Source: Chloroflexota bacterium (GTDB lineage Bacteria > Chloroflexota > Anaerolineae > UBA7937 > B3-Chlor). From it: 51,354 nucleotides of DNA. The stretch covers positions 1 to 51,354 of the forward strand of contig JAUWLF010000020.1 of NCBI GenBank assembly GCA_030613785.1, in the 5' to 3' direction. Under the pieces are notes generated by a model that worked only from the letters and a program-made list of their open reading frames with translations, was not told the origin of the DNA and made no database searches. Within the stretch, counting starts at the first letter, position 1. Every line of letters begins with the position of its first letter. Positions 1 to 51,354 of this stretch are shown here, in pieces. The translations under genes were made by a program, and so were the position numbers.

Positions 1-1136
1 CGCCGGAGATTATCGGAATCTCTTTGCGTAACATCGATACGGCGCAATCGTATGGGGCGGCCTCGTACTGGCCTTCTTGCATCAGATGGGTGAAGCACAT
101 CAGGGAATGTTGCCCGGGCGCAGTGCTGGCTGTAGGTGGGGCAGGCTTCTCCCTCTTCGGCCGAGAGATCATGAGACAGCTTCCTGAGCTGGATGTTGGC
201 ATCTATCTAGAGGGAGAGGAGTCCTTCCCCGAGCTTCTGGACCATCTGCATCAGCCAGAGACAGTGAAGGGGGTCTATTATCGCTCAGATGCCCAGGTGG
301 TGTTCACTGGCCCCAGGGAGTTTCTCGATTTTGATTCCATTCCCAAGCCACGAAGGGATATCCTGGACCTATCTTGGTATGAAGACTCGCGAGGCGTGGG
401 CGTTCAAACCAAGCGCGGATGCGTTTTCGACTGCATGTACTGCACGTACCCCTTCCTATCGGGCCGGAAACTGAGGCTCCGCTCGCCCGAGAAGGTGGGC
501 GAAGAGGTAGAGATGCTGAGGCGGGAACATGGTATAGGCGAGGTTTTCTTTGCGGATAACATCTTCAACTGGCCATTGAGTCACGCGGAAGCCGTCTGCC
601 AAGAGCTCATTCGAAGAGGGCTCGATGTCCGGTGGACCGCCTACTTCTCGGAAAGAGCGATTACGGCCGATTTCGTTGAGCTGGCTCTGGACTCTGGCTG
701 TGTCCACTTTGAGTTCTCGCCAGATGGTTGCAATGACGCCGCTCTTGAGAAGCTGGGAAAGGGAATAGGGCGGGAACAACTCGCGGCTACTTATCACCTC
801 CTCGAAGGATATCCACGCGCCAGATTCTTGTGCAATCTCATGTGGAACTACCCACAGACCGGATGGCGAGACTTCCGCGACCTCCTGAGCCTCGTATTCC
901 AACTGCTACGAATGAAGAACGTGGTTGGCATAGGTGTTTCCAACATGCGGATTCTTCCTAATACGAGATTACACAAGATTGCGATCCAGGAGGGACGCAT
1001 CAGCTCAGACGATCCGTTGCTCAGGCCGACGTTCTACGACCCTTTTCCCTGGAGTGTGGTCAGCGCTCTGATAAACTCCTTCGGGAGAGCACTCAAAGCG
1101 ATCAAGAACCTGACCGGATTGCCACGCTGCAGGTAG
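1..1136 (+). CDS. B12-binding-like radical SAM protein, 5' end outside window
   Basis: The reading frame is open from base 3 (codons reading PEIIGISLRN) before the first possible start, a TTG at 24, so the N-terminus lies upstream of the window. That segment, together with the following VLAVGGAGFSL and YLEGEESFPELL, is the end of a Rossmann-like cobalamin-binding domain of the B12-radical SAM family. The radical SAM core follows: CVFDCMYC supplies the CxxxCxxC ligands of the 4Fe-4S/SAM cluster (Cys 133, 137 and 140 counted from TTG 24), and a typical PKPRRDIL linker precedes it. Members of this family methylate or rearrange unactivated carbons, often on lipids or sugars; the substrate cannot be read here. 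It is the first visible gene of the glycan locus and is related in layout to the protein at 16218. The family call is firm; the function is open. Confidence 0.85.
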   Translation, partial: PEIIGISLRNIDTAQSYGAASYWPSCIRWVKHIRECCPGAVLAVGGAGFSLFGREIMRQLPELDVGIYLEGEESFPELLDHLHQPETVKGVYYRSDAQVVFTGPREFLDFDSIPKPRRDILDLSWYEDSRGVGVQTKRGCVFDCMYCTYPFLSGRKLRLRSPEKVGEEVEMLRREHGIGEVFFADNIFNWPLSHAEAVCQELIRRGLDVRWTAYFSERAITADFVELALDSGCVHFEFSPDGCNDAALEKLGKGIGREQLAATYHLLEGYPRARFLCNLMWNYPQTGWRDFRDLLSLVFQLLRMKNVVGIGVSNMRILPNTRLHKIAIQEGRISSDDPLLRPTFYDPFPWSVVSALINSFGRALKAIKNLTGLPRCR

Positions 1137-1404
1137 AGTCAGCGGGATTGCCGAGGGCTAGAGCGAAGCGCTCATACTAGGCCCAGAATTGCTGAGTTAG
1201 TTCGGTCGAATTGAGGGAGCACTCTCAAGCGGCGCTCATTTCACAGGTGTCCAGGATGGCGGGTGCAGGCTTACTATCCGAAGTACGCGGGCCGTGGGCC
1301 ATGACCGGAGCTCAACCATGCCGGTGCGCTTCCAGGGCAAAGGTGCTAGCATTGCAGAAGGCTCTGGTCACGAACATGAGGGCAGGCTATGTGCCGGGGG
1401 GGGC

Positions 1405-2409
1405 GTGGTGAAGAAGGTTTCCATTGTTGTTCCAGTGTACTACAACGAACTGAATCTGCCGCATCTGTTCTCACGGCTCTTCGCTCTAGCGGAGGCCAAT
1501 CCGCAATATGACTTCGAGTACGTTTTCGTCGACGATGGTTCTGGGGATGGATCCTTTGATCTGCTCGCGGAGCTGGCGGAACGGGATTCCCGAGTTCGTG
1601 CGGTGAGGCTGTCGAGGAACTTTGGCTCAAACCCCGCCACGCTGGCAGGAATGCACTACGTGACGGGAGACTGCGTGGCGATGATTGCAGCGGATCTTCA
1701 AGACCCTCCCGAGATGATCACCACGATGCTGCAGAGATGGGAGGCTGGGAAGAAGGTTGTGCTAGCCACCAGGGAGGACCGAGGGGATCCCCTCGTGAGC
1801 AGGCTTCTGTCCTCTGCGTTCTACTGGCTGTTCAGGCGCCTGGCAATCAGGGACATGCCCGCGGGGGGATGTGATTTTGCGCTGCTTGACAGGCGAGTCG
1901 CCGACATACTAGTAGAGATAGGTGAGAAGAACCCGTATCTCATAGGTCTCACCCTGTGGCTCGGTTTTGACCGCGACGTGGTGCATTACACGCGTCAGAA
2001 GAGAGAGCACGGCAAGTCGAGATGGACTATTGCCAAGAGAGTGAAGTACTTCATCGATGCTCTAGTAGCCTTCACCTACGCGCCGATCCGCCTTGTCTCG
2101 GCTCTGGGCATTGCATTGGCATTGCTCGGTTTTGGGCGGGCAGTGCTTGTGGGCTTCGCACGAATACTATATGGGATTTCCCCGCCGGGATGGAGTTCAT
2201 TGATGGTGGTATTCCTGTTGGTTTCGGGGGTGCAGTTGATAACCCTGGGCGTTTTTGGAGAATACCTGTGGCGCAATTTCGAGGAGACCAGGAAGCGGCC
2301 TTCCTTCATAATAGACCAGGTAGTGGGGATTGACAGACCAGACAGGGAGGCAGTGGCAGTGATGGAAAGCCGCCAAGTGGTCGCAAGAGACCGCGAGGGA
2401 GATGACTAA
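1405..2409 (+). CDS. GtrB/DPM1-like polyprenyl-phosphate glycosyltransferase (GT2)
   Basis: Predicted to transfer a sugar from a nucleotide sugar to undecaprenyl phosphate on the cytosolic face, making a lipid-linked donor for outer-face transferases. An open frame extends upstream to 1294, but homology begins at VVKKVSIVVPVYYNE, so I place the start at GTG 1405 (or GTG 1408) behind a G-rich stretch. From that start the protein is 334 aa. FVDDGSGDGS is the GT-A nucleotide-binding motif and AADLQD (residues 95-100) is the metal/acceptor motif of this clan. Two C-terminal membrane helices (about 226-250 and 264-288) and the RNFEETRKRPSFII tail are characteristic of GtrB-type enzymes. The PMT/ArnT-like enzymes at 4275 and 8333 are natural users of its product (inferred). 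The family call is firm; the sugar is unknown. Confidence 0.9.
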   Translation: MVKKVSIVVPVYYNELNLPHLFSRLFALAEANPQYDFEYVFVDDGSGDGSFDLLAELAERDSRVRAVRLSRNFGSNPATLAGMHYVTGDCVAMIAADLQDPPEMITTMLQRWEAGKKVVLATREDRGDPLVSRLLSSAFYWLFRRLAIRDMPAGGCDFALLDRRVADILVEIGEKNPYLIGLTLWLGFDRDVVHYTRQKREHGKSRWTIAKRVKYFIDALVAFTYAPIRLVSALGIALALLGFGRAVLVGFARILYGISPPGWSSLMVVFLLVSGVQLITLGVFGEYLWRNFEETRKRPSFIIDQVVGIDRPDREAVAVMESRQVVARDREGDD

Positions 2410-2632
2410 GTAGCAGACGACGGTTCCGGTGATCGTGCCAGGGGCGGCACGACGTCTTGACCGGTCGCCCGCCCCAGAACTGCAAGTGGTGAACGCTGTC
2501 GATGGTGTTGACGCTTCCTCACCGGACCAGAGACCTGACGAAGGTCATTCAGGGCATGACATGGTGCAACTCCGGTATCAGCCCCAGCCGGGCTGTTCTG
2601 GGACACATTATGATGCGGGGGGTACTGTCTAG

Positions 2633-4219
2633 ATGAAGCCCAAGGTTCTGGTCATTGGCCTGGATGGTGCAACGTGGGACGTCCTGCTGCCAATGACTGA
2701 CAAACTGCCGAACATCGCCAGACTGCTCCGCGTCGGAGCCTGGGGCCGCCTAGAGAGCTGCATCCCCCCCGTCACGGCTCCAGCGTGGAAGTGCTACAGC
2801 ACCGGCAAGAACCCAGGCAAACTGGGCGTGTTCTACCAGGTTGCGATAGACTTTGAAAAGGGCCGTCAAGAACTGATCGACTCTCGTTCCTTCCACAGTC
2901 TCGACATGTGGGACTATATGGGAGCTGCTGGGCAGCGGGTTGCCATAATCAACATGCCCACCACCTTCCCACCCAAGCCAGTGAATGGCATCATGGTCAC
3001 GGGGCCGTACTCTGACAACTCTGGTTACACTTATCCTCCAGGGTTGGAAACTAGCCTCCGGGCGCGGCACTGGCGTCTCTTCGCTGACGAACTCCTCATG
3101 TCTGACTCAAAGGCAGACTCCATCGATGAAGTCATACGAGTAATGAAATCACGCTTCGATCTGGCCAAAGAGGTGTTGCTTGAGCAGGACACTGATTTCT
3201 TGCACGTCACAGTCTTTCACATCGACACAATCCAGCATTTCCTCTGGGGAACACCAGAGATGGAACGAGCATGGGTTGCCATTGATCAGTTCCTAGGGGA
3301 GTTGCTGGATGTGATACCAAGAGAGAGTCACGTGATCCTGATGTCTGACCACGGTTTTGAGGAGACGCAGGACACGTTCTACATCAGCAGCTGGCTAGCC
3401 AACGAAGGATACTTGACGCTTCGAGCAAGCATCAAACTCGTTGACTGGATGGCCAAGATGGGCATAACGCGTGATAGAGTCTACTGGATTCTGAGACGCA
3501 CGGGACTAATCCACATTGCAAGAAGGCTACCCAAAGCGCTCCTCCGCACCGTCGGCTATGCACTTCCTGCGAAGGGAGGCATCGTGCAGTCTGAGAGCCT
3601 GGCGTACATGGTAGACTTTCAGCGGTCGCAGGTTGTTCCTATTGCCAACATGATTTTCCTGAACCCCCACCTCGATAACCGGGAGAAGCTGATTCAAGAG
3701 TTGGTGGAGCGACTTAAGCAACTCCGGCTACCCGGCGAGAAAGAGACGTTCGTCTTGGACGTCCTGCGCAGAGAAGACATCTTCACCGGCGATTATGTTG
3801 ACCAGGCGTTTGACCTGTTCTTGAAAACTCGTCCCAATCTGTTCGTCAGTCATCGACTCAAGCGGGACCCGGATCCTTTCAGCCCCAGGGACAGCACCTG
3901 GAAAGCTCAGCACAACTTTGAGGGCATCTTTCTGGTTTCCGGACCATCGGTGCGCTCTGGTCGGCAGCTTGACGGCGTCACGCTGGTGGACCTGGCCCCC
4001 ACCATCATGCACCTCATGGGTATCGAGATCCCCAACGACATGGATGGACGGGTGATTCTGGAAGCGTTCGATGCCAACTCGTCTATTGCGAGGCGCAAGC
4101 CCCGATACCAACGGGTGGATGGCAATCTGGCCAGTGGAACAGGCGACGGCCAGGCAGCGGATCAGCGGGATGACGATGCCATCATGGAGCGTCTGCGGAG
4201 GCTAGGCTACATTGAATAA
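2633..4219 (+). CDS. Alkaline phosphatase superfamily phosphodiesterase/phosphotransferase
   Basis: A 528-aa soluble enzyme of the type I phosphodiesterase/nucleotide pyrophosphatase branch of the alkaline phosphatase superfamily. Visible metal and nucleophile positions: GLDGATWD (Asp11), PPVTAPAW with Thr48 as the probable nucleophile, HIDTIQH (Asp198, His202), MSDHGF (Asp239, His240) and AQHNFEGIF (His427). The C-terminal TLVDLAPTIMHLMGI block is typical of the clan. No signal peptide or membrane helix is apparent, so it probably acts in the cytoplasm. In Chloroflexota and archaea such genes recur in glycan clusters, where they may hydrolyse or transfer nucleotide- or polyprenyl-linked phosphates; the role here is inferred only from its position between GT genes. 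ATG 2633 is preceded by a 223-bp spacer in which I see no other gene. Confidence 0.8.
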   Translation: MKPKVLVIGLDGATWDVLLPMTDKLPNIARLLRVGAWGRLESCIPPVTAPAWKCYSTGKNPGKLGVFYQVAIDFEKGRQELIDSRSFHSLDMWDYMGAAGQRVAIINMPTTFPPKPVNGIMVTGPYSDNSGYTYPPGLETSLRARHWRLFADELLMSDSKADSIDEVIRVMKSRFDLAKEVLLEQDTDFLHVTVFHIDTIQHFLWGTPEMERAWVAIDQFLGELLDVIPRESHVILMSDHGFEETQDTFYISSWLANEGYLTLRASIKLVDWMAKMGITRDRVYWILRRTGLIHIARRLPKALLRTVGYALPAKGGIVQSESLAYMVDFQRSQVVPIANMIFLNPHLDNREKLIQELVERLKQLRLPGEKETFVLDVLRREDIFTGDYVDQAFDLFLKTRPNLFVSHRLKRDPDPFSPRDSTWKAQHNFEGIFLVSGPSVRSGRQLDGVTLVDLAPTIMHLMGIEIPNDMDGRVILEAFDANSSIARRKPRYQRVDGNLASGTGDGQAADQRDDDAIMERLRRLGYIE

Positions 4220-4274
4220 CAGCGGCGTCGCGGAAACGGAAGCTGCCCCGAGCGTAGGTCAGGGAGACTAGGGT

Positions 4275-6356
4275 GTGAGTCTTCAATCCCACAGAGCATC
4301 GAGCGCTCAAGTTGGCTGGCTCCGGAACGCGCTTGGATTCGTTGCAAGACGAGGCGAGTACATCGCGCTCGCACTATTGATCGTCGTCGTGAGCATCATC
4401 AGCGTTGCATGGAACATCCAAGATACCCGCCCTATGCCCAAGCAGGATGCTCATGACTATCTGATCAAGACACTGCAGTTCGTTGACAGGCTGGACCAGC
4501 ATGGAGGTGCTCGATTCTGGCAGGCACTGGCGGATCTCGATCTGAGGGGGCGGCCGCCCGCCTACCAACTCCTCAGTGTTCCCTTTGTCTGGCTGTTTGG
4601 ACGCTCCACAGATGGCGCCGTGTCCGTCAACATCCTGTTCCAAGCTCTTCTCCTGCTGGCCACATACGGCATCGCAAAGGTTGTCAAGAACGGCAGGGCT
4701 GGGTTGCTCGCGGCTTTGATAGTCGCTGCCTATCCGCCAATCCTTAACCTTTCACGCATCTATATGCCGCATTACGCCGTCGTGGCCTGCGTAGCGCTGA
4801 GCGTGTGGCTGTTGTTGCTGTTGGTCAAAACGCGTTCGCCAAAGGTCGCCTGGCTCTTCGGTGCATCGCTGGGCTTCGGTGCGCTCGTTCGTCACCACTT
4901 CCCTGTCTTCTACCTGGGAATTCCGACGATTGTGTTCGGCTTCTATATGCTGTTGTTTCAGACTGAGCCGAGGCTGCCTTCTAGCTTCGGAGAATTGCCC
5001 GGTTGGCTAAGGCACAAGCTCAGCGACCGATTCTTCCTGCGTGGCTTGCTGCCGGCAGGACTGATCGCAGTTGGCTTGAGCGCGGCCTGGTATCTGACTG
5101 AAGGTCGGCAGCTCCTTCCGATCGTCGAAGGGGTCATGGAATGGGATGTGGTCATGACGGGGGGCTTTCCTGATGTGGCGCCTTCCTTCTGGTGGTACGC
5201 CTTGACGACACCCGGCGCTATCTCGAACGTCTTTGCAGTTCTCCTGGCTCTGGGTCTGTTGATGGCGATGATCAAGCAGCGAGTCCACACTAGCGTGCTG
5301 GCCTTCACTTTCGTGGCTGGGTACTTCTCCCTTTCTTTGATGAACACCCGGATCTGGGTGCAATTCGCCAGTTTGCTTCCGGTCGCTGCTGCTCTCACGG
5401 CGATCTGGATCGTGGAAATCGCCGATCTGGCTGATCCAACGAGGGCTGGGGGTTGGCGCACGGTGCGGCTCAGCAAGGCAGATCGCCAGAAAGGACAGAT
5501 GGTCGTTTCCCAGGTTGACGGGACGACATTCACCCTGCGCTTGCCCCCAGGGGATGCGCTGTGGGACTCCATTGAGCTAGACACTCTGCTGCGAATCACG
5601 CGCCAGGAAGAGCAGGCAGCAAAGACAAGGTACATCGTGCGGCTGGCGCGGGAGAGAAGTGCTGGCCGTCTGACATCCGCCGCCCTCACTGTCGTTTGCG
5701 TCATCGTTGCCGTCTTTGTCTTCTCCGTCGTGACCTGGGGCACGCAATCGTGGAGCCGGCCCGTCGCTGTGGCATTGGGTGCGCCGCTGGATACCACCAC
5801 TTGTTCAGAGAGATTCATTCTGGCGTTCTGTCCAAACCCGGCGGCGGATAGCGATTGGCACCTGCGCGACATTCTAGAGATCGTAGTGGGCGATCCAGCG
5901 TGCAGCAGCCGCGAGTGCAAGCTGATGGTGGTGTCAGTCAACCAAGAGTTCGATGCCAGCGCATTCAAGGTCGTTCTGATGCAAGACTTTCCGGAACACC
6001 CAGTAGAGGTGGGCCGACCAGGGGGGAAGTTCGGCAACCAACCGTACAACTTCATCTTGTTGCTGGAGAGCGACTACGTCGCGTATCAGCTCCTTGAGCC
6101 GGGAGAGAGGTGCAGAGGGGGCAACCGACGTACTTGCACCATAGAATTCCTGCAATCGCCATCGGCTATCTTTGCGGATACACATCAAGATGTAGCTTCT
6201 TTTCTGCTTCCGCTGGGGCGGACAGCCGTGCTAATCAAGCGCACCAGATCCCTGACGTATGAGGAAGCTGTGCAATCGATTGAAGCCCTTCAAATGCCAG
6301 AGCACGAGAAATCGCAACTGCTGACTGAAGTTGAGGGACTTCCGCTTTCGTACTGA
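4275..6356 (+). CDS. PMT/ArnT-like membrane glycosyltransferase, paralogue 1
   Basis: A 693-aa polytopic membrane protein of the GT39/GT83-like clan. These enzymes use a polyprenyl-phosphate sugar on the outer face of the membrane to modify lipids, glycans or proteins. After the first membrane helix it carries the signature DTRPMPKQDAHDYL, the acidic loop that binds metal and lipid-phosphate donor in this clan. About ten more helices follow to near residue 385. Two unusual soluble parts follow: a compact beta-rich insert (about 394-461) before another helix, and a C-terminal exposed domain with several cysteines (TTCSERF, AFCPNP, DPACSSRECK). The start is GTG 4275, with AGGGAG upstream. It is clearly paralogous to the protein at 8333, sharing the insert and tail. 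Donor synthesis by the GtrB-like protein at 1405 is inferred. Confidence 0.8.
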   Translation: MSLQSHRASSAQVGWLRNALGFVARRGEYIALALLIVVVSIISVAWNIQDTRPMPKQDAHDYLIKTLQFVDRLDQHGGARFWQALADLDLRGRPPAYQLLSVPFVWLFGRSTDGAVSVNILFQALLLLATYGIAKVVKNGRAGLLAALIVAAYPPILNLSRIYMPHYAVVACVALSVWLLLLLVKTRSPKVAWLFGASLGFGALVRHHFPVFYLGIPTIVFGFYMLLFQTEPRLPSSFGELPGWLRHKLSDRFFLRGLLPAGLIAVGLSAAWYLTEGRQLLPIVEGVMEWDVVMTGGFPDVAPSFWWYALTTPGAISNVFAVLLALGLLMAMIKQRVHTSVLAFTFVAGYFSLSLMNTRIWVQFASLLPVAAALTAIWIVEIADLADPTRAGGWRTVRLSKADRQKGQMVVSQVDGTTFTLRLPPGDALWDSIELDTLLRITRQEEQAAKTRYIVRLARERSAGRLTSAALTVVCVIVAVFVFSVVTWGTQSWSRPVAVALGAPLDTTTCSERFILAFCPNPAADSDWHLRDILEIVVGDPACSSRECKLMVVSVNQEFDASAFKVVLMQDFPEHPVEVGRPGGKFGNQPYNFILLLESDYVAYQLLEPGERCRGGNRRTCTIEFLQSPSAIFADTHQDVASFLLPLGRTAVLIKRTRSLTYEEAVQSIEALQMPEHEKSQLLTEVEGLPLSY

Positions 6357-6528
6357 TGTCGGTCCGCCTCGCACGGCGCCGCGAGAAGCCAGCGGACGTG
6401 GTCCCTGCTGGCCCTGCGGGGGAAGGCTGCTTTCGGCGAGAGCGACTGGGCGCTCTGCTTCTTGTGGTCAACTGTAGAGTTGGCGTGGTGGCAAAGGGAA
6501 CATGACATCTGACTTGACCGAGGATCCT

Positions 6529-8106
6529 ATGGCAAACGACCGATCGTCGAAGAGCGTATGGATAGCGCTATTGATGGGGCCGGTTCTCCTCGTGTCGGTC
6601 GCGCTTCTTGGTGCTAGGTGGGCCAAGGCAGCCGAGTCTTCGTGCCAGCATTGCGCCGAGTGGAGCAAGGATCCGCCTGGTCTCAGTCGGACGTTCGTGG
6701 ACCACAGTTTGGTAGCTGCTGACCTCACAACCTCAACACTGACACCCTCGGCGACTGACAGGAGCGCTGTGACTTTGGTCCGTAACTTTGAGTTGACCAG
6801 AACGTCGTATGTTGCTCTCGCCTTCAGGTGCTATCCCAAGCCCGTCTCCCCATTTGGCATCGAGATAGACAGGCTTAATCTCTTCCCTGCTATGCTGACA
6901 AATGAAGCCGAACGAGTCCGGTACGAAACCGAGGTGTTCCCTGATCTATTGGATGCGTTCAAGGAGAGTGGTGCGAATTGGACCAGAATCATGATCCGGT
7001 GGCGTGAACTGGAACCGGAGGACAAAGACCCTGAGGAGTATGAGGGTTGGGGCTACTATGATTCCAAGCTCGCCTCAGTCGCTGAGACGGGAGCGCGAAT
7101 GATCGTCATCATAGGAGCCAATCCTGACTGGGCGGCATCGACGCTTGATGGGCCGATTGACAAGGTTCCCATCCAGGAGTTCACAGAAATGCTCACCGCC
7201 GTGGTGAGCCGTTACAAGGATGCACCATACTACGTCAAGCATTGGGAGCTATACAACGAGCCGGACAACGTGCTGGCCTGGGGTTACTACGGCCAGGAAT
7301 ATGCGGAGATGCTTGAGGCAGCATACGCGACTATCAAGGCTGTCGATCCGGTCGCACAGGTGCTCATGGGAGGGCTGGCCTATGACTGGTTCACAGAGTA
7401 CGGTGGGCCCTTCAATCGGTACTTCATTGACGATGTGCTGGAAGCGGGGGGCGAGGACTACTTCGACATCATGAACTTCCACTACTTCACTGATTTCCAT
7501 TCAGAGTGGGATGAGCAATACAACTACCAGTACGGGAAGGACCTCATTGCCAAGGTCAACTACATAGTGGAGAGATTGGGCATGCACGGTGTGACGAAGC
7601 CCATGATGTGCACCGAGTTGGCCGAGCACGGCTACGCTTCAGACAGTGGGTCGCTGCAAAGACAAGCCAACTACGTCGTTCAGGGCTATGCTCGAGGAAT
7701 GTCAGTGGGACTGCAAACCATGGTCTGGTACGCCCTGATCACTTATGACGAGCATGAGCAAGGCCTGCTGTTTGATGATCTGTCTCCCAAGCCGGCTTAC
7801 CTCGCCTATCAGACTCTGGTGAGCGAACTGGGTGGGGCGACGTATCGAAGAGCCTTCGCAAGTGGGGATCCCCTCATTGAAGGGTACGTTTTCGAAATGC
7901 CATGCGGTGAAGAGAAGACGGTGCTGTGGGCCGAGGGCCCCACATCGGCAAGCTTCCCTGTCATTGACCGGCTGCGTGTGGTGACTCGAAATGGCGATGA
8001 GTCGCTCATAGTGGATGGAGGCCCAGGTGACTTGGACGGCGACCGGGACGGACAGGTCAGGGTAGGTGTTGGCCGCAGGCCCGTCTACGCCCAGGCCGAC
8101 CCGTAG
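6529..8106 (+). CDS. Secreted TIM-barrel glycoside hydrolase (GH39/GH5-like)
   Basis: A glycosidase-like protein with a signal anchor (IALLMGPVLLVSVALLG) followed by A-K-A. I chose ATG 6529 because GAGG lies at good spacing; an in-frame ATG at 6502 would add nine residues. The catalytic barrel follows a Ser/Thr-rich stretch. HWELYNEPDN (Glu244) is the clan-A acid/base motif on strand 4, and MMCTELAEHG (Glu363) fits the nucleophile on strand 7. MIVIIGANPDWA and the Trp/Tyr-rich loops also fit xylosidase- or cellulase-like barrels. The ~100 C-terminal residues look beta-rich. It sits between two paralogous membrane glycosyltransferases, and a second, divergent relative lies at 47679-48938. It may trim or remodel the exported glycan (inferred); the substrate is not readable. 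Confidence 0.8.
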   Translation: MANDRSSKSVWIALLMGPVLLVSVALLGARWAKAAESSCQHCAEWSKDPPGLSRTFVDHSLVAADLTTSTLTPSATDRSAVTLVRNFELTRTSYVALAFRCYPKPVSPFGIEIDRLNLFPAMLTNEAERVRYETEVFPDLLDAFKESGANWTRIMIRWRELEPEDKDPEEYEGWGYYDSKLASVAETGARMIVIIGANPDWAASTLDGPIDKVPIQEFTEMLTAVVSRYKDAPYYVKHWELYNEPDNVLAWGYYGQEYAEMLEAAYATIKAVDPVAQVLMGGLAYDWFTEYGGPFNRYFIDDVLEAGGEDYFDIMNFHYFTDFHSEWDEQYNYQYGKDLIAKVNYIVERLGMHGVTKPMMCTELAEHGYASDSGSLQRQANYVVQGYARGMSVGLQTMVWYALITYDEHEQGLLFDDLSPKPAYLAYQTLVSELGGATYRRAFASGDPLIEGYVFEMPCGEEKTVLWAEGPTSASFPVIDRLRVVTRNGDESLIVDGGPGDLDGDRDGQVRVGVGRRPVYAQADP

Positions 8107-8226
8107 TACCCGGGGATCAAGACCATCTTGCGGTACCATCCGGAGAGTCGGTGCGATCACCATGGGTCCGGCGATAGGGCGGTCGTTGATGTCATGGAGC
8201 ACCTTCCTTGCTTGACAGAGCCTACT

Positions 8227-8262
8227 TACTTGGATCGATCTTGAGCATCTGCGATCCAAGTA
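8227..8262. repeat. 11-bp inverted repeat between glycosidase and paralogue 2
   Basis: TACTTGGATCG (8227-8237) is exactly complementary to CGATCCAAGTA (8252-8262) across a 14-nt loop. No T-run follows, so it is not a canonical intrinsic terminator on either strand. It could be an RNA hairpin after the glycosidase gene or a protein-binding site. Confidence 0.5.
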
Positions 8263-8332
8263 GGTGACAAACCGAGTTCCACCGGCAGCAGCACAGCGAG
8301 CGCCACCACGACATCCTCGGTAGGGGCGATCG

Positions 8333-10489
8333 ATGCGGCCCAGGAGTCGGGGGGCACGACGCATGGGGGGAGGACTCGGTTGGATTGCATCTCTGAGAAG
8401 TCACGCTATGCACTTCGGATCCGACGTGGTTGCAAGAGGGTGCCCTGCCGGGCTCAAGAAAAGGTTCCGTTTCATCGCAGGACGGGCTGAGCACTTGGGG
8501 CTCGCTGTCTTGGTTGTGGTCGTGACCCTCACTAGCGCTGCCTGGAACGTCCAAGATACCCGCCCCATGCCGATCCAAGATGCTCACATCTATCTGACCA
8601 AGGCCCTGCAATTCAGTGACACGATTCAAGCGGGAGCAGTGACTGGATCGTGGCGGTCAGTTAGCCGTTTGGGTTTCCAGGGTCGGCCGCCTCTCTATCA
8701 ACTCCTCACCGTCCCCTTCATCTGGCTGTTTGGACGGTCGATGGATGCTGCCTTGTCTGTCAACCTGGTGTTTCAGGCTGTTCTCATAGTATCTACTTAC
8801 GGCATCGGCAGCCTGGTCAAGAATCGCAGGGCTGGATTGCTGGCCGCCCTCTTGGTCGCTGCCTACCCGCCCGTCCTCAACCTCTCTCGCATGTATCTGC
8901 CGCACTACGCTGCGGTGGCCTGTGTTGCTCTGAGCCTCTGGCTGCTGCTGTTGCTTATCCAAACCCGTTCGGTGAGAATTGGGTGGCTCTTTGGCGCATC
9001 ACTGGGTCTCGGTGCGCTGGTGAGTCACTACTTTGTTTTGCACCTGTCAGTGCCCACGGTTCTTTCCGGCCTCTACATGACGCTGTTCCAGACGAACCCG
9101 AGATGGCCTCACAGTCTGGGAGCCGCGCCGAGTTGGCTGCTGGCGAAGCTGAGAGATACCTTCGTCCTGCGTGGCCTGGTGCCGGCAGCCCTGATCGCCG
9201 TGGCACTGATGGCGCCGTGGTACCTGACCAACGGCCTGGAGCTCTTTTCGATCCTCGAAAGGATCATGGAATGGGAGGACGTGGCGGTAGGGTTTCGGGA
9301 GGTAGAGCCTTCCTTCTGGTGGTATGCGCTGACCATGCCCGGCGCGATCTCGAGGGTGTTTGCCGTCTTCTTGGTGGGCGGTCTGGTGGCAGGGATCATC
9401 GAGCGGCGGGTGTACACCAGTGTGCTGGTTATCGCTGTCTTGGCCGCGTATTGTAGCCTCTCCTTAGAGACCACCTGGGCGTGGTACCGATTCGCCCCGG
9501 CGCTTCCAGCCGCTGCCGCTCTTACAGCGTCTTGGGTTGTTGACGTTGCCGACTGGGGCTTTCCCTCAAGAGCTGGCAAATGGCGCGCAGCGCGCGTCGC
9601 CAAAGTCGATCGGGACAAGGGACAGATAACTGTCACGCAGGTTGGTGCGGCGGCACTCACACTGCGCTTGCCGACTGACCATCGGCTGTGGGACTCGATC
9701 GAGGAGGGCAGGTCGCTGCAAATCACGCCGAAGGCGGAGAGAGGCGGAAAGACGAGGTACATCCTGCGGCGGGCGCCAGAGCGAAGTACCGCGAGCCTGG
9801 TCTCCATGGGTTTGGTCCTCGTCTGCGCAGGTGTGGCTGCTTTCAACTTCTCCATGGTGACGTGGGGCGTGCAGCCGTGGAGCCTGCCGATTGCGAAGGC
9901 TCTGGGCGCGCCAGTGGATTCTGAGACTTGCTTGAAGAGATTCGCCGTCGCGTTCTGTCCAAACCCGGCTAGGGATGAGGATTGGCATGTAGGTGACATT
10001 GTTCAGATCGTACTGGACGATCCGGCGTGCGATGACCGTCGGTGTCATCTGGAGGTTGTGTCGGTGGAGGTGGAGTTCCGATCTGCGGTGTTCAAACAGT
10101 ATCTTGCTCAAGAGTTTCCCGGAGCCCATGTTGAGGTCAGGGGGCCCGGAGGAGGTCCGCATGGGAGCCGACCTTTTGCCTTCAACGATGTGCTTCGGGC
10201 CGATCACGTACTGTACACATCACTTCAAGAGGGACAAAGGTGCAGAGAAGGATTGCCGCTGATCTGCACAATGCATTTTCTGCGGGAGCCACCCGCCGTG
10301 TTCGCCGATACACATCGGGAGGTAGCTTCTGTTGCGCTTCCGACTGGACGGTCTGCCACGTTAGTCAAGCGCACGAAGCCCCTGACGTACGAAGAAGCAA
10401 GGGCGTCCATTGAAGCGTTCAATGTCCCTGAGGAGGAGAAGGCGCGTTTGTTGTCCGAGATCGATGAGCTGTTTGGCCCTGCACGCTGA
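8333..10489 (+). CDS. PMT/ArnT-like membrane glycosyltransferase, paralogue 2
   Basis: A 718-aa polytopic protein closely related to the product of 4275-6356 throughout, including DTRPMPIQDAHIYL, the LYQLLTVPFIWLFGRS block, the soluble insert (about residues 414-482) and the Cys-bearing C-terminal domain (ETCLKRF, AFCPNP, DPACDDRRCH). It is predicted to move a sugar from a polyprenyl-phosphate donor on the outer membrane face. The start is uncertain. ATG 8333 gives a longer tail than the paralogue; ATG 8363 and ATG 8408 are alternatives, and 8408 gives an N-terminus of similar length to paralogue 1. The two copies plus the glycosidase between them look like an old tandem duplication whose copies diverged in specificity (inferred). 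Confidence 0.8.
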   Translation: MRPRSRGARRMGGGLGWIASLRSHAMHFGSDVVARGCPAGLKKRFRFIAGRAEHLGLAVLVVVVTLTSAAWNVQDTRPMPIQDAHIYLTKALQFSDTIQAGAVTGSWRSVSRLGFQGRPPLYQLLTVPFIWLFGRSMDAALSVNLVFQAVLIVSTYGIGSLVKNRRAGLLAALLVAAYPPVLNLSRMYLPHYAAVACVALSLWLLLLLIQTRSVRIGWLFGASLGLGALVSHYFVLHLSVPTVLSGLYMTLFQTNPRWPHSLGAAPSWLLAKLRDTFVLRGLVPAALIAVALMAPWYLTNGLELFSILERIMEWEDVAVGFREVEPSFWWYALTMPGAISRVFAVFLVGGLVAGIIERRVYTSVLVIAVLAAYCSLSLETTWAWYRFAPALPAAAALTASWVVDVADWGFPSRAGKWRAARVAKVDRDKGQITVTQVGAAALTLRLPTDHRLWDSIEEGRSLQITPKAERGGKTRYILRRAPERSTASLVSMGLVLVCAGVAAFNFSMVTWGVQPWSLPIAKALGAPVDSETCLKRFAVAFCPNPARDEDWHVGDIVQIVLDDPACDDRRCHLEVVSVEVEFRSAVFKQYLAQEFPGAHVEVRGPGGGPHGSRPFAFNDVLRADHVLYTSLQEGQRCREGLPLICTMHFLREPPAVFADTHREVASVALPTGRSATLVKRTKPLTYEEARASIEAFNVPEEEKARLLSEIDELFGPAR

Positions 10490-10718
10490 CCGTCTGCATC
10501 TTCGAGCGCGGTGCAGCACCCTGTCGCTCGCAGGCCCGACTTGGATCCTTGCTGGCCCTTCAGCGTGCGAGTACCAGGGTGATGGGGCCGGTCCGCGCAA
10601 CGACCAGAGCCTACCAATGGATTCGCAGACCGAATAGATGGGTGCATTTCGTTGCTCTCCAAGACCAGGCACCTGGTGGTGTTTGGTATGCATGCGTGGA
10701 ATGGGGAGATCTGCCTAA

Positions 10719-12080
10719 GTGAAGAGAGGTGTTCTTCGAGGGAATCTGTTGAGGTCGGCCAGCCTGGTGATGGTTGGCTTGGCTGTCAGCGGCGCAACGG
10801 GTTTCATCCGCGAGATGGCTATCGCCAACCATTTCGGCGCGAGCAGACTGACTGATATCTACCTCATCGCCTTCACCATCCCTGAGTTCTTCCTCGTGAT
10901 GTTGCCCATTGTAGTCAATTCCGCCCTGGTTCCTCTGCTGATGGAGCGGCGTCTTGGCAAAGGGGAGAAGAGTGCCTGGAGGCTCCTGGGAGCCTGCTCA
11001 GTCGTCCTCACTGTTGGCCTGGGTGCATTTGCCCTTCTTGCGTGCGTCACCTCGCCTACCTACTTGCGGCTACTTGCACCGGGGTTCAGCCAGCATGATA
11101 TCGATTTGGCCAGCAGTATGACCAGAATAATGCTCCCGGCAGTGGCGCTGATGGGCATCTCGGCGGTGATTGCTGCTGCTCTGAACGCCTATCAACACTT
11201 CCTGTTGCCGGCCTTGTCAGCCGCTGCCTATAATGTGACGTTTGTCGTCGTCACCGCGACCGCTGGACCGGCTATGGGCGTGAAGGGGCTGGCATGGGGA
11301 GTGCTCTTGGGGGCGGCAGCAGCCCTCTTCTTGCAGTTACCTCAACTCCGGATCCATGTCCCCTCAGGTTGGTCCGTCGACCTTGCACACCCGGTTACAG
11401 AGAGCAAGGATTTCTGGCGGCTCGCGGCTCCGTTCTTGGTAGGCTATGGCATTCATCATCTGTCGCTGCTGATCGATCGGTCGATGGCTTCTATGTTGCC
11501 TATCGGCAGTATCGCCGCTCTGAATTACGCCTATCGCACCAATCTAGTCGTGGGGCAGCTTCTGGGTGTGGCTGTCTCTACAGCTCTCTTTCCAACCCTG
11601 ACCCAGCATGTGGCAAGAGGAGAGACAAGAGAACTACGCAAGGCTCTGGTCCTTGCGCTGCGGGTGATCTTGTTTGCCGGCCTCCCCGCTATGGCGGGTC
11701 TCGTTGTGCTCCGCGTACCGCTGACACGCCTTCTTTTCCAGCGTGGAGAGTTCGATGCAGGCGCCACGGCACTAACGGCGTCGATCCTGCCTTTCTATGC
11801 CTGGGGTGTGCTGGCAGACGCCCTTTGCCAACCGCTTTGGCGGGTTCTCTATGCCTATCGAGAGACCAGGGCAGTCATCTGGGTCAACGGTGTCAAGACA
11901 GGCTTGCGTCTGGTGCTGAATTGTGCCTTGATACCCTTCCTGATATATAATGGCATCGCCCTCTCGTTTTCTCTGGGGTTGACGGTTCAGCTCATCTTGC
12001 TCATCGTGTTGGTGAGGAGAAGGACACGGAGGCCCATTCAGGTTTCCAGTTCATCCGTGGAGGTAGATCGAACTGGCTAG
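10719..12080 (+). CDS. murJ: MurJ/MviN-family lipid-linked oligosaccharide flippase
   Basis: A 453-aa protein of the MOP exporter superfamily with the usual 12-14 membrane helices. The N-terminus (SGATGFIREMAIANHFGAS followed by DIYLIAFTIPEFF) is the classic MurJ helix-1/2 region, and LLFQRGEFDA, which in MurJ precedes helix 10, is also present. It would flip lipid II or, given its place between glycosyltransferase and polymerase genes, a polyprenyl-diphosphate glycan in the manner of Wzx. The start is GTG 10719, with GGGGAG about ten bases upstream. Only 22 bp separate it from the polymerase gene, so co-transcription is likely. The family is certain; whether it serves murein or the surface polymer cannot be decided without knowing if another murJ exists. 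Confidence 0.85.
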   Translation: MKRGVLRGNLLRSASLVMVGLAVSGATGFIREMAIANHFGASRLTDIYLIAFTIPEFFLVMLPIVVNSALVPLLMERRLGKGEKSAWRLLGACSVVLTVGLGAFALLACVTSPTYLRLLAPGFSQHDIDLASSMTRIMLPAVALMGISAVIAAALNAYQHFLLPALSAAAYNVTFVVVTATAGPAMGVKGLAWGVLLGAAAALFLQLPQLRIHVPSGWSVDLAHPVTESKDFWRLAAPFLVGYGIHHLSLLIDRSMASMLPIGSIAALNYAYRTNLVVGQLLGVAVSTALFPTLTQHVARGETRELRKALVLALRVILFAGLPAMAGLVVLRVPLTRLLFQRGEFDAGATALTASILPFYAWGVLADALCQPLWRVLYAYRETRAVIWVNGVKTGLRLVLNCALIPFLIYNGIALSFSLGLTVQLILLIVLVRRRTRRPIQVSSSSVEVDRTG

Positions 12081-12102
12081 GAAAAAGCTCAGAGTATCCG
12101 AT

Positions 12103-13986
12103 GTGATCATGTACGTCGAGGAGGCCCTTCTGCTAGCCTTCTTGACGCTTCTCCCCTTCCACCTGGTCTTGAAGAAGCTGTTGCCTTCTCCCGTGGGAAC
12201 GTACTGGAAGGAGGCAGTGATTGCCATACTTCTCCTAGGGTGGGTGGTTCGTTGCCTGCACTCTCGAAGCCTGGTGCGCCCGGGTGGAACGCTGGACCTC
12301 GCCGTTCTCCTGTTCTTGGCCCTGGTGTTGGTACACTTCGTCGTGGACAGGGATTGGCAGGTCAAAGCTTGGGGTCTGTACAAGGGTGTCATGTACTTGC
12401 CGCTCTACTTCGTCGTAGGTCCCATCCTTCAGCGTCGTGAACGATTGCGCAAGTACATTTGGGCGGTGCTAACCGTATCCGTACTGGTGAGCCTGGGAGG
12501 GATCTTGGAATACGTACTGGACACCACCCTCTGGCCTTCGGAGGAGATGTTCAGTATGCATGGATTCTACGGGGTCTACATCTATGCCACGCGGATCCGC
12601 CGGGTTTACTTCACCTTTGACTCGCCCACCACTCTAGCCAACTACCTAGGCCTGATGATACCGCTGGCTGTGGCCTTGATTCCAGCCACGAAGACCAGGC
12701 TCCGCAGGATCCTGCTCTTTGGCGCCAGCCTGCTGTTGCTTCTGTGTCTGCTTGTCACCTTCAGTCGTGGACTGTGGGTTGCCACGTTCGTGGCGCTGGT
12801 GGTCATGGCGCTCCTTAGTAGGAGAGCGATACCCGCAAGGTACCTCCGATACATCGGAGCATCACTGCTCGCTTTTGCTGCTCTGTGGGTCGCCATCGTC
12901 CTCCTGAATCCGTTTGGCGGTCACGAAACAGATGAGAATGTGCTGGAGCTCTTGAGCGATGACTTTCGAAGTGTTTCCCTCGGGTCGATTGTCTTCGATT
13001 TTGTGGACAGTCAGCCTGTTGAGCGGCAGCAGGAGGGAGCCGCGGACAGCTCACTGGTTGAGGTATGGACCATCGAAGGAGACACCCGTACCGTACTGTT
13101 TGAGCACCCACCACAGAAAGACCAGGCGAGATTATCATATCGGGTTCAGATCCCTTCGCACGCGGCGCTGAAGTTCGGCGTTGCGCTGGCGCCCGAGGTC
13201 TGGTCCCCGACCAAAGGGGATGGCGTGACATTCCAGGTATACCTGGAGAATGATGAGGGAGGCAGCTTCGTCTTCGTGCGCTATCTCAACCCCAAGAGCA
13301 ATCTGACCGATCGCCGGTGGCGGAACTTCTTTGTCGACTTGTCACCCTACAGTGGCAAGGAAATGAGCCTGAGCTTCATCACAGAGTCTGGCCCGCGACA
13401 AGACTACAGCTACGATTGGGCCGGGTGGGCCGAGCCCCAGCTAGTCATCGTACCGGACGAGTTCTTCGCCAGCCTGCCCGCGGAGAACGCGATAGTCGCT
13501 TACACCAGTTCCATCGTCAACTGGAGAACCGATGAGACAAACTGGGACAGGATACAGTCTTGGCAGAGGTCACTGGCAGCTTTCAGGCAGAGCCCATTGT
13601 GGGGAATCGGTCTGGGTCGCAGCGGAGAGGCGTCGTTGCGAACCATGCCGGAGCAGGGCTTCGTCACCGAGAGCCAGGTGTTGAAGGCATTGGTGGAGAT
13701 GGGACTCATAGGGCTGATCGTGTTCATGATTCTGTGGTATGCGGTTTTCCGCACAGCGTATCGCGTGTATCGACAGACCGAGAGTACTTACTACAAAGCA
13801 TTGCTTTTGGGGATCCTGGGGAGCTTCATCGTGATCTTCCTCAACGGCCTCACCTTCCAGAACCTGGAGGTCAAACAAGTAAACGCGTACTTCTGGTTCT
13901 ATCTAGGAGTAGTTGCGTTTCTGGACGCCGCTCCGGAGGATGAGTTGGAGGAAGCCGTGTCTCGAGCGCAACTGCCCGATGGCTGA
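12103..13986 (+). CDS. Wzy/WaaL-type O-antigen polymerase or ligase with large inserted domain
   Basis: A 627-aa polytopic membrane protein. The N-terminal half (to about residue 268) contains the typical run of helices and the VTFSRGLWVA loop. The conserved O-antigen ligase region resumes at FRQSPLWGIGLG (about 494-505) and VLKALVEMGLIGLIV, before the last helices. Between them, about residues 290-452, sits a hydrophilic beta-rich segment (VFDFVDSQP ... WRNFFVDLSPYSGKEMSLSF ... WAGWAEPQL) resembling the jelly-roll carbohydrate-binding modules of glycosidases, placed in the large exterior loop where substrate is bound. The start may be GTG 12103 or ATG 12109. The stop overlaps the ATG of the next GT gene. 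It would join lipid-linked repeats, or ligate them to an acceptor, outside the membrane. Polymerase versus ligase is undecided. Confidence 0.82.
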   Translation: MIMYVEEALLLAFLTLLPFHLVLKKLLPSPVGTYWKEAVIAILLLGWVVRCLHSRSLVRPGGTLDLAVLLFLALVLVHFVVDRDWQVKAWGLYKGVMYLPLYFVVGPILQRRERLRKYIWAVLTVSVLVSLGGILEYVLDTTLWPSEEMFSMHGFYGVYIYATRIRRVYFTFDSPTTLANYLGLMIPLAVALIPATKTRLRRILLFGASLLLLLCLLVTFSRGLWVATFVALVVMALLSRRAIPARYLRYIGASLLAFAALWVAIVLLNPFGGHETDENVLELLSDDFRSVSLGSIVFDFVDSQPVERQQEGAADSSLVEVWTIEGDTRTVLFEHPPQKDQARLSYRVQIPSHAALKFGVALAPEVWSPTKGDGVTFQVYLENDEGGSFVFVRYLNPKSNLTDRRWRNFFVDLSPYSGKEMSLSFITESGPRQDYSYDWAGWAEPQLVIVPDEFFASLPAENAIVAYTSSIVNWRTDETNWDRIQSWQRSLAAFRQSPLWGIGLGRSGEASLRTMPEQGFVTESQVLKALVEMGLIGLIVFMILWYAVFRTAYRVYRQTESTYYKALLLGILGSFIVIFLNGLTFQNLEVKQVNAYFWFYLGVVAFLDAAPEDELEEAVSRAQLPDG

Positions 13987-14974
13987 TCGAGCTCTAGTGT
14001 CGATAGTGGTGATCAGTTGGAACAGCGTCGCGTATCTGGAACGATGTCTGGATGCTCTCCGTCAGCAGACGTACCCCCATGTCGAACTTGTCGTGGTGGA
14101 CAACGCTTCCCGAGATGGATCTGCGGAAGTGGTGGCAGAGCGCTTTCCTGAAGCGCGACTGGTCAAGAACACGGCCAATCAAGGATTCTGCAGAGCTTTC
14201 AACCAAGGGGTAAAGCTGACTTCGGGCAAGTACGTCATGGCGGTCAATCCAGATGTATTCATGACCGCGACGTTTCTTGACGAGTTGGTGAGGGTAGCTG
14301 AGAGCGACGAGCTTGTCGGATCTGTGACGGGCAAGTTGCTCAAAGCGGAGGCTCAGGAGACCCAATCATCCGACAGAATGATTCTGGATTCGACCGGGCT
14401 CTTCATCGACAGACGGCGTCGGACTTACGATCGCGGGCAGTGGGAGGTGGATGAGGGACAGTACGATTCCTCCACGGAGGTCTTCAGTGCTTGTGGAGCT
14501 GCACCGCTCTACAGGCGATCAATGCTGGAAGACGTGGCTCTGGACGGACAGTACTTCGACGAGGATTTCTTCGCCTACTACGAGGACGCTGACTTGGGTT
14601 GGCGAGCGCGGTTGCTTGGCTGGAAATGCAGATACGCTCCCCGTGCGGTCGCCTACCATGTAAGAGCTGGGAGGGACACCTTGTCGAGCGCTCTCCGGCA
14701 TCGCCCTGGGCAGATTCATGCCGTCAAGAACAGGTATCTGATGCTGGTCAAGAACGATCTCGCTGCCCATTTCTTGCTTGACCTACCCCTGATCCTGATC
14801 AATGAGATCCCCCGGTTGCTCTACATCCTCCTACTGGCCCCGTCGCTGGCCAAAGGGCTGCTTGGCTTCTTTCGCTTGCTCCGACCGATGTTGCGAAAGC
14901 GCAAAGTTATCCAAGAACGAAAGGTCATACCGTCTTCCCGTATGAGAGAATGGTTGACACAATCAGCTTGCTGA
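13979..14974 (+). CDS. GT2 glycosyltransferase (rhamnosyltransferase-like)
   Basis: A 331-aa cytosolic GT-A enzyme. The start ATG 13979 overlaps the polymerase stop (ATGGCTGA), and homology begins directly with ALVSIVVISWN. VVVDNASRDGS is the nucleotide-sugar binding motif, VNPDV replaces the DXD metal site, and the conserved FFAYYEDADLGWRARLLGW acceptor-side block is typical of the WcaE/RfbF-like rhamnosyl- and glucosyltransferase group. The last 70 residues contain a hydrophobic stretch that may associate with the membrane. Translational coupling with the polymerase upstream and a 25-bp overlap with the GT4 gene downstream place it in one operon that builds the lipid-linked repeat. The donor sugar is unknown. 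Confidence 0.88.
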   Translation: MADRALVSIVVISWNSVAYLERCLDALRQQTYPHVELVVVDNASRDGSAEVVAERFPEARLVKNTANQGFCRAFNQGVKLTSGKYVMAVNPDVFMTATFLDELVRVAESDELVGSVTGKLLKAEAQETQSSDRMILDSTGLFIDRRRRTYDRGQWEVDEGQYDSSTEVFSACGAAPLYRRSMLEDVALDGQYFDEDFFAYYEDADLGWRARLLGWKCRYAPRAVAYHVRAGRDTLSSALRHRPGQIHAVKNRYLMLVKNDLAAHFLLDLPLILINEIPRLLYILLLAPSLAKGLLGFFRLLRPMLRKRKVIQERKVIPSSRMREWLTQSAC

Positions 14975-16107
14975 TGGTTCTCTACGAGCCCAGTTCCAGT
15001 GGGCACGGCACTCATGTTGTCTCCTTGGTCAAGAGCCTCAAGAACGACAGATACCGGATCACCGTCGTCTGTCCAACCAGTAACGTTCTGACCATAGAGA
15101 GATTGAGACGAGCAGGGGTCACGGTCGTGCCTTTGCCCATCCGCAAGCTGAGGAATGTCCGGGCACTACTCAGACTGGTGCGCCTTCTCAAGAGAGAGAA
15201 GGTGCACATCATCCATATTCACGGCCAAGAGGCCGGGATCTGGGGGCGAATTGCAGCATGGATAGCTGGTGTGCCCGTGGTAGTCTATACTCCTCAAACC
15301 GTGGACATCCGCCAGAAGAGGTTTCAAGGACTGTACTACTTGATCGAACGTCTGCTGGCTTCTGTTACGGACATGTTGATCTCCGTCAATGAAGGAGATC
15401 GCCTACGCTTGATAAGCGAGGGCATCATCTCGCCACAGAAGACCACCACCATACACAACGGTATTGAGGTTCGCGATTTCCCAGTTGGTGTGGACATAGG
15501 GACCACAAAACGAAATCTAGGGATTGAGTCAGAAGGACCAGTTGTGGCCCAGATAGGCCGACTCAGTGAGCAAAAGGGGCCTCTGTATCTCTTGGAAGCC
15601 GCAGCTCAGATCTCGCAAGTGCGCTCTGATGTCACGTTTCTGATGGTAGGGGAGGGCCCACTACGAGCTCAAATCGAGGCTCGGGCGAAGGAGCTGGGGC
15701 TTTCCAACAACCTGCTACTGCCAGGTTGGCGCAGTGACGTACCCGCTATCATGAGTTGCGTAGATGTGGTAGTACTTCCCTCTCTTTGGGAAGGTCTACC
15801 GTACGTCGTGTTGGAAGCGATGGCGAGTGCCAAGCCGGTGGTGGCCACGGCTGTCAACGGGTGCAGGGAGCTTGTCAGGCATGGCCAAACTGGGCTGCTC
15901 GTCCCGCCGGCAGATTCTCGGGCCCTCGCAGAAGCTGTCCTGACTCTGTTGAATGATAGGGAGACGGCGGTCCAGATGGGCGAGCACGCCCGCCAATTGG
16001 TGGAGAAGAGTTTCTCACTAGACAGAATGGTAGGCCGTGTAGATGCGGTGTATCAGGAGCTGGTGAAGGATCGAGAGAGACTACGACGACTGAGTAGCCA
16101 GCAGTAG
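14950..16107 (+). CDS. GT4 glycosyltransferase
   Basis: A 385-aa GT-B enzyme. The N-terminal acceptor domain has the SSSGHGTHVVSLVKSL glycine-rich loop. The C-terminal donor domain has VVAQIGRLSEQKGPLYLLEA, then EGLPYVVLEAMASAKPVVAT, which contains the E-x7-E motif binding the nucleotide diphosphate, and NGCRELVRHGQTGLLVPP. It is a retaining transferase acting on the cytosolic face during repeat-unit assembly. ATG 14950 lies inside the 3' end of the preceding GT2 gene (25-bp overlap), indicating translational coupling. Nothing reveals its specific sugar. Confidence 0.88.
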   Translation: MVDTISLLMVLYEPSSSGHGTHVVSLVKSLKNDRYRITVVCPTSNVLTIERLRRAGVTVVPLPIRKLRNVRALLRLVRLLKREKVHIIHIHGQEAGIWGRIAAWIAGVPVVVYTPQTVDIRQKRFQGLYYLIERLLASVTDMLISVNEGDRLRLISEGIISPQKTTTIHNGIEVRDFPVGVDIGTTKRNLGIESEGPVVAQIGRLSEQKGPLYLLEAAAQISQVRSDVTFLMVGEGPLRAQIEARAKELGLSNNLLLPGWRSDVPAIMSCVDVVVLPSLWEGLPYVVLEAMASAKPVVATAVNGCRELVRHGQTGLLVPPADSRALAEAVLTLLNDRETAVQMGEHARQLVEKSFSLDRMVGRVDAVYQELVKDRERLRRLSSQQ

Positions 16108-16217
16108 CTCGCTCAACCTGTTGGCGTGACGGTGTTGGTCACTGGCAACAGAGCCCTGCCCAGGAGAAGCTCACTTCGGCAGGCTTGGTGGCAAGTCGGG
16201 AGGCGCCGCTTAGTGAC

Positions 16218-17702
16218 ATGAGAATCCTAATGCTCAATCCGCCTTTCTTGCACAAATACTCCCGATCACAACGAAGTCCTGCGGTTACGAGAAGTGGGAC
16301 CCTGTACTATCCCATCTGGCTGGCCTATGCGACAGGGACGCTGGAACAAGCTGGCTACGACGCCAGGTTGGTAGATGCCCCTGCCATGGGCTATGATCTG
16401 GACGATGTGCTCCAAGTCGCGCGGCAATTCAGGCCACGGGTGGTGGTCCTTGATACAAGTACCCCCAGCATCTATGGCGACGTGGCTGTGGGGAAAGCCA
16501 TCAGGAATGCCCTGAGTGACAGCTTCATCATACTGGTCGGGACTCATGTTTCCGCTTTGCCGACCGAGACGCTGGAACTGGCTCCCGAGATAGATGCGGT
16601 GGCGAGACGCGAATACGACGACACTTTGCTGGATCTAGCTCAGGCGCTGGACGGGGGGGGTGCTCTTACAACGGTCACGGGGCTGAGCTTCAGAGAGGAA
16701 AACGGGGAGATAGTCCACAATCCGAATCGTCCCTTCATCCCGGACCTAGACCGCCTGCCGTTCGTCAGCCGAGTCTACAAGAGACACCTGACAATTGAGA
16801 ACTACTTCTATTCCATCACTCGTTATCCTGTGATTGCGGTTGTCACCGGCAGGGGTTGCCCCCATCGCTGCATTTACTGCCTCTATCCGCAGACCATGTA
16901 CGGGCGTGGTTACCGGTACCGGAGCGTTGACAGCGTGCTGATGGAATTTGAATACATCAAGCGAGAGTTGCCTCAGGTGCGGGAGATCTTCATTGAGGAT
17001 GACACGTTGACCGTGAACACAGGGCGGGTTCAGGAGTTGAGCGAGCGACTCATAGCCAGGGACTGGGACGTTCCCTGGACAGCGAACTCCAGGGCTGACG
17101 TGGACTACGAGACTCTCAAGCTGATGAAACGTGCCGGCTGTCGCTTGCTTTGCGTGGGATTCGAAAGCGGGGATCAGGGAATGCTTGACGCTATAGGCAA
17201 GAGCATGACCCTCGACCGAATGCGCAGATTTGCTGAGGATGCAAGGAAAGCCGGACTACTGGTTCACGGTTGTTTCATGGCTGGCAACCCTGGAGAGAGT
17301 CGGGAGACTCTGAGCAAGACCTTGGAGTTCGCCAAAGAGCTGAATCCAGACACGGCTCAGTTCTTTCCTATGATGGCGTATCCTGGTACTGAGGCATATG
17401 CGTGGGCTGACGCAGAAGGGTACTTGGAGACCAAGGAGCATTCCCTGTGGCTGACCGCTGAAGGACTGCACAGTTGCGTGGTGAGCTCCGAGGCTCTGTC
17501 CAGCAGGGAGGTAGTCGAGTTCTGCGACACAGCGCGAAGATCATTCTATCTACGTCCCCAGTACCTTTTCATGAAGCTCAAACAAGTCGTATCTCAGCCA
17601 AGTGAGCTTGCCAGAACCATGAAGGCACTGAAGACCTTCTTGCCTTATCTGTTTCGGGGCTCATCAGCTTCAACTGGTCGGGACAGTTGCCTTCATCACT
17701 GA
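16218..17702 (+). CDS. B12-binding-like radical SAM protein
   Basis: A 494-aa protein starting at ATG 16218 (MRILMLNPPF is the canonical beginning of this family; the frame is open from 16185). Residues 1-140 form the Rossmann-like B12-binding domain, but the cobalamin-ligating DxHxxG motif is not evident, so cobalamin may bind base-off or not at all. The radical SAM cluster motif CPHRCIYC gives Cys 214, 218 and 221, followed by the FIEDDTLTVN and GFESGDQGMLDAI segments of the family. It lies between GT and sugar-phosphate transferase genes and resembles the partial gene at the left edge. Modification of a sugar, lipid carrier or glycan is likely, but the substrate is unknown. Confidence 0.87.
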   Translation: MRILMLNPPFLHKYSRSQRSPAVTRSGTLYYPIWLAYATGTLEQAGYDARLVDAPAMGYDLDDVLQVARQFRPRVVVLDTSTPSIYGDVAVGKAIRNALSDSFIILVGTHVSALPTETLELAPEIDAVARREYDDTLLDLAQALDGGGALTTVTGLSFREENGEIVHNPNRPFIPDLDRLPFVSRVYKRHLTIENYFYSITRYPVIAVVTGRGCPHRCIYCLYPQTMYGRGYRYRSVDSVLMEFEYIKRELPQVREIFIEDDTLTVNTGRVQELSERLIARDWDVPWTANSRADVDYETLKLMKRAGCRLLCVGFESGDQGMLDAIGKSMTLDRMRRFAEDARKAGLLVHGCFMAGNPGESRETLSKTLEFAKELNPDTAQFFPMMAYPGTEAYAWADAEGYLETKEHSLWLTAEGLHSCVVSSEALSSREVVEFCDTARRSFYLRPQYLFMKLKQVVSQPSELARTMKALKTFLPYLFRGSSASTGRDSCLHH

Positions 17703-17726
17703 CGTTGTCTTCGGAGGATCGGGAGG

Positions 17727-19136
17727 ATGCTCGCCCGCATGGACAACAGAATCTCAGCCCTCCTCTTGTTGAGCGACCTTACCCTGACGGCATTCGCCCT
17801 CTATCTGGCTGATCTTGTGCGGCATCAGGTGCAACTTGGTAAGCCGATAGGACCGGGTCAAGTCTACCTCACCCTCGATGTCTACTTGATTGTCCTCGTC
17901 TTGTGGCTTGTTGGGTTTCGAGCTCCCAAGGTGTACGGTCACAGAAGACTGGCCGACTTCTCTGCCGAACTGAAGGGAGTACTTGTCGCCGTTTCCCTTG
18001 GCGGCATAATGCTGGCCAGTATCTTCTACCTAACTCACAACGATGATTTCTCACGGTTACTTCTTGTCTACTTCTTGGTCTTGGACGTAGTTTTGCTCAT
18101 CGGCTTCCGCCTCATCGCCCGCGCTGTCTGGGATTGGCTGAGGGCTCGTGGGCACATGACCAGAACGGTTCTGGTTGCTGGCACAGGGCGCATGGGGCAA
18201 GAAGCGGGGAGGGCAGTGCTCAAGCACGGGTGGATGGGATTGGAGTTGCGTGGCTTCGCGGGCGATGACGCAGACAGTCGCCATCTCCCTGGTCCCGTGC
18301 TAGGACGCCTCGAGGAGATTGCGGAGGTTGTTGGGCAGCACAAGATCGACGACGTGGTTGTTGCTATGTCCTACGATCATCGGCAAGCCATCGTAGACAC
18401 CGTGCGGCGGCTGCGCAACATACCCGTGAAGATTGAACTGGTCCCTGATATTCTCGATATTGCCTTGACAAAGGCGAGGGTCTACGATCTTGATGGGCTG
18501 CCTCTGATCGGGGTACGTGGGCCCGTCATGGGTGCTGTCGACCGGCTGGAGAAGCGAGTGTTTGACTTGCTTGTAGCGGCTCTCTCTGCCGTGGTATTCC
18601 TTCCAGTGATGGTGATCGTAGCACTATTGATCAAGCTGGATTCGCCAGGTCCAGTGTTTTTCACACAGAGGCGGATTGGCGAGAACGGGAAGCCTTTCAA
18701 GATCTACAAGTTCAGAAGCATGGTGGTAGACGCCGAAGAACGTCTCAAGGAAGTACTGGGGCACACCGGGCTCGTTGAGCCTGTCCTCAAGATTAAGAAA
18801 GACCCGAGGGTGACACGGGTCGGCAGGATGCTGCGCCGTACGAGTTTGGATGAACTACCACAGCTATTCAATGTGGTCAAGGGAGAAATGAGCTTGGTGG
18901 GACCGCGACCGGAAGAGAAACGAATAGTCGAGATGTATGACACTTGGCATCGCCAGAGATTGGTGATCAAACCGGGGATGACGGGGCCCATGCAAGTCAA
19001 GGGCCGGGCAAACCTCTCACTCGACGAGAGGGTGGAACTTGAACTGGCTTACATTGCCAACTACTCGCTCTTGGGGGACATCAGCATAATCCTGGCCACG
19101 ATCCCTGCGGTCATATCGGGAAGGGGATCATACTGA
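17727..19136 (+). CDS. Polyprenyl-phosphate sugar-phosphate transferase (WbaP/exopolysaccharide initiating type)
   Basis: A 469-aa membrane enzyme that starts glycan synthesis by transferring a sugar-1-phosphate from a nucleotide sugar to undecaprenyl phosphate. Order of parts: four N-terminal helices (about 10-125), a Rossmann-like CoA_binding_3 domain with AGTGRMGQ (151-158), and a catalytic domain from KRVFDLLVAAL (276) with a re-entrant hydrophobic segment. The conserved IYKFRSM, RRTSLDELPQ (catalytic Asp375-Glu376) and MSLVGPRPE are all present, as is the C-terminal PGMTGPMQVKGR. ATG 17727 follows GGGAGG. It is the expected first step for the flippase and polymerase genes of this locus. 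The sugar could be Glc, Gal or GlcNAc/GalNAc; the sequence alone does not say. Confidence 0.92.
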   Translation: MLARMDNRISALLLLSDLTLTAFALYLADLVRHQVQLGKPIGPGQVYLTLDVYLIVLVLWLVGFRAPKVYGHRRLADFSAELKGVLVAVSLGGIMLASIFYLTHNDDFSRLLLVYFLVLDVVLLIGFRLIARAVWDWLRARGHMTRTVLVAGTGRMGQEAGRAVLKHGWMGLELRGFAGDDADSRHLPGPVLGRLEEIAEVVGQHKIDDVVVAMSYDHRQAIVDTVRRLRNIPVKIELVPDILDIALTKARVYDLDGLPLIGVRGPVMGAVDRLEKRVFDLLVAALSAVVFLPVMVIVALLIKLDSPGPVFFTQRRIGENGKPFKIYKFRSMVVDAEERLKEVLGHTGLVEPVLKIKKDPRVTRVGRMLRRTSLDELPQLFNVVKGEMSLVGPRPEEKRIVEMYDTWHRQRLVIKPGMTGPMQVKGRANLSLDERVELELAYIANYSLLGDISIILATIPAVISGRGSY

Positions 19137-19268
19137 TGAAGCAATACCCTTCTGCGATGGTCCGTCTTGCGCACTGGGCCACATTTGGTCGAGTGACTGT
19201 TAGGAGAGGCTGACCTACCCTGTGGAAGCCGGCTCGCTTTGACCGATTCAAGCGGAGCCAAGAGACGA

Positions 19269-19288
19269 ATCCACCGAGTCTGGTGGAT
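19269..19288. repeat. 7-bp inverted repeat ahead of GT4 gene
   Basis: ATCCACC and GGTGGAT form a perfect 7-bp stem around a 6-nt loop in the 225-bp spacer between the initiating transferase and the next GT gene. No U-run follows. It may be a leader hairpin or an operator; no further evidence is visible. Confidence 0.35.
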
Positions 19289-19361
19289 GGAGACTTGCAC
19301 CGGAGGCCACAGTCGTGGCAGTCCCATCTGATTCGAACTCAACTACGTCGAAGAGGATTCA

Positions 19362-20684
19362 ATGAGAGTTCTGCACGTGATACAGCGTTACTGGCCGTGC
19401 ATAGGTGGCGCGGAGCGATACCTTCAAGAGGTATCTGAGAGACTTGTCCGCGAAGGTCACGAAGTAACCGTCTACACCACCGACGCTCGGGACTTGGAGT
19501 ACTTCTGGAATGCTGAGAAGGCAGCGATGCCAATCGGCGAAGAGGTTCACAACGGCGTTCGCATTTGTCGCTTCCCCGTTCGGCACATGCCTGGCTCCCG
19601 CATTCTCTATCCTGCTGTCAGACGCCTTCTCGCCCTCGTGTCATCTCTGCCCTTGGATGTAACGCCGTTTCTCTTCTCCCTGTCTGGCCTGACTCCTCGC
19701 GTGCCGGCGCTGGCCAGACACCTGCAGGGCCTTGAAGACGAATTCGATATCGTCGGAGCCATGACCATCTGTTTCGAAAGCATCATCCTCCCTGCGCTTT
19801 GCTTCGCTCAAGCAAGAGGGGTACCCTTCGTCCTGTATCCCCTGATCCACCTTGGCGAGGGCGAAGGCAGCGACTTGAGACGATACTACACGATGCAACA
19901 CCAGCTAGAACTGGCACGAAGAAGCGACATGGTCTTTGCTCTAACTCAACTGGAGAAGGATTTCCTTGCCAGCAGTGGTGTGACATCTCAAAGGATCGTC
20001 AAGGCGCCAGCAGGGGTGACTCCTGGCCAGGTCGAAGGAGGAGATGCGGCGAGGTTCAGACAGAGACACAGCATCGTGGGCCCCATAGCCTTCACATTGG
20101 GCACCGCCGCCTTTGACAAGGGGACCGTGCATACAGTCGAGGCCATGCGGAGGCTGTGGGCGAACGGGCAAGAATGTACACTGGTTATAGCTGGCTCTGT
20201 CATGGACCAGTTCCAGTCCTATTACGACAGGCTGCCCCCAGAGACCAGGAGGAAGTGCCGCCTTCTGGGTCAACTCAGCGAAGAGGAGAAAGCAGATCTT
20301 CTCGCGGCCGGTGACATCTTCGTCATGCCCTCTCGAACTGAATCTCTCGGAATCGTGTATCTGGAGGCATGGTTGTGCGAGAAACCGGTCATTGGGGCTC
20401 GATGTGGTGGCGTTTCGGAGCTCATAAACGATGGCGAGGACGGTTTTCTTGTAGCTTTCGGAGATGTAGAAACTCTTGTGAACCGGATTGACACCCTTCT
20501 CGCAAGAAGCGACCTGGCGCAGGGATTCGGGGCCAGAGGACGACAAAAAGTGATGAAATCCTTTCTTTGGGACAAAGCATATGAGGAGATAAGACGTGTC
20601 TATCTCCAGTTTGACACGCTGCGAAGATGCGAGATGACACACGATGCGCGTTCTGCAAGTAGTTCACCGATTCACCCCTCATAG
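19362..20684 (+). CDS. GT4 glycosyltransferase
   Basis: A 440-aa GT-B enzyme. It begins MRVLHVIQRYWPCIGGAERY with the glycine-rich acceptor loop of family GT4. The donor domain contains FTLGTAAFDKGTVHTVEAM and then VMPSRTESLGIVYLEAW, whose spaced glutamates bind the nucleotide sugar, and CGGVSELINDGEDGFLVAFGD. ATG 19362 follows AAGAGGA. It overlaps the next GT4 gene by 41 bp. A cytosolic role in extending the lipid-linked glycan is inferred from the locus; no sugar assignment is possible. Confidence 0.88.
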   Translation: MRVLHVIQRYWPCIGGAERYLQEVSERLVREGHEVTVYTTDARDLEYFWNAEKAAMPIGEEVHNGVRICRFPVRHMPGSRILYPAVRRLLALVSSLPLDVTPFLFSLSGLTPRVPALARHLQGLEDEFDIVGAMTICFESIILPALCFAQARGVPFVLYPLIHLGEGEGSDLRRYYTMQHQLELARRSDMVFALTQLEKDFLASSGVTSQRIVKAPAGVTPGQVEGGDAARFRQRHSIVGPIAFTLGTAAFDKGTVHTVEAMRRLWANGQECTLVIAGSVMDQFQSYYDRLPPETRRKCRLLGQLSEEEKADLLAAGDIFVMPSRTESLGIVYLEAWLCEKPVIGARCGGVSELINDGEDGFLVAFGDVETLVNRIDTLLARSDLAQGFGARGRQKVMKSFLWDKAYEEIRRVYLQFDTLRRCEMTHDARSASSSPIHPS

Positions 20685-22020
20685 CATAGGAGGGACAGAA
20701 GTATATACAGACACATTGGCCAAGGAGTTGAGCCATCGTGGACACCGAGTGAGCGTATTCTGTCGTCGTGACGTCCATCAAGGCCAGCATGGTGACCTCG
20801 TCCGTTCGGAACGCGAGAGGCTGACGGTGTACGAGGTGCTGTGTCGGCGCGATAAGTTCAATCCGCTATCGCTTTTCTTTTCGACGTTCGTCAACCGCTT
20901 TGTCGAAGACGCCTTTGCCAAGGTGCTCTCCCAAGAAAAGCCCCACTTGGTGCACTTCCAGCATTTGACAGATCTCTCCACGAACCTGTTGCGAATGGCA
21001 CATCAGCGAGGGCTCCCAACAGTGTGGACGATCCATGACTACTGGGCTACCTGTGCCAATTGCCAACTGGTGACGCCTGACAGGGAGAGCTGCGATGGGC
21101 CCAGGCTTTGGATCAATTGCGCACATTGTGGGTCCAGTGTGCTGAGCGCCCCGGGATTGAAGGCCTTTGCACCTTTGATCGCACCGCTCTTCGCCTATAG
21201 AGCACTCAAGATCAGACAGGCGTCCGAAGCCGCGGATCTGATGATCTTTCCCTCGTCATGTGTGCGGGAGTTCTTCGCAGCCAGTAGGATGGCTAACGGG
21301 AGAAGTCGCACGGTCGTCCCTGGCATCAACACGGCTGGCATGGTCGCACATCGAAGTGAGAAGTCGGTTCCCGGATTGCACCTAGCCTATCTGGGAAGCA
21401 TTGCTTGGCAAAAGGGCGTGCATGTCCTGGTGGAGGCCCTCCAAACTATCCATCCGGACCGAGTTCGATTGTCCATACATGGTGATCAATCCGGCTTCCC
21501 TGCGTACACGGATCAGCTACGCGCCGCCGCCGGAAAGGCAAGAATTACGTTTGACGGCCCGTTCAGGCGCGACCAGCTATGGGGCCTGCTGGCCGATGTA
21601 GATCTAGTGGTTGTGCCCTCCCTTTGGCCCGAGACATCTTGTCTGGTGGCACAAGAAGCACTTGCCGCGGGTGTGCCGGTGATCGCCTCTCGTATTGGAG
21701 CGCTTCCTGAGAGGGTGCAGGATGGGACAAATGGGTTGCTCTTTCCAGCCAATGATTCTCTGTCGTTGTCGCAAATCGTGGCGAGGCTGTTGGAGGTTCC
21801 TTCACTCTTGGAGAGCCTGCGGCGAGGCATCAGGCCGGTCAGGAGCATACAGCAGCACGCGGATGAGATGGAGGTCATCTACCGAGAGATCACCGGAGGG
21901 GCCAGGGTAGGTGGTCACCGGGCAGAAGTGGAAGCGGGAGGCGGCCAACAACCTCCTCGGCATCCGCCAGGAGAGCGTCAGTTGCACTTTCGGGAGGTGA
22001 GCATTGGGTTGCCAAGATGA
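20644..22020 (+). CDS. GT4 glycosyltransferase
   Basis: A 458-aa GT-B enzyme starting MRVLQVVHRFTPHSIGGTEV. The donor domain carries HLAYLGSIAWQKGVHVLVEA and VPSLWPETSCLVAQEALAAG, then GALPERVQDGTNGLLFPAND. Between the acceptor helices is a cysteine-bearing segment (ATCANCQL, DRESCDGP, NCAHCG) often seen in a GT4 subgroup and able to bind zinc or form a structural loop. Its start lies 41 bp inside the upstream gene and its end overlaps the TTG start of the next gene, so the three GTs are probably translated in a coupled way. Confidence 0.87.
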   Translation: MRVLQVVHRFTPHSIGGTEVYTDTLAKELSHRGHRVSVFCRRDVHQGQHGDLVRSERERLTVYEVLCRRDKFNPLSLFFSTFVNRFVEDAFAKVLSQEKPHLVHFQHLTDLSTNLLRMAHQRGLPTVWTIHDYWATCANCQLVTPDRESCDGPRLWINCAHCGSSVLSAPGLKAFAPLIAPLFAYRALKIRQASEAADLMIFPSSCVREFFAASRMANGRSRTVVPGINTAGMVAHRSEKSVPGLHLAYLGSIAWQKGVHVLVEALQTIHPDRVRLSIHGDQSGFPAYTDQLRAAAGKARITFDGPFRRDQLWGLLADVDLVVVPSLWPETSCLVAQEALAAGVPVIASRIGALPERVQDGTNGLLFPANDSLSLSQIVARLLEVPSLLESLRRGIRPVRSIQQHADEMEVIYREITGGARVGGHRAEVEAGGGQQPPRHPPGERQLHFREVSIGLPR

Positions 22021-23812
22021 CAAATCCAATGTCAGAGTACTAATGTTCTCGGGAGATTTTCTCCCCTTTCCTGGTCTTCCCGTGTCTGGAGCGGGGCTGA
22101 GATTCTGGGGTTTGGCCAAGGGTCTCGAGGCGAGAGGTCACACGGTGACACTGCTGATGCCCCGGGAGTCCTTGGCAAGCTTCGATTCTCATTTCAAAGA
22201 CTTGCAGGAGCACACCTTCACTCCAGAGACCGTGGGTTCCAAGATCGAAGAGGCTTCGCCCGACGTGATCGTGCTACAGCACTGGTCTCTCGCGAAAACG
22301 CTGCCGGCTACTGAGATACCTTTGGTCATTGATCTCCATGGTCCTCTTCTCCTTGAGACATTCTTCCAAGGCAGGCAGGATCTGGCAGCGTTGGAGAGAG
22401 AAAAGGTCGAGGCGCTGAGTAGAGCGGACTTTCTGACTTGCGCTGGGGAGGTACAACGAAAGTACTTCTATTCCTGGATGCTGCTCAGCGGCTTCAACTT
22501 GAGGGAAGAGCGCGTGGCAACGATCCCCGTTTCCCTCTCGCCGGACCTACCCGAGCACAAGGCTCAAGGGGAGATCACATTCGTATTCGGCGGGATGTTC
22601 CTGCCCTGGCAAGACCCAACCTTTGCCCTCGATGTGGTGGTACGTCGTCTGGAGAGAAGAGGCGAGGGGATGCTCAAGTTCTTCGCCGGAGCCCACCCTT
22701 TCGTCAACCTTCCTCCAGGCGAGTTTCCAGCCTTGGCGCGGCGACTAGCCCGCAGCGAACGGGTCATAATGCCGGGACTGATCCCTCATTCTCAACTCAT
22801 TGATGAATACAGATCAGCTCACGTGGCTGTTGACGTCATGGCTCAAAACCCAGAGAGGGAGTTGGCATTCAGCACCAGAACGGTGGAGTATCTATGGTGT
22901 GGCCTGCCCGTCATTCACCACAATTATTCTGAGCTCTCCCCCTACATCAAGGAATACCAAGCCGGTTGGGTAGTAGATCCAACGGACGAGGCGATGATCA
23001 GAGATGCTATCGATGAGATATTCAATGACACCGATCTCGTTCAACGCTTCAGTCGCAACGCTCAGAGGCTGGTGAGGGAAAGACTGACTTGGGACAAGAC
23101 GATCGATCCCTTGGATCGATTCTGTCGGAATCCCGTGAAGAGAGCCGAACGCAAATCCGCTGGGGCCCCGTCCTCGCTACTGATAGAGATCCAGAGGGAG
23201 ACTCGCAGAATAGGCTTCGAGAACAGTGTTCTTAGGGAGCGTGTTCATCGACAGGACCGCACCCTCCAGACAATCATGCAAGAGACCGCTCGGCGACGCA
23301 GAAGGGCCATGTATCGCTTGCTAGCCAGGCTAAGAAATCTCGCCAAGGCGATGCTGGGCACAGACAAGCCGATCTTGCTGGACGCGGGAGAAGCGAAGGT
23401 GCTACCGGAGTTGCTGGGCACTCGACGCTATGGACAGAGTTTTGTGGCCAGCCGAGACAACCTCTGTCGCATCGATGTCTTGTTCGCGACCTATCCTCGA
23501 GTCAATACGCAGGACATACACTTCCACCTGGAAGAACAGCCCTCGCAGCAGGATGATATTGTCACCTTGAAAGTCAATGCTGCCGAGATCCAAGACTGGC
23601 ACTTTCACCCCTTCCGGTTTGCTCCGCTGGCCGATTCGGCTGGGAAGAGATATCTGTTTTCCCTCGACTCTCCTCTCTCTGTGGAAGGAGATGCCGTGAC
23701 CGTCTGGAGCTATGTCGAACGAACTACAGCGGACACAGTGCGGTATGAGAATGGGAAACCAGTGGACGGGCAACTGGTCTTCGAGGTCCGCTACTCCCCT
23801 GAAGGATGCTGA
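22004..23812 (+). CDS. GT4-like glycosyltransferase fused to coiled coil and beta-sandwich domain
   Basis: 602 aa. I accept the TTG start at 22004 because a strong GGGAGGTGA lies six bases upstream and the frame runs straight into VRVLMFSGDFLPFPGLPVSG. The first ~385 residues are a GT-B enzyme (FVFGGMFLPWQDPTFALDVV; STRTVEYLWCGLPVIHH; AGWVVDPTDEAMI). After residue ~390 comes a charged helical segment (IQRETRRIGFENSVLRERV ... ARRRRRAMYRLLARL) likely to be coiled coil. The final ~140 residues (GQSFVASRDNLCRIDVLFAT onward) form a beta-rich domain also found appended to other surface-glycan proteins. The fusion suggests tethering of the transferase to a complex or polymer (inferred). It is the last + strand gene of the locus. 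Confidence 0.82.
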   Translation: MGCQDDKSNVRVLMFSGDFLPFPGLPVSGAGLRFWGLAKGLEARGHTVTLLMPRESLASFDSHFKDLQEHTFTPETVGSKIEEASPDVIVLQHWSLAKTLPATEIPLVIDLHGPLLLETFFQGRQDLAALEREKVEALSRADFLTCAGEVQRKYFYSWMLLSGFNLREERVATIPVSLSPDLPEHKAQGEITFVFGGMFLPWQDPTFALDVVVRRLERRGEGMLKFFAGAHPFVNLPPGEFPALARRLARSERVIMPGLIPHSQLIDEYRSAHVAVDVMAQNPERELAFSTRTVEYLWCGLPVIHHNYSELSPYIKEYQAGWVVDPTDEAMIRDAIDEIFNDTDLVQRFSRNAQRLVRERLTWDKTIDPLDRFCRNPVKRAERKSAGAPSSLLIEIQRETRRIGFENSVLRERVHRQDRTLQTIMQETARRRRRAMYRLLARLRNLAKAMLGTDKPILLDAGEAKVLPELLGTRRYGQSFVASRDNLCRIDVLFATYPRVNTQDIHFHLEEQPSQQDDIVTLKVNAAEIQDWHFHPFRFAPLADSAGKRYLFSLDSPLSVEGDAVTVWSYVERTTADTVRYENGKPVDGQLVFEVRYSPEGC

Positions 23813-23854
23813 ACCCAGTTTGAGGCGGTCTCTTCCTGTCGGATCTCGCGGTGA

Positions 23855-24682
23855 TCACACTTGCTCGGCGAAGCGTTTGCTGTACCGACCGAAGATCGCC
23901 CAGCCAAGGACCAGAAAACCCACTGCTGTCAACATCGTACGCCCAAAGAAGTCCCAGGCTGGCGCAGCGGGCAGTGCCCCGTCGATTGTTCCGTAGAGGA
24001 TCAGACGGTAAGAAGCGATGATGGACGCCATAGGGTTGAGGATGTAGACCCAACGTTGAACATCGACCGTCAATCCCAGGAAGGAATAGCTGGATGGCAG
24101 GGCCTCTAGGGGGTAGAATACTGGAGTCAGGAAAAACCAGGCAAAGAGCAGCACGTCCATGATCATGGGCGTATCCCGATAGAACACGTTCAGGGTAGAT
24201 AGAAGGAAGGCCAGTCCTACGACGAAGATCAGTTGGGTTGCTATCACCAGGGGTAGCAATAGGGCGTAACGGGTCAAGCCAATCCTGAACACAAACAACA
24301 TCGCGAAGAGGACCAGCAGCGCCAACAAGAAGTTGACGAAGTTTGACAACACCATCGCTAGAGGCAATACTTCCTTGGGGAAGTATACTTTCTTAATCAG
24401 GTCTGCGTAGTTGACGATGCTGTGAACGCCGCCCATGACAGAGCCCGCGAAGAAGTTCCAGGGCAGCAGACCGCAAAGGAGAAATACCGGGAACTGTCTA
24501 ACATTGGTGACAGGAATCATCACAGTGAAGACAGCAGTCAAGACCACCATCATCATAAGAGGGTTGAGTAGAGTCCAGAAGAACCCGAGGGCGGAGTTCT
24601 TGTAGCGGACCTTGAGCTCCTTGACTACCAGATTCCAAATCAGCTCACGGTATCCCACCAACTCCACGCATCTTTGCCACAT
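23855..24682 (-). CDS. Polysaccharide ABC transporter permease (Wzm-like)
   Basis: A 275-aa integral membrane protein with six helices. The N-terminal RELIWNLVVKELKVRYKNS and GFFWTLLNPLMMMVVLTAVF segments are diagnostic of ABC-2 permeases for O-antigen, teichoic acid or capsule export. ATG 24682 is preceded by AGAGG at good spacing. A 64-bp gap separates it from the GT4 gene transcribed ahead of it. No ATPase (Wzt/TagH) is encoded next to it, although such permeases normally have one in the same operon. Export of a GT4-made glycan is inferred from adjacency. Its 3' end faces the + strand locus 42 bp away, and no terminator hairpin is obvious between them. Confidence 0.9.
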   Translation of the reverse strand: MWQRCVELVGYRELIWNLVVKELKVRYKNSALGFFWTLLNPLMMMVVLTAVFTVMIPVTNVRQFPVFLLCGLLPWNFFAGSVMGGVHSIVNYADLIKKVYFPKEVLPLAMVLSNFVNFLLALLVLFAMLFVFRIGLTRYALLLPLVIATQLIFVVGLAFLLSTLNVFYRDTPMIMDVLLFAWFFLTPVFYPLEALPSSYSFLGLTVDVQRWVYILNPMASIIASYRLILYGTIDGALPAAPAWDFFGRTMLTAVGFLVLGWAIFGRYSKRFAEQV

Positions 24683-24746
24683 CAGGCGCCTCTATCGGAT
24701 GCTCTCAGTCCAAGTCAACACTCTGTCCACTGCCAGGGGCGGGGAC

Positions 24747-25961
24747 TCAGTTCAAGTCTCGGCAGCAGGTATCATATATCTGGACGATCTTCCTCCCTGC
24801 AGCTTCCCACGAAAACCTGTTGATGGCTCTCTCCCGCAGATTACTCCCGATCCTGGCTGCCTGTTCGGGATTGTCGAGGGCGAAAGCTATGCCTTCGGCC
24901 AGGGATAGGGGGTCGCCAAGAGTGGCAAAGATACCGTCTTTATCCAGATACTCGCGAGCGACAGGTGTGTCAAAGGTCACCGTAGGTATAGCCATGGCCA
25001 TATATGTGGGCAGCTTGCCCTGGCCCTCGGTGGCCGATATCTTTGCAGACACAGCTACGTCGCCCACGGCCAAGAACTGACGGGCCTCGGAATAGGGGAT
25101 CTGTCCCGTGAATGTGATCTCCTTGGCGATTCCCAGCTCTTCCGCCATCGCCTGGTAGTGCTCCACCCAAGGATATCCCATTATGACCGCGTGCACTTTG
25201 CTCCGTGTGGTCAACAAATGGGCAAGGGCACGCATCAGCAAGCTCGTTCCTTGGTGTTCCGCCAACAGACCCAAATAGACTATCACCTTGTGATCCTCGG
25301 GTATCCCGAACCGTCGCTTCACACGCAGCTTCTCCGCTTCGGTGCCGTACGGGGCAAAGGTATCAGCATTCACGCAATCTGGGACTAGGTACATCTTGCC
25401 ATTCCCCACGCCAAAAGCTGTGCTCAGCAAATCATGGGCGTGACGAGAACTCACGATGATCGCTCCCGGCAGGCGGTTGATGCGGCGCTCCAAGTGCAAC
25501 ATGAAAGGGTAGAAGGGACTGTCGACTCGCAGGAAACCGTGGTCAACCATCTCGCTTGTGAGGCTGCCCTGAAAATCGAAGATCAAGGGTACCCGGCGAA
25601 GCAAGCTGACCGGGTAGCCGATCAGAGCTCCCTCGTGTAGATGAGCGTGAATGACATCAGGCTTCCACCGCCAAGCAACACTCAGCGATGTATAGGACAG
25701 TAGCATGTCCAAGGCGATCTTGTAGTGCGATGATCCCACCTCCTGGCCTTTCCGCCAGGGGATCTTCGTCGTGCGCGCGATGGACATACCTGCGACGTCC
25801 CGGCCGGTATGATAGGTGCATATCTTGACCTCGTGGCCCATTCGCCTCAGCTCGACGGCCTCTTCCAGAATCCGGACATGACAGCCGTAGTCTGCAAAGA
25901 AAGAAGTGGGCGCCAACATCAAGACCCTGTACGGTCTCAGACTATGGTCTCCTTCACACAC
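24747..25961 (-). CDS. GT4 glycosyltransferase
   Basis: A 404-aa GT-B enzyme. The N-terminus contains LMLAPTSFFADYGCHVRILEE, the acceptor loop. The donor half has IVYLGLLAEHQGTSLLMRAL and SATEGQGKLPTYMAMAIPTV, where the expected E-x7-E motif is altered around EGQGKLPTYM, a substitution known in some GT4 subgroups. The GTG at 25961 has no convincing ribosome site, so the start could lie elsewhere near the N-terminus. It is followed by the ABC permease gene and probably supplies part of its cargo (inferred). Confidence 0.85.
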   Translation of the reverse strand: MCEGDHSLRPYRVLMLAPTSFFADYGCHVRILEEAVELRRMGHEVKICTYHTGRDVAGMSIARTTKIPWRKGQEVGSSHYKIALDMLLSYTSLSVAWRWKPDVIHAHLHEGALIGYPVSLLRRVPLIFDFQGSLTSEMVDHGFLRVDSPFYPFMLHLERRINRLPGAIIVSSRHAHDLLSTAFGVGNGKMYLVPDCVNADTFAPYGTEAEKLRVKRRFGIPEDHKVIVYLGLLAEHQGTSLLMRALAHLLTTRSKVHAVIMGYPWVEHYQAMAEELGIAKEITFTGQIPYSEARQFLAVGDVAVSAKISATEGQGKLPTYMAMAIPTVTFDTPVAREYLDKDGIFATLGDPLSLAEGIAFALDNPEQAARIGSNLRERAINRFSWEAAGRKIVQIYDTCCRDLN

Positions 25962-26734
25962 TGGGAGCAGTTATCCAGCCGGTTCGTAGTCCGTGCCTGC
26001 TTCCAGTTAACAGCCTCCGGTCCCCTCGAGTGACCTACCGCTGAAGGAGAGAGACGCGAGAGCCTCCCCTTCCGTTGGATGCTTGAGGTGGCCAGTTGCG
26101 TTGACCGCAAACCGCCTATGGTCCCTTCAGCGCGGCCCGCCCCTCGGTGGCCTTTCGACGGCTCGGTCGCTCGAACTCACCTGGGCGCGACGTGAGGCTT
26201 TGCTCATGGATTGACTCTGGAAACATGATACGTCGTCTCCCTTGAAAAGGCAAGGAAAAGCTGCAACTGGCTATGATCGGGAACGGTTGCGGGATGCTCG
26301 CCCTTTCTCTCACTGAACTGCCAATCTCTGAGACGAGCAAGGCCCTGGCGTTTCGGAGGCCCATGTACAACTCGGCGCTGGGACTTGCGGGAGCCATGAC
26401 AGGGCGGGCTCACCAGGCTTGTACGCGGAACATCCCATAGCCTTTCCCAAGTCTGCCCCGCGTTGACAGCCCGCTTCGCTTGTGCTATACTGTGTTGACA
26501 CGGTGCGAGGGGAGCACCCCCACAACATCCATACCTTCGACCAGGCTCGCCTTGCATATCGGGTGGGCCTTTCTGTGTTGTGGCGGAGAAGTCCAGCTCA
26601 ACGTCACACGCGACGTGGCAAAGCCCGCCTGAAGCGCTCGCCCAGGACAATGCGGATGTGTGTCGGACTGAATGACACGCATTCTCACAAGTCGCGCGAG
26701 GTGAGTTGTCAACAAGGGAAGGAGGAAGGTTCCC
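25962..26734. other. 773-bp intergenic region containing a promoter and long leader
   Basis: No frame here has a convincing start, ribosome site or homology. The open frames on the minus strand run antisense into the decarboxylase gene. The right half contains the promoter at 26463-26491 and about 235 nt of transcribed leader. The left half is the presumed control region of the minus-strand GT4/permease pair, but I see no clear promoter in it. Confidence 0.5.
26463..26491 (+). promoter_or_regulatory. Strong sigma-70-type promoter ahead of decarboxylase-family gene
   Basis: TTGACA (26463-26468), a 17-bp spacer, then TATACT (26486-26491), with TGC directly upstream making an extended -10. This is nearly consensus. 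Transcription would begin near 26498, leaving about 235 nt before the GTG at 26735. Confidence 0.75.
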
Positions 26735-27502
26735 GTGGAGGAGAACTTCTTTGCCGGCGCAGGAGCGGAGGAGATAGATCTCCCATCCGGGCTTCGAGTG
26801 GAGCTCCCTGTCCGCTACTATGACTGGACGGCCATCATGGCGCATTTCCCCGCGCCCGTGGCGAAGCTGCGACCACTGCTGCCCTCGCGTAGGCTGAAGC
26901 CGGCCCTGCTCATGCCGGGCACCGGAGTGGTTTCCTTCGCAGCCTTTGAATATCGCGACCTCGCCGGCGTCGCACCCTACAAGGAGTTTGCGATCTCGGT
27001 GCCGGTCCAGTATGAGCCGAGTGTGAACATCCCGGCGCTGCCGTTGCTCGTTCCCCAGTGGTTCGAGACGTTCGGCTTGTATGTCCACCACCTGCCGGTT
27101 ACAACGCCCGAAGCATATGAATTCGGGGTTGAGATCTGGGGCTACCCGAAGTTCGTGGCGGAGATCAGTTTCGAGAACTCAGAGGGACGGTCAAGGTGCA
27201 TGCTTCGCGCGGAGGGAAGAGACATCATCACCCTGGAGGTGAAGAAGCTGGCGACGAGGCCGCGGCCCATGGACTGGCACACCTACACCGTGAAGGAGGG
27301 CCAGATTCTGAAGACGCGCGTCCAGACGCAGGGGCAGGTCGGCATCTCCACTTTGAGGGGAGGCGCGTCGTACACGCTTGGTGACCATGCCATTGCTGAC
27401 GAATTGCGATCGTTGAGCATAGGCCACAGGGCGGCACAATGCCTCTATGCGCCCCACGTGCAGAGTATGCTGCACTCGGCGGCGGAGCGTTTGCCCTTGT
27501 GA
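26735..27502 (+). CDS. Acetoacetate decarboxylase family protein
   Basis: A 255-aa protein of the acetoacetate decarboxylase (ADC) fold. The start is GTG 26735 behind a strong GGAAGGAGGAAGG. Family features: VSFAAFEYRDLAGVAPYKEF, the buried-strand ISVPVQYE, and FGVEIWGYPKFVAEISFEN. The lysine of GYPKF (Lys139) aligns with the Schiff-base lysine of ADC, but the second lysine of the classical Tyr-Pro-Lys-Lys is Phe here, so classical acetoacetate decarboxylation is doubtful. ADC-like homologues without the Lys pair perform other decarboxylase, aldolase or hydratase chemistry. There are no ketone-body or solvent genes nearby. It has its own promoter at 26463 and a long leader. Confidence 0.82.
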   Translation: MEENFFAGAGAEEIDLPSGLRVELPVRYYDWTAIMAHFPAPVAKLRPLLPSRRLKPALLMPGTGVVSFAAFEYRDLAGVAPYKEFAISVPVQYEPSVNIPALPLLVPQWFETFGLYVHHLPVTTPEAYEFGVEIWGYPKFVAEISFENSEGRSRCMLRAEGRDIITLEVKKLATRPRPMDWHTYTVKEGQILKTRVQTQGQVGISTLRGGASYTLGDHAIADELRSLSIGHRAAQCLYAPHVQSMLHSAAERLPL

Positions 27503-27505
27503 ACA

Positions 27506-27519
27506 CTGATGGCCATCAG
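27506..27519. promoter_or_regulatory. Perfect 14-bp palindrome between decarboxylase and LysM genes
   Basis: CTGATGGCCATCAG is its own reverse complement and lies four bases after the stop of the decarboxylase gene and 35 bases before the LysM gene. It could be a small operator or a processing hairpin; no T-run follows. Confidence 0.35.
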
Positions 27520-27554
27520 GTATCGTTGCAGTTCTTTGACGAGGAGGCGAAAGA

Positions 27555-28703
27555 ATGAGGAAGATGACCCGTGGCCTGGTCCTGGTAGTCGCTCTGCTTG
27601 CCCTTCTGACGGTACTGGGTTCTCCGGCATTGGCGGCACCTGGTCCCGTGCCCGATAGGCAGGGCACAGGCTCGACCATCCACATCGTGCAGTGGGGAGA
27701 GAACCTGACCATCATCGCCCGGCGCTACGGGGTCACCACCACCGCCATCGTGCAAGCGAACGGCCTGGCCAACCCCAACTACATCTACGCGGGGCAGAGC
27801 TTGGTCATCCCCACGGGATCAGCTCCGGCGCCTCCGATTGCGCCTGCGCCACCGCCAGGCGACACGACCACCTACGTCGTGCAGAGCGGTGACACCCTCG
27901 GTGCCATCGCCGCCCGCTACGGCACCACGGTCAATGATCTGGCGGCCTTGAACGGTATCGCGAACCCCAACCTGATCTACGTCGGTCAGGTGCTGCAGGT
28001 ATCAGGCGCAGGAACGCCCGCCCCGCCCACTGACACGTGCATCTACTGGGTCAAGGCGGGCGACACGCTGACCAAGATCGCCCTCCAGTATGGCGCCACG
28101 GTGTGGGCCCTGACCATCGCCAACAACCTGGCCAACCCCTCGTTCATTTACGTGGGCCAGCAACTGGTCATCCCCAACTGCACAGGGGCGCCAACGCCGA
28201 CCCCCACGAGCCCGCCAGCGCCGGGTCCGACAGCGACGGCGCGCCCGCCAACGAGCACGCCTGCTCAGCCTGCGCCTGCACCCACGGCGACGCCAAGACC
28301 GCCCACCCCCACCAACACTCCACCATCTGTGGCCTACCAATACACGCTGGTGCGGTATCCCGACAAGGATGCTTGCCATCCCGGGTACTGCGTGCCCGAG
28401 ATCAGCGGCGTGGTCAACGACGCTCAAGGGAATCCTCTCAGCGACCTCACTCCAGTGTGGATCAAGCTGGACTCGGAGAAGCAGGGCACGACGTACTGCC
28501 GTACGGGGGACCCCGGACAGTTGTTGCAGGAGGGGCTGTTCAAGTTCACGTCGCAGGATGGTGACGTGTTTGGTTGGTACAACTTGACGGTGGTGAGAGG
28601 GCAGGGGGACCCCACGCCGCTGTCGCCGACCTACGGGTTGAAGATGAACTCCTTTGTGGCCGCCGGGCAGCAGTCGAACATCGTGTTTCGGAGGAGTTAC
28701 TAG
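27555..28703 (+). CDS. Secreted three-LysM cell-wall-binding protein
   Basis: A 382-aa exported protein. A signal peptide ([20 protein letters not shown], then ALA) precedes three LysM modules at about 41-87, 105-150 and 162-207, each with the [14 protein letters not shown] / [14 protein letters not shown] / [14 protein letters not shown] pattern and a closing VGQxLxI. A Pro/Thr-rich linker (208-258) leads to a C-terminal beta-rich domain (259-382) with a Cys pair (DACHPGYC) and no recognised catalytic motif. LysM modules bind GlcNAc-containing glycans, so it probably sits on peptidoglycan or a surface polymer. ATG 27555 follows GAGGAGGCG. It is on the same strand as the decarboxylase, 52 bp away. 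Confidence 0.88.
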
Positions 28704-28824
28704 CACTTGCACTTGGTTCGTTCGCGGCAACCAGATTTCTTGCGACTGGCACTGACACACCTCGCCTCGCATGTGGTGCTGTGATGAAAGGCTTTCGGGG
28801 CAGAACATAAGAGGCTATGGTCTC

Positions 28825-31800
28825 GTGCAACGACGAACGCTGGCAGATTGGGAACAGTGGCTGGAGCCACAAGTGCGGCAGGTCGTACTCTTGGGCGAGC
28901 TAGAAATCACGGCTGAAGAGTGCGCAGAGCTGGGCAGGGTGATCGGCCTGCAGCTCAGTGCCTTGGGTCCCACTGATACATTGCGAGTCGCGCGTGACTA
29001 CTACCCTTGCTGCTTTGCCGTCTACCTAACCGCACAAGGTGTTTACGGCTACGAAGGCGGTGATTACTGGGGGGAAGTTTGTCAAGTCACAGGCTTGCTT
29101 CGGAACTACACGTCCAGATGGGGACAGCTATTCCTGGAAATCCTACACGACTTGCAACTGCCTAGTTTTCCAGACATGCCTGGAATGGCATACGTTTCTA
29201 AGATCCTTGCACACGGGGGCATACCTGACTACTGCCTCCGTGACTTCTTCGAGAAGGTGCTCCAACGCGCTGTGACTCGGCCAGAGTACGCTGACGTGAC
29301 CACCGCTGAGCTTGCCGAGGAACTTCAGGCCTCCTCGGTGCGCTACTTCACAGACAAGCCAGTGCTACGGTTCCTCCAGTATGGCGGAGAGGTAGCTGAG
29401 GATTTCTTCAAGCGATGTCGTGACATGGCCAGGGATTACATGGAGACCGACATGATATCGTCGGTTGAAGAGATTGGCCTCCCCAAGCGGGTCATTGAGG
29501 CATACGAGCAGTGGGTGACCGAGCAGCAGGACAAAGGCCCTCCTACCCCCGTGCCCACGACGGACCGACTGCGGTTGCGCAAACCTGATATCGTGCTTGA
29601 CCCCTGGGATGAGGGTGTGAGCCTCGTCCTGCATCCACAGCGCGTCCCGGTATCGTTCAGCGGGGCCAACCCGTCATGGCTGGTCAAGACTGACCACGCC
29701 GTGTTTGCCGTGCCCGTGAGGGTACGTCGATTTGGTGGCGATCTGGAGACCACGTCTGAGTCAGTGCTACTCCGTAGGCCATCTTGCGTCTACGAGGTAT
29801 CCTTCCAAGTGAAGGAGGAGCGAAAACGCACCTGGCGGTACTTGGGGCCGGATGAAGACCATCCATTGCTGGTCTTTCGGGCAGACAGCGGAACTATCAT
29901 ATCATCAAGACGATCTCTACCTGCAGGCACCCTATGGCTTCTGTTTCCTGAGGATCTTGAGCTACAGTTCGAGGGAAGTGCGAACTGCTTGGAGGAATTC
30001 CCCCGTTTGCCAGGTGTTTGGGCCAAGTACGTGGGTCAGTGCTGGGAATTGACTAGCGCCACGAGATTGTCTCTAGTGCAAGCAGAGGATTCGATTCTGA
30101 GCCTGGCAGTGAGGCCTGATGAGAGCGCATTGCGGCCGCACTATGTGGGGGGACAACTGTTTGCTGCAGGTCAGAGCGATTCTTCCGCCCTGATACCGAC
30201 CTACATTGGCGCCCCTCCATCAATACGCGTCCCCCGAACTGGAAGAAGAGAGCTTGAGGAAGGGCTCAGGCGGTGGCATCTAAGCGTCTGTAATGATGGG
30301 CCGGGTCGCCCGCAGATAGATGCCAGGTTGGTACTCACAGATTTCCTTCCGCACTTGGACGTTAGCGAGCGGCACGTTGATGTCCCGTTGGGGGTGAAGG
30401 GTCTACTAGGTCAGCGCGCCGTTGGCACCTTCTCGATCCGGATTCGAGGCCCCATGGGAAGACGTGCCGACCTTCGACTACGAATCCTGCGCCCAGTCGA
30501 GATCACCGGTCACGAGCAGGTGTACTTTCCTGACCCAGATCACGGTCCACCGCCTGTCACCGTTAGTGTTCGTGTTGGGGGGACAACGACGGTCGAGTGC
30601 CAGGCCGAGGCGGAGGATTGCCAAGTACTCACACTGCATGAGGAACCGAACAAGTCTCGTACGTACGTGATAAGGGTGTCCCGCGAGGCCACGAGCGCCG
30701 ATTTGGCTATCATCACGAAGGTTTCCGCCCAGCAAAGTGTGCACATCCCGCTTTCCGTGCCCATTCGCCGCCTTCGCTGGGCACTACTCGGGGAGCAAGA
30801 GGATTTGGGCCTGACGGAGTGGAGCGCTGAGGTCATCAATCGGCCTATCCATGCTTTGCTTCAAGCTACTGCACCTTCGCTGCTCATAGATCTGCCAATG
30901 CTTGAGGACACCACCGACTTGCAGGCGCGCCTCTGTCTTTCCGACATTGAGGGTCTGGAACTGCAAAGCCAGGAAGCTAGGCCACCCCAGCGGGGGCGCC
31001 GTTTCTTCCGCTTCGATCTGCGAACCTACATGGACACTATAAGGACCACTAGCTCCCCCGTGCTTCACTTTGAGTTGGAAGGCCTTGCTCTCCTGCAAGA
31101 GGGGGCTCCGAGCCGCCTACCTGTAATGAGCCTCACGCAGCAACTCCTCATCGAGGATGTTCGGCTGGTAGGCCGAGCTGTCGACAGCCGTATGTGGGTG
31201 GAACTGAAATGGAGCGAGCCGACACCACTGAGCCACCGGTGGCTCAGGTTCTGGCCTATTCACCGGCCCTGGGAGTCAGCGTACGAGGTATCTATCCCCG
31301 ACGAGGCCCAAGGTGAGTTCACTTTCGAGGCGCCAGCGCCGAAGCTGCACCCGGGGAGGTACTGCCTCGAGTTCCTGATACTGGATCCTTGGGCCGTGTC
31401 GGCACACCCGCAAAGGCCAAGTATTGACAGACCCGGAACCGTGGAAATGGAACTTCTGGGCACCGGTGAGCGGCTGGACGAGATAAGCACTCTGATCGAC
31501 GAGGTAGGCGAGCAATTCGATCTGCTGCTGGAGCGAGCCCTGATTCTTCGCGATGCTGGTGATGTGGACACTGCGCAATCCGATCTCGACTGGTGCTTCT
31601 TGCATCTTGGTGACGGAGCGATTCCGCAAGTACTTGCGCTGGCCGAGGTGCTGCGTGACGAAGGTGATACGGACTTGCTTGAACACCTCCGGTTCTTCAT
31701 GTTCGCCCCAGATCGTGTGGAGGAGTTGGTGGATGGTCGCGCTCACGGTGCAGTGTCAGTGCAACAGTTGCAGGCCTATCTTCCCTACCTGCCAGAATTC

Positions 31801-32475
31801 GACGCGCTGCCCCCGGCAACCTTCGTAGCGCTGCTCAGAGTCCAGGACTTGGCACTACGTTTGCGCGCTGCGGGTGAACTAGTACGCCGATCGGCCGCAC
31901 AGGGCATGGACGCCATCGTTGAGTGGGTCTCTCAGGGGTCTTTGAGTGACGCCGATGCTGTCGAATTGCTAAGGTTGAACCCGGAGTTCGCCTTCGATTA
32001 CCTTGAGCACAAGGCCTCCAACCCCATCGCTCATCGCCTGCTGCTAGAATTGTCCAAGCAGCAGCTCGGCATCGTATATGTCGTTCGCCGCGGAACGTGG
32101 ATATGCTCGGATGTCGGCTGGGGGCGTATCGATCGCATAGCGGATGCATTCAGCGGAACAGAAGTTGAGGCATTCATCAAGAGCAAACTCGACTACCGAC
32201 TTGATGTCACGCTACGACCAGAGGGCGACGCCGAGCCAGTTGTGATTGATCTCCCGGGCAGGATGATCGCTTTTGGCAAAGCCGATGCCATCTGTACTTG
32301 CACCAAGTGCTACCGCTTCTCAACATCAAAGCGCAATCGGGGAGTGATCATCCGTCAACACAACAGAGCAGTGCATGGCGGGGTGGGCCCGGCACTGATA
32401 CACGAGTCCGAAACCACAAAGGCTTTGCAGGAATGGAGGTTCAGTGATGTCCCCCCTCGTAATCAGTTCGCTTGA
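28825..32475 (+). CDS. Large uncharacterised defence-associated protein (position of DruH)
   Basis: I do not recognise a catalytic domain. From GTG 28825 (AAGAGG ten bases upstream) the protein is ~1216 aa; an in-frame ATG at 28771 would add 18 residues but lacks a ribosome site. The N-terminal ~250 residues are mainly alpha-helical and include the motif KILAHGGIPDYCLRDFF. The central 700 residues alternate beta-rich segments resembling repeated immunoglobulin-like strands. From about 880 onward the chain is helical and leucine-rich. Near the C-terminus CTCTKC (Cys 1157, 1159, 1162) plus HNRAVH look like a metal site. It is immediately followed by a giant DUF1998 helicase, the arrangement of Druantia type III (DruH-DruE); that link rests on layout and size, not on a search. 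No signal peptide or membrane helix is seen. Confidence 0.7.
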   Translation: MQRRTLADWEQWLEPQVRQVVLLGELEITAEECAELGRVIGLQLSALGPTDTLRVARDYYPCCFAVYLTAQGVYGYEGGDYWGEVCQVTGLLRNYTSRWGQLFLEILHDLQLPSFPDMPGMAYVSKILAHGGIPDYCLRDFFEKVLQRAVTRPEYADVTTAELAEELQASSVRYFTDKPVLRFLQYGGEVAEDFFKRCRDMARDYMETDMISSVEEIGLPKRVIEAYEQWVTEQQDKGPPTPVPTTDRLRLRKPDIVLDPWDEGVSLVLHPQRVPVSFSGANPSWLVKTDHAVFAVPVRVRRFGGDLETTSESVLLRRPSCVYEVSFQVKEERKRTWRYLGPDEDHPLLVFRADSGTIISSRRSLPAGTLWLLFPEDLELQFEGSANCLEEFPRLPGVWAKYVGQCWELTSATRLSLVQAEDSILSLAVRPDESALRPHYVGGQLFAAGQSDSSALIPTYIGAPPSIRVPRTGRRELEEGLRRWHLSVCNDGPGRPQIDARLVLTDFLPHLDVSERHVDVPLGVKGLLGQRAVGTFSIRIRGPMGRRADLRLRILRPVEITGHEQVYFPDPDHGPPPVTVSVRVGGTTTVECQAEAEDCQVLTLHEEPNKSRTYVIRVSREATSADLAIITKVSAQQSVHIPLSVPIRRLRWALLGEQEDLGLTEWSAEVINRPIHALLQATAPSLLIDLPMLEDTTDLQARLCLSDIEGLELQSQEARPPQRGRRFFRFDLRTYMDTIRTTSSPVLHFELEGLALLQEGAPSRLPVMSLTQQLLIEDVRLVGRAVDSRMWVELKWSEPTPLSHRWLRFWPIHRPWESAYEVSIPDEAQGEFTFEAPAPKLHPGRYCLEFLILDPWAVSAHPQRPSIDRPGTVEMELLGTGERLDEISTLIDEVGEQFDLLLERALILRDAGDVDTAQSDLDWCFLHLGDGAIPQVLALAEVLRDEGDTDLLEHLRFFMFAPDRVEELVDGRAHGAVSVQQLQAYLPYLPEFDALPPATFVALLRVQDLALRLRAAGELVRRSAAQGMDAIVEWVSQGSLSDADAVELLRLNPEFAFDYLEHKASNPIAHRLLLELSKQQLGIVYVVRRGTWICSDVGWGRIDRIADAFSGTEVEAFIKSKLDYRLDVTLRPEGDAEPVVIDLPGRMIAFGKADAICTCTKCYRFSTSKRNRGVIIRQHNRAVHGGVGPALIHESETTKALQEWRFSDVPPRNQFA

Positions 32476-32546
32476 GAATAGGTGCGACATTGTTCTGATC
32501 CAAACGCGACGAGCAAGAAAACCAATTGTCCAGAGGGTTTACTCGA

Positions 32547-35500
32547 GTGACTAGCCAATTGCACCCTTTGGAAACCACGACTCGTATTCGTGATACCTAC
32601 CTGCGCTACCTAAAGACGATCTATCCCTTTCAGGACAATGATCTGCGAGAGCAATTCTGGCAGGCACTCGAAGAGCCTGACCGCCTGGTCAAGGGTCCAT
32701 TGTTGGAAGCGTCGCCGCCCTTCCAAACCGGGCGGACCATCGAGGAACTGGTGCTGGACGGACTGCTGCACGTAGACTTCGCGGACTTGTGCTCGCCTGC
32801 GCTGCCCTGGGATCGTCCGCTCTACTTGCATCAAGAGCAAGCAATCGAGAAGGTGATAGCTGCAGAACGCAATGTGGCCATCGCGACTGGCACGGGAAGT
32901 GGTAAGACCGAAGCGTTTCTCATTCCCATCTTCGACCATTTGCTCCGCGAGCAAGAAGTCGGCACCCTGAAGCAGCCCGGTGTAAGGGCACTCTTGCTCT
33001 ACCCAATGAACGCTTTGGCCAATGACCAACTCAAGCGGCTGCGCCGTGTACTAGGCCATTTTCCGAACATCTCCTTTGGTCGTTACACTGGAGAAACCGA
33101 GGACAGTGAGAGTAGAGCCGAAACGCGCTTCCGAGATCAGTTCCCCAGCGAACCTCGACTCTCCAACGAACTGATCAGTCGCGAAAGGATGAGGGAGACT
33201 CCCCCGCACATTCTGCTATCGAACTATGCCATGCTGGAGTACTTGCTCCTTCGCCCCCAAGACTGCGAGTTCTTCGATGGAGACACCGGAGGCCAGTGGC
33301 GCTTCATCGTCATGGACGAAGCACATGTGTACGACGGTGCTTCTGGTATCGAGATCGCGATGCTACTGCGCCGCCTGAAGGACCGGGTCGTGCACAGAAA
33401 ATCTGGGCGATTGCGGTGCCTAGCAACAAGTGCCACATTGGGTCGCGGCCGAGAAGACTTCCCAGCAGTCGCTGCTTTCGCCAAAGAGCTCTTTGGCGAG
33501 GTTTTCGAATGGGTTGATGACGACCCGGCAAGACAGGACGTGGTGGAAGCCACCCGGGTTCCCATGTCATCTTTGAGCGCTCCTTGGGGTGAAGCAGACC
33601 CTGATCTGTACTTGGCTTTGCAGGAAGCAATAGCGACCCGCGTTGGCTCCTCAGCAGCCCTGATCAACGAGCTAGCGAGAGTGAGCACGGACCACAACGT
33701 ACCAGCACCTATTGTTGAGGAGGGGCACAGCGAAGCACTTCACGCTGAAGGCGATCTGGCTGTTGGTTTCTTTCTCTATCGTGTCTTGAGAGGCGACAGA
33801 CGTCTTCATATCCTGGAGGACCTGCTGGCTGAGCGCCCTCGTTTCTTGAGCGACCTTGCAAACGAGCTCTTCCGCCATCGAGATGATAGTGTGGAGCGGT
33901 TGATCAATCTGGTCAATTTAGCCGTTCGTGGCAAGCCAGATCCTGAGAGCGTCTCCCTCTTGCCCGCCAGGTACCATGTGTTCGCCCGCGCCCTGGAAGG
34001 TGCCTTCGCCTGTCTACATGCCACCGCCCACGAGCAAGACAAACACAGTCCGCCTCGCCTGTTCCTTCTGCGCCGCGAGAAATGCCCGCATTGTGATTCG
34101 CGAGTTTTCGAACTAGCGACCTGCCAACGTTGCGGTACGGCCTACATCGTGGGTCGCTTGGTCTCCCAGGCCCTTTCCACCAGCGGGGTTGATCAGCAGG
34201 GAGATAGACCGTCCTATCTGCGACAACTATCGGGCCAACCAGAAGACGGCTACGGGGAAAGAGCCTATTTCGTGTTGGCCGATCAGCTACCCGGTTTAGA
34301 TGAGGATGAGGCCGTGGCTGCCGAGGAGGACATAGATGCCATCATCGAAGAGGAGTGCGAGCCTCACACCCTTTGCTTGGGCTGTGGTGCGATCGCACCG
34401 GGACGTGATACGGATATAGGATGCGACTGCAAGCCTTCTGTGCCGAGAGAGGAGCTACTCCGGGTCGACTTGCGGAGCAAGCCTGAGCTGCGCCGTTGCG
34501 TGACTTGTGGCTCTCGTAGCCGTGTGGGAGTAGTCTATCGCTTCCTAACCGGCCAGGACGCACCTGCAAGCGTGCTGGCTACTTCCCTCTATCAAGGCTT
34601 GCCCTCTTCCATCAATCCCGAACTAGAAGCTCTGCCAGGTCAAGGACGCAAGTTGTTGGCCTTTTCAGACAGCCGACAGGATGCCGCCTTCTTCGCCCCT
34701 TATCTGGAGCGTACGTATACTCAAGTCTTGCGCCGGCGCCTTGTACTCAAGACCTTGCTGGATGATCCCGCGGGTCGGCAAGGACGTCTCCGAATCCAGG
34801 ATCTGGTGGGACGATTGCAACGCCAGGCGGAGGACGCTGGGCTGTTCACCCAGCGCCAGAGTTATGATGAGCGGCGTCGGCTGATGGAAACCTGGCTGAT
34901 GCAGGAGTTGATCGCCTGGGATCGCCGCATTAGCCTGGAAGGACTGGGCTTGCTTAGTTTCCGTTTGGTGCGCTCTGATGGCTGGCGCCCTCCGCAGCCC
35001 TTGCTGGAAGATCCCTGGAATCTAACGGCCGGCGAAGTGTGGCAGTTGCTGGAGTTGTTACTCAATACCCTACGTCAGCAAGGTGCTATCACTTTCCCCG
35101 ATGCCGTAGACCCTCGGGGTGAGGCCTTTGCCCCGCGCAATCGCGAGCTATTCATGCGGGAGATGAAAGCCGATCCCAAGAAGGGCATTTTTGCCTGGAT
35201 GCCGACGCGTGGCAACAACCGCCGTTTGGACATGCTGACTCGATTTCTAGAGCGTACTACCGACTTGACTCCGGAGACGAATCTTGAGATCGCCCGTGAA
35301 GCTTTGCAGGGGGTATGGCGGCACTTGACCGAGCCTGGAAGTCTCTGGCGCGATTATCTACCGAGCGAGAACCGCCCAAAGCAAGGAGGAGTGCTTCACA
35401 GAATAAGCCACCTTTTCTGGGAAGTAGTGCCAGCCATCAAGGAGGGTGACAGTGGTTATCAATGCACGCGTTGCCGGGCACTGTCTCACATCAATCTCCG

Positions 35501-37535
35501 AGGAATCTGCCCCACTTACGGGTGTGAGGGCACGTTGCAGCCCGTGGATGAGAAAGCATCACGATGGGCTCAGAATCACTATCGTCATCTTTACCGAGAG
35601 CTTCTGCCTATTCCGTTGAGCGCGGAGGAGCATACAGCGCAGTGGACCAGTAGTGAGGCAGCAGCGGTCCAGGAACGCTTCGTCCGAGGTGAGCTGAACG
35701 TGCTCAGTTGCTCTACTACCTTCGAGCTCGGAGTCGACGTGGGCGAACTGCAGGCCGTGTTCATGCGCAATGTGCCTCCCACCACAGCAAACTACGTTCA
35801 GCGTGCAGGGCGTGCCGGCCGACGCACGGATTCGGCCGCCTTTGCTCTCACCTATGCCCAGCGTCGGTCTCACGACCTCACGCACTACGGCCAACCAGAG
35901 CGTCTCGTGGCGGGACGTATCCATCCTCCGGTCGTGGTGATTGCCAATGAGAAGATCGTACGTCGCCATGTTCACTCCGTCCTCTTTGCTAGTTTCTTGC
36001 GCTGGGCCTTACAAGAGCGATCAAGGGCATTTGGCAAAGTCGGTGATTTCTTTGCCCCTGAGGGATTCCAGTTGACCGGCCCAGACTTGCTCCAAGAGTA
36101 TGTGGATACCAGACCCTCAGAGGTGCAGGAGGCTCTACAACGCATCGTTCCGACTGTCTTGCAACAGGAGTTGGGCATCGCAGGTTGGGACTGGCTTGGC
36201 TACCTATGGAACGATGAGGAGACCGCCATTATGGACCGCGTCGTGCAGGAAGTCAACGATGATCTGGAATTGTTCCGACGATTGGAGGAAGAGGCGGCGG
36301 CTCAGCGGAATTACCGTCAGAGTGACCACTTCAAGCGGGTGGCAAGAACTGTCCGCAGGCGGGATTTGCTGGGGTTCCTCGGCTCCCGGAATGTGTTGCC
36401 CAAGTATGGGTTCCCGACCGATGTGGTTGAACTGAGGACGAGCCATGTGCATATACCTGAAGCTAGAAACATAGAACTACAACGCGATCTGCGGATAGCC
36501 CTCTCAGAATATGCACCCGGAGGCGAGGTAGTAGCGGCGAAGCGAGTATGGGTCAGCGGTGGAGTCTACAAGTGGCCACATCGCGATTGGCCGACCTACT
36601 ACTACGCTGTGTGTCCCGAATGCGGCCGCTTCCACCGTTCGCTGACAAAAATCGAGGGGCCTTGCGTGACGTGCGGTGGCAATCTTTGGGGCTGGCCCCG
36701 CCGTTACGGCGCTTTCATCATTCCTGAGTTTGGATTCATGGTGGGGCGCAAGGAACCGCGAAGGTCTGGTGAGGCACGACCGCAGCGCCTTTACTCCTCC
36801 CGCGTTTACTTCGCTGAGTACGCTGCGCGGACAGAGGACGGTACACGTGTTGAGCCGGCTTTGGAAGAAGTGCCAGCCCTATCCAGCGCGGATCTGCAAG
36901 TGTGGAAGCGCTACTCCCGATACGGTAGGCTAGCTCTAGTCAACGCGGGGCCAGCCAACCGGGGCTTTCGTATTTGCTATGCCTGTGGCTTCGCCGAACC
37001 TTCACCAGAGGAGCCGGCGAGTCGTCGTAGGCGACGTAAGCCCGCAGCCCATGACAACCCACGAACAGGACGACAGTGCACGGGCCGACTTGTTACACGC
37101 CATCTTGGTCATGAATTCATGACCGATGTCTTGGAAGTGCGTTTCGAGGGGCTTTTGGCCTCCAATGTCGACTACGGTCTATGGCTCTCACTGCTTTACG
37201 CCCTGCTCGAGGGGGCCAGCCAGGCCTTGGGAATTAGGCGAGACGACCTGGACGGGACTCTGTATCGCCACACTTGTGACGTCTCACCAGCCTTGGTGCT
37301 CTTCGATAACGTACCTGGCGGCGCGGGACATGTGCGCCGTATCGCCCGTCAACTCGAACCGGTGTTCGTGTCGGCTTGGCAGCGAGTAGCCAAATGCGAA
37401 TGCGGACAAGAGACCAGTTGCTATGAGTGCCTGCGCAACTACCGTAACCAGTACCATCATGATCAGTTGCAGCGTGGCCTTGCCAGAGACTTCCTTGAAG
37501 AGACCTTTTCAAGTGCAGGCAAACCGGTCGGCTAA
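32547..37535 (+). CDS. Giant DEAH-box helicase with DUF1998/MZB C-terminus (DruE/DrmA-like)
   Basis: ~1662 aa from GTG 32547 (AGAGGG nine bases upstream); TTG 32526 is a weaker in-frame start. Superfamily 2 motifs: ATGTGSGKT (113-121), LLYPMNALANDQ, DEAH (257-260), LATSATLG, then after a long insertion LLAFSDSRQDAAFF, TTFELGVDVG and QRAGRAGR (1085-1092). The insertion holds Zn-finger-like clusters (CPHC at 513, CQRC, CLGC, CVTC). The C-terminal part has further CPEC/CVTC and CYAC pairs and ends with the DUF1998/MrfA-type zinc-binding block, NVPGGAGHVRR and KCECGQ...CYEC (Cys 1617-1628). Family members are ATP-driven DNA helicases or translocases of Druantia, DISARM and related anti-phage systems. 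Length and the upstream partner fit DruE best (inferred). Confidence 0.88.
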   Translation: MTSQLHPLETTTRIRDTYLRYLKTIYPFQDNDLREQFWQALEEPDRLVKGPLLEASPPFQTGRTIEELVLDGLLHVDFADLCSPALPWDRPLYLHQEQAIEKVIAAERNVAIATGTGSGKTEAFLIPIFDHLLREQEVGTLKQPGVRALLLYPMNALANDQLKRLRRVLGHFPNISFGRYTGETEDSESRAETRFRDQFPSEPRLSNELISRERMRETPPHILLSNYAMLEYLLLRPQDCEFFDGDTGGQWRFIVMDEAHVYDGASGIEIAMLLRRLKDRVVHRKSGRLRCLATSATLGRGREDFPAVAAFAKELFGEVFEWVDDDPARQDVVEATRVPMSSLSAPWGEADPDLYLALQEAIATRVGSSAALINELARVSTDHNVPAPIVEEGHSEALHAEGDLAVGFFLYRVLRGDRRLHILEDLLAERPRFLSDLANELFRHRDDSVERLINLVNLAVRGKPDPESVSLLPARYHVFARALEGAFACLHATAHEQDKHSPPRLFLLRREKCPHCDSRVFELATCQRCGTAYIVGRLVSQALSTSGVDQQGDRPSYLRQLSGQPEDGYGERAYFVLADQLPGLDEDEAVAAEEDIDAIIEEECEPHTLCLGCGAIAPGRDTDIGCDCKPSVPREELLRVDLRSKPELRRCVTCGSRSRVGVVYRFLTGQDAPASVLATSLYQGLPSSINPELEALPGQGRKLLAFSDSRQDAAFFAPYLERTYTQVLRRRLVLKTLLDDPAGRQGRLRIQDLVGRLQRQAEDAGLFTQRQSYDERRRLMETWLMQELIAWDRRISLEGLGLLSFRLVRSDGWRPPQPLLEDPWNLTAGEVWQLLELLLNTLRQQGAITFPDAVDPRGEAFAPRNRELFMREMKADPKKGIFAWMPTRGNNRRLDMLTRFLERTTDLTPETNLEIAREALQGVWRHLTEPGSLWRDYLPSENRPKQGGVLHRISHLFWEVVPAIKEGDSGYQCTRCRALSHINLRGICPTYGCEGTLQPVDEKASRWAQNHYRHLYRELLPIPLSAEEHTAQWTSSEAAAVQERFVRGELNVLSCSTTFELGVDVGELQAVFMRNVPPTTANYVQRAGRAGRRTDSAAFALTYAQRRSHDLTHYGQPERLVAGRIHPPVVVIANEKIVRRHVHSVLFASFLRWALQERSRAFGKVGDFFAPEGFQLTGPDLLQEYVDTRPSEVQEALQRIVPTVLQQELGIAGWDWLGYLWNDEETAIMDRVVQEVNDDLELFRRLEEEAAAQRNYRQSDHFKRVARTVRRRDLLGFLGSRNVLPKYGFPTDVVELRTSHVHIPEARNIELQRDLRIALSEYAPGGEVVAAKRVWVSGGVYKWPHRDWPTYYYAVCPECGRFHRSLTKIEGPCVTCGGNLWGWPRRYGAFIIPEFGFMVGRKEPRRSGEARPQRLYSSRVYFAEYAARTEDGTRVEPALEEVPALSSADLQVWKRYSRYGRLALVNAGPANRGFRICYACGFAEPSPEEPASRRRRRKPAAHDNPRTGRQCTGRLVTRHLGHEFMTDVLEVRFEGLLASNVDYGLWLSLLYALLEGASQALGIRRDDLDGTLYRHTCDVSPALVLFDNVPGGAGHVRRIARQLEPVFVSAWQRVAKCECGQETSCYECLRNYRNQYHHDQLQRGLARDFLEETFSSAGKPVG

Positions 37536-37659
37536 GGGGTCTTAAGTAATGACAGTCATAAGGTAAGTCGGGCCTCCAGCTCCTCGCCCGCTTGGTCAGC
37601 AATGGCTTCGGAAACCCAAGAGAGCTTGGTGGCGAAGCCCGGATGGGAATTGACGAGTC

Positions 37660-39768
37660 ATGGCACAAATCATCGGTGATCTGCGACCTGATGCCACATA
37701 TGGTGAGACCAGGGTTCTTGACTTGCTGCGCGAGCTACCTGACGACTACGTCGTGTGGCCGGAACTACCCATCAACGCGGAGTACATCACCTACCCGGAT
37801 TTCACCATACTGCATCCGTCTGTTGGCGTCTGCGTGCTGGAGGTGAAGGACTGGGTTGAAATAGTCAGTGCCAACCCAAGCACATTCGTCGTCAGGACCA
37901 GGAAGGGTAGGGAGCGCCACGAGAAGAACCCCCTAACTAGTGCTCGCGTTAAGGCGACCAAGATAGCGAGGAAGCTTGAGGGGGACCGGCGCCTTGTCCA
38001 CTCAGCGGGCACGCATCGGGGAAAGCTGATATTGCCTTGGGGATCTGCGGTTGTCTTTCCGAATCTCACGCGAATGCTAATGCACGGCTTCGGTGAACTC
38101 CTGAACCCAAGACAGATGATCTGTATGGATGACCTCGAAACCGGGCAACTGGAGCAGCGTTTGCTTCAGTCGGCCTGGTTTCCTGTCAATCTGTCGCCAG
38201 CCCAAGTAGATGCCGTGCGCAGCGTTCTCTTTCCCGAGTTGAGGGTGTCGAACGCGCCCGGCGGCGAGGGCGTGCTCGACCTAGATCAAGAGCGCATCGC
38301 GAAAGAGGGCCTGTACGAGAAGCAAGAGCTGACCCCGGAGGGGCGCCGCGTGGCACTCAATCCCGTCGTCCGCCTTGTTCGCGGTGTGGCTGGGAGTGGC
38401 AAAACCCTGGTGCTCAGCATGCGAGCCAAGTACCTCGCCCAAACACATCCGGAGTGGAGAATCCTCGTCGTCACGTTCAATCGACCCCTCGCACGCGACC
38501 TCGAAAGGCGCGTCGAGGAGTTCGCGGATCGAATCAAGGCGATCAATTTCCATCTGCTGTGCAAGGAATGGCTGGCAGAGGCTGCACTCTGGCAAGCACC
38601 GATAGACGCATCGGATCAGCAGGGGCGCATCGCCAACATCCTGGCGAACAAGACGCCTGAGATAGACAAGTTCGAAGCGGAGTTCCTACGGGATGAATTC
38701 AATTGGATGAAGGATACAGGACTTGTTGATCGCGATAGGTACCTCGAGGAGCCAAGGATCGGTCGTCACAAGCGTTTGGCGAAGAGTGATCGAGCACTTG
38801 CATACCAGGTTTTCGAGCACTACCAGCGGCATCTGGAGCAGTTCCGGCGTTGCGACTGGGCTGACATTCCTTACCTAGTGGTGAAAGCGGTAGATGAGGG
38901 ACTAATCCCGGCAAACCAATTCGACTCGATTCTTGTGGACGAGGCCCAGGATTTCGCTCCGAGCTGGTTCGAGGTCCTCAAACGGGTGCTGAATCCGGAA
39001 ACCGGGGTGATGTTCATGGCTGCCGATGCGACCCAGCGGATCTATCGCAAGTACACGTGGAAGTCAGTGGGACTCCACGTGGTAGGCCGGGCACGAATCC
39101 TGCGCAGGAGCTATCGCAGCACCTACGAGATAGCGCGCACTGCCTTCGAGCTCGTGCGCGATAACGAGACTCTGCTACAGGAACTGAAGGACGAGGGTGA
39201 GGAGTTGCAGCGCCCACAGCTTGATCCGACTTGGATGCGCCGCGGCGAGTATCCAGCGCTCAAGGTATTCCGTGATGTGGACAGCGAGTTGGCCTTCATC
39301 ATCCACACGATCAAGCGTCTTTTGGATGACGGCTATTTGCCTGGCGACATTGCTATCTTGCACCGCAGGCAGTGGGGACCGGCTCGGTACTTGAGTGCCC
39401 TGCGTGCAGGCGGCCTAGCTGTGGCGCACATCAGGGAAGACAGGCGGCTGCCGAAAGTGGCAGTGGCTGTCGGCACGCTGCACGTGGCCAAGGGCCTGGA
39501 ATATCGAGCTGTCTTTGTCGGACAACTTCAGTGCCTGTTTGACTCCGACAGATCGTTGCCGCCGATGGATAGGGCGAGGTTCAATGCAGACGAACTCAGG
39601 CTCCTCTATGTTGGGATGACTCGCGCACGAGACAGATTGTACCTTACCTATCAGAGCAAGCTCCCAGCGGAACTCACCCATCTGGAGCGTTTTCTCGATG
39701 CTGCGAAATCCAGGACCGATGACTCTCCGACGAGGTCCTCATCTTCTCACGTGTCAGGCTTCCCATGA
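37660..39768 (+). CDS. NERD nuclease-UvrD/Rep-type helicase fusion
   Basis: 702 aa. Residues 1-150 form a nuclease-related (NERD) domain: YGETRVLDLL, then YPDFTIL (Asp47) and LEVKDW (Glu61, Lys63), an intact PD-(D/E)xK-type active site. Superfamily 1 helicase motifs follow: RGVAGSGKT (241-249), VTFNRPLA, LVDEAQDFAPSWF (DEAQ 427-430), ADATQRIYRKYTWKS, LRRSYRSTYEIA, GTLHVAKGLEYRAVFV and LLYVGMTRARDRL. It would translocate on single-stranded DNA 3'-5' and cut DNA. The ATG at 37660 lies 124 bp after the giant helicase gene and ten bp before the next, so it is likely part of the five-gene operon. NERD-helicases occur alone in many genomes, but this placement suggests a shared defence role. Confidence 0.87.
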   Translation: MAQIIGDLRPDATYGETRVLDLLRELPDDYVVWPELPINAEYITYPDFTILHPSVGVCVLEVKDWVEIVSANPSTFVVRTRKGRERHEKNPLTSARVKATKIARKLEGDRRLVHSAGTHRGKLILPWGSAVVFPNLTRMLMHGFGELLNPRQMICMDDLETGQLEQRLLQSAWFPVNLSPAQVDAVRSVLFPELRVSNAPGGEGVLDLDQERIAKEGLYEKQELTPEGRRVALNPVVRLVRGVAGSGKTLVLSMRAKYLAQTHPEWRILVVTFNRPLARDLERRVEEFADRIKAINFHLLCKEWLAEAALWQAPIDASDQQGRIANILANKTPEIDKFEAEFLRDEFNWMKDTGLVDRDRYLEEPRIGRHKRLAKSDRALAYQVFEHYQRHLEQFRRCDWADIPYLVVKAVDEGLIPANQFDSILVDEAQDFAPSWFEVLKRVLNPETGVMFMAADATQRIYRKYTWKSVGLHVVGRARILRRSYRSTYEIARTAFELVRDNETLLQELKDEGEELQRPQLDPTWMRRGEYPALKVFRDVDSELAFIIHTIKRLLDDGYLPGDIAILHRRQWGPARYLSALRAGGLAVAHIREDRRLPKVAVAVGTLHVAKGLEYRAVFVGQLQCLFDSDRSLPPMDRARFNADELRLLYVGMTRARDRLYLTYQSKLPAELTHLERFLDAAKSRTDDSPTRSSSSHVSGFP

Positions 39769-39778
39769 GGGATAGAGC

Positions 39779-40804
39779 ATGACAGATTCACCAAACAAGA
39801 CGGTCTTCACCAAGCGAGTACCGGCAGGGCCGTGGACGTACGTGCTCGAGGTCAGGGAACTGCAAGACAAGACAAGGTACCTGGCCATTCGGCAACTTGG
39901 GGATGTCGGCGCGCTGGGTGGAGGGCCTGGTCGGATAGTCGTTGTTGAGCGGTATCTGCCCGCGTTTGCTGCAGCACTTGAGAAGGCGACACAGTACTTG
40001 GGCGCGGGCGGCACGTCCAAGGCATATCACGTTGAGACAATTCGCCAGACGTACCCAAGGGCATACATGCGGTGGACTGCGAATGAGGATGAGCGTCTCA
40101 AGAGAGAGTACCTCAGAGGGAAGACACTTGCTGAGTTGGTGAGCATTCTGCGACGGCAACCCGGCGCCATCCGTGGGCGTTTGAGCAAATTGGGCCTGCG
40201 GGGCAGGGGTGTTGTCTCGACTCCCCAGATCCACGCGCGCGATCTGGTGGGGAATTGGCACGCTGGCTGGGCGCTTGACCTCCACACGCTGTCCAGCGTC
40301 GCTCTGCCGGACGGAGGTTTTGACACTCAGCGAACAGAAATCGGCGAGTTACTATACCAACTGAAGTACAGTTTCGACAGGAGCAAGATAGAACCGATTG
40401 CCACGACCGCTGCCACATTCCTGAAAGGTGGACGCTTTCTTGAACCCTTGACCGCGATCATACCAGTACCGCCTTCGAAGCTTGATCGACCGTTTCAACC
40501 CGTTCCACAATTGGCGCTCAGGATCGGCGAACAAGTGCAATTGCCGGTCGCGTTGGATTACCTGACGAAAGTAAGAAGAACGCAGCCGTTGAAGGATCTC
40601 GAGGATGCGGAAACAAGGAGGGACCAACTTAGAGGCGCATTCACGGTGGCGGATCATCGGTTTGAGGGAAAACGTGTTCTGTTGTTCGACGACCTATTTC
40701 GTTCCGGAGAGACTCTGCAGGAGATCACCGATCTACTGGTGAAGGAGGGGAGAGTCTCCACAGTGTACGTGTTGACCATCACGAAGACGAGGACCAAGAG
40801 GTGA
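39779..40804 (+). CDS. PUR-alpha-like domain + HTH + ComF-type phosphoribosyltransferase
   Basis: 341 aa with an unusual domain order. Residues 8-75 (TVFTKRVPAGPWTYVLEV ... ALEKATQYL) match the pattern of the bacterial PUR-alpha-like DUF3276 fold, which binds single-stranded nucleic acid. Residues 97-141 (MRWTANEDERLKREY, then GAIRGRLSKLGL) are a SANT/Myb-like helix-turn-helix. Residues ~165-340 are a phosphoribosyltransferase of the ComF group: LLYQLKY, IIPVPPS and the PRPP loop LLFDDLFRSGET (301-312). The zinc ribbon normally at the ComF N-terminus is absent, replaced by the two nucleic-acid-binding modules. The start is ATG 39779 with GAGGGA upstream. It overlaps the DprA-like gene by four bases (GTGA), so the two are translationally coupled. 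The PUR-like call comes from pattern recognition and needs a profile search. Confidence 0.78.
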   Translation: MTDSPNKTVFTKRVPAGPWTYVLEVRELQDKTRYLAIRQLGDVGALGGGPGRIVVVERYLPAFAAALEKATQYLGAGGTSKAYHVETIRQTYPRAYMRWTANEDERLKREYLRGKTLAELVSILRRQPGAIRGRLSKLGLRGRGVVSTPQIHARDLVGNWHAGWALDLHTLSSVALPDGGFDTQRTEIGELLYQLKYSFDRSKIEPIATTAATFLKGGRFLEPLTAIIPVPPSKLDRPFQPVPQLALRIGEQVQLPVALDYLTKVRRTQPLKDLEDAETRRDQLRGAFTVADHRFEGKRVLLFDDLFRSGETLQEITDLLVKEGRVSTVYVLTITKTRTKR

Positions 40805-41811
40805 GCACGGCAGCGGATTACGTCTGGTACAAACTGTTTCGCGCGGAGGGCTTCGGGCCGAGGAGCCTGGCGATACTCCACCAGACAGCGCGAGACCGGG
40901 GTGTTCCACTCGCAGAGGTGTTTGCGATGGACGAGTCCACCTTTGCAAGCACGTTCCCAGCGCTTGGCAGAGGGAGACTCAAAAGAGCTAGCTTTCGTGC
41001 ACTCAAAGAGCTGGATGAAGAGATCCTGTTCCGAGAATACGAGCAGCTGCAGGACAGTTCGGTTGCACTAATCCATGCTGATCACGAGCAATACCCCGGA
41101 AGGCTTCTGAGGTTCATTGACCGTGGTGTGCCGCTTGTCTTGTTCTGCCGGGGGAACGTCTCGTTGTTGAAGCATGGGGGCGTAGCCATAGTGGGTTCGC
41201 GGGACGCTTCCGATGAAGCCCTGCAAGTATCGAGGAGGCTCGCGAACGATTTGGCACTGAAAGATCAGAACGTCATCTCTGGGTACGCAAAGGGGGTGGA
41301 CACAAGTGCGCATCTAGGTGCCCTGGAAGCGGACGGGACGACTAGCATAGTGCTGAGTTCCGGAATCCTGCGATTCTCCAGAAAGAAGGCGTTCAACCGC
41401 TTCCGGGGGCATGCGGACACTCTTGTTCTTTCGCAGTTTGCGCCCAAGGCAGGATGGAGTGCAAGAAACGCAATGATCAGGAACAGGCTCGTCTGTGCCC
41501 TGTCAAGGGCGGTCATCGTTGTTGAGTCTGGCGGCGAAAGGGGCAGTGATTTGCGCCTTAGCGGCACGTTCAATACCGGTAAGAGCGCTCTTGATATGGG
41601 AATCCCTCTGTTTGTGGTGAGTCCTGTCTCTTTGGACAGTGCGCCGGCTGGAAACACGGAACTGATCAGACTCGGTGCGGTCGAAATACAACCTCGGGAT
41701 GGCGTTGAAGTCGTGTTGAGCCAGCTCAACGCGGACGTGAGCGACTTGGCGCAGCCTCCTGCAACTGCTGAGCAACGGTCGTTTCTCGACGAGGCGGAAG
41801 GGAACAGGTGA
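40801..41811 (+). CDS. DprA/Smf-like SLOG-fold protein lacking the C-terminal winged helix
   Basis: 336 aa. Residues 1-65 resemble the helical SAM/HhH-like N-terminus of DprA. The Rossmann/SLOG core follows: HADHEQYPGRLLRF, GGVAIVGSRDAS (GSR 132-134), SGYAKGVDTSAH (160-171), SARNAMIRNRLVCALS and VVESGGERGSDLRLSGT. After the core only ~30 residues remain, so the C-terminal winged helix usual in DprA is missing. DprA binds incoming single-stranded DNA and loads RecA in transformation, and SLOG proteins recur in nucleotide-signalling conflict systems. GTG 40801 overlaps the preceding stop by four bases. Coupling to a ComF-type protein and two helicases suggests it acts in the same complex or pathway rather than in competence (inferred). 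It is the last gene of the operon. Confidence 0.87.
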   Translation: MSTAADYVWYKLFRAEGFGPRSLAILHQTARDRGVPLAEVFAMDESTFASTFPALGRGRLKRASFRALKELDEEILFREYEQLQDSSVALIHADHEQYPGRLLRFIDRGVPLVLFCRGNVSLLKHGGVAIVGSRDASDEALQVSRRLANDLALKDQNVISGYAKGVDTSAHLGALEADGTTSIVLSSGILRFSRKKAFNRFRGHADTLVLSQFAPKAGWSARNAMIRNRLVCALSRAVIVVESGGERGSDLRLSGTFNTGKSALDMGIPLFVVSPVSLDSAPAGNTELIRLGAVEIQPRDGVEVVLSQLNADVSDLAQPPATAEQRSFLDEAEGNR

Positions 41812-42047
41812 TGGATCCCGACAAGACGGCGAAAAGGGCAGACGTCGTCATAGGTCGCCGAACAGAGTCGCTTTGAGCTTGTTCGGAGACCTTCTAAGCG
41901 CCTCTTGGGCCACGATGAAGGGTCTTTTGTAGGCTTGAAACCCGTTTCGCAGCTCAGGGCAGTCAAGGCAGGCGCTCGGGATCGTGAGTCCTGACGAAAC
42001 GCCCTTTGTAGACTAGATCTGCCATTGCGCTTTCGTATAGTCCTTAC

Positions 42048-42768
42048 ATGGAAGCCTTCCTGTTTGTAATCACCATCGCCGTTGCTTGCCTTCTCCAGGG
42101 CATTCTCGGCTTTGGCAGCGCCCTGGTAGCCACCCCCTTGGCCCTGATCTTCCTGGATAAAGAGACCGTCGTCTCGTCGATGGTGGTGATCGGCATTGCG
42201 CTGAATGGCTTCCTGGCGCCAAGAATCCGCGAGCCGATGAGCTTCCGACCCGTGCTTCTCCTCTTCCTGGCCAGCCTGGTTGGCATGCCGATCGGGGGTA
42301 TGGGTTCTGACGGCCATACCCATGGACGTGATGAAGGTCCTGGTGGGGAGCCTGGTGGTGCTTTTCAGCGTCTTGCTTCAGTTTGGCAAGCTGAGAGCGC
42401 CTCAGAACAGTGTTGTCACCGGCGTTGCTGGGTTTCTCAGCGGCATCCTCAGCACTAGTACCAGCATGTCGGGGCCTCCGGTGCTCATTCTGCTGGCGGG
42501 GCAGGGCCTTCCCAAGGATCAGTTCCGCAAGACGCTGGCGTGCTTCTTCCTGGTGTTGGGACTGGTCTCGGCGCTTTTCCTCATCGCCGGTGGGGTGATG
42601 ACCGTGGGTAGGGCGAGGTACGGTTTGATCTCCATTCCTGTGGTGTTCCTGGCTGCGTTGGTGGGGGACAAGATCGCGGCGAGGGTTCCTCAAAGACCCT
42701 TCAGGGTGCTGGCGTTGGCCACGCTCTTCCTGGCCGGGATGTACAGCATTGTGTCAGGCTTGACATAA
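42048..42768 (+). pseudogene. TauE/SafE-family permease, frameshifted in a G5 run
   Basis: The N-terminal part (MEAFLFVITIAVACLLQGIL to LVGMPIG) and the C-terminal part (VWVLTAIPMDVMKVLVGS to MYSIVSGLT) are two halves of one small sulfite-exporter/TauE-type permease of ~239 aa. They lie in frames that differ by one base at GGGGG 42294-42298. Removing one G restores PIGVWVL, exactly the family pattern. Both transmembrane repeats with their Gly-rich signature (QGILGFGSALVATP; TSMSGPPVLILLAGQGLP) are intact, so the gene is either recently inactivated, slipping at the homopolymer, or carries a sequencing error. A TATAGT hexamer ends six bases before the ATG, possibly giving a leaderless transcript. 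It would export sulfonates, sulfite or other anions. Confidence 0.8.
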
Positions 42769-43096
42769 GGAGTGTCGTCGTCGCTCGGATTAGATGCAGG
42801 AGACAGTGAGAGCGTGCACGGGAGGTTGGGACTGTTAACATAAGGACCTCATACTGGGGTCTTGACTGGGATCGAGGTTGATTGGTGATGCCTGATCTGC
42901 GTAGGGGGAATCGTGCACGGAGGGCGCGGAAGGGGAGGCAGCATCTGGAAGGCAGGGGCAGGGCACGTGGTGCCGCTACGCGGTCGTGTTTGGGGCTAGG
43001 CGGAGCTGTTTGGCATCGCAGCGAAAATGTGATATCCTACAGGTAGACTGGAGGACAGTCGGACTATCCGACGCCATAGCTGCCAGGGGTGACGAT
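42769..43096. other. 328-bp intergenic region before toxin-antitoxin operon
   Basis: I see no gene here. It contains the promoter at 43010-43038 and two similar short segments, GTGCACGGGAGG and GTGCACGGAGGG, about 95 bp apart. They are imperfect and of unknown meaning. Confidence 0.4.
43010..43038 (+). promoter_or_regulatory. Promoter of toxin-antitoxin operon
   Basis: TTGGCA (43010-43015), a 17-bp spacer and TATCCT (43033-43038), with TGA immediately upstream as an extended -10. The start would be near 43045, giving a leader of about 50 nt before the antitoxin ATG. AbrB-type antitoxins usually repress their own promoter (family knowledge). Confidence 0.6.
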
Positions 43097-43396
43097 ATGG
43101 AAGTGCTGCAAATCCGGAAGAAGTTCCAGATCACACTCCCTCGATCCATCCGGGAGCGGCTCGGTCTGCAAGAGGGTGACTACATAGCCCTCGAGGTACG
43201 GGACGAAGAGATCGTCCTGCGAGCGAAGAAGCTGGTGGACAAGGGGCAGGCCTGGTTCTGGTCAGGGGAGTGGCAGGAGGCCGAACGAGAGGCCGAGGCC
43301 GACATCCAAAGTGGCCGCGTGCACGAATTCGCCGACGCGGAAGAGGCCATCGTTTTCCTTCATCGACGCGCCGATGCTGAAGGGCCAGGCGAATAG
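43097..43396 (+). CDS. AbrB/MazE/SpoVT-family antitoxin
   Basis: 99 aa from ATG 43097, which follows CAGGGGTG. The first 45 residues (MEVLQIRKKFQITLPRSIRE and LQEGDYIALEVRDEEIVLRA) are the swapped-hairpin AbrB DNA-binding fold. The acidic, Trp- and Glu-rich C-terminal half (WFWSGEWQEAEREAEADIQSG) is the likely toxin-neutralising tail. An open frame extends upstream to 42986 but without homology. Five bp separate it from the toxin gene, the usual antitoxin-first order. It probably binds its own promoter at 43010-43038 (inferred). Confidence 0.87.
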   Translation: MEVLQIRKKFQITLPRSIRERLGLQEGDYIALEVRDEEIVLRAKKLVDKGQAWFWSGEWQEAEREAEADIQSGRVHEFADAEEAIVFLHRRADAEGPGE

Positions 43397-43401
43397 CCCT
43401 C

Positions 43402-43662
43402 ATGCCGATTCTCATTAGCGAGCGCTTTGCGAAGGCGTACACGAAACTGCCGCAGCTCATCCGGAAGAAGGTTGGCAAGGCGCTGCGGTTGCTCGATGAG
43501 GACTTCAGGCGTCCCGGTCTCCGGGCACGGCGGATAGAGGGCACTGATGGAATCTACGAGGCGCGGGTTGACCGCGGACACCGCATGACCTACGAGCGCG
43601 AAGGTGATCGGCTGATCATGCGGAGTGTCGGTGAGCATGACAAGACGCTGGGGGCACCATGA
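43402..43662 (+). CDS. RelE/ParE-superfamily toxin
   Basis: 86 aa. The small basic fold ISERFAKAYTKLPQLIRKKV ... RARRIEGTDGIYEARVDRGHRMTYER ... MRSVGEHDKT matches RelE/ParE-type toxins: helix hairpin, beta sheet, and the terminal HD-containing strand. Members are ribosome-dependent mRNA endonucleases or gyrase poisons; which one applies cannot be read. It lies five bp after the AbrB-type antitoxin and 19 bp before a small acidic protein gene, all in one apparent operon. AbrB-type antitoxins paired with RelE-fold toxins are less common than RelB or Phd partners. Confidence 0.85.
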   Translation: MPILISERFAKAYTKLPQLIRKKVGKALRLLDEDFRRPGLRARRIEGTDGIYEARVDRGHRMTYEREGDRLIMRSVGEHDKTLGAP

Positions 43663-43681
43663 TGGACTGGGGTACCCGGCG

Positions 43682-43876
43682 ATGACTCGGCTGAATGACA
43701 AGCAGGTGGTCAATGACAACGGACCACGCGCCGGCGTGCTCCATGACACGGATGACTACGCGAAGAAACCGGAACACCAGGAGGCTCTACGCGCCTACGA
43801 CGCCGCCAAGTCGTCCGGAGCGGAGATCATTCGCTCTGAGGAGGCCCTGGAGGAGATTGAGACAGAGCGTGGGTGA
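43682..43876 (+). CDS. Small acidic protein following the toxin gene
   Basis: 64 aa from ATG 43682 (MTRLNDKQVVNDNGPRAGVL). I do not recognise a family. The second half (EALRAYDAAKSSGAEIIRSE followed by ALEEIETE) has the extended helical, acidic character of antitoxin C-termini. Its place directly after an AbrB/RelE pair suggests a third module component or a residual second antitoxin. The ribosome site is weak (GGGG fourteen bases upstream). Confidence 0.6.
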   Translation: MTRLNDKQVVNDNGPRAGVLHDTDDYAKKPEHQEALRAYDAAKSSGAEIIRSEEALEEIETERG

Positions 43877-43926
43877 GAGATGCTCGGGCTTGTGCCTTGC
43901 CGCACTAGAAGAAGAGGAGGAGTAGA

Positions 43927-44784
43927 ATGTGTGAGTTCTGTACACAGCACGGTGAGGGCAAGAAGTGGTACCTGGAGATGCAGAACTACTCTGAGGAACT
44001 GCTCCACCACGAACTCTCCGCGGAGCAGAAGGAGATCGTGAAGGCATCGACCCGTGCCGAGTGGCTGGCTGACTACTTCGGGCACGAAGTTGTCCCCGCG
44101 GCCACTGGTGTGTCCATAAGTGCGGAGGGGCCTGCCAAGCCTGCTGAGGCTCAACCCAGCGTGGATGAGTACGTGAGGGCTAGGAAGGTTGAGCAGTTCG
44201 GTCAGGTCGTCCCCATCGAAGACCTGCAACAAGTGGTGGATATCGCGGACTCAATCACCAGAATGGCGTGCGCATGCCGGTTCGTCACGACAGGGAAGAA
44301 AGACCAGCGATACTGTTTTGGCCTAGGGGTCGACAAGTGGGGCGTACTGGGCAAGTTCCCCGATGCCGCTTCATCGCTAGAGGTGCTGGAAAAAGACGAG
44401 GCCAAGGATGCCCTTCGCGAATACGATGAAGAAGGGCTAATGCACACTGTGTGGACGGGCGTAACGCCCTACATCTGCATCGCCTGTAACTGCGACCGCG
44501 ATTGCAGGCCCTACAAGCGATACCTCGAGGGGAGCGGTACGCATGCCTTCTTCCGGGGTGAGTACATAAGCCAGGTCGATTGGGAGCTGTGCACGGGATG
44601 TAAGGCCTGCATGGCTCAGTGCCAGTTTGGGGCCCAGTTCTACTCCTCAGCCTTGGAGAAGGTGTACATCGATCCGGCCAGATGTTTCGGGTGCGGTGTA
44701 TGCAGGGCAGTGTGCCCCCACGACGCCATCGCCCTCATCCCCAGGCAAGAGCATCCTGAGGCGGCGGAGCTCTGGTTGCGGTAG
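43927..44784 (+). CDS. 4Fe-4S polyferredoxin-like protein with N-terminal Cys motifs
   Basis: 285 aa, with a strong AAGAGGAGGAG upstream of ATG 43927. It begins MCEFCTQHGEG, has a central cysteine-containing region (ACRFVTTGKKDQRYCFGLG; ICIACNCDRDCRPYKRYLEG), and ends with a two-cluster ferredoxin domain (CTGCKACMAQCQFGA, CFGCGVCRAVCPHDAI). No membrane helix or signal is seen. The C-terminal domain is a standard 2[4Fe-4S] electron carrier; the central cysteines could hold a further metal site. Similar proteins accompany anaerobic redox enzymes, but none is encoded nearby, so the partner is unknown. Confidence 0.82.
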   Translation: MCEFCTQHGEGKKWYLEMQNYSEELLHHELSAEQKEIVKASTRAEWLADYFGHEVVPAATGVSISAEGPAKPAEAQPSVDEYVRARKVEQFGQVVPIEDLQQVVDIADSITRMACACRFVTTGKKDQRYCFGLGVDKWGVLGKFPDAASSLEVLEKDEAKDALREYDEEGLMHTVWTGVTPYICIACNCDRDCRPYKRYLEGSGTHAFFRGEYISQVDWELCTGCKACMAQCQFGAQFYSSALEKVYIDPARCFGCGVCRAVCPHDAIALIPRQEHPEAAELWLR

Positions 44785-45236
44785 GGCACCTTAAGACTTC
44801 GGAGGTTTCCGTCGAACCCGAGCGCGTAGGTGTCGGCGATGTACGTTCGGAAGTTGGAGTCACTGATTTCACGCGCCAGCGCCTTTTGTGTTTCTTTCCA
44901 GATTTCTTCTAATGTCTTGCTTTCTTTGTAATGCTTCGTGCTGCCCTGGGCAGCACCCCCTATGCCGTGGGCAGCACCCCCTATGCCGTGGGCCGCCCGC
45001 CGGCTGCCCAGGGCACCACCCCCCTGTGGAGATGTGGATAACTCTCGGTAGGTCTCCTGATCGATGCCGGAGCGGCGCGGGGTTCATAAGCGAGGGCGAA
45101 GTCTGCGGCTTCTGGCTCTGGCTGGCACCGCAAACAGACGACCTCACGGAAGCTGTTGGCAGGGAGCGATGGCAAGGCATCGTTCGGGTGTGTGAGCAAC
45201 TCGACAGAGGCAAAGATGGTGTCCAGTTACATAAGG
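44785..45236. other. 452-bp intergenic region with short GC-rich tandem repeat
   Basis: No credible gene. An open frame at 44888-45298 is rejected because it encodes the repeats and runs antisense through the tRNA. The stretch contains the 21-bp tandem duplication described separately and inverted repeats GCTGCCC/GGGCAGC around 44940-44954. Confidence 0.45.
44948..44989. repeat. Two perfect 21-bp tandem repeats
   Basis: GGGCAGCACCCCCTATGCCG plus T occurs twice in direct succession (44948-44968 and 44969-44989), followed by a degenerate third start (GGGCCGCCC). The first copy's GGGCAGC also pairs with GCTGCCC just upstream (44940-44946), so a hairpin can form. Two copies without spacers rule out CRISPR. 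Confidence 0.7.
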
Positions 45237-45309
45237 CGCGCCTGGAGGGATTCGAACCCCCGCCCCACAGATTCGAAGTCTGCGGCTCTGTCCACTGAGC
45301 TACAGGCGC
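45237..45309 (-). tRNA. tRNA-Arg (anticodon UCG)
   Basis: Read on the minus strand, a complete cloverleaf folds. The acceptor stem is GCGCCTG/CAGGCGC with discriminator G. The D arm is GCTC...GAGC, the anticodon stem GCAGA/TCTGT around loop CTTCGAA (anticodon TCG), the T arm GGGGG-TTCGAAT-CCCTC, and the variable loop five bases. It is 73 nt long with no encoded CCA. It would read CGA-type arginine codons. Its own promoter lies just upstream on the same strand. Confidence 0.95.
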
Positions 45310-45360
45310 TTGAAGCCAGAAGCAGTCGTTCTCCGGCGACTCCCCCTGAACTTGCACCCA

Positions 45361-45389
45361 AGTATACCAAAAGTAGGCTGGCAACGCAA
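45361..45389 (-). promoter_or_regulatory. Promoter of tRNA-Arg
   Basis: On the minus strand TTGCGT (complement of 45384-45389) is followed after 17 bp by TATACT (complement of 45361-45366), with TGG directly before it as an extended -10. Transcription would start about 45 nt before the tRNA. Confidence 0.7.
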
Positions 45390-45657
45390 CTCTCCGCCCG
45401 ACACCATGGCCACGTCGCGGGCCACTCCCTCTGACCAGCGTCTTGGCCGCGGAGCTTGTCTCCCAGCGCCCATTGCTGCTATGATCGTTCAAGTGCCAGC
45501 AGTGTTGCCGCCAGTCTCCACGTGATATCGAGCGTCTGCGCAGATACAGAACCAAGTCACTGGTTGAAATCCTCGTCCGGTTCTGTGCCGTGCGGCCAGT
45601 TAATGTCGAAGGTTCTCACCCGGTGGGGGAGTGGCTCTGCCGAGACGTGACCTGACC

Positions 45658-45777
45658 ATGGACGCACAAGCCGAGAAACAGCACTTGCTGGACCAAATCG
45701 AGGAGTATTCTGATCCAGAGTACCCGCAGGTGATCAGCCTCAGTGGAAGATGCCGCAATAACGACCACAGCACTTGA
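45658..45777 (+). CDS. Doubtful 39-aa ORF, antitoxin-like composition
   Basis: ATG 45658 opens a 39-codon acidic, helical frame (MDAQAEKQHLLDQIEEYSDP, then EYPQVISLSG). The composition resembles the N-terminus of small antitoxins, but there is no clear ribosome site and no toxin follows, so it may be a remnant or chance. Confidence 0.2.
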   Translation: MDAQAEKQHLLDQIEEYSDPEYPQVISLSGRCRNNDHST

Positions 45778-45826
45778 CAAAGTGGGTTGTGATTCGAGCA
45801 CGACTCTGCTTTGAGGGCCTCGCTGC

Positions 45827-47077
45827 TCAATCTCTAGTTAGATGCAGTGTCTCTCTGACGAGGGCCAGGAGCGGCAGGCGCAAGCAGATATCGATTGCAA
45901 TGGCTGCCAGAAACACGTACTGCGGACCGATGTGCTCCCAGATCAGCCCGCCCACGATCGGGGCAGGAATGCTCAACACACCGCGGAACAGGCCAATCAC
46001 GCCAATCCAACGCCCCATTTGCTCCTGGGGCATGATCTCGGCGGCCATGGAGGACGCGAGGGCAATGCCGATGCTGTTGAATCCGAAGAGCAAGCCATAC
46101 GTCAGCAGGGACATCGACGCGCCCACTCCCGACGCCGGGCCAAAGACCAGGAATAGATTGCCCGCATAGGCCAGCGGAGCGATGGCGAAAAGCAGCTTCT
46201 TGCGGCCGTGTCGATCGGCCAGCCGGCCTAGGGGAATCGAGGCGACCATGGGTACCAGGGTGCTGGTTATGGCGATACCAGCAAGCACGAATTCGTTGGC
46301 CCCCTTGAAGTCGTGAGCATACACCGGCATGAAGGGCATGGCTATGGTCCAAGGCAATTCCATCAACCCAATCACCACCATCAGAGGTACCACGTCCCGG
46401 CTTTGCTTGAAGACCTGTACGAAACCCGAAAGGATGCTCTCGCCGTCGCCCGGCCCGTTTGGGGCACGAGCGGCGGACAACCGAGTCAGGAGCAGCAGAA
46501 GTATCGCCACAAAGATCAGCGCCTGGACACCAAACAGTGGGCGGATGCCCTCAATGCTTATACCGCCAAACTTGGAGATGAGCCAGGCTGCCAGCAGTGG
46601 GGTAGCGATGGCCACAGGCGATACCAGCGTCCGGCAGAGACCGCGGCCGGTGGCGCGGTCCTCGTTGGCCAGCTCGCCTGCACAGGTCACGGTGCAGGCG
46701 GTGCACGTGATGCGAAAGCCCACGTGGAAGATGATGATGGCCACATACAGCCAGGTCCAGTAGGGAGCCCCGAAGTAGATCAGGCTGGACACTGCCAGCA
46801 TGACGGTGCCCACAAGGAATACGTTCTTCACGCTGTAGTAGTCGATGAACCAACCTGCGGGCAAGGACGCCAGCGCACCAACGGCGTTGCCCACGCTCTG
46901 CAGCGCCCCTAGCTGCACAGGGCTGGCCCCTAGCTGCATGGTATAGATGGAACGGTACTGCATTGTGAGGCCAATAGCCAACTCGTGCAATGACCGACGC
47001 GCCAACATGAGTTTGAAAGCGTGGGTTTGACGTCGCGCAAAATGAACAGTGCGCCAGGCTAGTCCTTTTAGGTTCAC
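45827..47077 (-). CDS. Major facilitator superfamily transporter
   Basis: 416 aa with about twelve membrane helices. The family's inter-helix 2-3 signature appears as GWFIDYYSVKNVFLVG in the N-half and as the better match LGRLADRHGRKKLLFAI in the C-half. The start GTG 47077 lies only four bases after a TAGAAT hexamer, so either the transcript is leaderless or translation starts downstream (for example ATG 47008). It is predicted to be a drug, sugar or metabolite exporter of the multidrug type. It stands alone; no regulator lies beside it. Confidence 0.87.
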   Translation of the reverse strand: MNLKGLAWRTVHFARRQTHAFKLMLARRSLHELAIGLTMQYRSIYTMQLGASPVQLGALQSVGNAVGALASLPAGWFIDYYSVKNVFLVGTVMLAVSSLIYFGAPYWTWLYVAIIIFHVGFRITCTACTVTCAGELANEDRATGRGLCRTLVSPVAIATPLLAAWLISKFGGISIEGIRPLFGVQALIFVAILLLLLTRLSAARAPNGPGDGESILSGFVQVFKQSRDVVPLMVVIGLMELPWTIAMPFMPVYAHDFKGANEFVLAGIAITSTLVPMVASIPLGRLADRHGRKKLLFAIAPLAYAGNLFLVFGPASGVGASMSLLTYGLLFGFNSIGIALASSMAAEIMPQEQMGRWIGVIGLFRGVLSIPAPIVGGLIWEHIGPQYVFLAAIAIDICLRLPLLALVRETLHLTRD

Positions 47078-47678
47078 ACGATTCTATCCTTGTCCCCCAT
47101 GGGCTCAGGGGAGACTTGCGTCAGTCATGCAGCACGGCGGCCATCGGTCCCGCCTAGTGGGTCCCGTGCGGGAGGTGTATCCTGATCGTCTCTCTTGCAC
47201 GCCAGGACCCCTCGATGGGCAGGCTCAACGACCTCCCTCGCATGTCGTACTGCGCCGAAGGGTAGCTTACCCCAAGTCAGCAGAACATCCAAGTGCGGCG
47301 GCTCACTGCGCACTGCAACAGCACCTCCGGCTGTGGAGTAGCCCTTGGTGCTCTGTACCCTCTGTGGACGCATAGTGGGCGCCAGCATTGCTGAGTCGAC
47401 GCTCTGTCGGATCCAGAGTCGTGCGCGAGGTGACCAACAAGCTGGAGACGGGCCACAAGGATGGGAAGGCTAAGCAGTGAGGGCCGTGCTGGTCCGGGCA
47501 TCGTTCTGACCCAGACCGCTTGCACGATCGCCCTCCACGGCGACCCCCTGCTGCCGGTACCAGCCGAAGCACTGTCCCCACGGCTGGGGGGCCAAGAGGC
47601 GCTTGTCAGCCGGGGCACGCAGAGCTGTGTCGTCTCGGACTGGGAAGGGGCGCTGCCGCAGCGCTACGCTGCCAATCG
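47078..47678. other. 601-bp intergenic region without recognised gene
   Basis: All open frames are short, lack ribosome sites and show no familiar motif. The stretch separates two minus-strand genes. A possible -10 (TAGAAT on the minus strand) lies at its left end next to the MFS start. I see no repeats or terminator. Confidence 0.4.
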
Positions 47679-48938
47679 TCACTGATGATTCCGCACCACC
47701 ACGGGCAGGCGGACCTGTGGCCCGCCAGCCAGAGCTTTCACCATACCATGAAGAGCGTAGTAGGCCTTGCGGTAGACAATGGGGCTGTTGAAGGGATCCT
47801 GGTGGTTCGCCCGATAGGCGATCGAGTACCAGCGCGCCGGCTCGCACTTATCGTACCAGTAGACGGTGGCAAAATCCATGTTGAAGAGAGCCATCACGCC
47901 CATCCACGGCCAACGGTTCTGCGCATAGAGATAGGCGCCCACGAGATAGTCGGCTTGCTTCTGCCTGCTGACTATCTGCCAGGTTCGCGTCGGCCAGTCT
48001 CCCCAGCCGTGGCAGCCGGCTCCGGGGTCCAGTAGCCAGCCGAACTCGATGACCCAGATGTGCGTGTCGCCATCGTTGCGCAGCTCCATGATCGCCCTCT
48101 GCTGCTCCACGCGGCGAAAAGCCAGCCCTCCCACACTCGATGGATCCCGCTGTGGCTCATAGGCGAAGCCATAGGGATGGGAGCCCAAGGCATCGAAGTA
48201 GGGCTTACCTCCCTGTCGATAGATGCCGCAGATGAAATCCAGATCGTTCTTTGCACCAGAGGCGTAGAGCTCCTGCGTGTACGGCGTGGTCTGCGTAGCG
48301 GCCAGGCTGCCCGCCAGCCCACAGAGAGCGCCCCCTGGCCCACCGATGGTGGCCATACCCGCGGTGACCACCGCAGCGTCCGCGTCGGCATCCTTGATCC
48401 GAGGATAGACCGCTTGGAGCATCTGGACGTATTCGCCAGCGTTGGGACTGCCGCCCCAGAACATGGGAAGGTTGGGTTCGTTCCAGATGACGTAACCAGC
48501 GACGTCGCCCGCGCAATGAGACGCCAGGGCATACATGAAGTTACCAAGGTCGGCCATGTCATCGGGCGGGGCGCCCTCAGGGCCGCTTCTCGCCCAGTCG
48601 GGAGCGGAATCCACGCGTAGGATCACCTTCAAGCCCATGCTCTCCGCGGCGGTCAGGAGTTCGTCCAGGCCCTGCCAATGGTAGGTCCCCTTAGGGTGCT
48701 CGGCCAGCGACCACTGGAGGTTCCACACCAACCAGTCGAAGCCCATGTCATCCACCAGAGAGGCATTGCTCCGCTCCGAGAGGAAGGCGCCGTACCCCAC
48801 GTGAGGCTGCTCGATGGCCAGACGCGAAGTGGACGGAGTCAGGAAGACGAGAACCAAAGCGAGGAGAACCGCAATGATGGGGATGCGCGCTCCCTTGAGC
48901 AGAGAACTCGTCGGCTTTGCCGAGGATCTGTGTTTCAT
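47679..48938 (-). CDS. Secreted/anchored TIM-barrel glycoside hydrolase (GH39-like)
   Basis: 419 aa. The N-terminal segment (ARIPIIAVLLALVLVFL) is an uncleaved anchor or signal peptide. The catalytic domain starts at VGYGAFLSE and runs through LKVILRVDSAPDWA, the acid/base motif VIWNEPNLPMFW (Glu154), GSHPYGF, and the nucleophile motif IWVIEFGWLL (Glu298). Both catalytic glutamates of a clan-A retaining glycosidase are present, so it is likely active. It is distantly similar to the enzyme at 6529-8106 but lacks that protein's Ser/Thr-rich N-segment and C-terminal extension. A good promoter lies ~170 nt upstream (49113-49141). The substrate is unknown; release or remodelling of surface or environmental polysaccharide is inferred. 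Confidence 0.82.
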   Translation of the reverse strand: MKHRSSAKPTSSLLKGARIPIIAVLLALVLVFLTPSTSRLAIEQPHVGYGAFLSERSNASLVDDMGFDWLVWNLQWSLAEHPKGTYHWQGLDELLTAAESMGLKVILRVDSAPDWARSGPEGAPPDDMADLGNFMYALASHCAGDVAGYVIWNEPNLPMFWGGSPNAGEYVQMLQAVYPRIKDADADAAVVTAGMATIGGPGGALCGLAGSLAATQTTPYTQELYASGAKNDLDFICGIYRQGGKPYFDALGSHPYGFAYEPQRDPSSVGGLAFRRVEQQRAIMELRNDGDTHIWVIEFGWLLDPGAGCHGWGDWPTRTWQIVSRQKQADYLVGAYLYAQNRWPWMGVMALFNMDFATVYWYDKCEPARWYSIAYRANHQDPFNSPIVYRKAYYALHGMVKALAGGPQVRLPVVVRNHQ

Positions 48939-49112
48939 GTCGTCATTGTCCCATCGACCTTTGGTTCAACTCGGGCATCCAGCGAGCCGCCTGCTCTCGC
49001 CGATTTCAGAGTGTGGCCGCGGCTGCACGCTGTTGCTGTCAACGCTGTTGAGCTCTGTGGCATCGGAAAGTCCGCGCAATCGTGGGGTCGTCGGTGCGAG
49101 ACCTGTTGTTCC

Positions 49113-49141
49113 AGTATACAATGCAGCGGCGGTGGCGGCAA
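49113..49141 (-). promoter_or_regulatory. Promoter for secreted glycosidase
   Basis: On the minus strand TTGCCG (complement of 49136-49141), a 17-bp spacer and TATACT (complement of 49113-49118). The start would be near 49107, leaving a ~170-nt leader to the ATG at 48938. Confidence 0.6.
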
Positions 49142-49445
49142 TAGGAAATTGGTACCGTTGTCTGTTGGGATGCACCCTATGGCGGTGAGCCACGGTGACC
49201 CATGTTAGGCAAGCCACGGTGTGGCGCACTGCTAGTCACGACGGACGCTGGCGCGATCGCCGAGAGGCTCCGCTGATTCTCTCACGGCTCACGGACTACT
49301 AGTTCACGCAGCCAGGTTCGTAATGCGGCACGTTACCAGCCCCCGTCGTTCGTTGTCGCCGCTTGGTTCTCGCTGGCAGCGGAAGACCGCTCTCCCAACC
49401 CTTGGCGAAGTGGTCACGATCTCTCGGCTCACCTGCGACTCAACC

Positions 49446-49474
49446 TTGACAATCGGCGATACGTGGTGCAGAAT
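49446..49474 (+). promoter_or_regulatory. Promoter for YiiX-like hydrolase
   Basis: Consensus TTGACA (49446-49451), a 17-bp spacer and CAGAAT (49469-49474). The start would be near 49481, about 73 nt before the ATG at 49554. Confidence 0.55.
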
Positions 49475-49553
49475 CGCTTGCGAAGCTTCGACACGCCGAC
49501 AATGATGAGCGAAACAAGTCGCGTCTTCGCCGTGCGTGACGTGAGGTTGCCCG

Positions 49554-50093
49554 ATGCAGCTTGACATCGTCGTATCGCACACACCGAGTTGGTGGCTGCG
49601 CGTCGCCAACTGGCTCGGGGCAGACATCAAATGGACACATGCCTTCCTCCGCTATCGAGTGGGGCGAGCTCTTCCCCGCATTATCGAGGCGGGAGCGGGT
49701 GGCGTGAGCGACGATCTATGGAGACCGGAGAGGTACTATGAGTACGGCGTCTACCGGCTCCAGAACTGGTGCTTTGACGAAGAGGCCGAGAGGCAAAGGG
49801 CATACGACCGCATGCACAGCTTTGCTGCGGGGGAAGTGGGCAAGCGATACCGCTTCGGGGCTTTGCCTCTCATCCTTTGGCGAATGATACGAAAGGTCAC
49901 CAAGGTCACGGCCGCTCAGTCCTACAGGACATTCATAGGGACAGGCGAGGTCTGCACTTCGCTCGTCGATAGAAGCTTCCTGTGGGGAGGATTCGACCTC
50001 GTGCCGGGCGAGACAAGCCCCTTTCTCCTGCCGGATGAGATTGCAGGCTCCCCCCTGTTGGAGATGATAGAACAGGGAGGCAGACAGGCCTAG
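49554..50093 (+). CDS. YiiX-like permuted NlpC/P60 cysteine hydrolase
   Basis: 179 aa from ATG 49554, with GTGAGG upstream. In permuted papain-like (YiiX/YaeF) enzymes the His precedes the Cys. Here WTHAFLRY (His29) near the N-terminus and GEVCTSLVDRSF (Cys134) in the second half fit this order. No signal peptide is seen. Such enzymes hydrolyse amides or thioesters of lipids or peptides. It stands alone with its own promoter. The assignment rests on the His/Cys order and motif context and should be confirmed. Confidence 0.6.
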   Translation: MQLDIVVSHTPSWWLRVANWLGADIKWTHAFLRYRVGRALPRIIEAGAGGVSDDLWRPERYYEYGVYRLQNWCFDEEAERQRAYDRMHSFAAGEVGKRYRFGALPLILWRMIRKVTKVTAAQSYRTFIGTGEVCTSLVDRSFLWGGFDLVPGETSPFLLPDEIAGSPLLEMIEQGGRQA

Positions 50094-50138
50094 CGGCTGC
50101 CCAGGAGCCCTGTCCTACGTGTACCGCGAACCGATCGC

Positions 50139-50360
50139 TCATTCCACAGTGGGGGTCTCCCGGATCTCACAGATCGCTCTCCTGATGCCCTCGGGTTGGG
50201 AGTCCCCAAGCATATCACACACAACACCCACACCATTCAGATCGTCAAGTCGGCCACTAGAGAGGCTCTGGTGAGCCCTGGAAGCGATTCCAGGCGGTAT
50301 CTGCGTGCACACAAAGCGCTCTGTGGCTGGCACATCTGGACCCACTTCCAACCCGATCAT
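50139..50360 (-). CDS. Doubtful 73-aa ORF
   Basis: From ATG 50360 the minus-strand frame encodes a hydrophilic chain ending GIRRAICEIRETPTVE, with protein-like composition, but there is no ribosome site and no known motif. It may be chance. Confidence 0.2.
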   Translation of the reverse strand: MIGLEVGPDVPATERFVCTQIPPGIASRAHQSLSSGRLDDLNGVGVVCDMLGDSQPEGIRRAICEIRETPTVE

Positions 50361-50451
50361 GCTGCAGTCACTCTGAACCCTGGTGCACTGATGCCTTCGC
50401 CATTGCACTCCGGTCCGTAGCATCGAGTCGGGGAGTCATCTGCTGCCCCTT

Positions 50452-50480
50452 TTGCGTCCACACCTGGGGTGTGGTAGAGT
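50452..50480 (+). promoter_or_regulatory. Promoter whose spacer is a perfect palindrome (candidate operator)
   Basis: TTGCGT (50452-50457) and TAGAGT (50475-50480) are separated by exactly 17 bp. All 17 bases (50458-50474) form CCACACC-TGG-GGTGTGG, two perfectly complementary 7-bp arms around three bases. A dimeric repressor bound there would block RNA polymerase. Transcription would start about 83 nt before the ATG at 50570. Confidence 0.6.
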
Positions 50481-50569
50481 TGTCAGTGCCCTTTGTTGTC
50501 AACCAATTCTCCCCAGAAGGGCGATGACAAATACGTGAGATCCATTTGAACCAAGGGGGGCATCAAGAT

Positions 50570-51354
50570 ATGCAAATCAGTGTTGCTGACGAGCGAGTTC
50601 TGCTACTTGAAGAGCAGATCCCCATGGAGCAGGCTGAAGGGCGTGCTTGGAGCAAGAAGAGCGACGCCTTCGGCACGATAACCAAGATGACCAAGTTCTT
50701 ACAACGGCCCAAGGACGACGAGTTCGAATTGACGTACAAGGAACATCGTTACCAGCCCTTTTGGCACGTGGTCTGTACAGCCCTCCACGTCTATGAGCGG
50801 ACGTCAGAGTATTCGCTTGCTACGAGTGGCCCAGAAGTGGAGTCCGTCAGTGTCGAGGGCACGGAGTACAAGGCAGAGAGTGGCTCCATCAATCTCACCG
50901 GCCTGGACCACTGTCGGGAGGAGGCGCACCAGGAGGTGTTCGTTGAGGGCATCACCGGTGAGAAGGTCCCAGAGTTGGCCGACTACCTCAAGTTCCCCGC
51001 CGCCGCGATCTCGGCGGAAGCCCTTGAGAGCTTTGCACTAGCGGGGACCATCGTAGTGCCGCCGCAAGCCCGCGCGTCGGCTATTGTGCGTGAGGTGCTG
51101 GCCGGGATGATCAAGAGCGTGCAGGCGGACCGCATCTTGGAAGAACAGGTCAACGTGGAGCGAGTGGACCTCTACTACCGTCCTGTCTACGCCTTCCAAT
51201 ACCGCTGGCTGCCAAAGGAGAAGGAAGGCATCATGGAATGTGATGCGCTGACGGGCAAACTGGGGGTCGGCAGCAGTACCTTCCAGCGATACCTCGGAAA
51301 GGTCCTCGATGCGGAATTCCTTTTCGACGTGGGGGTGGACGCAGTGGACCTGCT
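50570..51354 (+). CDS. Unrecognised protein, 3' end outside window
   Basis: ATG 50570 follows AAGGGGGG by nine bases, and the frame stays open for 261 codons to the window edge, so the start is good and the C-terminus is missing. I do not recognise a family. The chain is soluble and mixed alpha/beta. It starts MQISVADERVLLLEEQIPME and contains YQPFWHVVCTALHVYE, a His/Cys segment GLDHCREEAHQEVFVEG that could bind metal, then VDLYYRPVYAFQYRWLPKEK. No signal peptide or membrane helix is seen. It is controlled by the palindromic promoter at 50452-50480 (inferred). Confidence 0.8.
   Translation, partial: MQISVADERVLLLEEQIPMEQAEGRAWSKKSDAFGTITKMTKFLQRPKDDEFELTYKEHRYQPFWHVVCTALHVYERTSEYSLATSGPEVESVSVEGTEYKAESGSINLTGLDHCREEAHQEVFVEGITGEKVPELADYLKFPAAAISAEALESFALAGTIVVPPQARASAIVREVLAGMIKSVQADRILEEQVNVERVDLYYRPVYAFQYRWLPKEKEGIMECDALTGKLGVGSSTFQRYLGKVLDAEFLFDVGVDAVDL

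Follow-up and report, generated by a model that had tools for sequence, protein, structure and literature searches.

Does a row of five genes in a Chloroflexota bacterium (GCA_030613785.1, contig JAUWLF010000020.1) encode one new defence machine, as the first-pass annotation had proposed, or several defence modules placed side by side? The window, by which we mean the whole stretch of DNA analysed, covers positions 1 to 51,354 of the forward strand, and the Pfam scan took in 25 of its ORFs, from position 19362 onwards. Our comparisons point, with good though not full confidence, to a composite defence operon, in which a Druantia type III variant is joined by an accessory nuclease-helicase and by a guarding toxin-antitoxin pair, rather than to one new machine.

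As shown in Table 1, the five ORFs lie on the same strand, in the order and with the spacing first described: genes A and B are 71 bp apart, B and C 124 bp, and C and D 10 bp, and D and E overlap by 4 bp. The spacing of C, D and E would in itself fit one functional unit. Composition is similar across genes A–E (GC 56.5–57.9%, GC3 0.61–0.68), and promoter-like and terminator-like sites inside A–E showed no excess over a shuffled background. The toxin/antitoxin module announced 3′ of the operon is genuine and consists of a MazE-type antitoxin (42986–43396) and a ParE-like toxin (43402–43662), the latter with a score under the Pfam cut-off. Mobile-element insertion at the tRNA-Arg gene (45235–45309) was rejected, as no second stretch of the window has an 11-base ungapped run matching the 40-nt end of the tRNA in register.

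Table 1. Features of the locus, with positions in the window
Feature	Positions	Strand	Start	Length	Assignment
Gene A	28825-32475	+	GTG	1216 aa	DruH-like sensor candidate
Gene B	32547-37535	+	GTG	1662 aa	DruE-type YprA-family helicase
Gene C	37660-39768	+		702 aa	NERD nuclease + UvrD-type SF1 helicase
Gene D	39779-40804	+			PUR-like (DUF3276-type) domain, helix-turn-helix (HTH), ComF-type phosphoribosyltransferase (PRTase); candidate toxin
Gene E	40801-41811	+			DprA-like protein (PsyrA/ShosA type); candidate antitoxin or guard
MazE-type antitoxin + ParE-like toxin	42986-43662	+			Separate downstream module; context

Gene B was read from the GTG at 32547, the listed TTG start being at 32526. 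It carries Walker A, DEAH and QRAGRAGR motifs and an MZB/DUF1998 end, Pfam finds in it DEAD, Helicase_C and MZB (DUF1998 region) domains, and it scores 666 bits against the PADLOC DruE1 model and 632 bits against DruE3. Identity to an E. coli DruE was 25–26% over two long segments, and ten Chloroflexota relatives were 46–60% identical. Bell et al. (PMC12458937) assigned a C-terminal PLD nuclease to E. coli-type DruE, and gene B does not share this type III-A trait: 33 aa follow its last [ST]CxxCL motif, and E. coli DruE is 2114 aa long. As an HKD pattern had no match in E. coli DruE either, the absence of the III-A trait in gene B rests on the missing extension. A tail of at most 43 aa after the same motif was found in 56 of 68 measurable B-family relatives, in agreement with the finding of Bell et al. 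that III-like helicases are mostly without nuclease. A FastTree phylogeny of 49 sequences, which did not include the published reference GIH50614.1, groups gene B with actinobacterial and clostridial A-B systems and separates it from E. coli DruE, with support of 0.89 on one side and 0.93 on the other.

Gene A is 22–35% identical to eleven relatives. Its longest frame begins at 28771, most homologues align from query residue 19–26, and 28825 was taken as the start. A helical N-terminal region, a long Ig-like beta region and a further helical region are predicted, and a CxxC...HxxxxH zinc-finger-like motif lies at the C-terminus. The predicted layout resembles that of DruH, which PMC13192584 describes as having Ig-like domains flanked on either side by helical regions, and as variable against a conserved DruE, the same contrast as between A and B. 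Searches of Pfam, NCBIfam and PADLOC gave no family at 0.001; the sole PADLOC match at E 10 was PDC-S02 (E 0.049), the DruH models gave none at E 10, and 8 relatives of gene A had no PADLOC match at E 1. Comparison with the DruH profile by hhalign yielded a top score of 39.3 (E 0.0034), and another segment collinear with it scored 26.7; among 29 controls (28 column shuffles and 1 reversal) the highest score was 23.4, so that none reached the real match. A third collinear segment (17.8) falls within the control range, and hhalign's own probability for the match is 9.6%. Judged by this profile comparison, gene A is likely a remote relative of DruH. In the 50 Foldseek matches listed, TM-scores were low and the proteins were large ones of a generic kind, mostly with Ig repeats; the DruH of known structure (9tud) was not among them, and may be absent from that library. 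Seven relatives of gene A contain a sigma-70 domain. Two overlapping searches of the M. smegmatis genus found a relative in 18 of 248 genomes (E 1e-3) and in 22 of 396 (E 1e-50); none was found in plasmids or, using exact patterns of six peptides, in viral contigs.

At 80 B loci the gene A profile matched 70 times, and in 65 cases immediately upstream of B, the conserved two-gene pairing of Druantia type III. A-B is a recurrent pair, in which a DruE-type helicase is preceded by a large predicted Ig-repeat protein, and the Druantia III layout first read into it stands, with B matching DruE1/DruE3 and A as the likely DruH relative. The pair fits the published III-like branch, whose helicase is mostly without nuclease. 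As in the III-like/III-B systems (PMC12458937) and the M. smegmatis system (PMC13316683), a large first protein precedes a DruE/YprA helicase; the helicase has no C-terminal extension, as in most relatives measured, and the lengths of 1216 and 1662 aa compare with 1132 and 1667 aa published. For the M. smegmatis system the likeness is to its published description. Unlike in known type III systems, the first protein is missed by the PADLOC DruH models and C-D-E come after B.

Whether these three further genes belong to the same machine was judged from their distribution. The single strand, short gaps, 4-bp overlap and uniform composition, and the low level of internal promoter-like and terminator-like sites, speak for one integrated system, in which A would be the sensor, B and C would handle the DNA, and the intermediates they make would free D-E as a dedicated death effector. 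We nevertheless consider such a system unlikely. The 80 A-B loci yielded no match to either half of D, nor to E; downstream of B, 60 of them extend for 5 kb or more, 20 for less than 5 kb, and 12 of these 20 for less than 1 kb. The 13 further loci fetched around A matches likewise gave neither D nor E. No A relative was found in the PRTase-DprA loci L053, L054, L055 and L057, and no second copy of the five-gene set was found. For D and E, the refuting condition named in the first-pass annotation, a lack of co-occurrence with A-B, thus turned out against the proposal. The new five-gene system was not borne out, and it is improbable that sensor/translocase, NERD nuclease-helicase and a PUR-HTH-PRTase toxin released by its DprA partner make up one layered immune system.

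Pfam upheld the domains called for gene B, for gene E (DprA) and for gene C (NERD, UvrD), in which D47...E61-V-K63, Walker A and DEAQ motifs are present. A single-sequence search of the 80 A-B loci with the N-terminus of C gave no match at E 0.01, so the recurrence of C rests on whole-C matches and on Pfam matches in four loci, with NERD proteins adjoining A-B in L043, L044 and L074 and B in L095. A NERD-type protein resembling C is only an occasional neighbour of A or B. Gabija was rejected: the match of gene C to GajB models is confined to the helicase part, and C differs from GajB by its NERD domain and by the lack of a GajA-like neighbour among the Pfam-scanned ORFs. ARMADA and TALON, which share a YprA helicase beside a UvrD-type helicase (L069 and L070, taken for ARMADA from annotation) or a NERD nuclease, were rejected as well, their defining genes not being found among the 25 scanned ORFs, where Pfam gave neither a BrxHII helicase nor genes for PglX methylase, TPR-CSD or TBP.

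The PRTase called in gene D was confirmed. Its Pfam score of 23.0 bits is under the cut-off of 26.3, and the match is clear against the models of ComF (TIGR00201, 5e-9) and PsyrT (1.5e-18 over the PRTase part); the PRPP-loop motif VLLFDDLFRSGET is present at residues 300–312, as in PsyrTA/RqlHI. The PUR part is supported indirectly, through a homologue (L056:4218-4625, 39% identical to D) that matches Pfam DUF3276 at 3e-11 and through a low-confidence model that opens with strands and a helix in the right order for PUR. Pfam detected no helicase domain in gene D; its PUR-like and HTH domains stand where PsyrT and RqlH have a RecQ-like helicase fused to the PRTase. No second full-length copy of D was found where searched; none of 7 pattern matches in viral contigs was confirmed, and 4 phage records hold the PRTase part only. 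At the plasmid locus L065 a DEAD/DEAH helicase lies about 4 kb upstream of a stand-alone PRTase.

Genes C, D and E might form a unit of their own, a split RqlHI/PsyrTA with NERD-UvrD as the separate helicase, beside an independent Druantia-like pair. This would suit their 10-bp and 4-bp spacing, the lack of a helicase in D, in contrast to the helicase or RecQ domains that Pfam finds in the related PRTases L053, L054 and L057, and the statement in PMC4670107 that the RqlH PRTase domain by itself is not toxic. Yet we regard it as doubtful: none of 13 neighbourhoods of C relatives held a D or E relative, C came in 10 of these after a gene of 581–609 aa as in Gabija (a putative GajA, guessed from size), and, among the genes listed for five plasmid loci, no helicase is annotated directly beside the stand-alone PRTases.

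Gene E matches the models of PsyrA (5.8e-52) and ShosA (6.4e-35). It has a likeness to ordinary DprA as well, reaching 128 bits against TIGR00732, under the 191-bit cut-off of that model. Its position directly downstream of the PRTase gene is that of the DprA-family partner in PsyrTA, RqlHI and ShosTA, and DprA-like genes come after the PRTase at 7 of the 8 other PRTase loci examined and likewise at L053, L054, L055 and L057. Defence and toxin-antitoxin behaviour of PRTase/DprA pairs is described in PMC9122126 and PMC4670107. ShosTA and the P2-like phage PRTase-DprA system (PMC9122126) are also two genes without a fused helicase; unlike theirs, the PRTase of D has an extra 150-residue N-terminus. 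D-E match the PRTase/DprA toxin-antitoxin defence families PsyrTA, RqlHI and ShosTA better than competence genes, and D and E are named as putative toxin and antitoxin from sequence. Against this, the D PRTase is only 30–33% identical to two of the fusions, L057 and L058, which is no higher than its identity to the two ComF proteins reported by BLAST. A frame for one DprA of the same genome (from L003) had no BLAST match to E; it is possibly wrong and the result was unused. That D-E serve DNA uptake or repair is most improbable, for although ComF and DprA are competence families and the TIGR00732 and TIGR00201 matches agree with that, the D PRTase shares 44–45% identity with plasmid PRTases whose downstream gene is annotated as an addiction-module antidote, and 37–40% with three RecQ-PRTase fusions, against 32% with two ComF proteins reported of ten offered, and other DprA-like and ComF-like genes exist elsewhere in this genome. 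The first-pass placing of C–E among kinds of genes that occur in defence systems is supported.

For the composite operon that we favour, sequence shows the domain content, the motifs and the recurrence of both the A-B and the PRTase-DprA pairings, and the following mechanism may be proposed. A-B would act as a pair of the Druantia III-like kind, closest to the III-B branch of Bell et al., with A as a divergent DruH whose Ig-like repeats may sense a phage protein or structure, and B as a DruE translocase that would load on single-stranded or tailed replicating DNA. As B is without the C-terminal extension, the nuclease site in E. coli DruE, the NERD nuclease-UvrD helicase fusion C probably supplies DNA degradation for B in trans. 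E would restrain D until infection, or DNA intermediates made by A–C in a possible cross-talk of the modules, occupy or remove E. The freed PRTase, brought to nucleic acid by the PUR and HTH domains, would then poison the cell and abort the infection.

The locus adds a probable member to a little-studied Druantia branch, with a helicase without its own nuclease next to a separate nuclease-helicase. The sigma-70 domains on gene A relatives of other Chloroflexota prompt the question of whether the transcription machinery is what some sensors of the Druantia type monitor. The PRTase-DprA pair, with a DNA-targeting part unlike the RecQ of its relatives, offers a route to the question of what the targets of these PRTases are. 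A layered system, if true, would mean that failed DNA degradation triggers cell suicide upon single-stranded DNA intermediates, and a PRTase toxin targeted by PUR and HTH domains, if true, would open a new class of abortive-infection effectors directed at DNA.

Re-reading of the ORF calls, Pfam matches and coordinates agreed with the first-pass annotation on the strand, gaps and domains of genes A–E, and the starts listed for A and B are those that fit their homologues best. The window is one complete contig of a 4.29-Mb assembly in 184 contigs. Past the operon, a TauE/SafE transporter gene is split between two overlapping frames (profile positions 2-82 and 80-236) and looks frameshifted or badly assembled.

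Features of the operon, its surroundings and related loci from other genomes
Feature	Position	Strand	Remark
Gene A, DruH-like candidate	28825-32475	+	
Gene B, DruE-type YprA-family helicase	32547-37535	+	
Gene C, NERD nuclease and UvrD helicase	37660-39768	+	
Gene D, PUR-like/HTH/ComF-type phosphoribosyltransferase (PRTase)	39779-40804	+	candidate toxin
Gene E, DprA-like protein	40801-41811	+	candidate antitoxin
TauE/SafE transporter	42048-42768		
MazE-type antitoxin and ParE-like toxin genes	42986-43662		downstream of A–E
Sigma-70-bearing A relatives	L041, L043, L044, L045, L046, L048, L049		C-terminal part
Stand-alone PUR-HTH protein (DUF3276) and adjoining DNA methylase gene	L056:4218-6128		other genome of the phylum

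Judged by its sequence, gene B is a DruE-type helicase. A search with A found A in 14 of 400 genomes of the phylum, its own genome counted, and B adjoins A in 12 of the 13 A loci fetched; B is broken into two frames in L050, it stands first in L052, where the A match is short, and the thirteenth locus, L051, consists of a 3.9-kb contig on which A alone is present. When the genome collection was scanned with the B alignment, at least 578 stretches encoding a B relative were detected. Among the best 80 loci, which are not independent of the 13 (L077, L078, L087 and L098 are apparently the same records as some of these), the A profile matched 70, in 65 of them immediately before B and on its strand. 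The A match was more distant from B, fragmented or on the opposite strand in five (L095, L096, L100, L120, L143), and ten gave no match to the A profile, three of which (L091, L134, L152) start close to a contig end. Sequence divergence is much greater in A than in B.

No family was matched by A in searches against PADLOC DruH, Pfam and NCBIfam, nor by eight A relatives against PADLOC. A profile of 71 A sequences (gene A among them, with a few duplicates, cut to the first 1000 residues; 68 used) was compared with one of eight DruH-family proteins, of which one is partial. The best local match joined A-profile positions 62-193 to DruH 45-176 (E 0.0034, score 39.3), followed by matches of 354 with 365 (score 26.7) and of 552 with 542 (score 17.8), all three close to one diagonal. 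As the highest score among the controls (one reversed and 28 column-shuffled) was 23.4, the first two matches stand out, while the third does not. A shallower comparison returned the same N-terminal region (E 0.054). The program's own probability for the match was low (9.6%), so we regard remote homology of A to DruH as likely, not proven. The predicted structure of A (mean pLDDT 77.5, pTM 0.45) would begin with helices, continue with an extended Ig-like beta region and further helices at 880-1079, and close with a small beta part, and its Foldseek matches are mostly Ig-repeat proteins. DruH itself is described in one paper (PMC13192584) as having Ig-like domains with helical regions at either end, and a role as infection sensor is proposed there. 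A loose zinc-finger-like pattern, CxxC...HxxxxH/C, was seen past residue 900 in 17 of the 71 A sequences, including gene A, L040, L047, L074, L075, L076 and L083.

In one alignment, seven of 12 A sequences carry a C-terminal sigma-70 domain (profile matches to HrdB/SigA, ~1e-92), with an apparent frame change inside it in L048. Five sampled fusion loci form one clade of the helicase tree with support 1.00. Outside subscription papers, a literature search for Druantia together with a sigma factor found no paper. The sigma parts of the L041 and L043 fusions match PADLOC MzaA (7.9e-56 and 3.3e-57), which suggests that the sigma domain may be used by more than one defence system.

Bell et al. (PMC12458937) report that a nuclease domain is usually lacking in the helicases of the Druantia III-like branch. 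Window B ends within 33 aa of its last [ST]CxxCL motif, and at most 43 aa follow this motif in 56 of the 68 measurable B relatives from the 80 loci; E. coli DruE is 2114 aa long. Gene C carries NERD-type D...EVK and UvrD motifs. Pfam-confirmed NERD proteins adjoin A–B in L043, L044 and L074, and one immediately precedes B in L095. Whole-C matches occurred in 14 of the 80 A–B loci, six of them at most ~0.8 kb from A or B by an uncalibrated hand count. Across the phylum, a search at 1e-30 detected C relatives in 21 of 400 genomes, the genome of the window among them, and no relative of A, B, D or E was found in 13 neighbourhoods of C relatives, some of them short contigs.

The PsyrT and ShosT models match D across its PRTase, the PsyrA and ShosA models match E, and E resembles the solved structure 9vzo of ShosA, a DprA-like antitoxin (5.9e-15). 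Compared with Agrobacterium and Xanthomonas plasmid PRTases, which stand before an annotated addiction-module antidote that is not DprA-like by BLAST, the D PRTase shows 44-45% identity; the values are 30-36% for three further plasmid PRTases, 37-40% for the fusions in loci L053-L055 and 30-33% for L057 and L058. An E relative lies just downstream of the PRTase on the same strand in seven of eight tested loci (from ten new PRTase loci) and likewise in L053, L054, L055 and L057; in L058 the gene after the PRTase is not E-like. D was matched in 28 of 376 genomes of the class at 1e-15: full-length in its own genome, by the PRTase part in 26, a set that may include ordinary ComF proteins, and by the N-terminal part in one. 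None of the plasmid records searched covers 80% of D, and its predicted model is confident over the PRTase only. The stand-alone PUR-HTH protein of L056 adjoins a DNA methylase gene. One report (PMC4670107) states that RqlH is toxic by way of a required PRTase domain and that the DprA-like RqlI holds this toxicity in check, and another (PMC9122126) that a PRTase-DprA pair protects E. coli against T7 and lambda. Outside subscription papers, DUF3276 was absent from the 12 listed of 27 papers that combine two of the terms DUF3276, phosphoribosyltransferase and DprA, and phrases for a DprA antitoxin or PRTase toxin found no paper.

A single new five-gene defence system had been proposed for A–E, with co-occurrence of C–E with A–B as its test. 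For D–E this linkage failed: at E 0.001 the 80 A–B loci yielded no match to E or to either half of D, and none was found in the 13 loci around A. Sequence downstream of B reaches at least 9 kb in 48 of the 80 loci and at least 5 kb in 60 (less than 1 kb in 12), so that about 48-60 loci give a complete test. We consider it probable that the operon is instead a composite, whose parts are a Druantia III-like pair, a nuclease-helicase and a toxin-antitoxin pair of a variant PRTase-DprA type. By analogy, each module would act by the mechanism of its named relatives.
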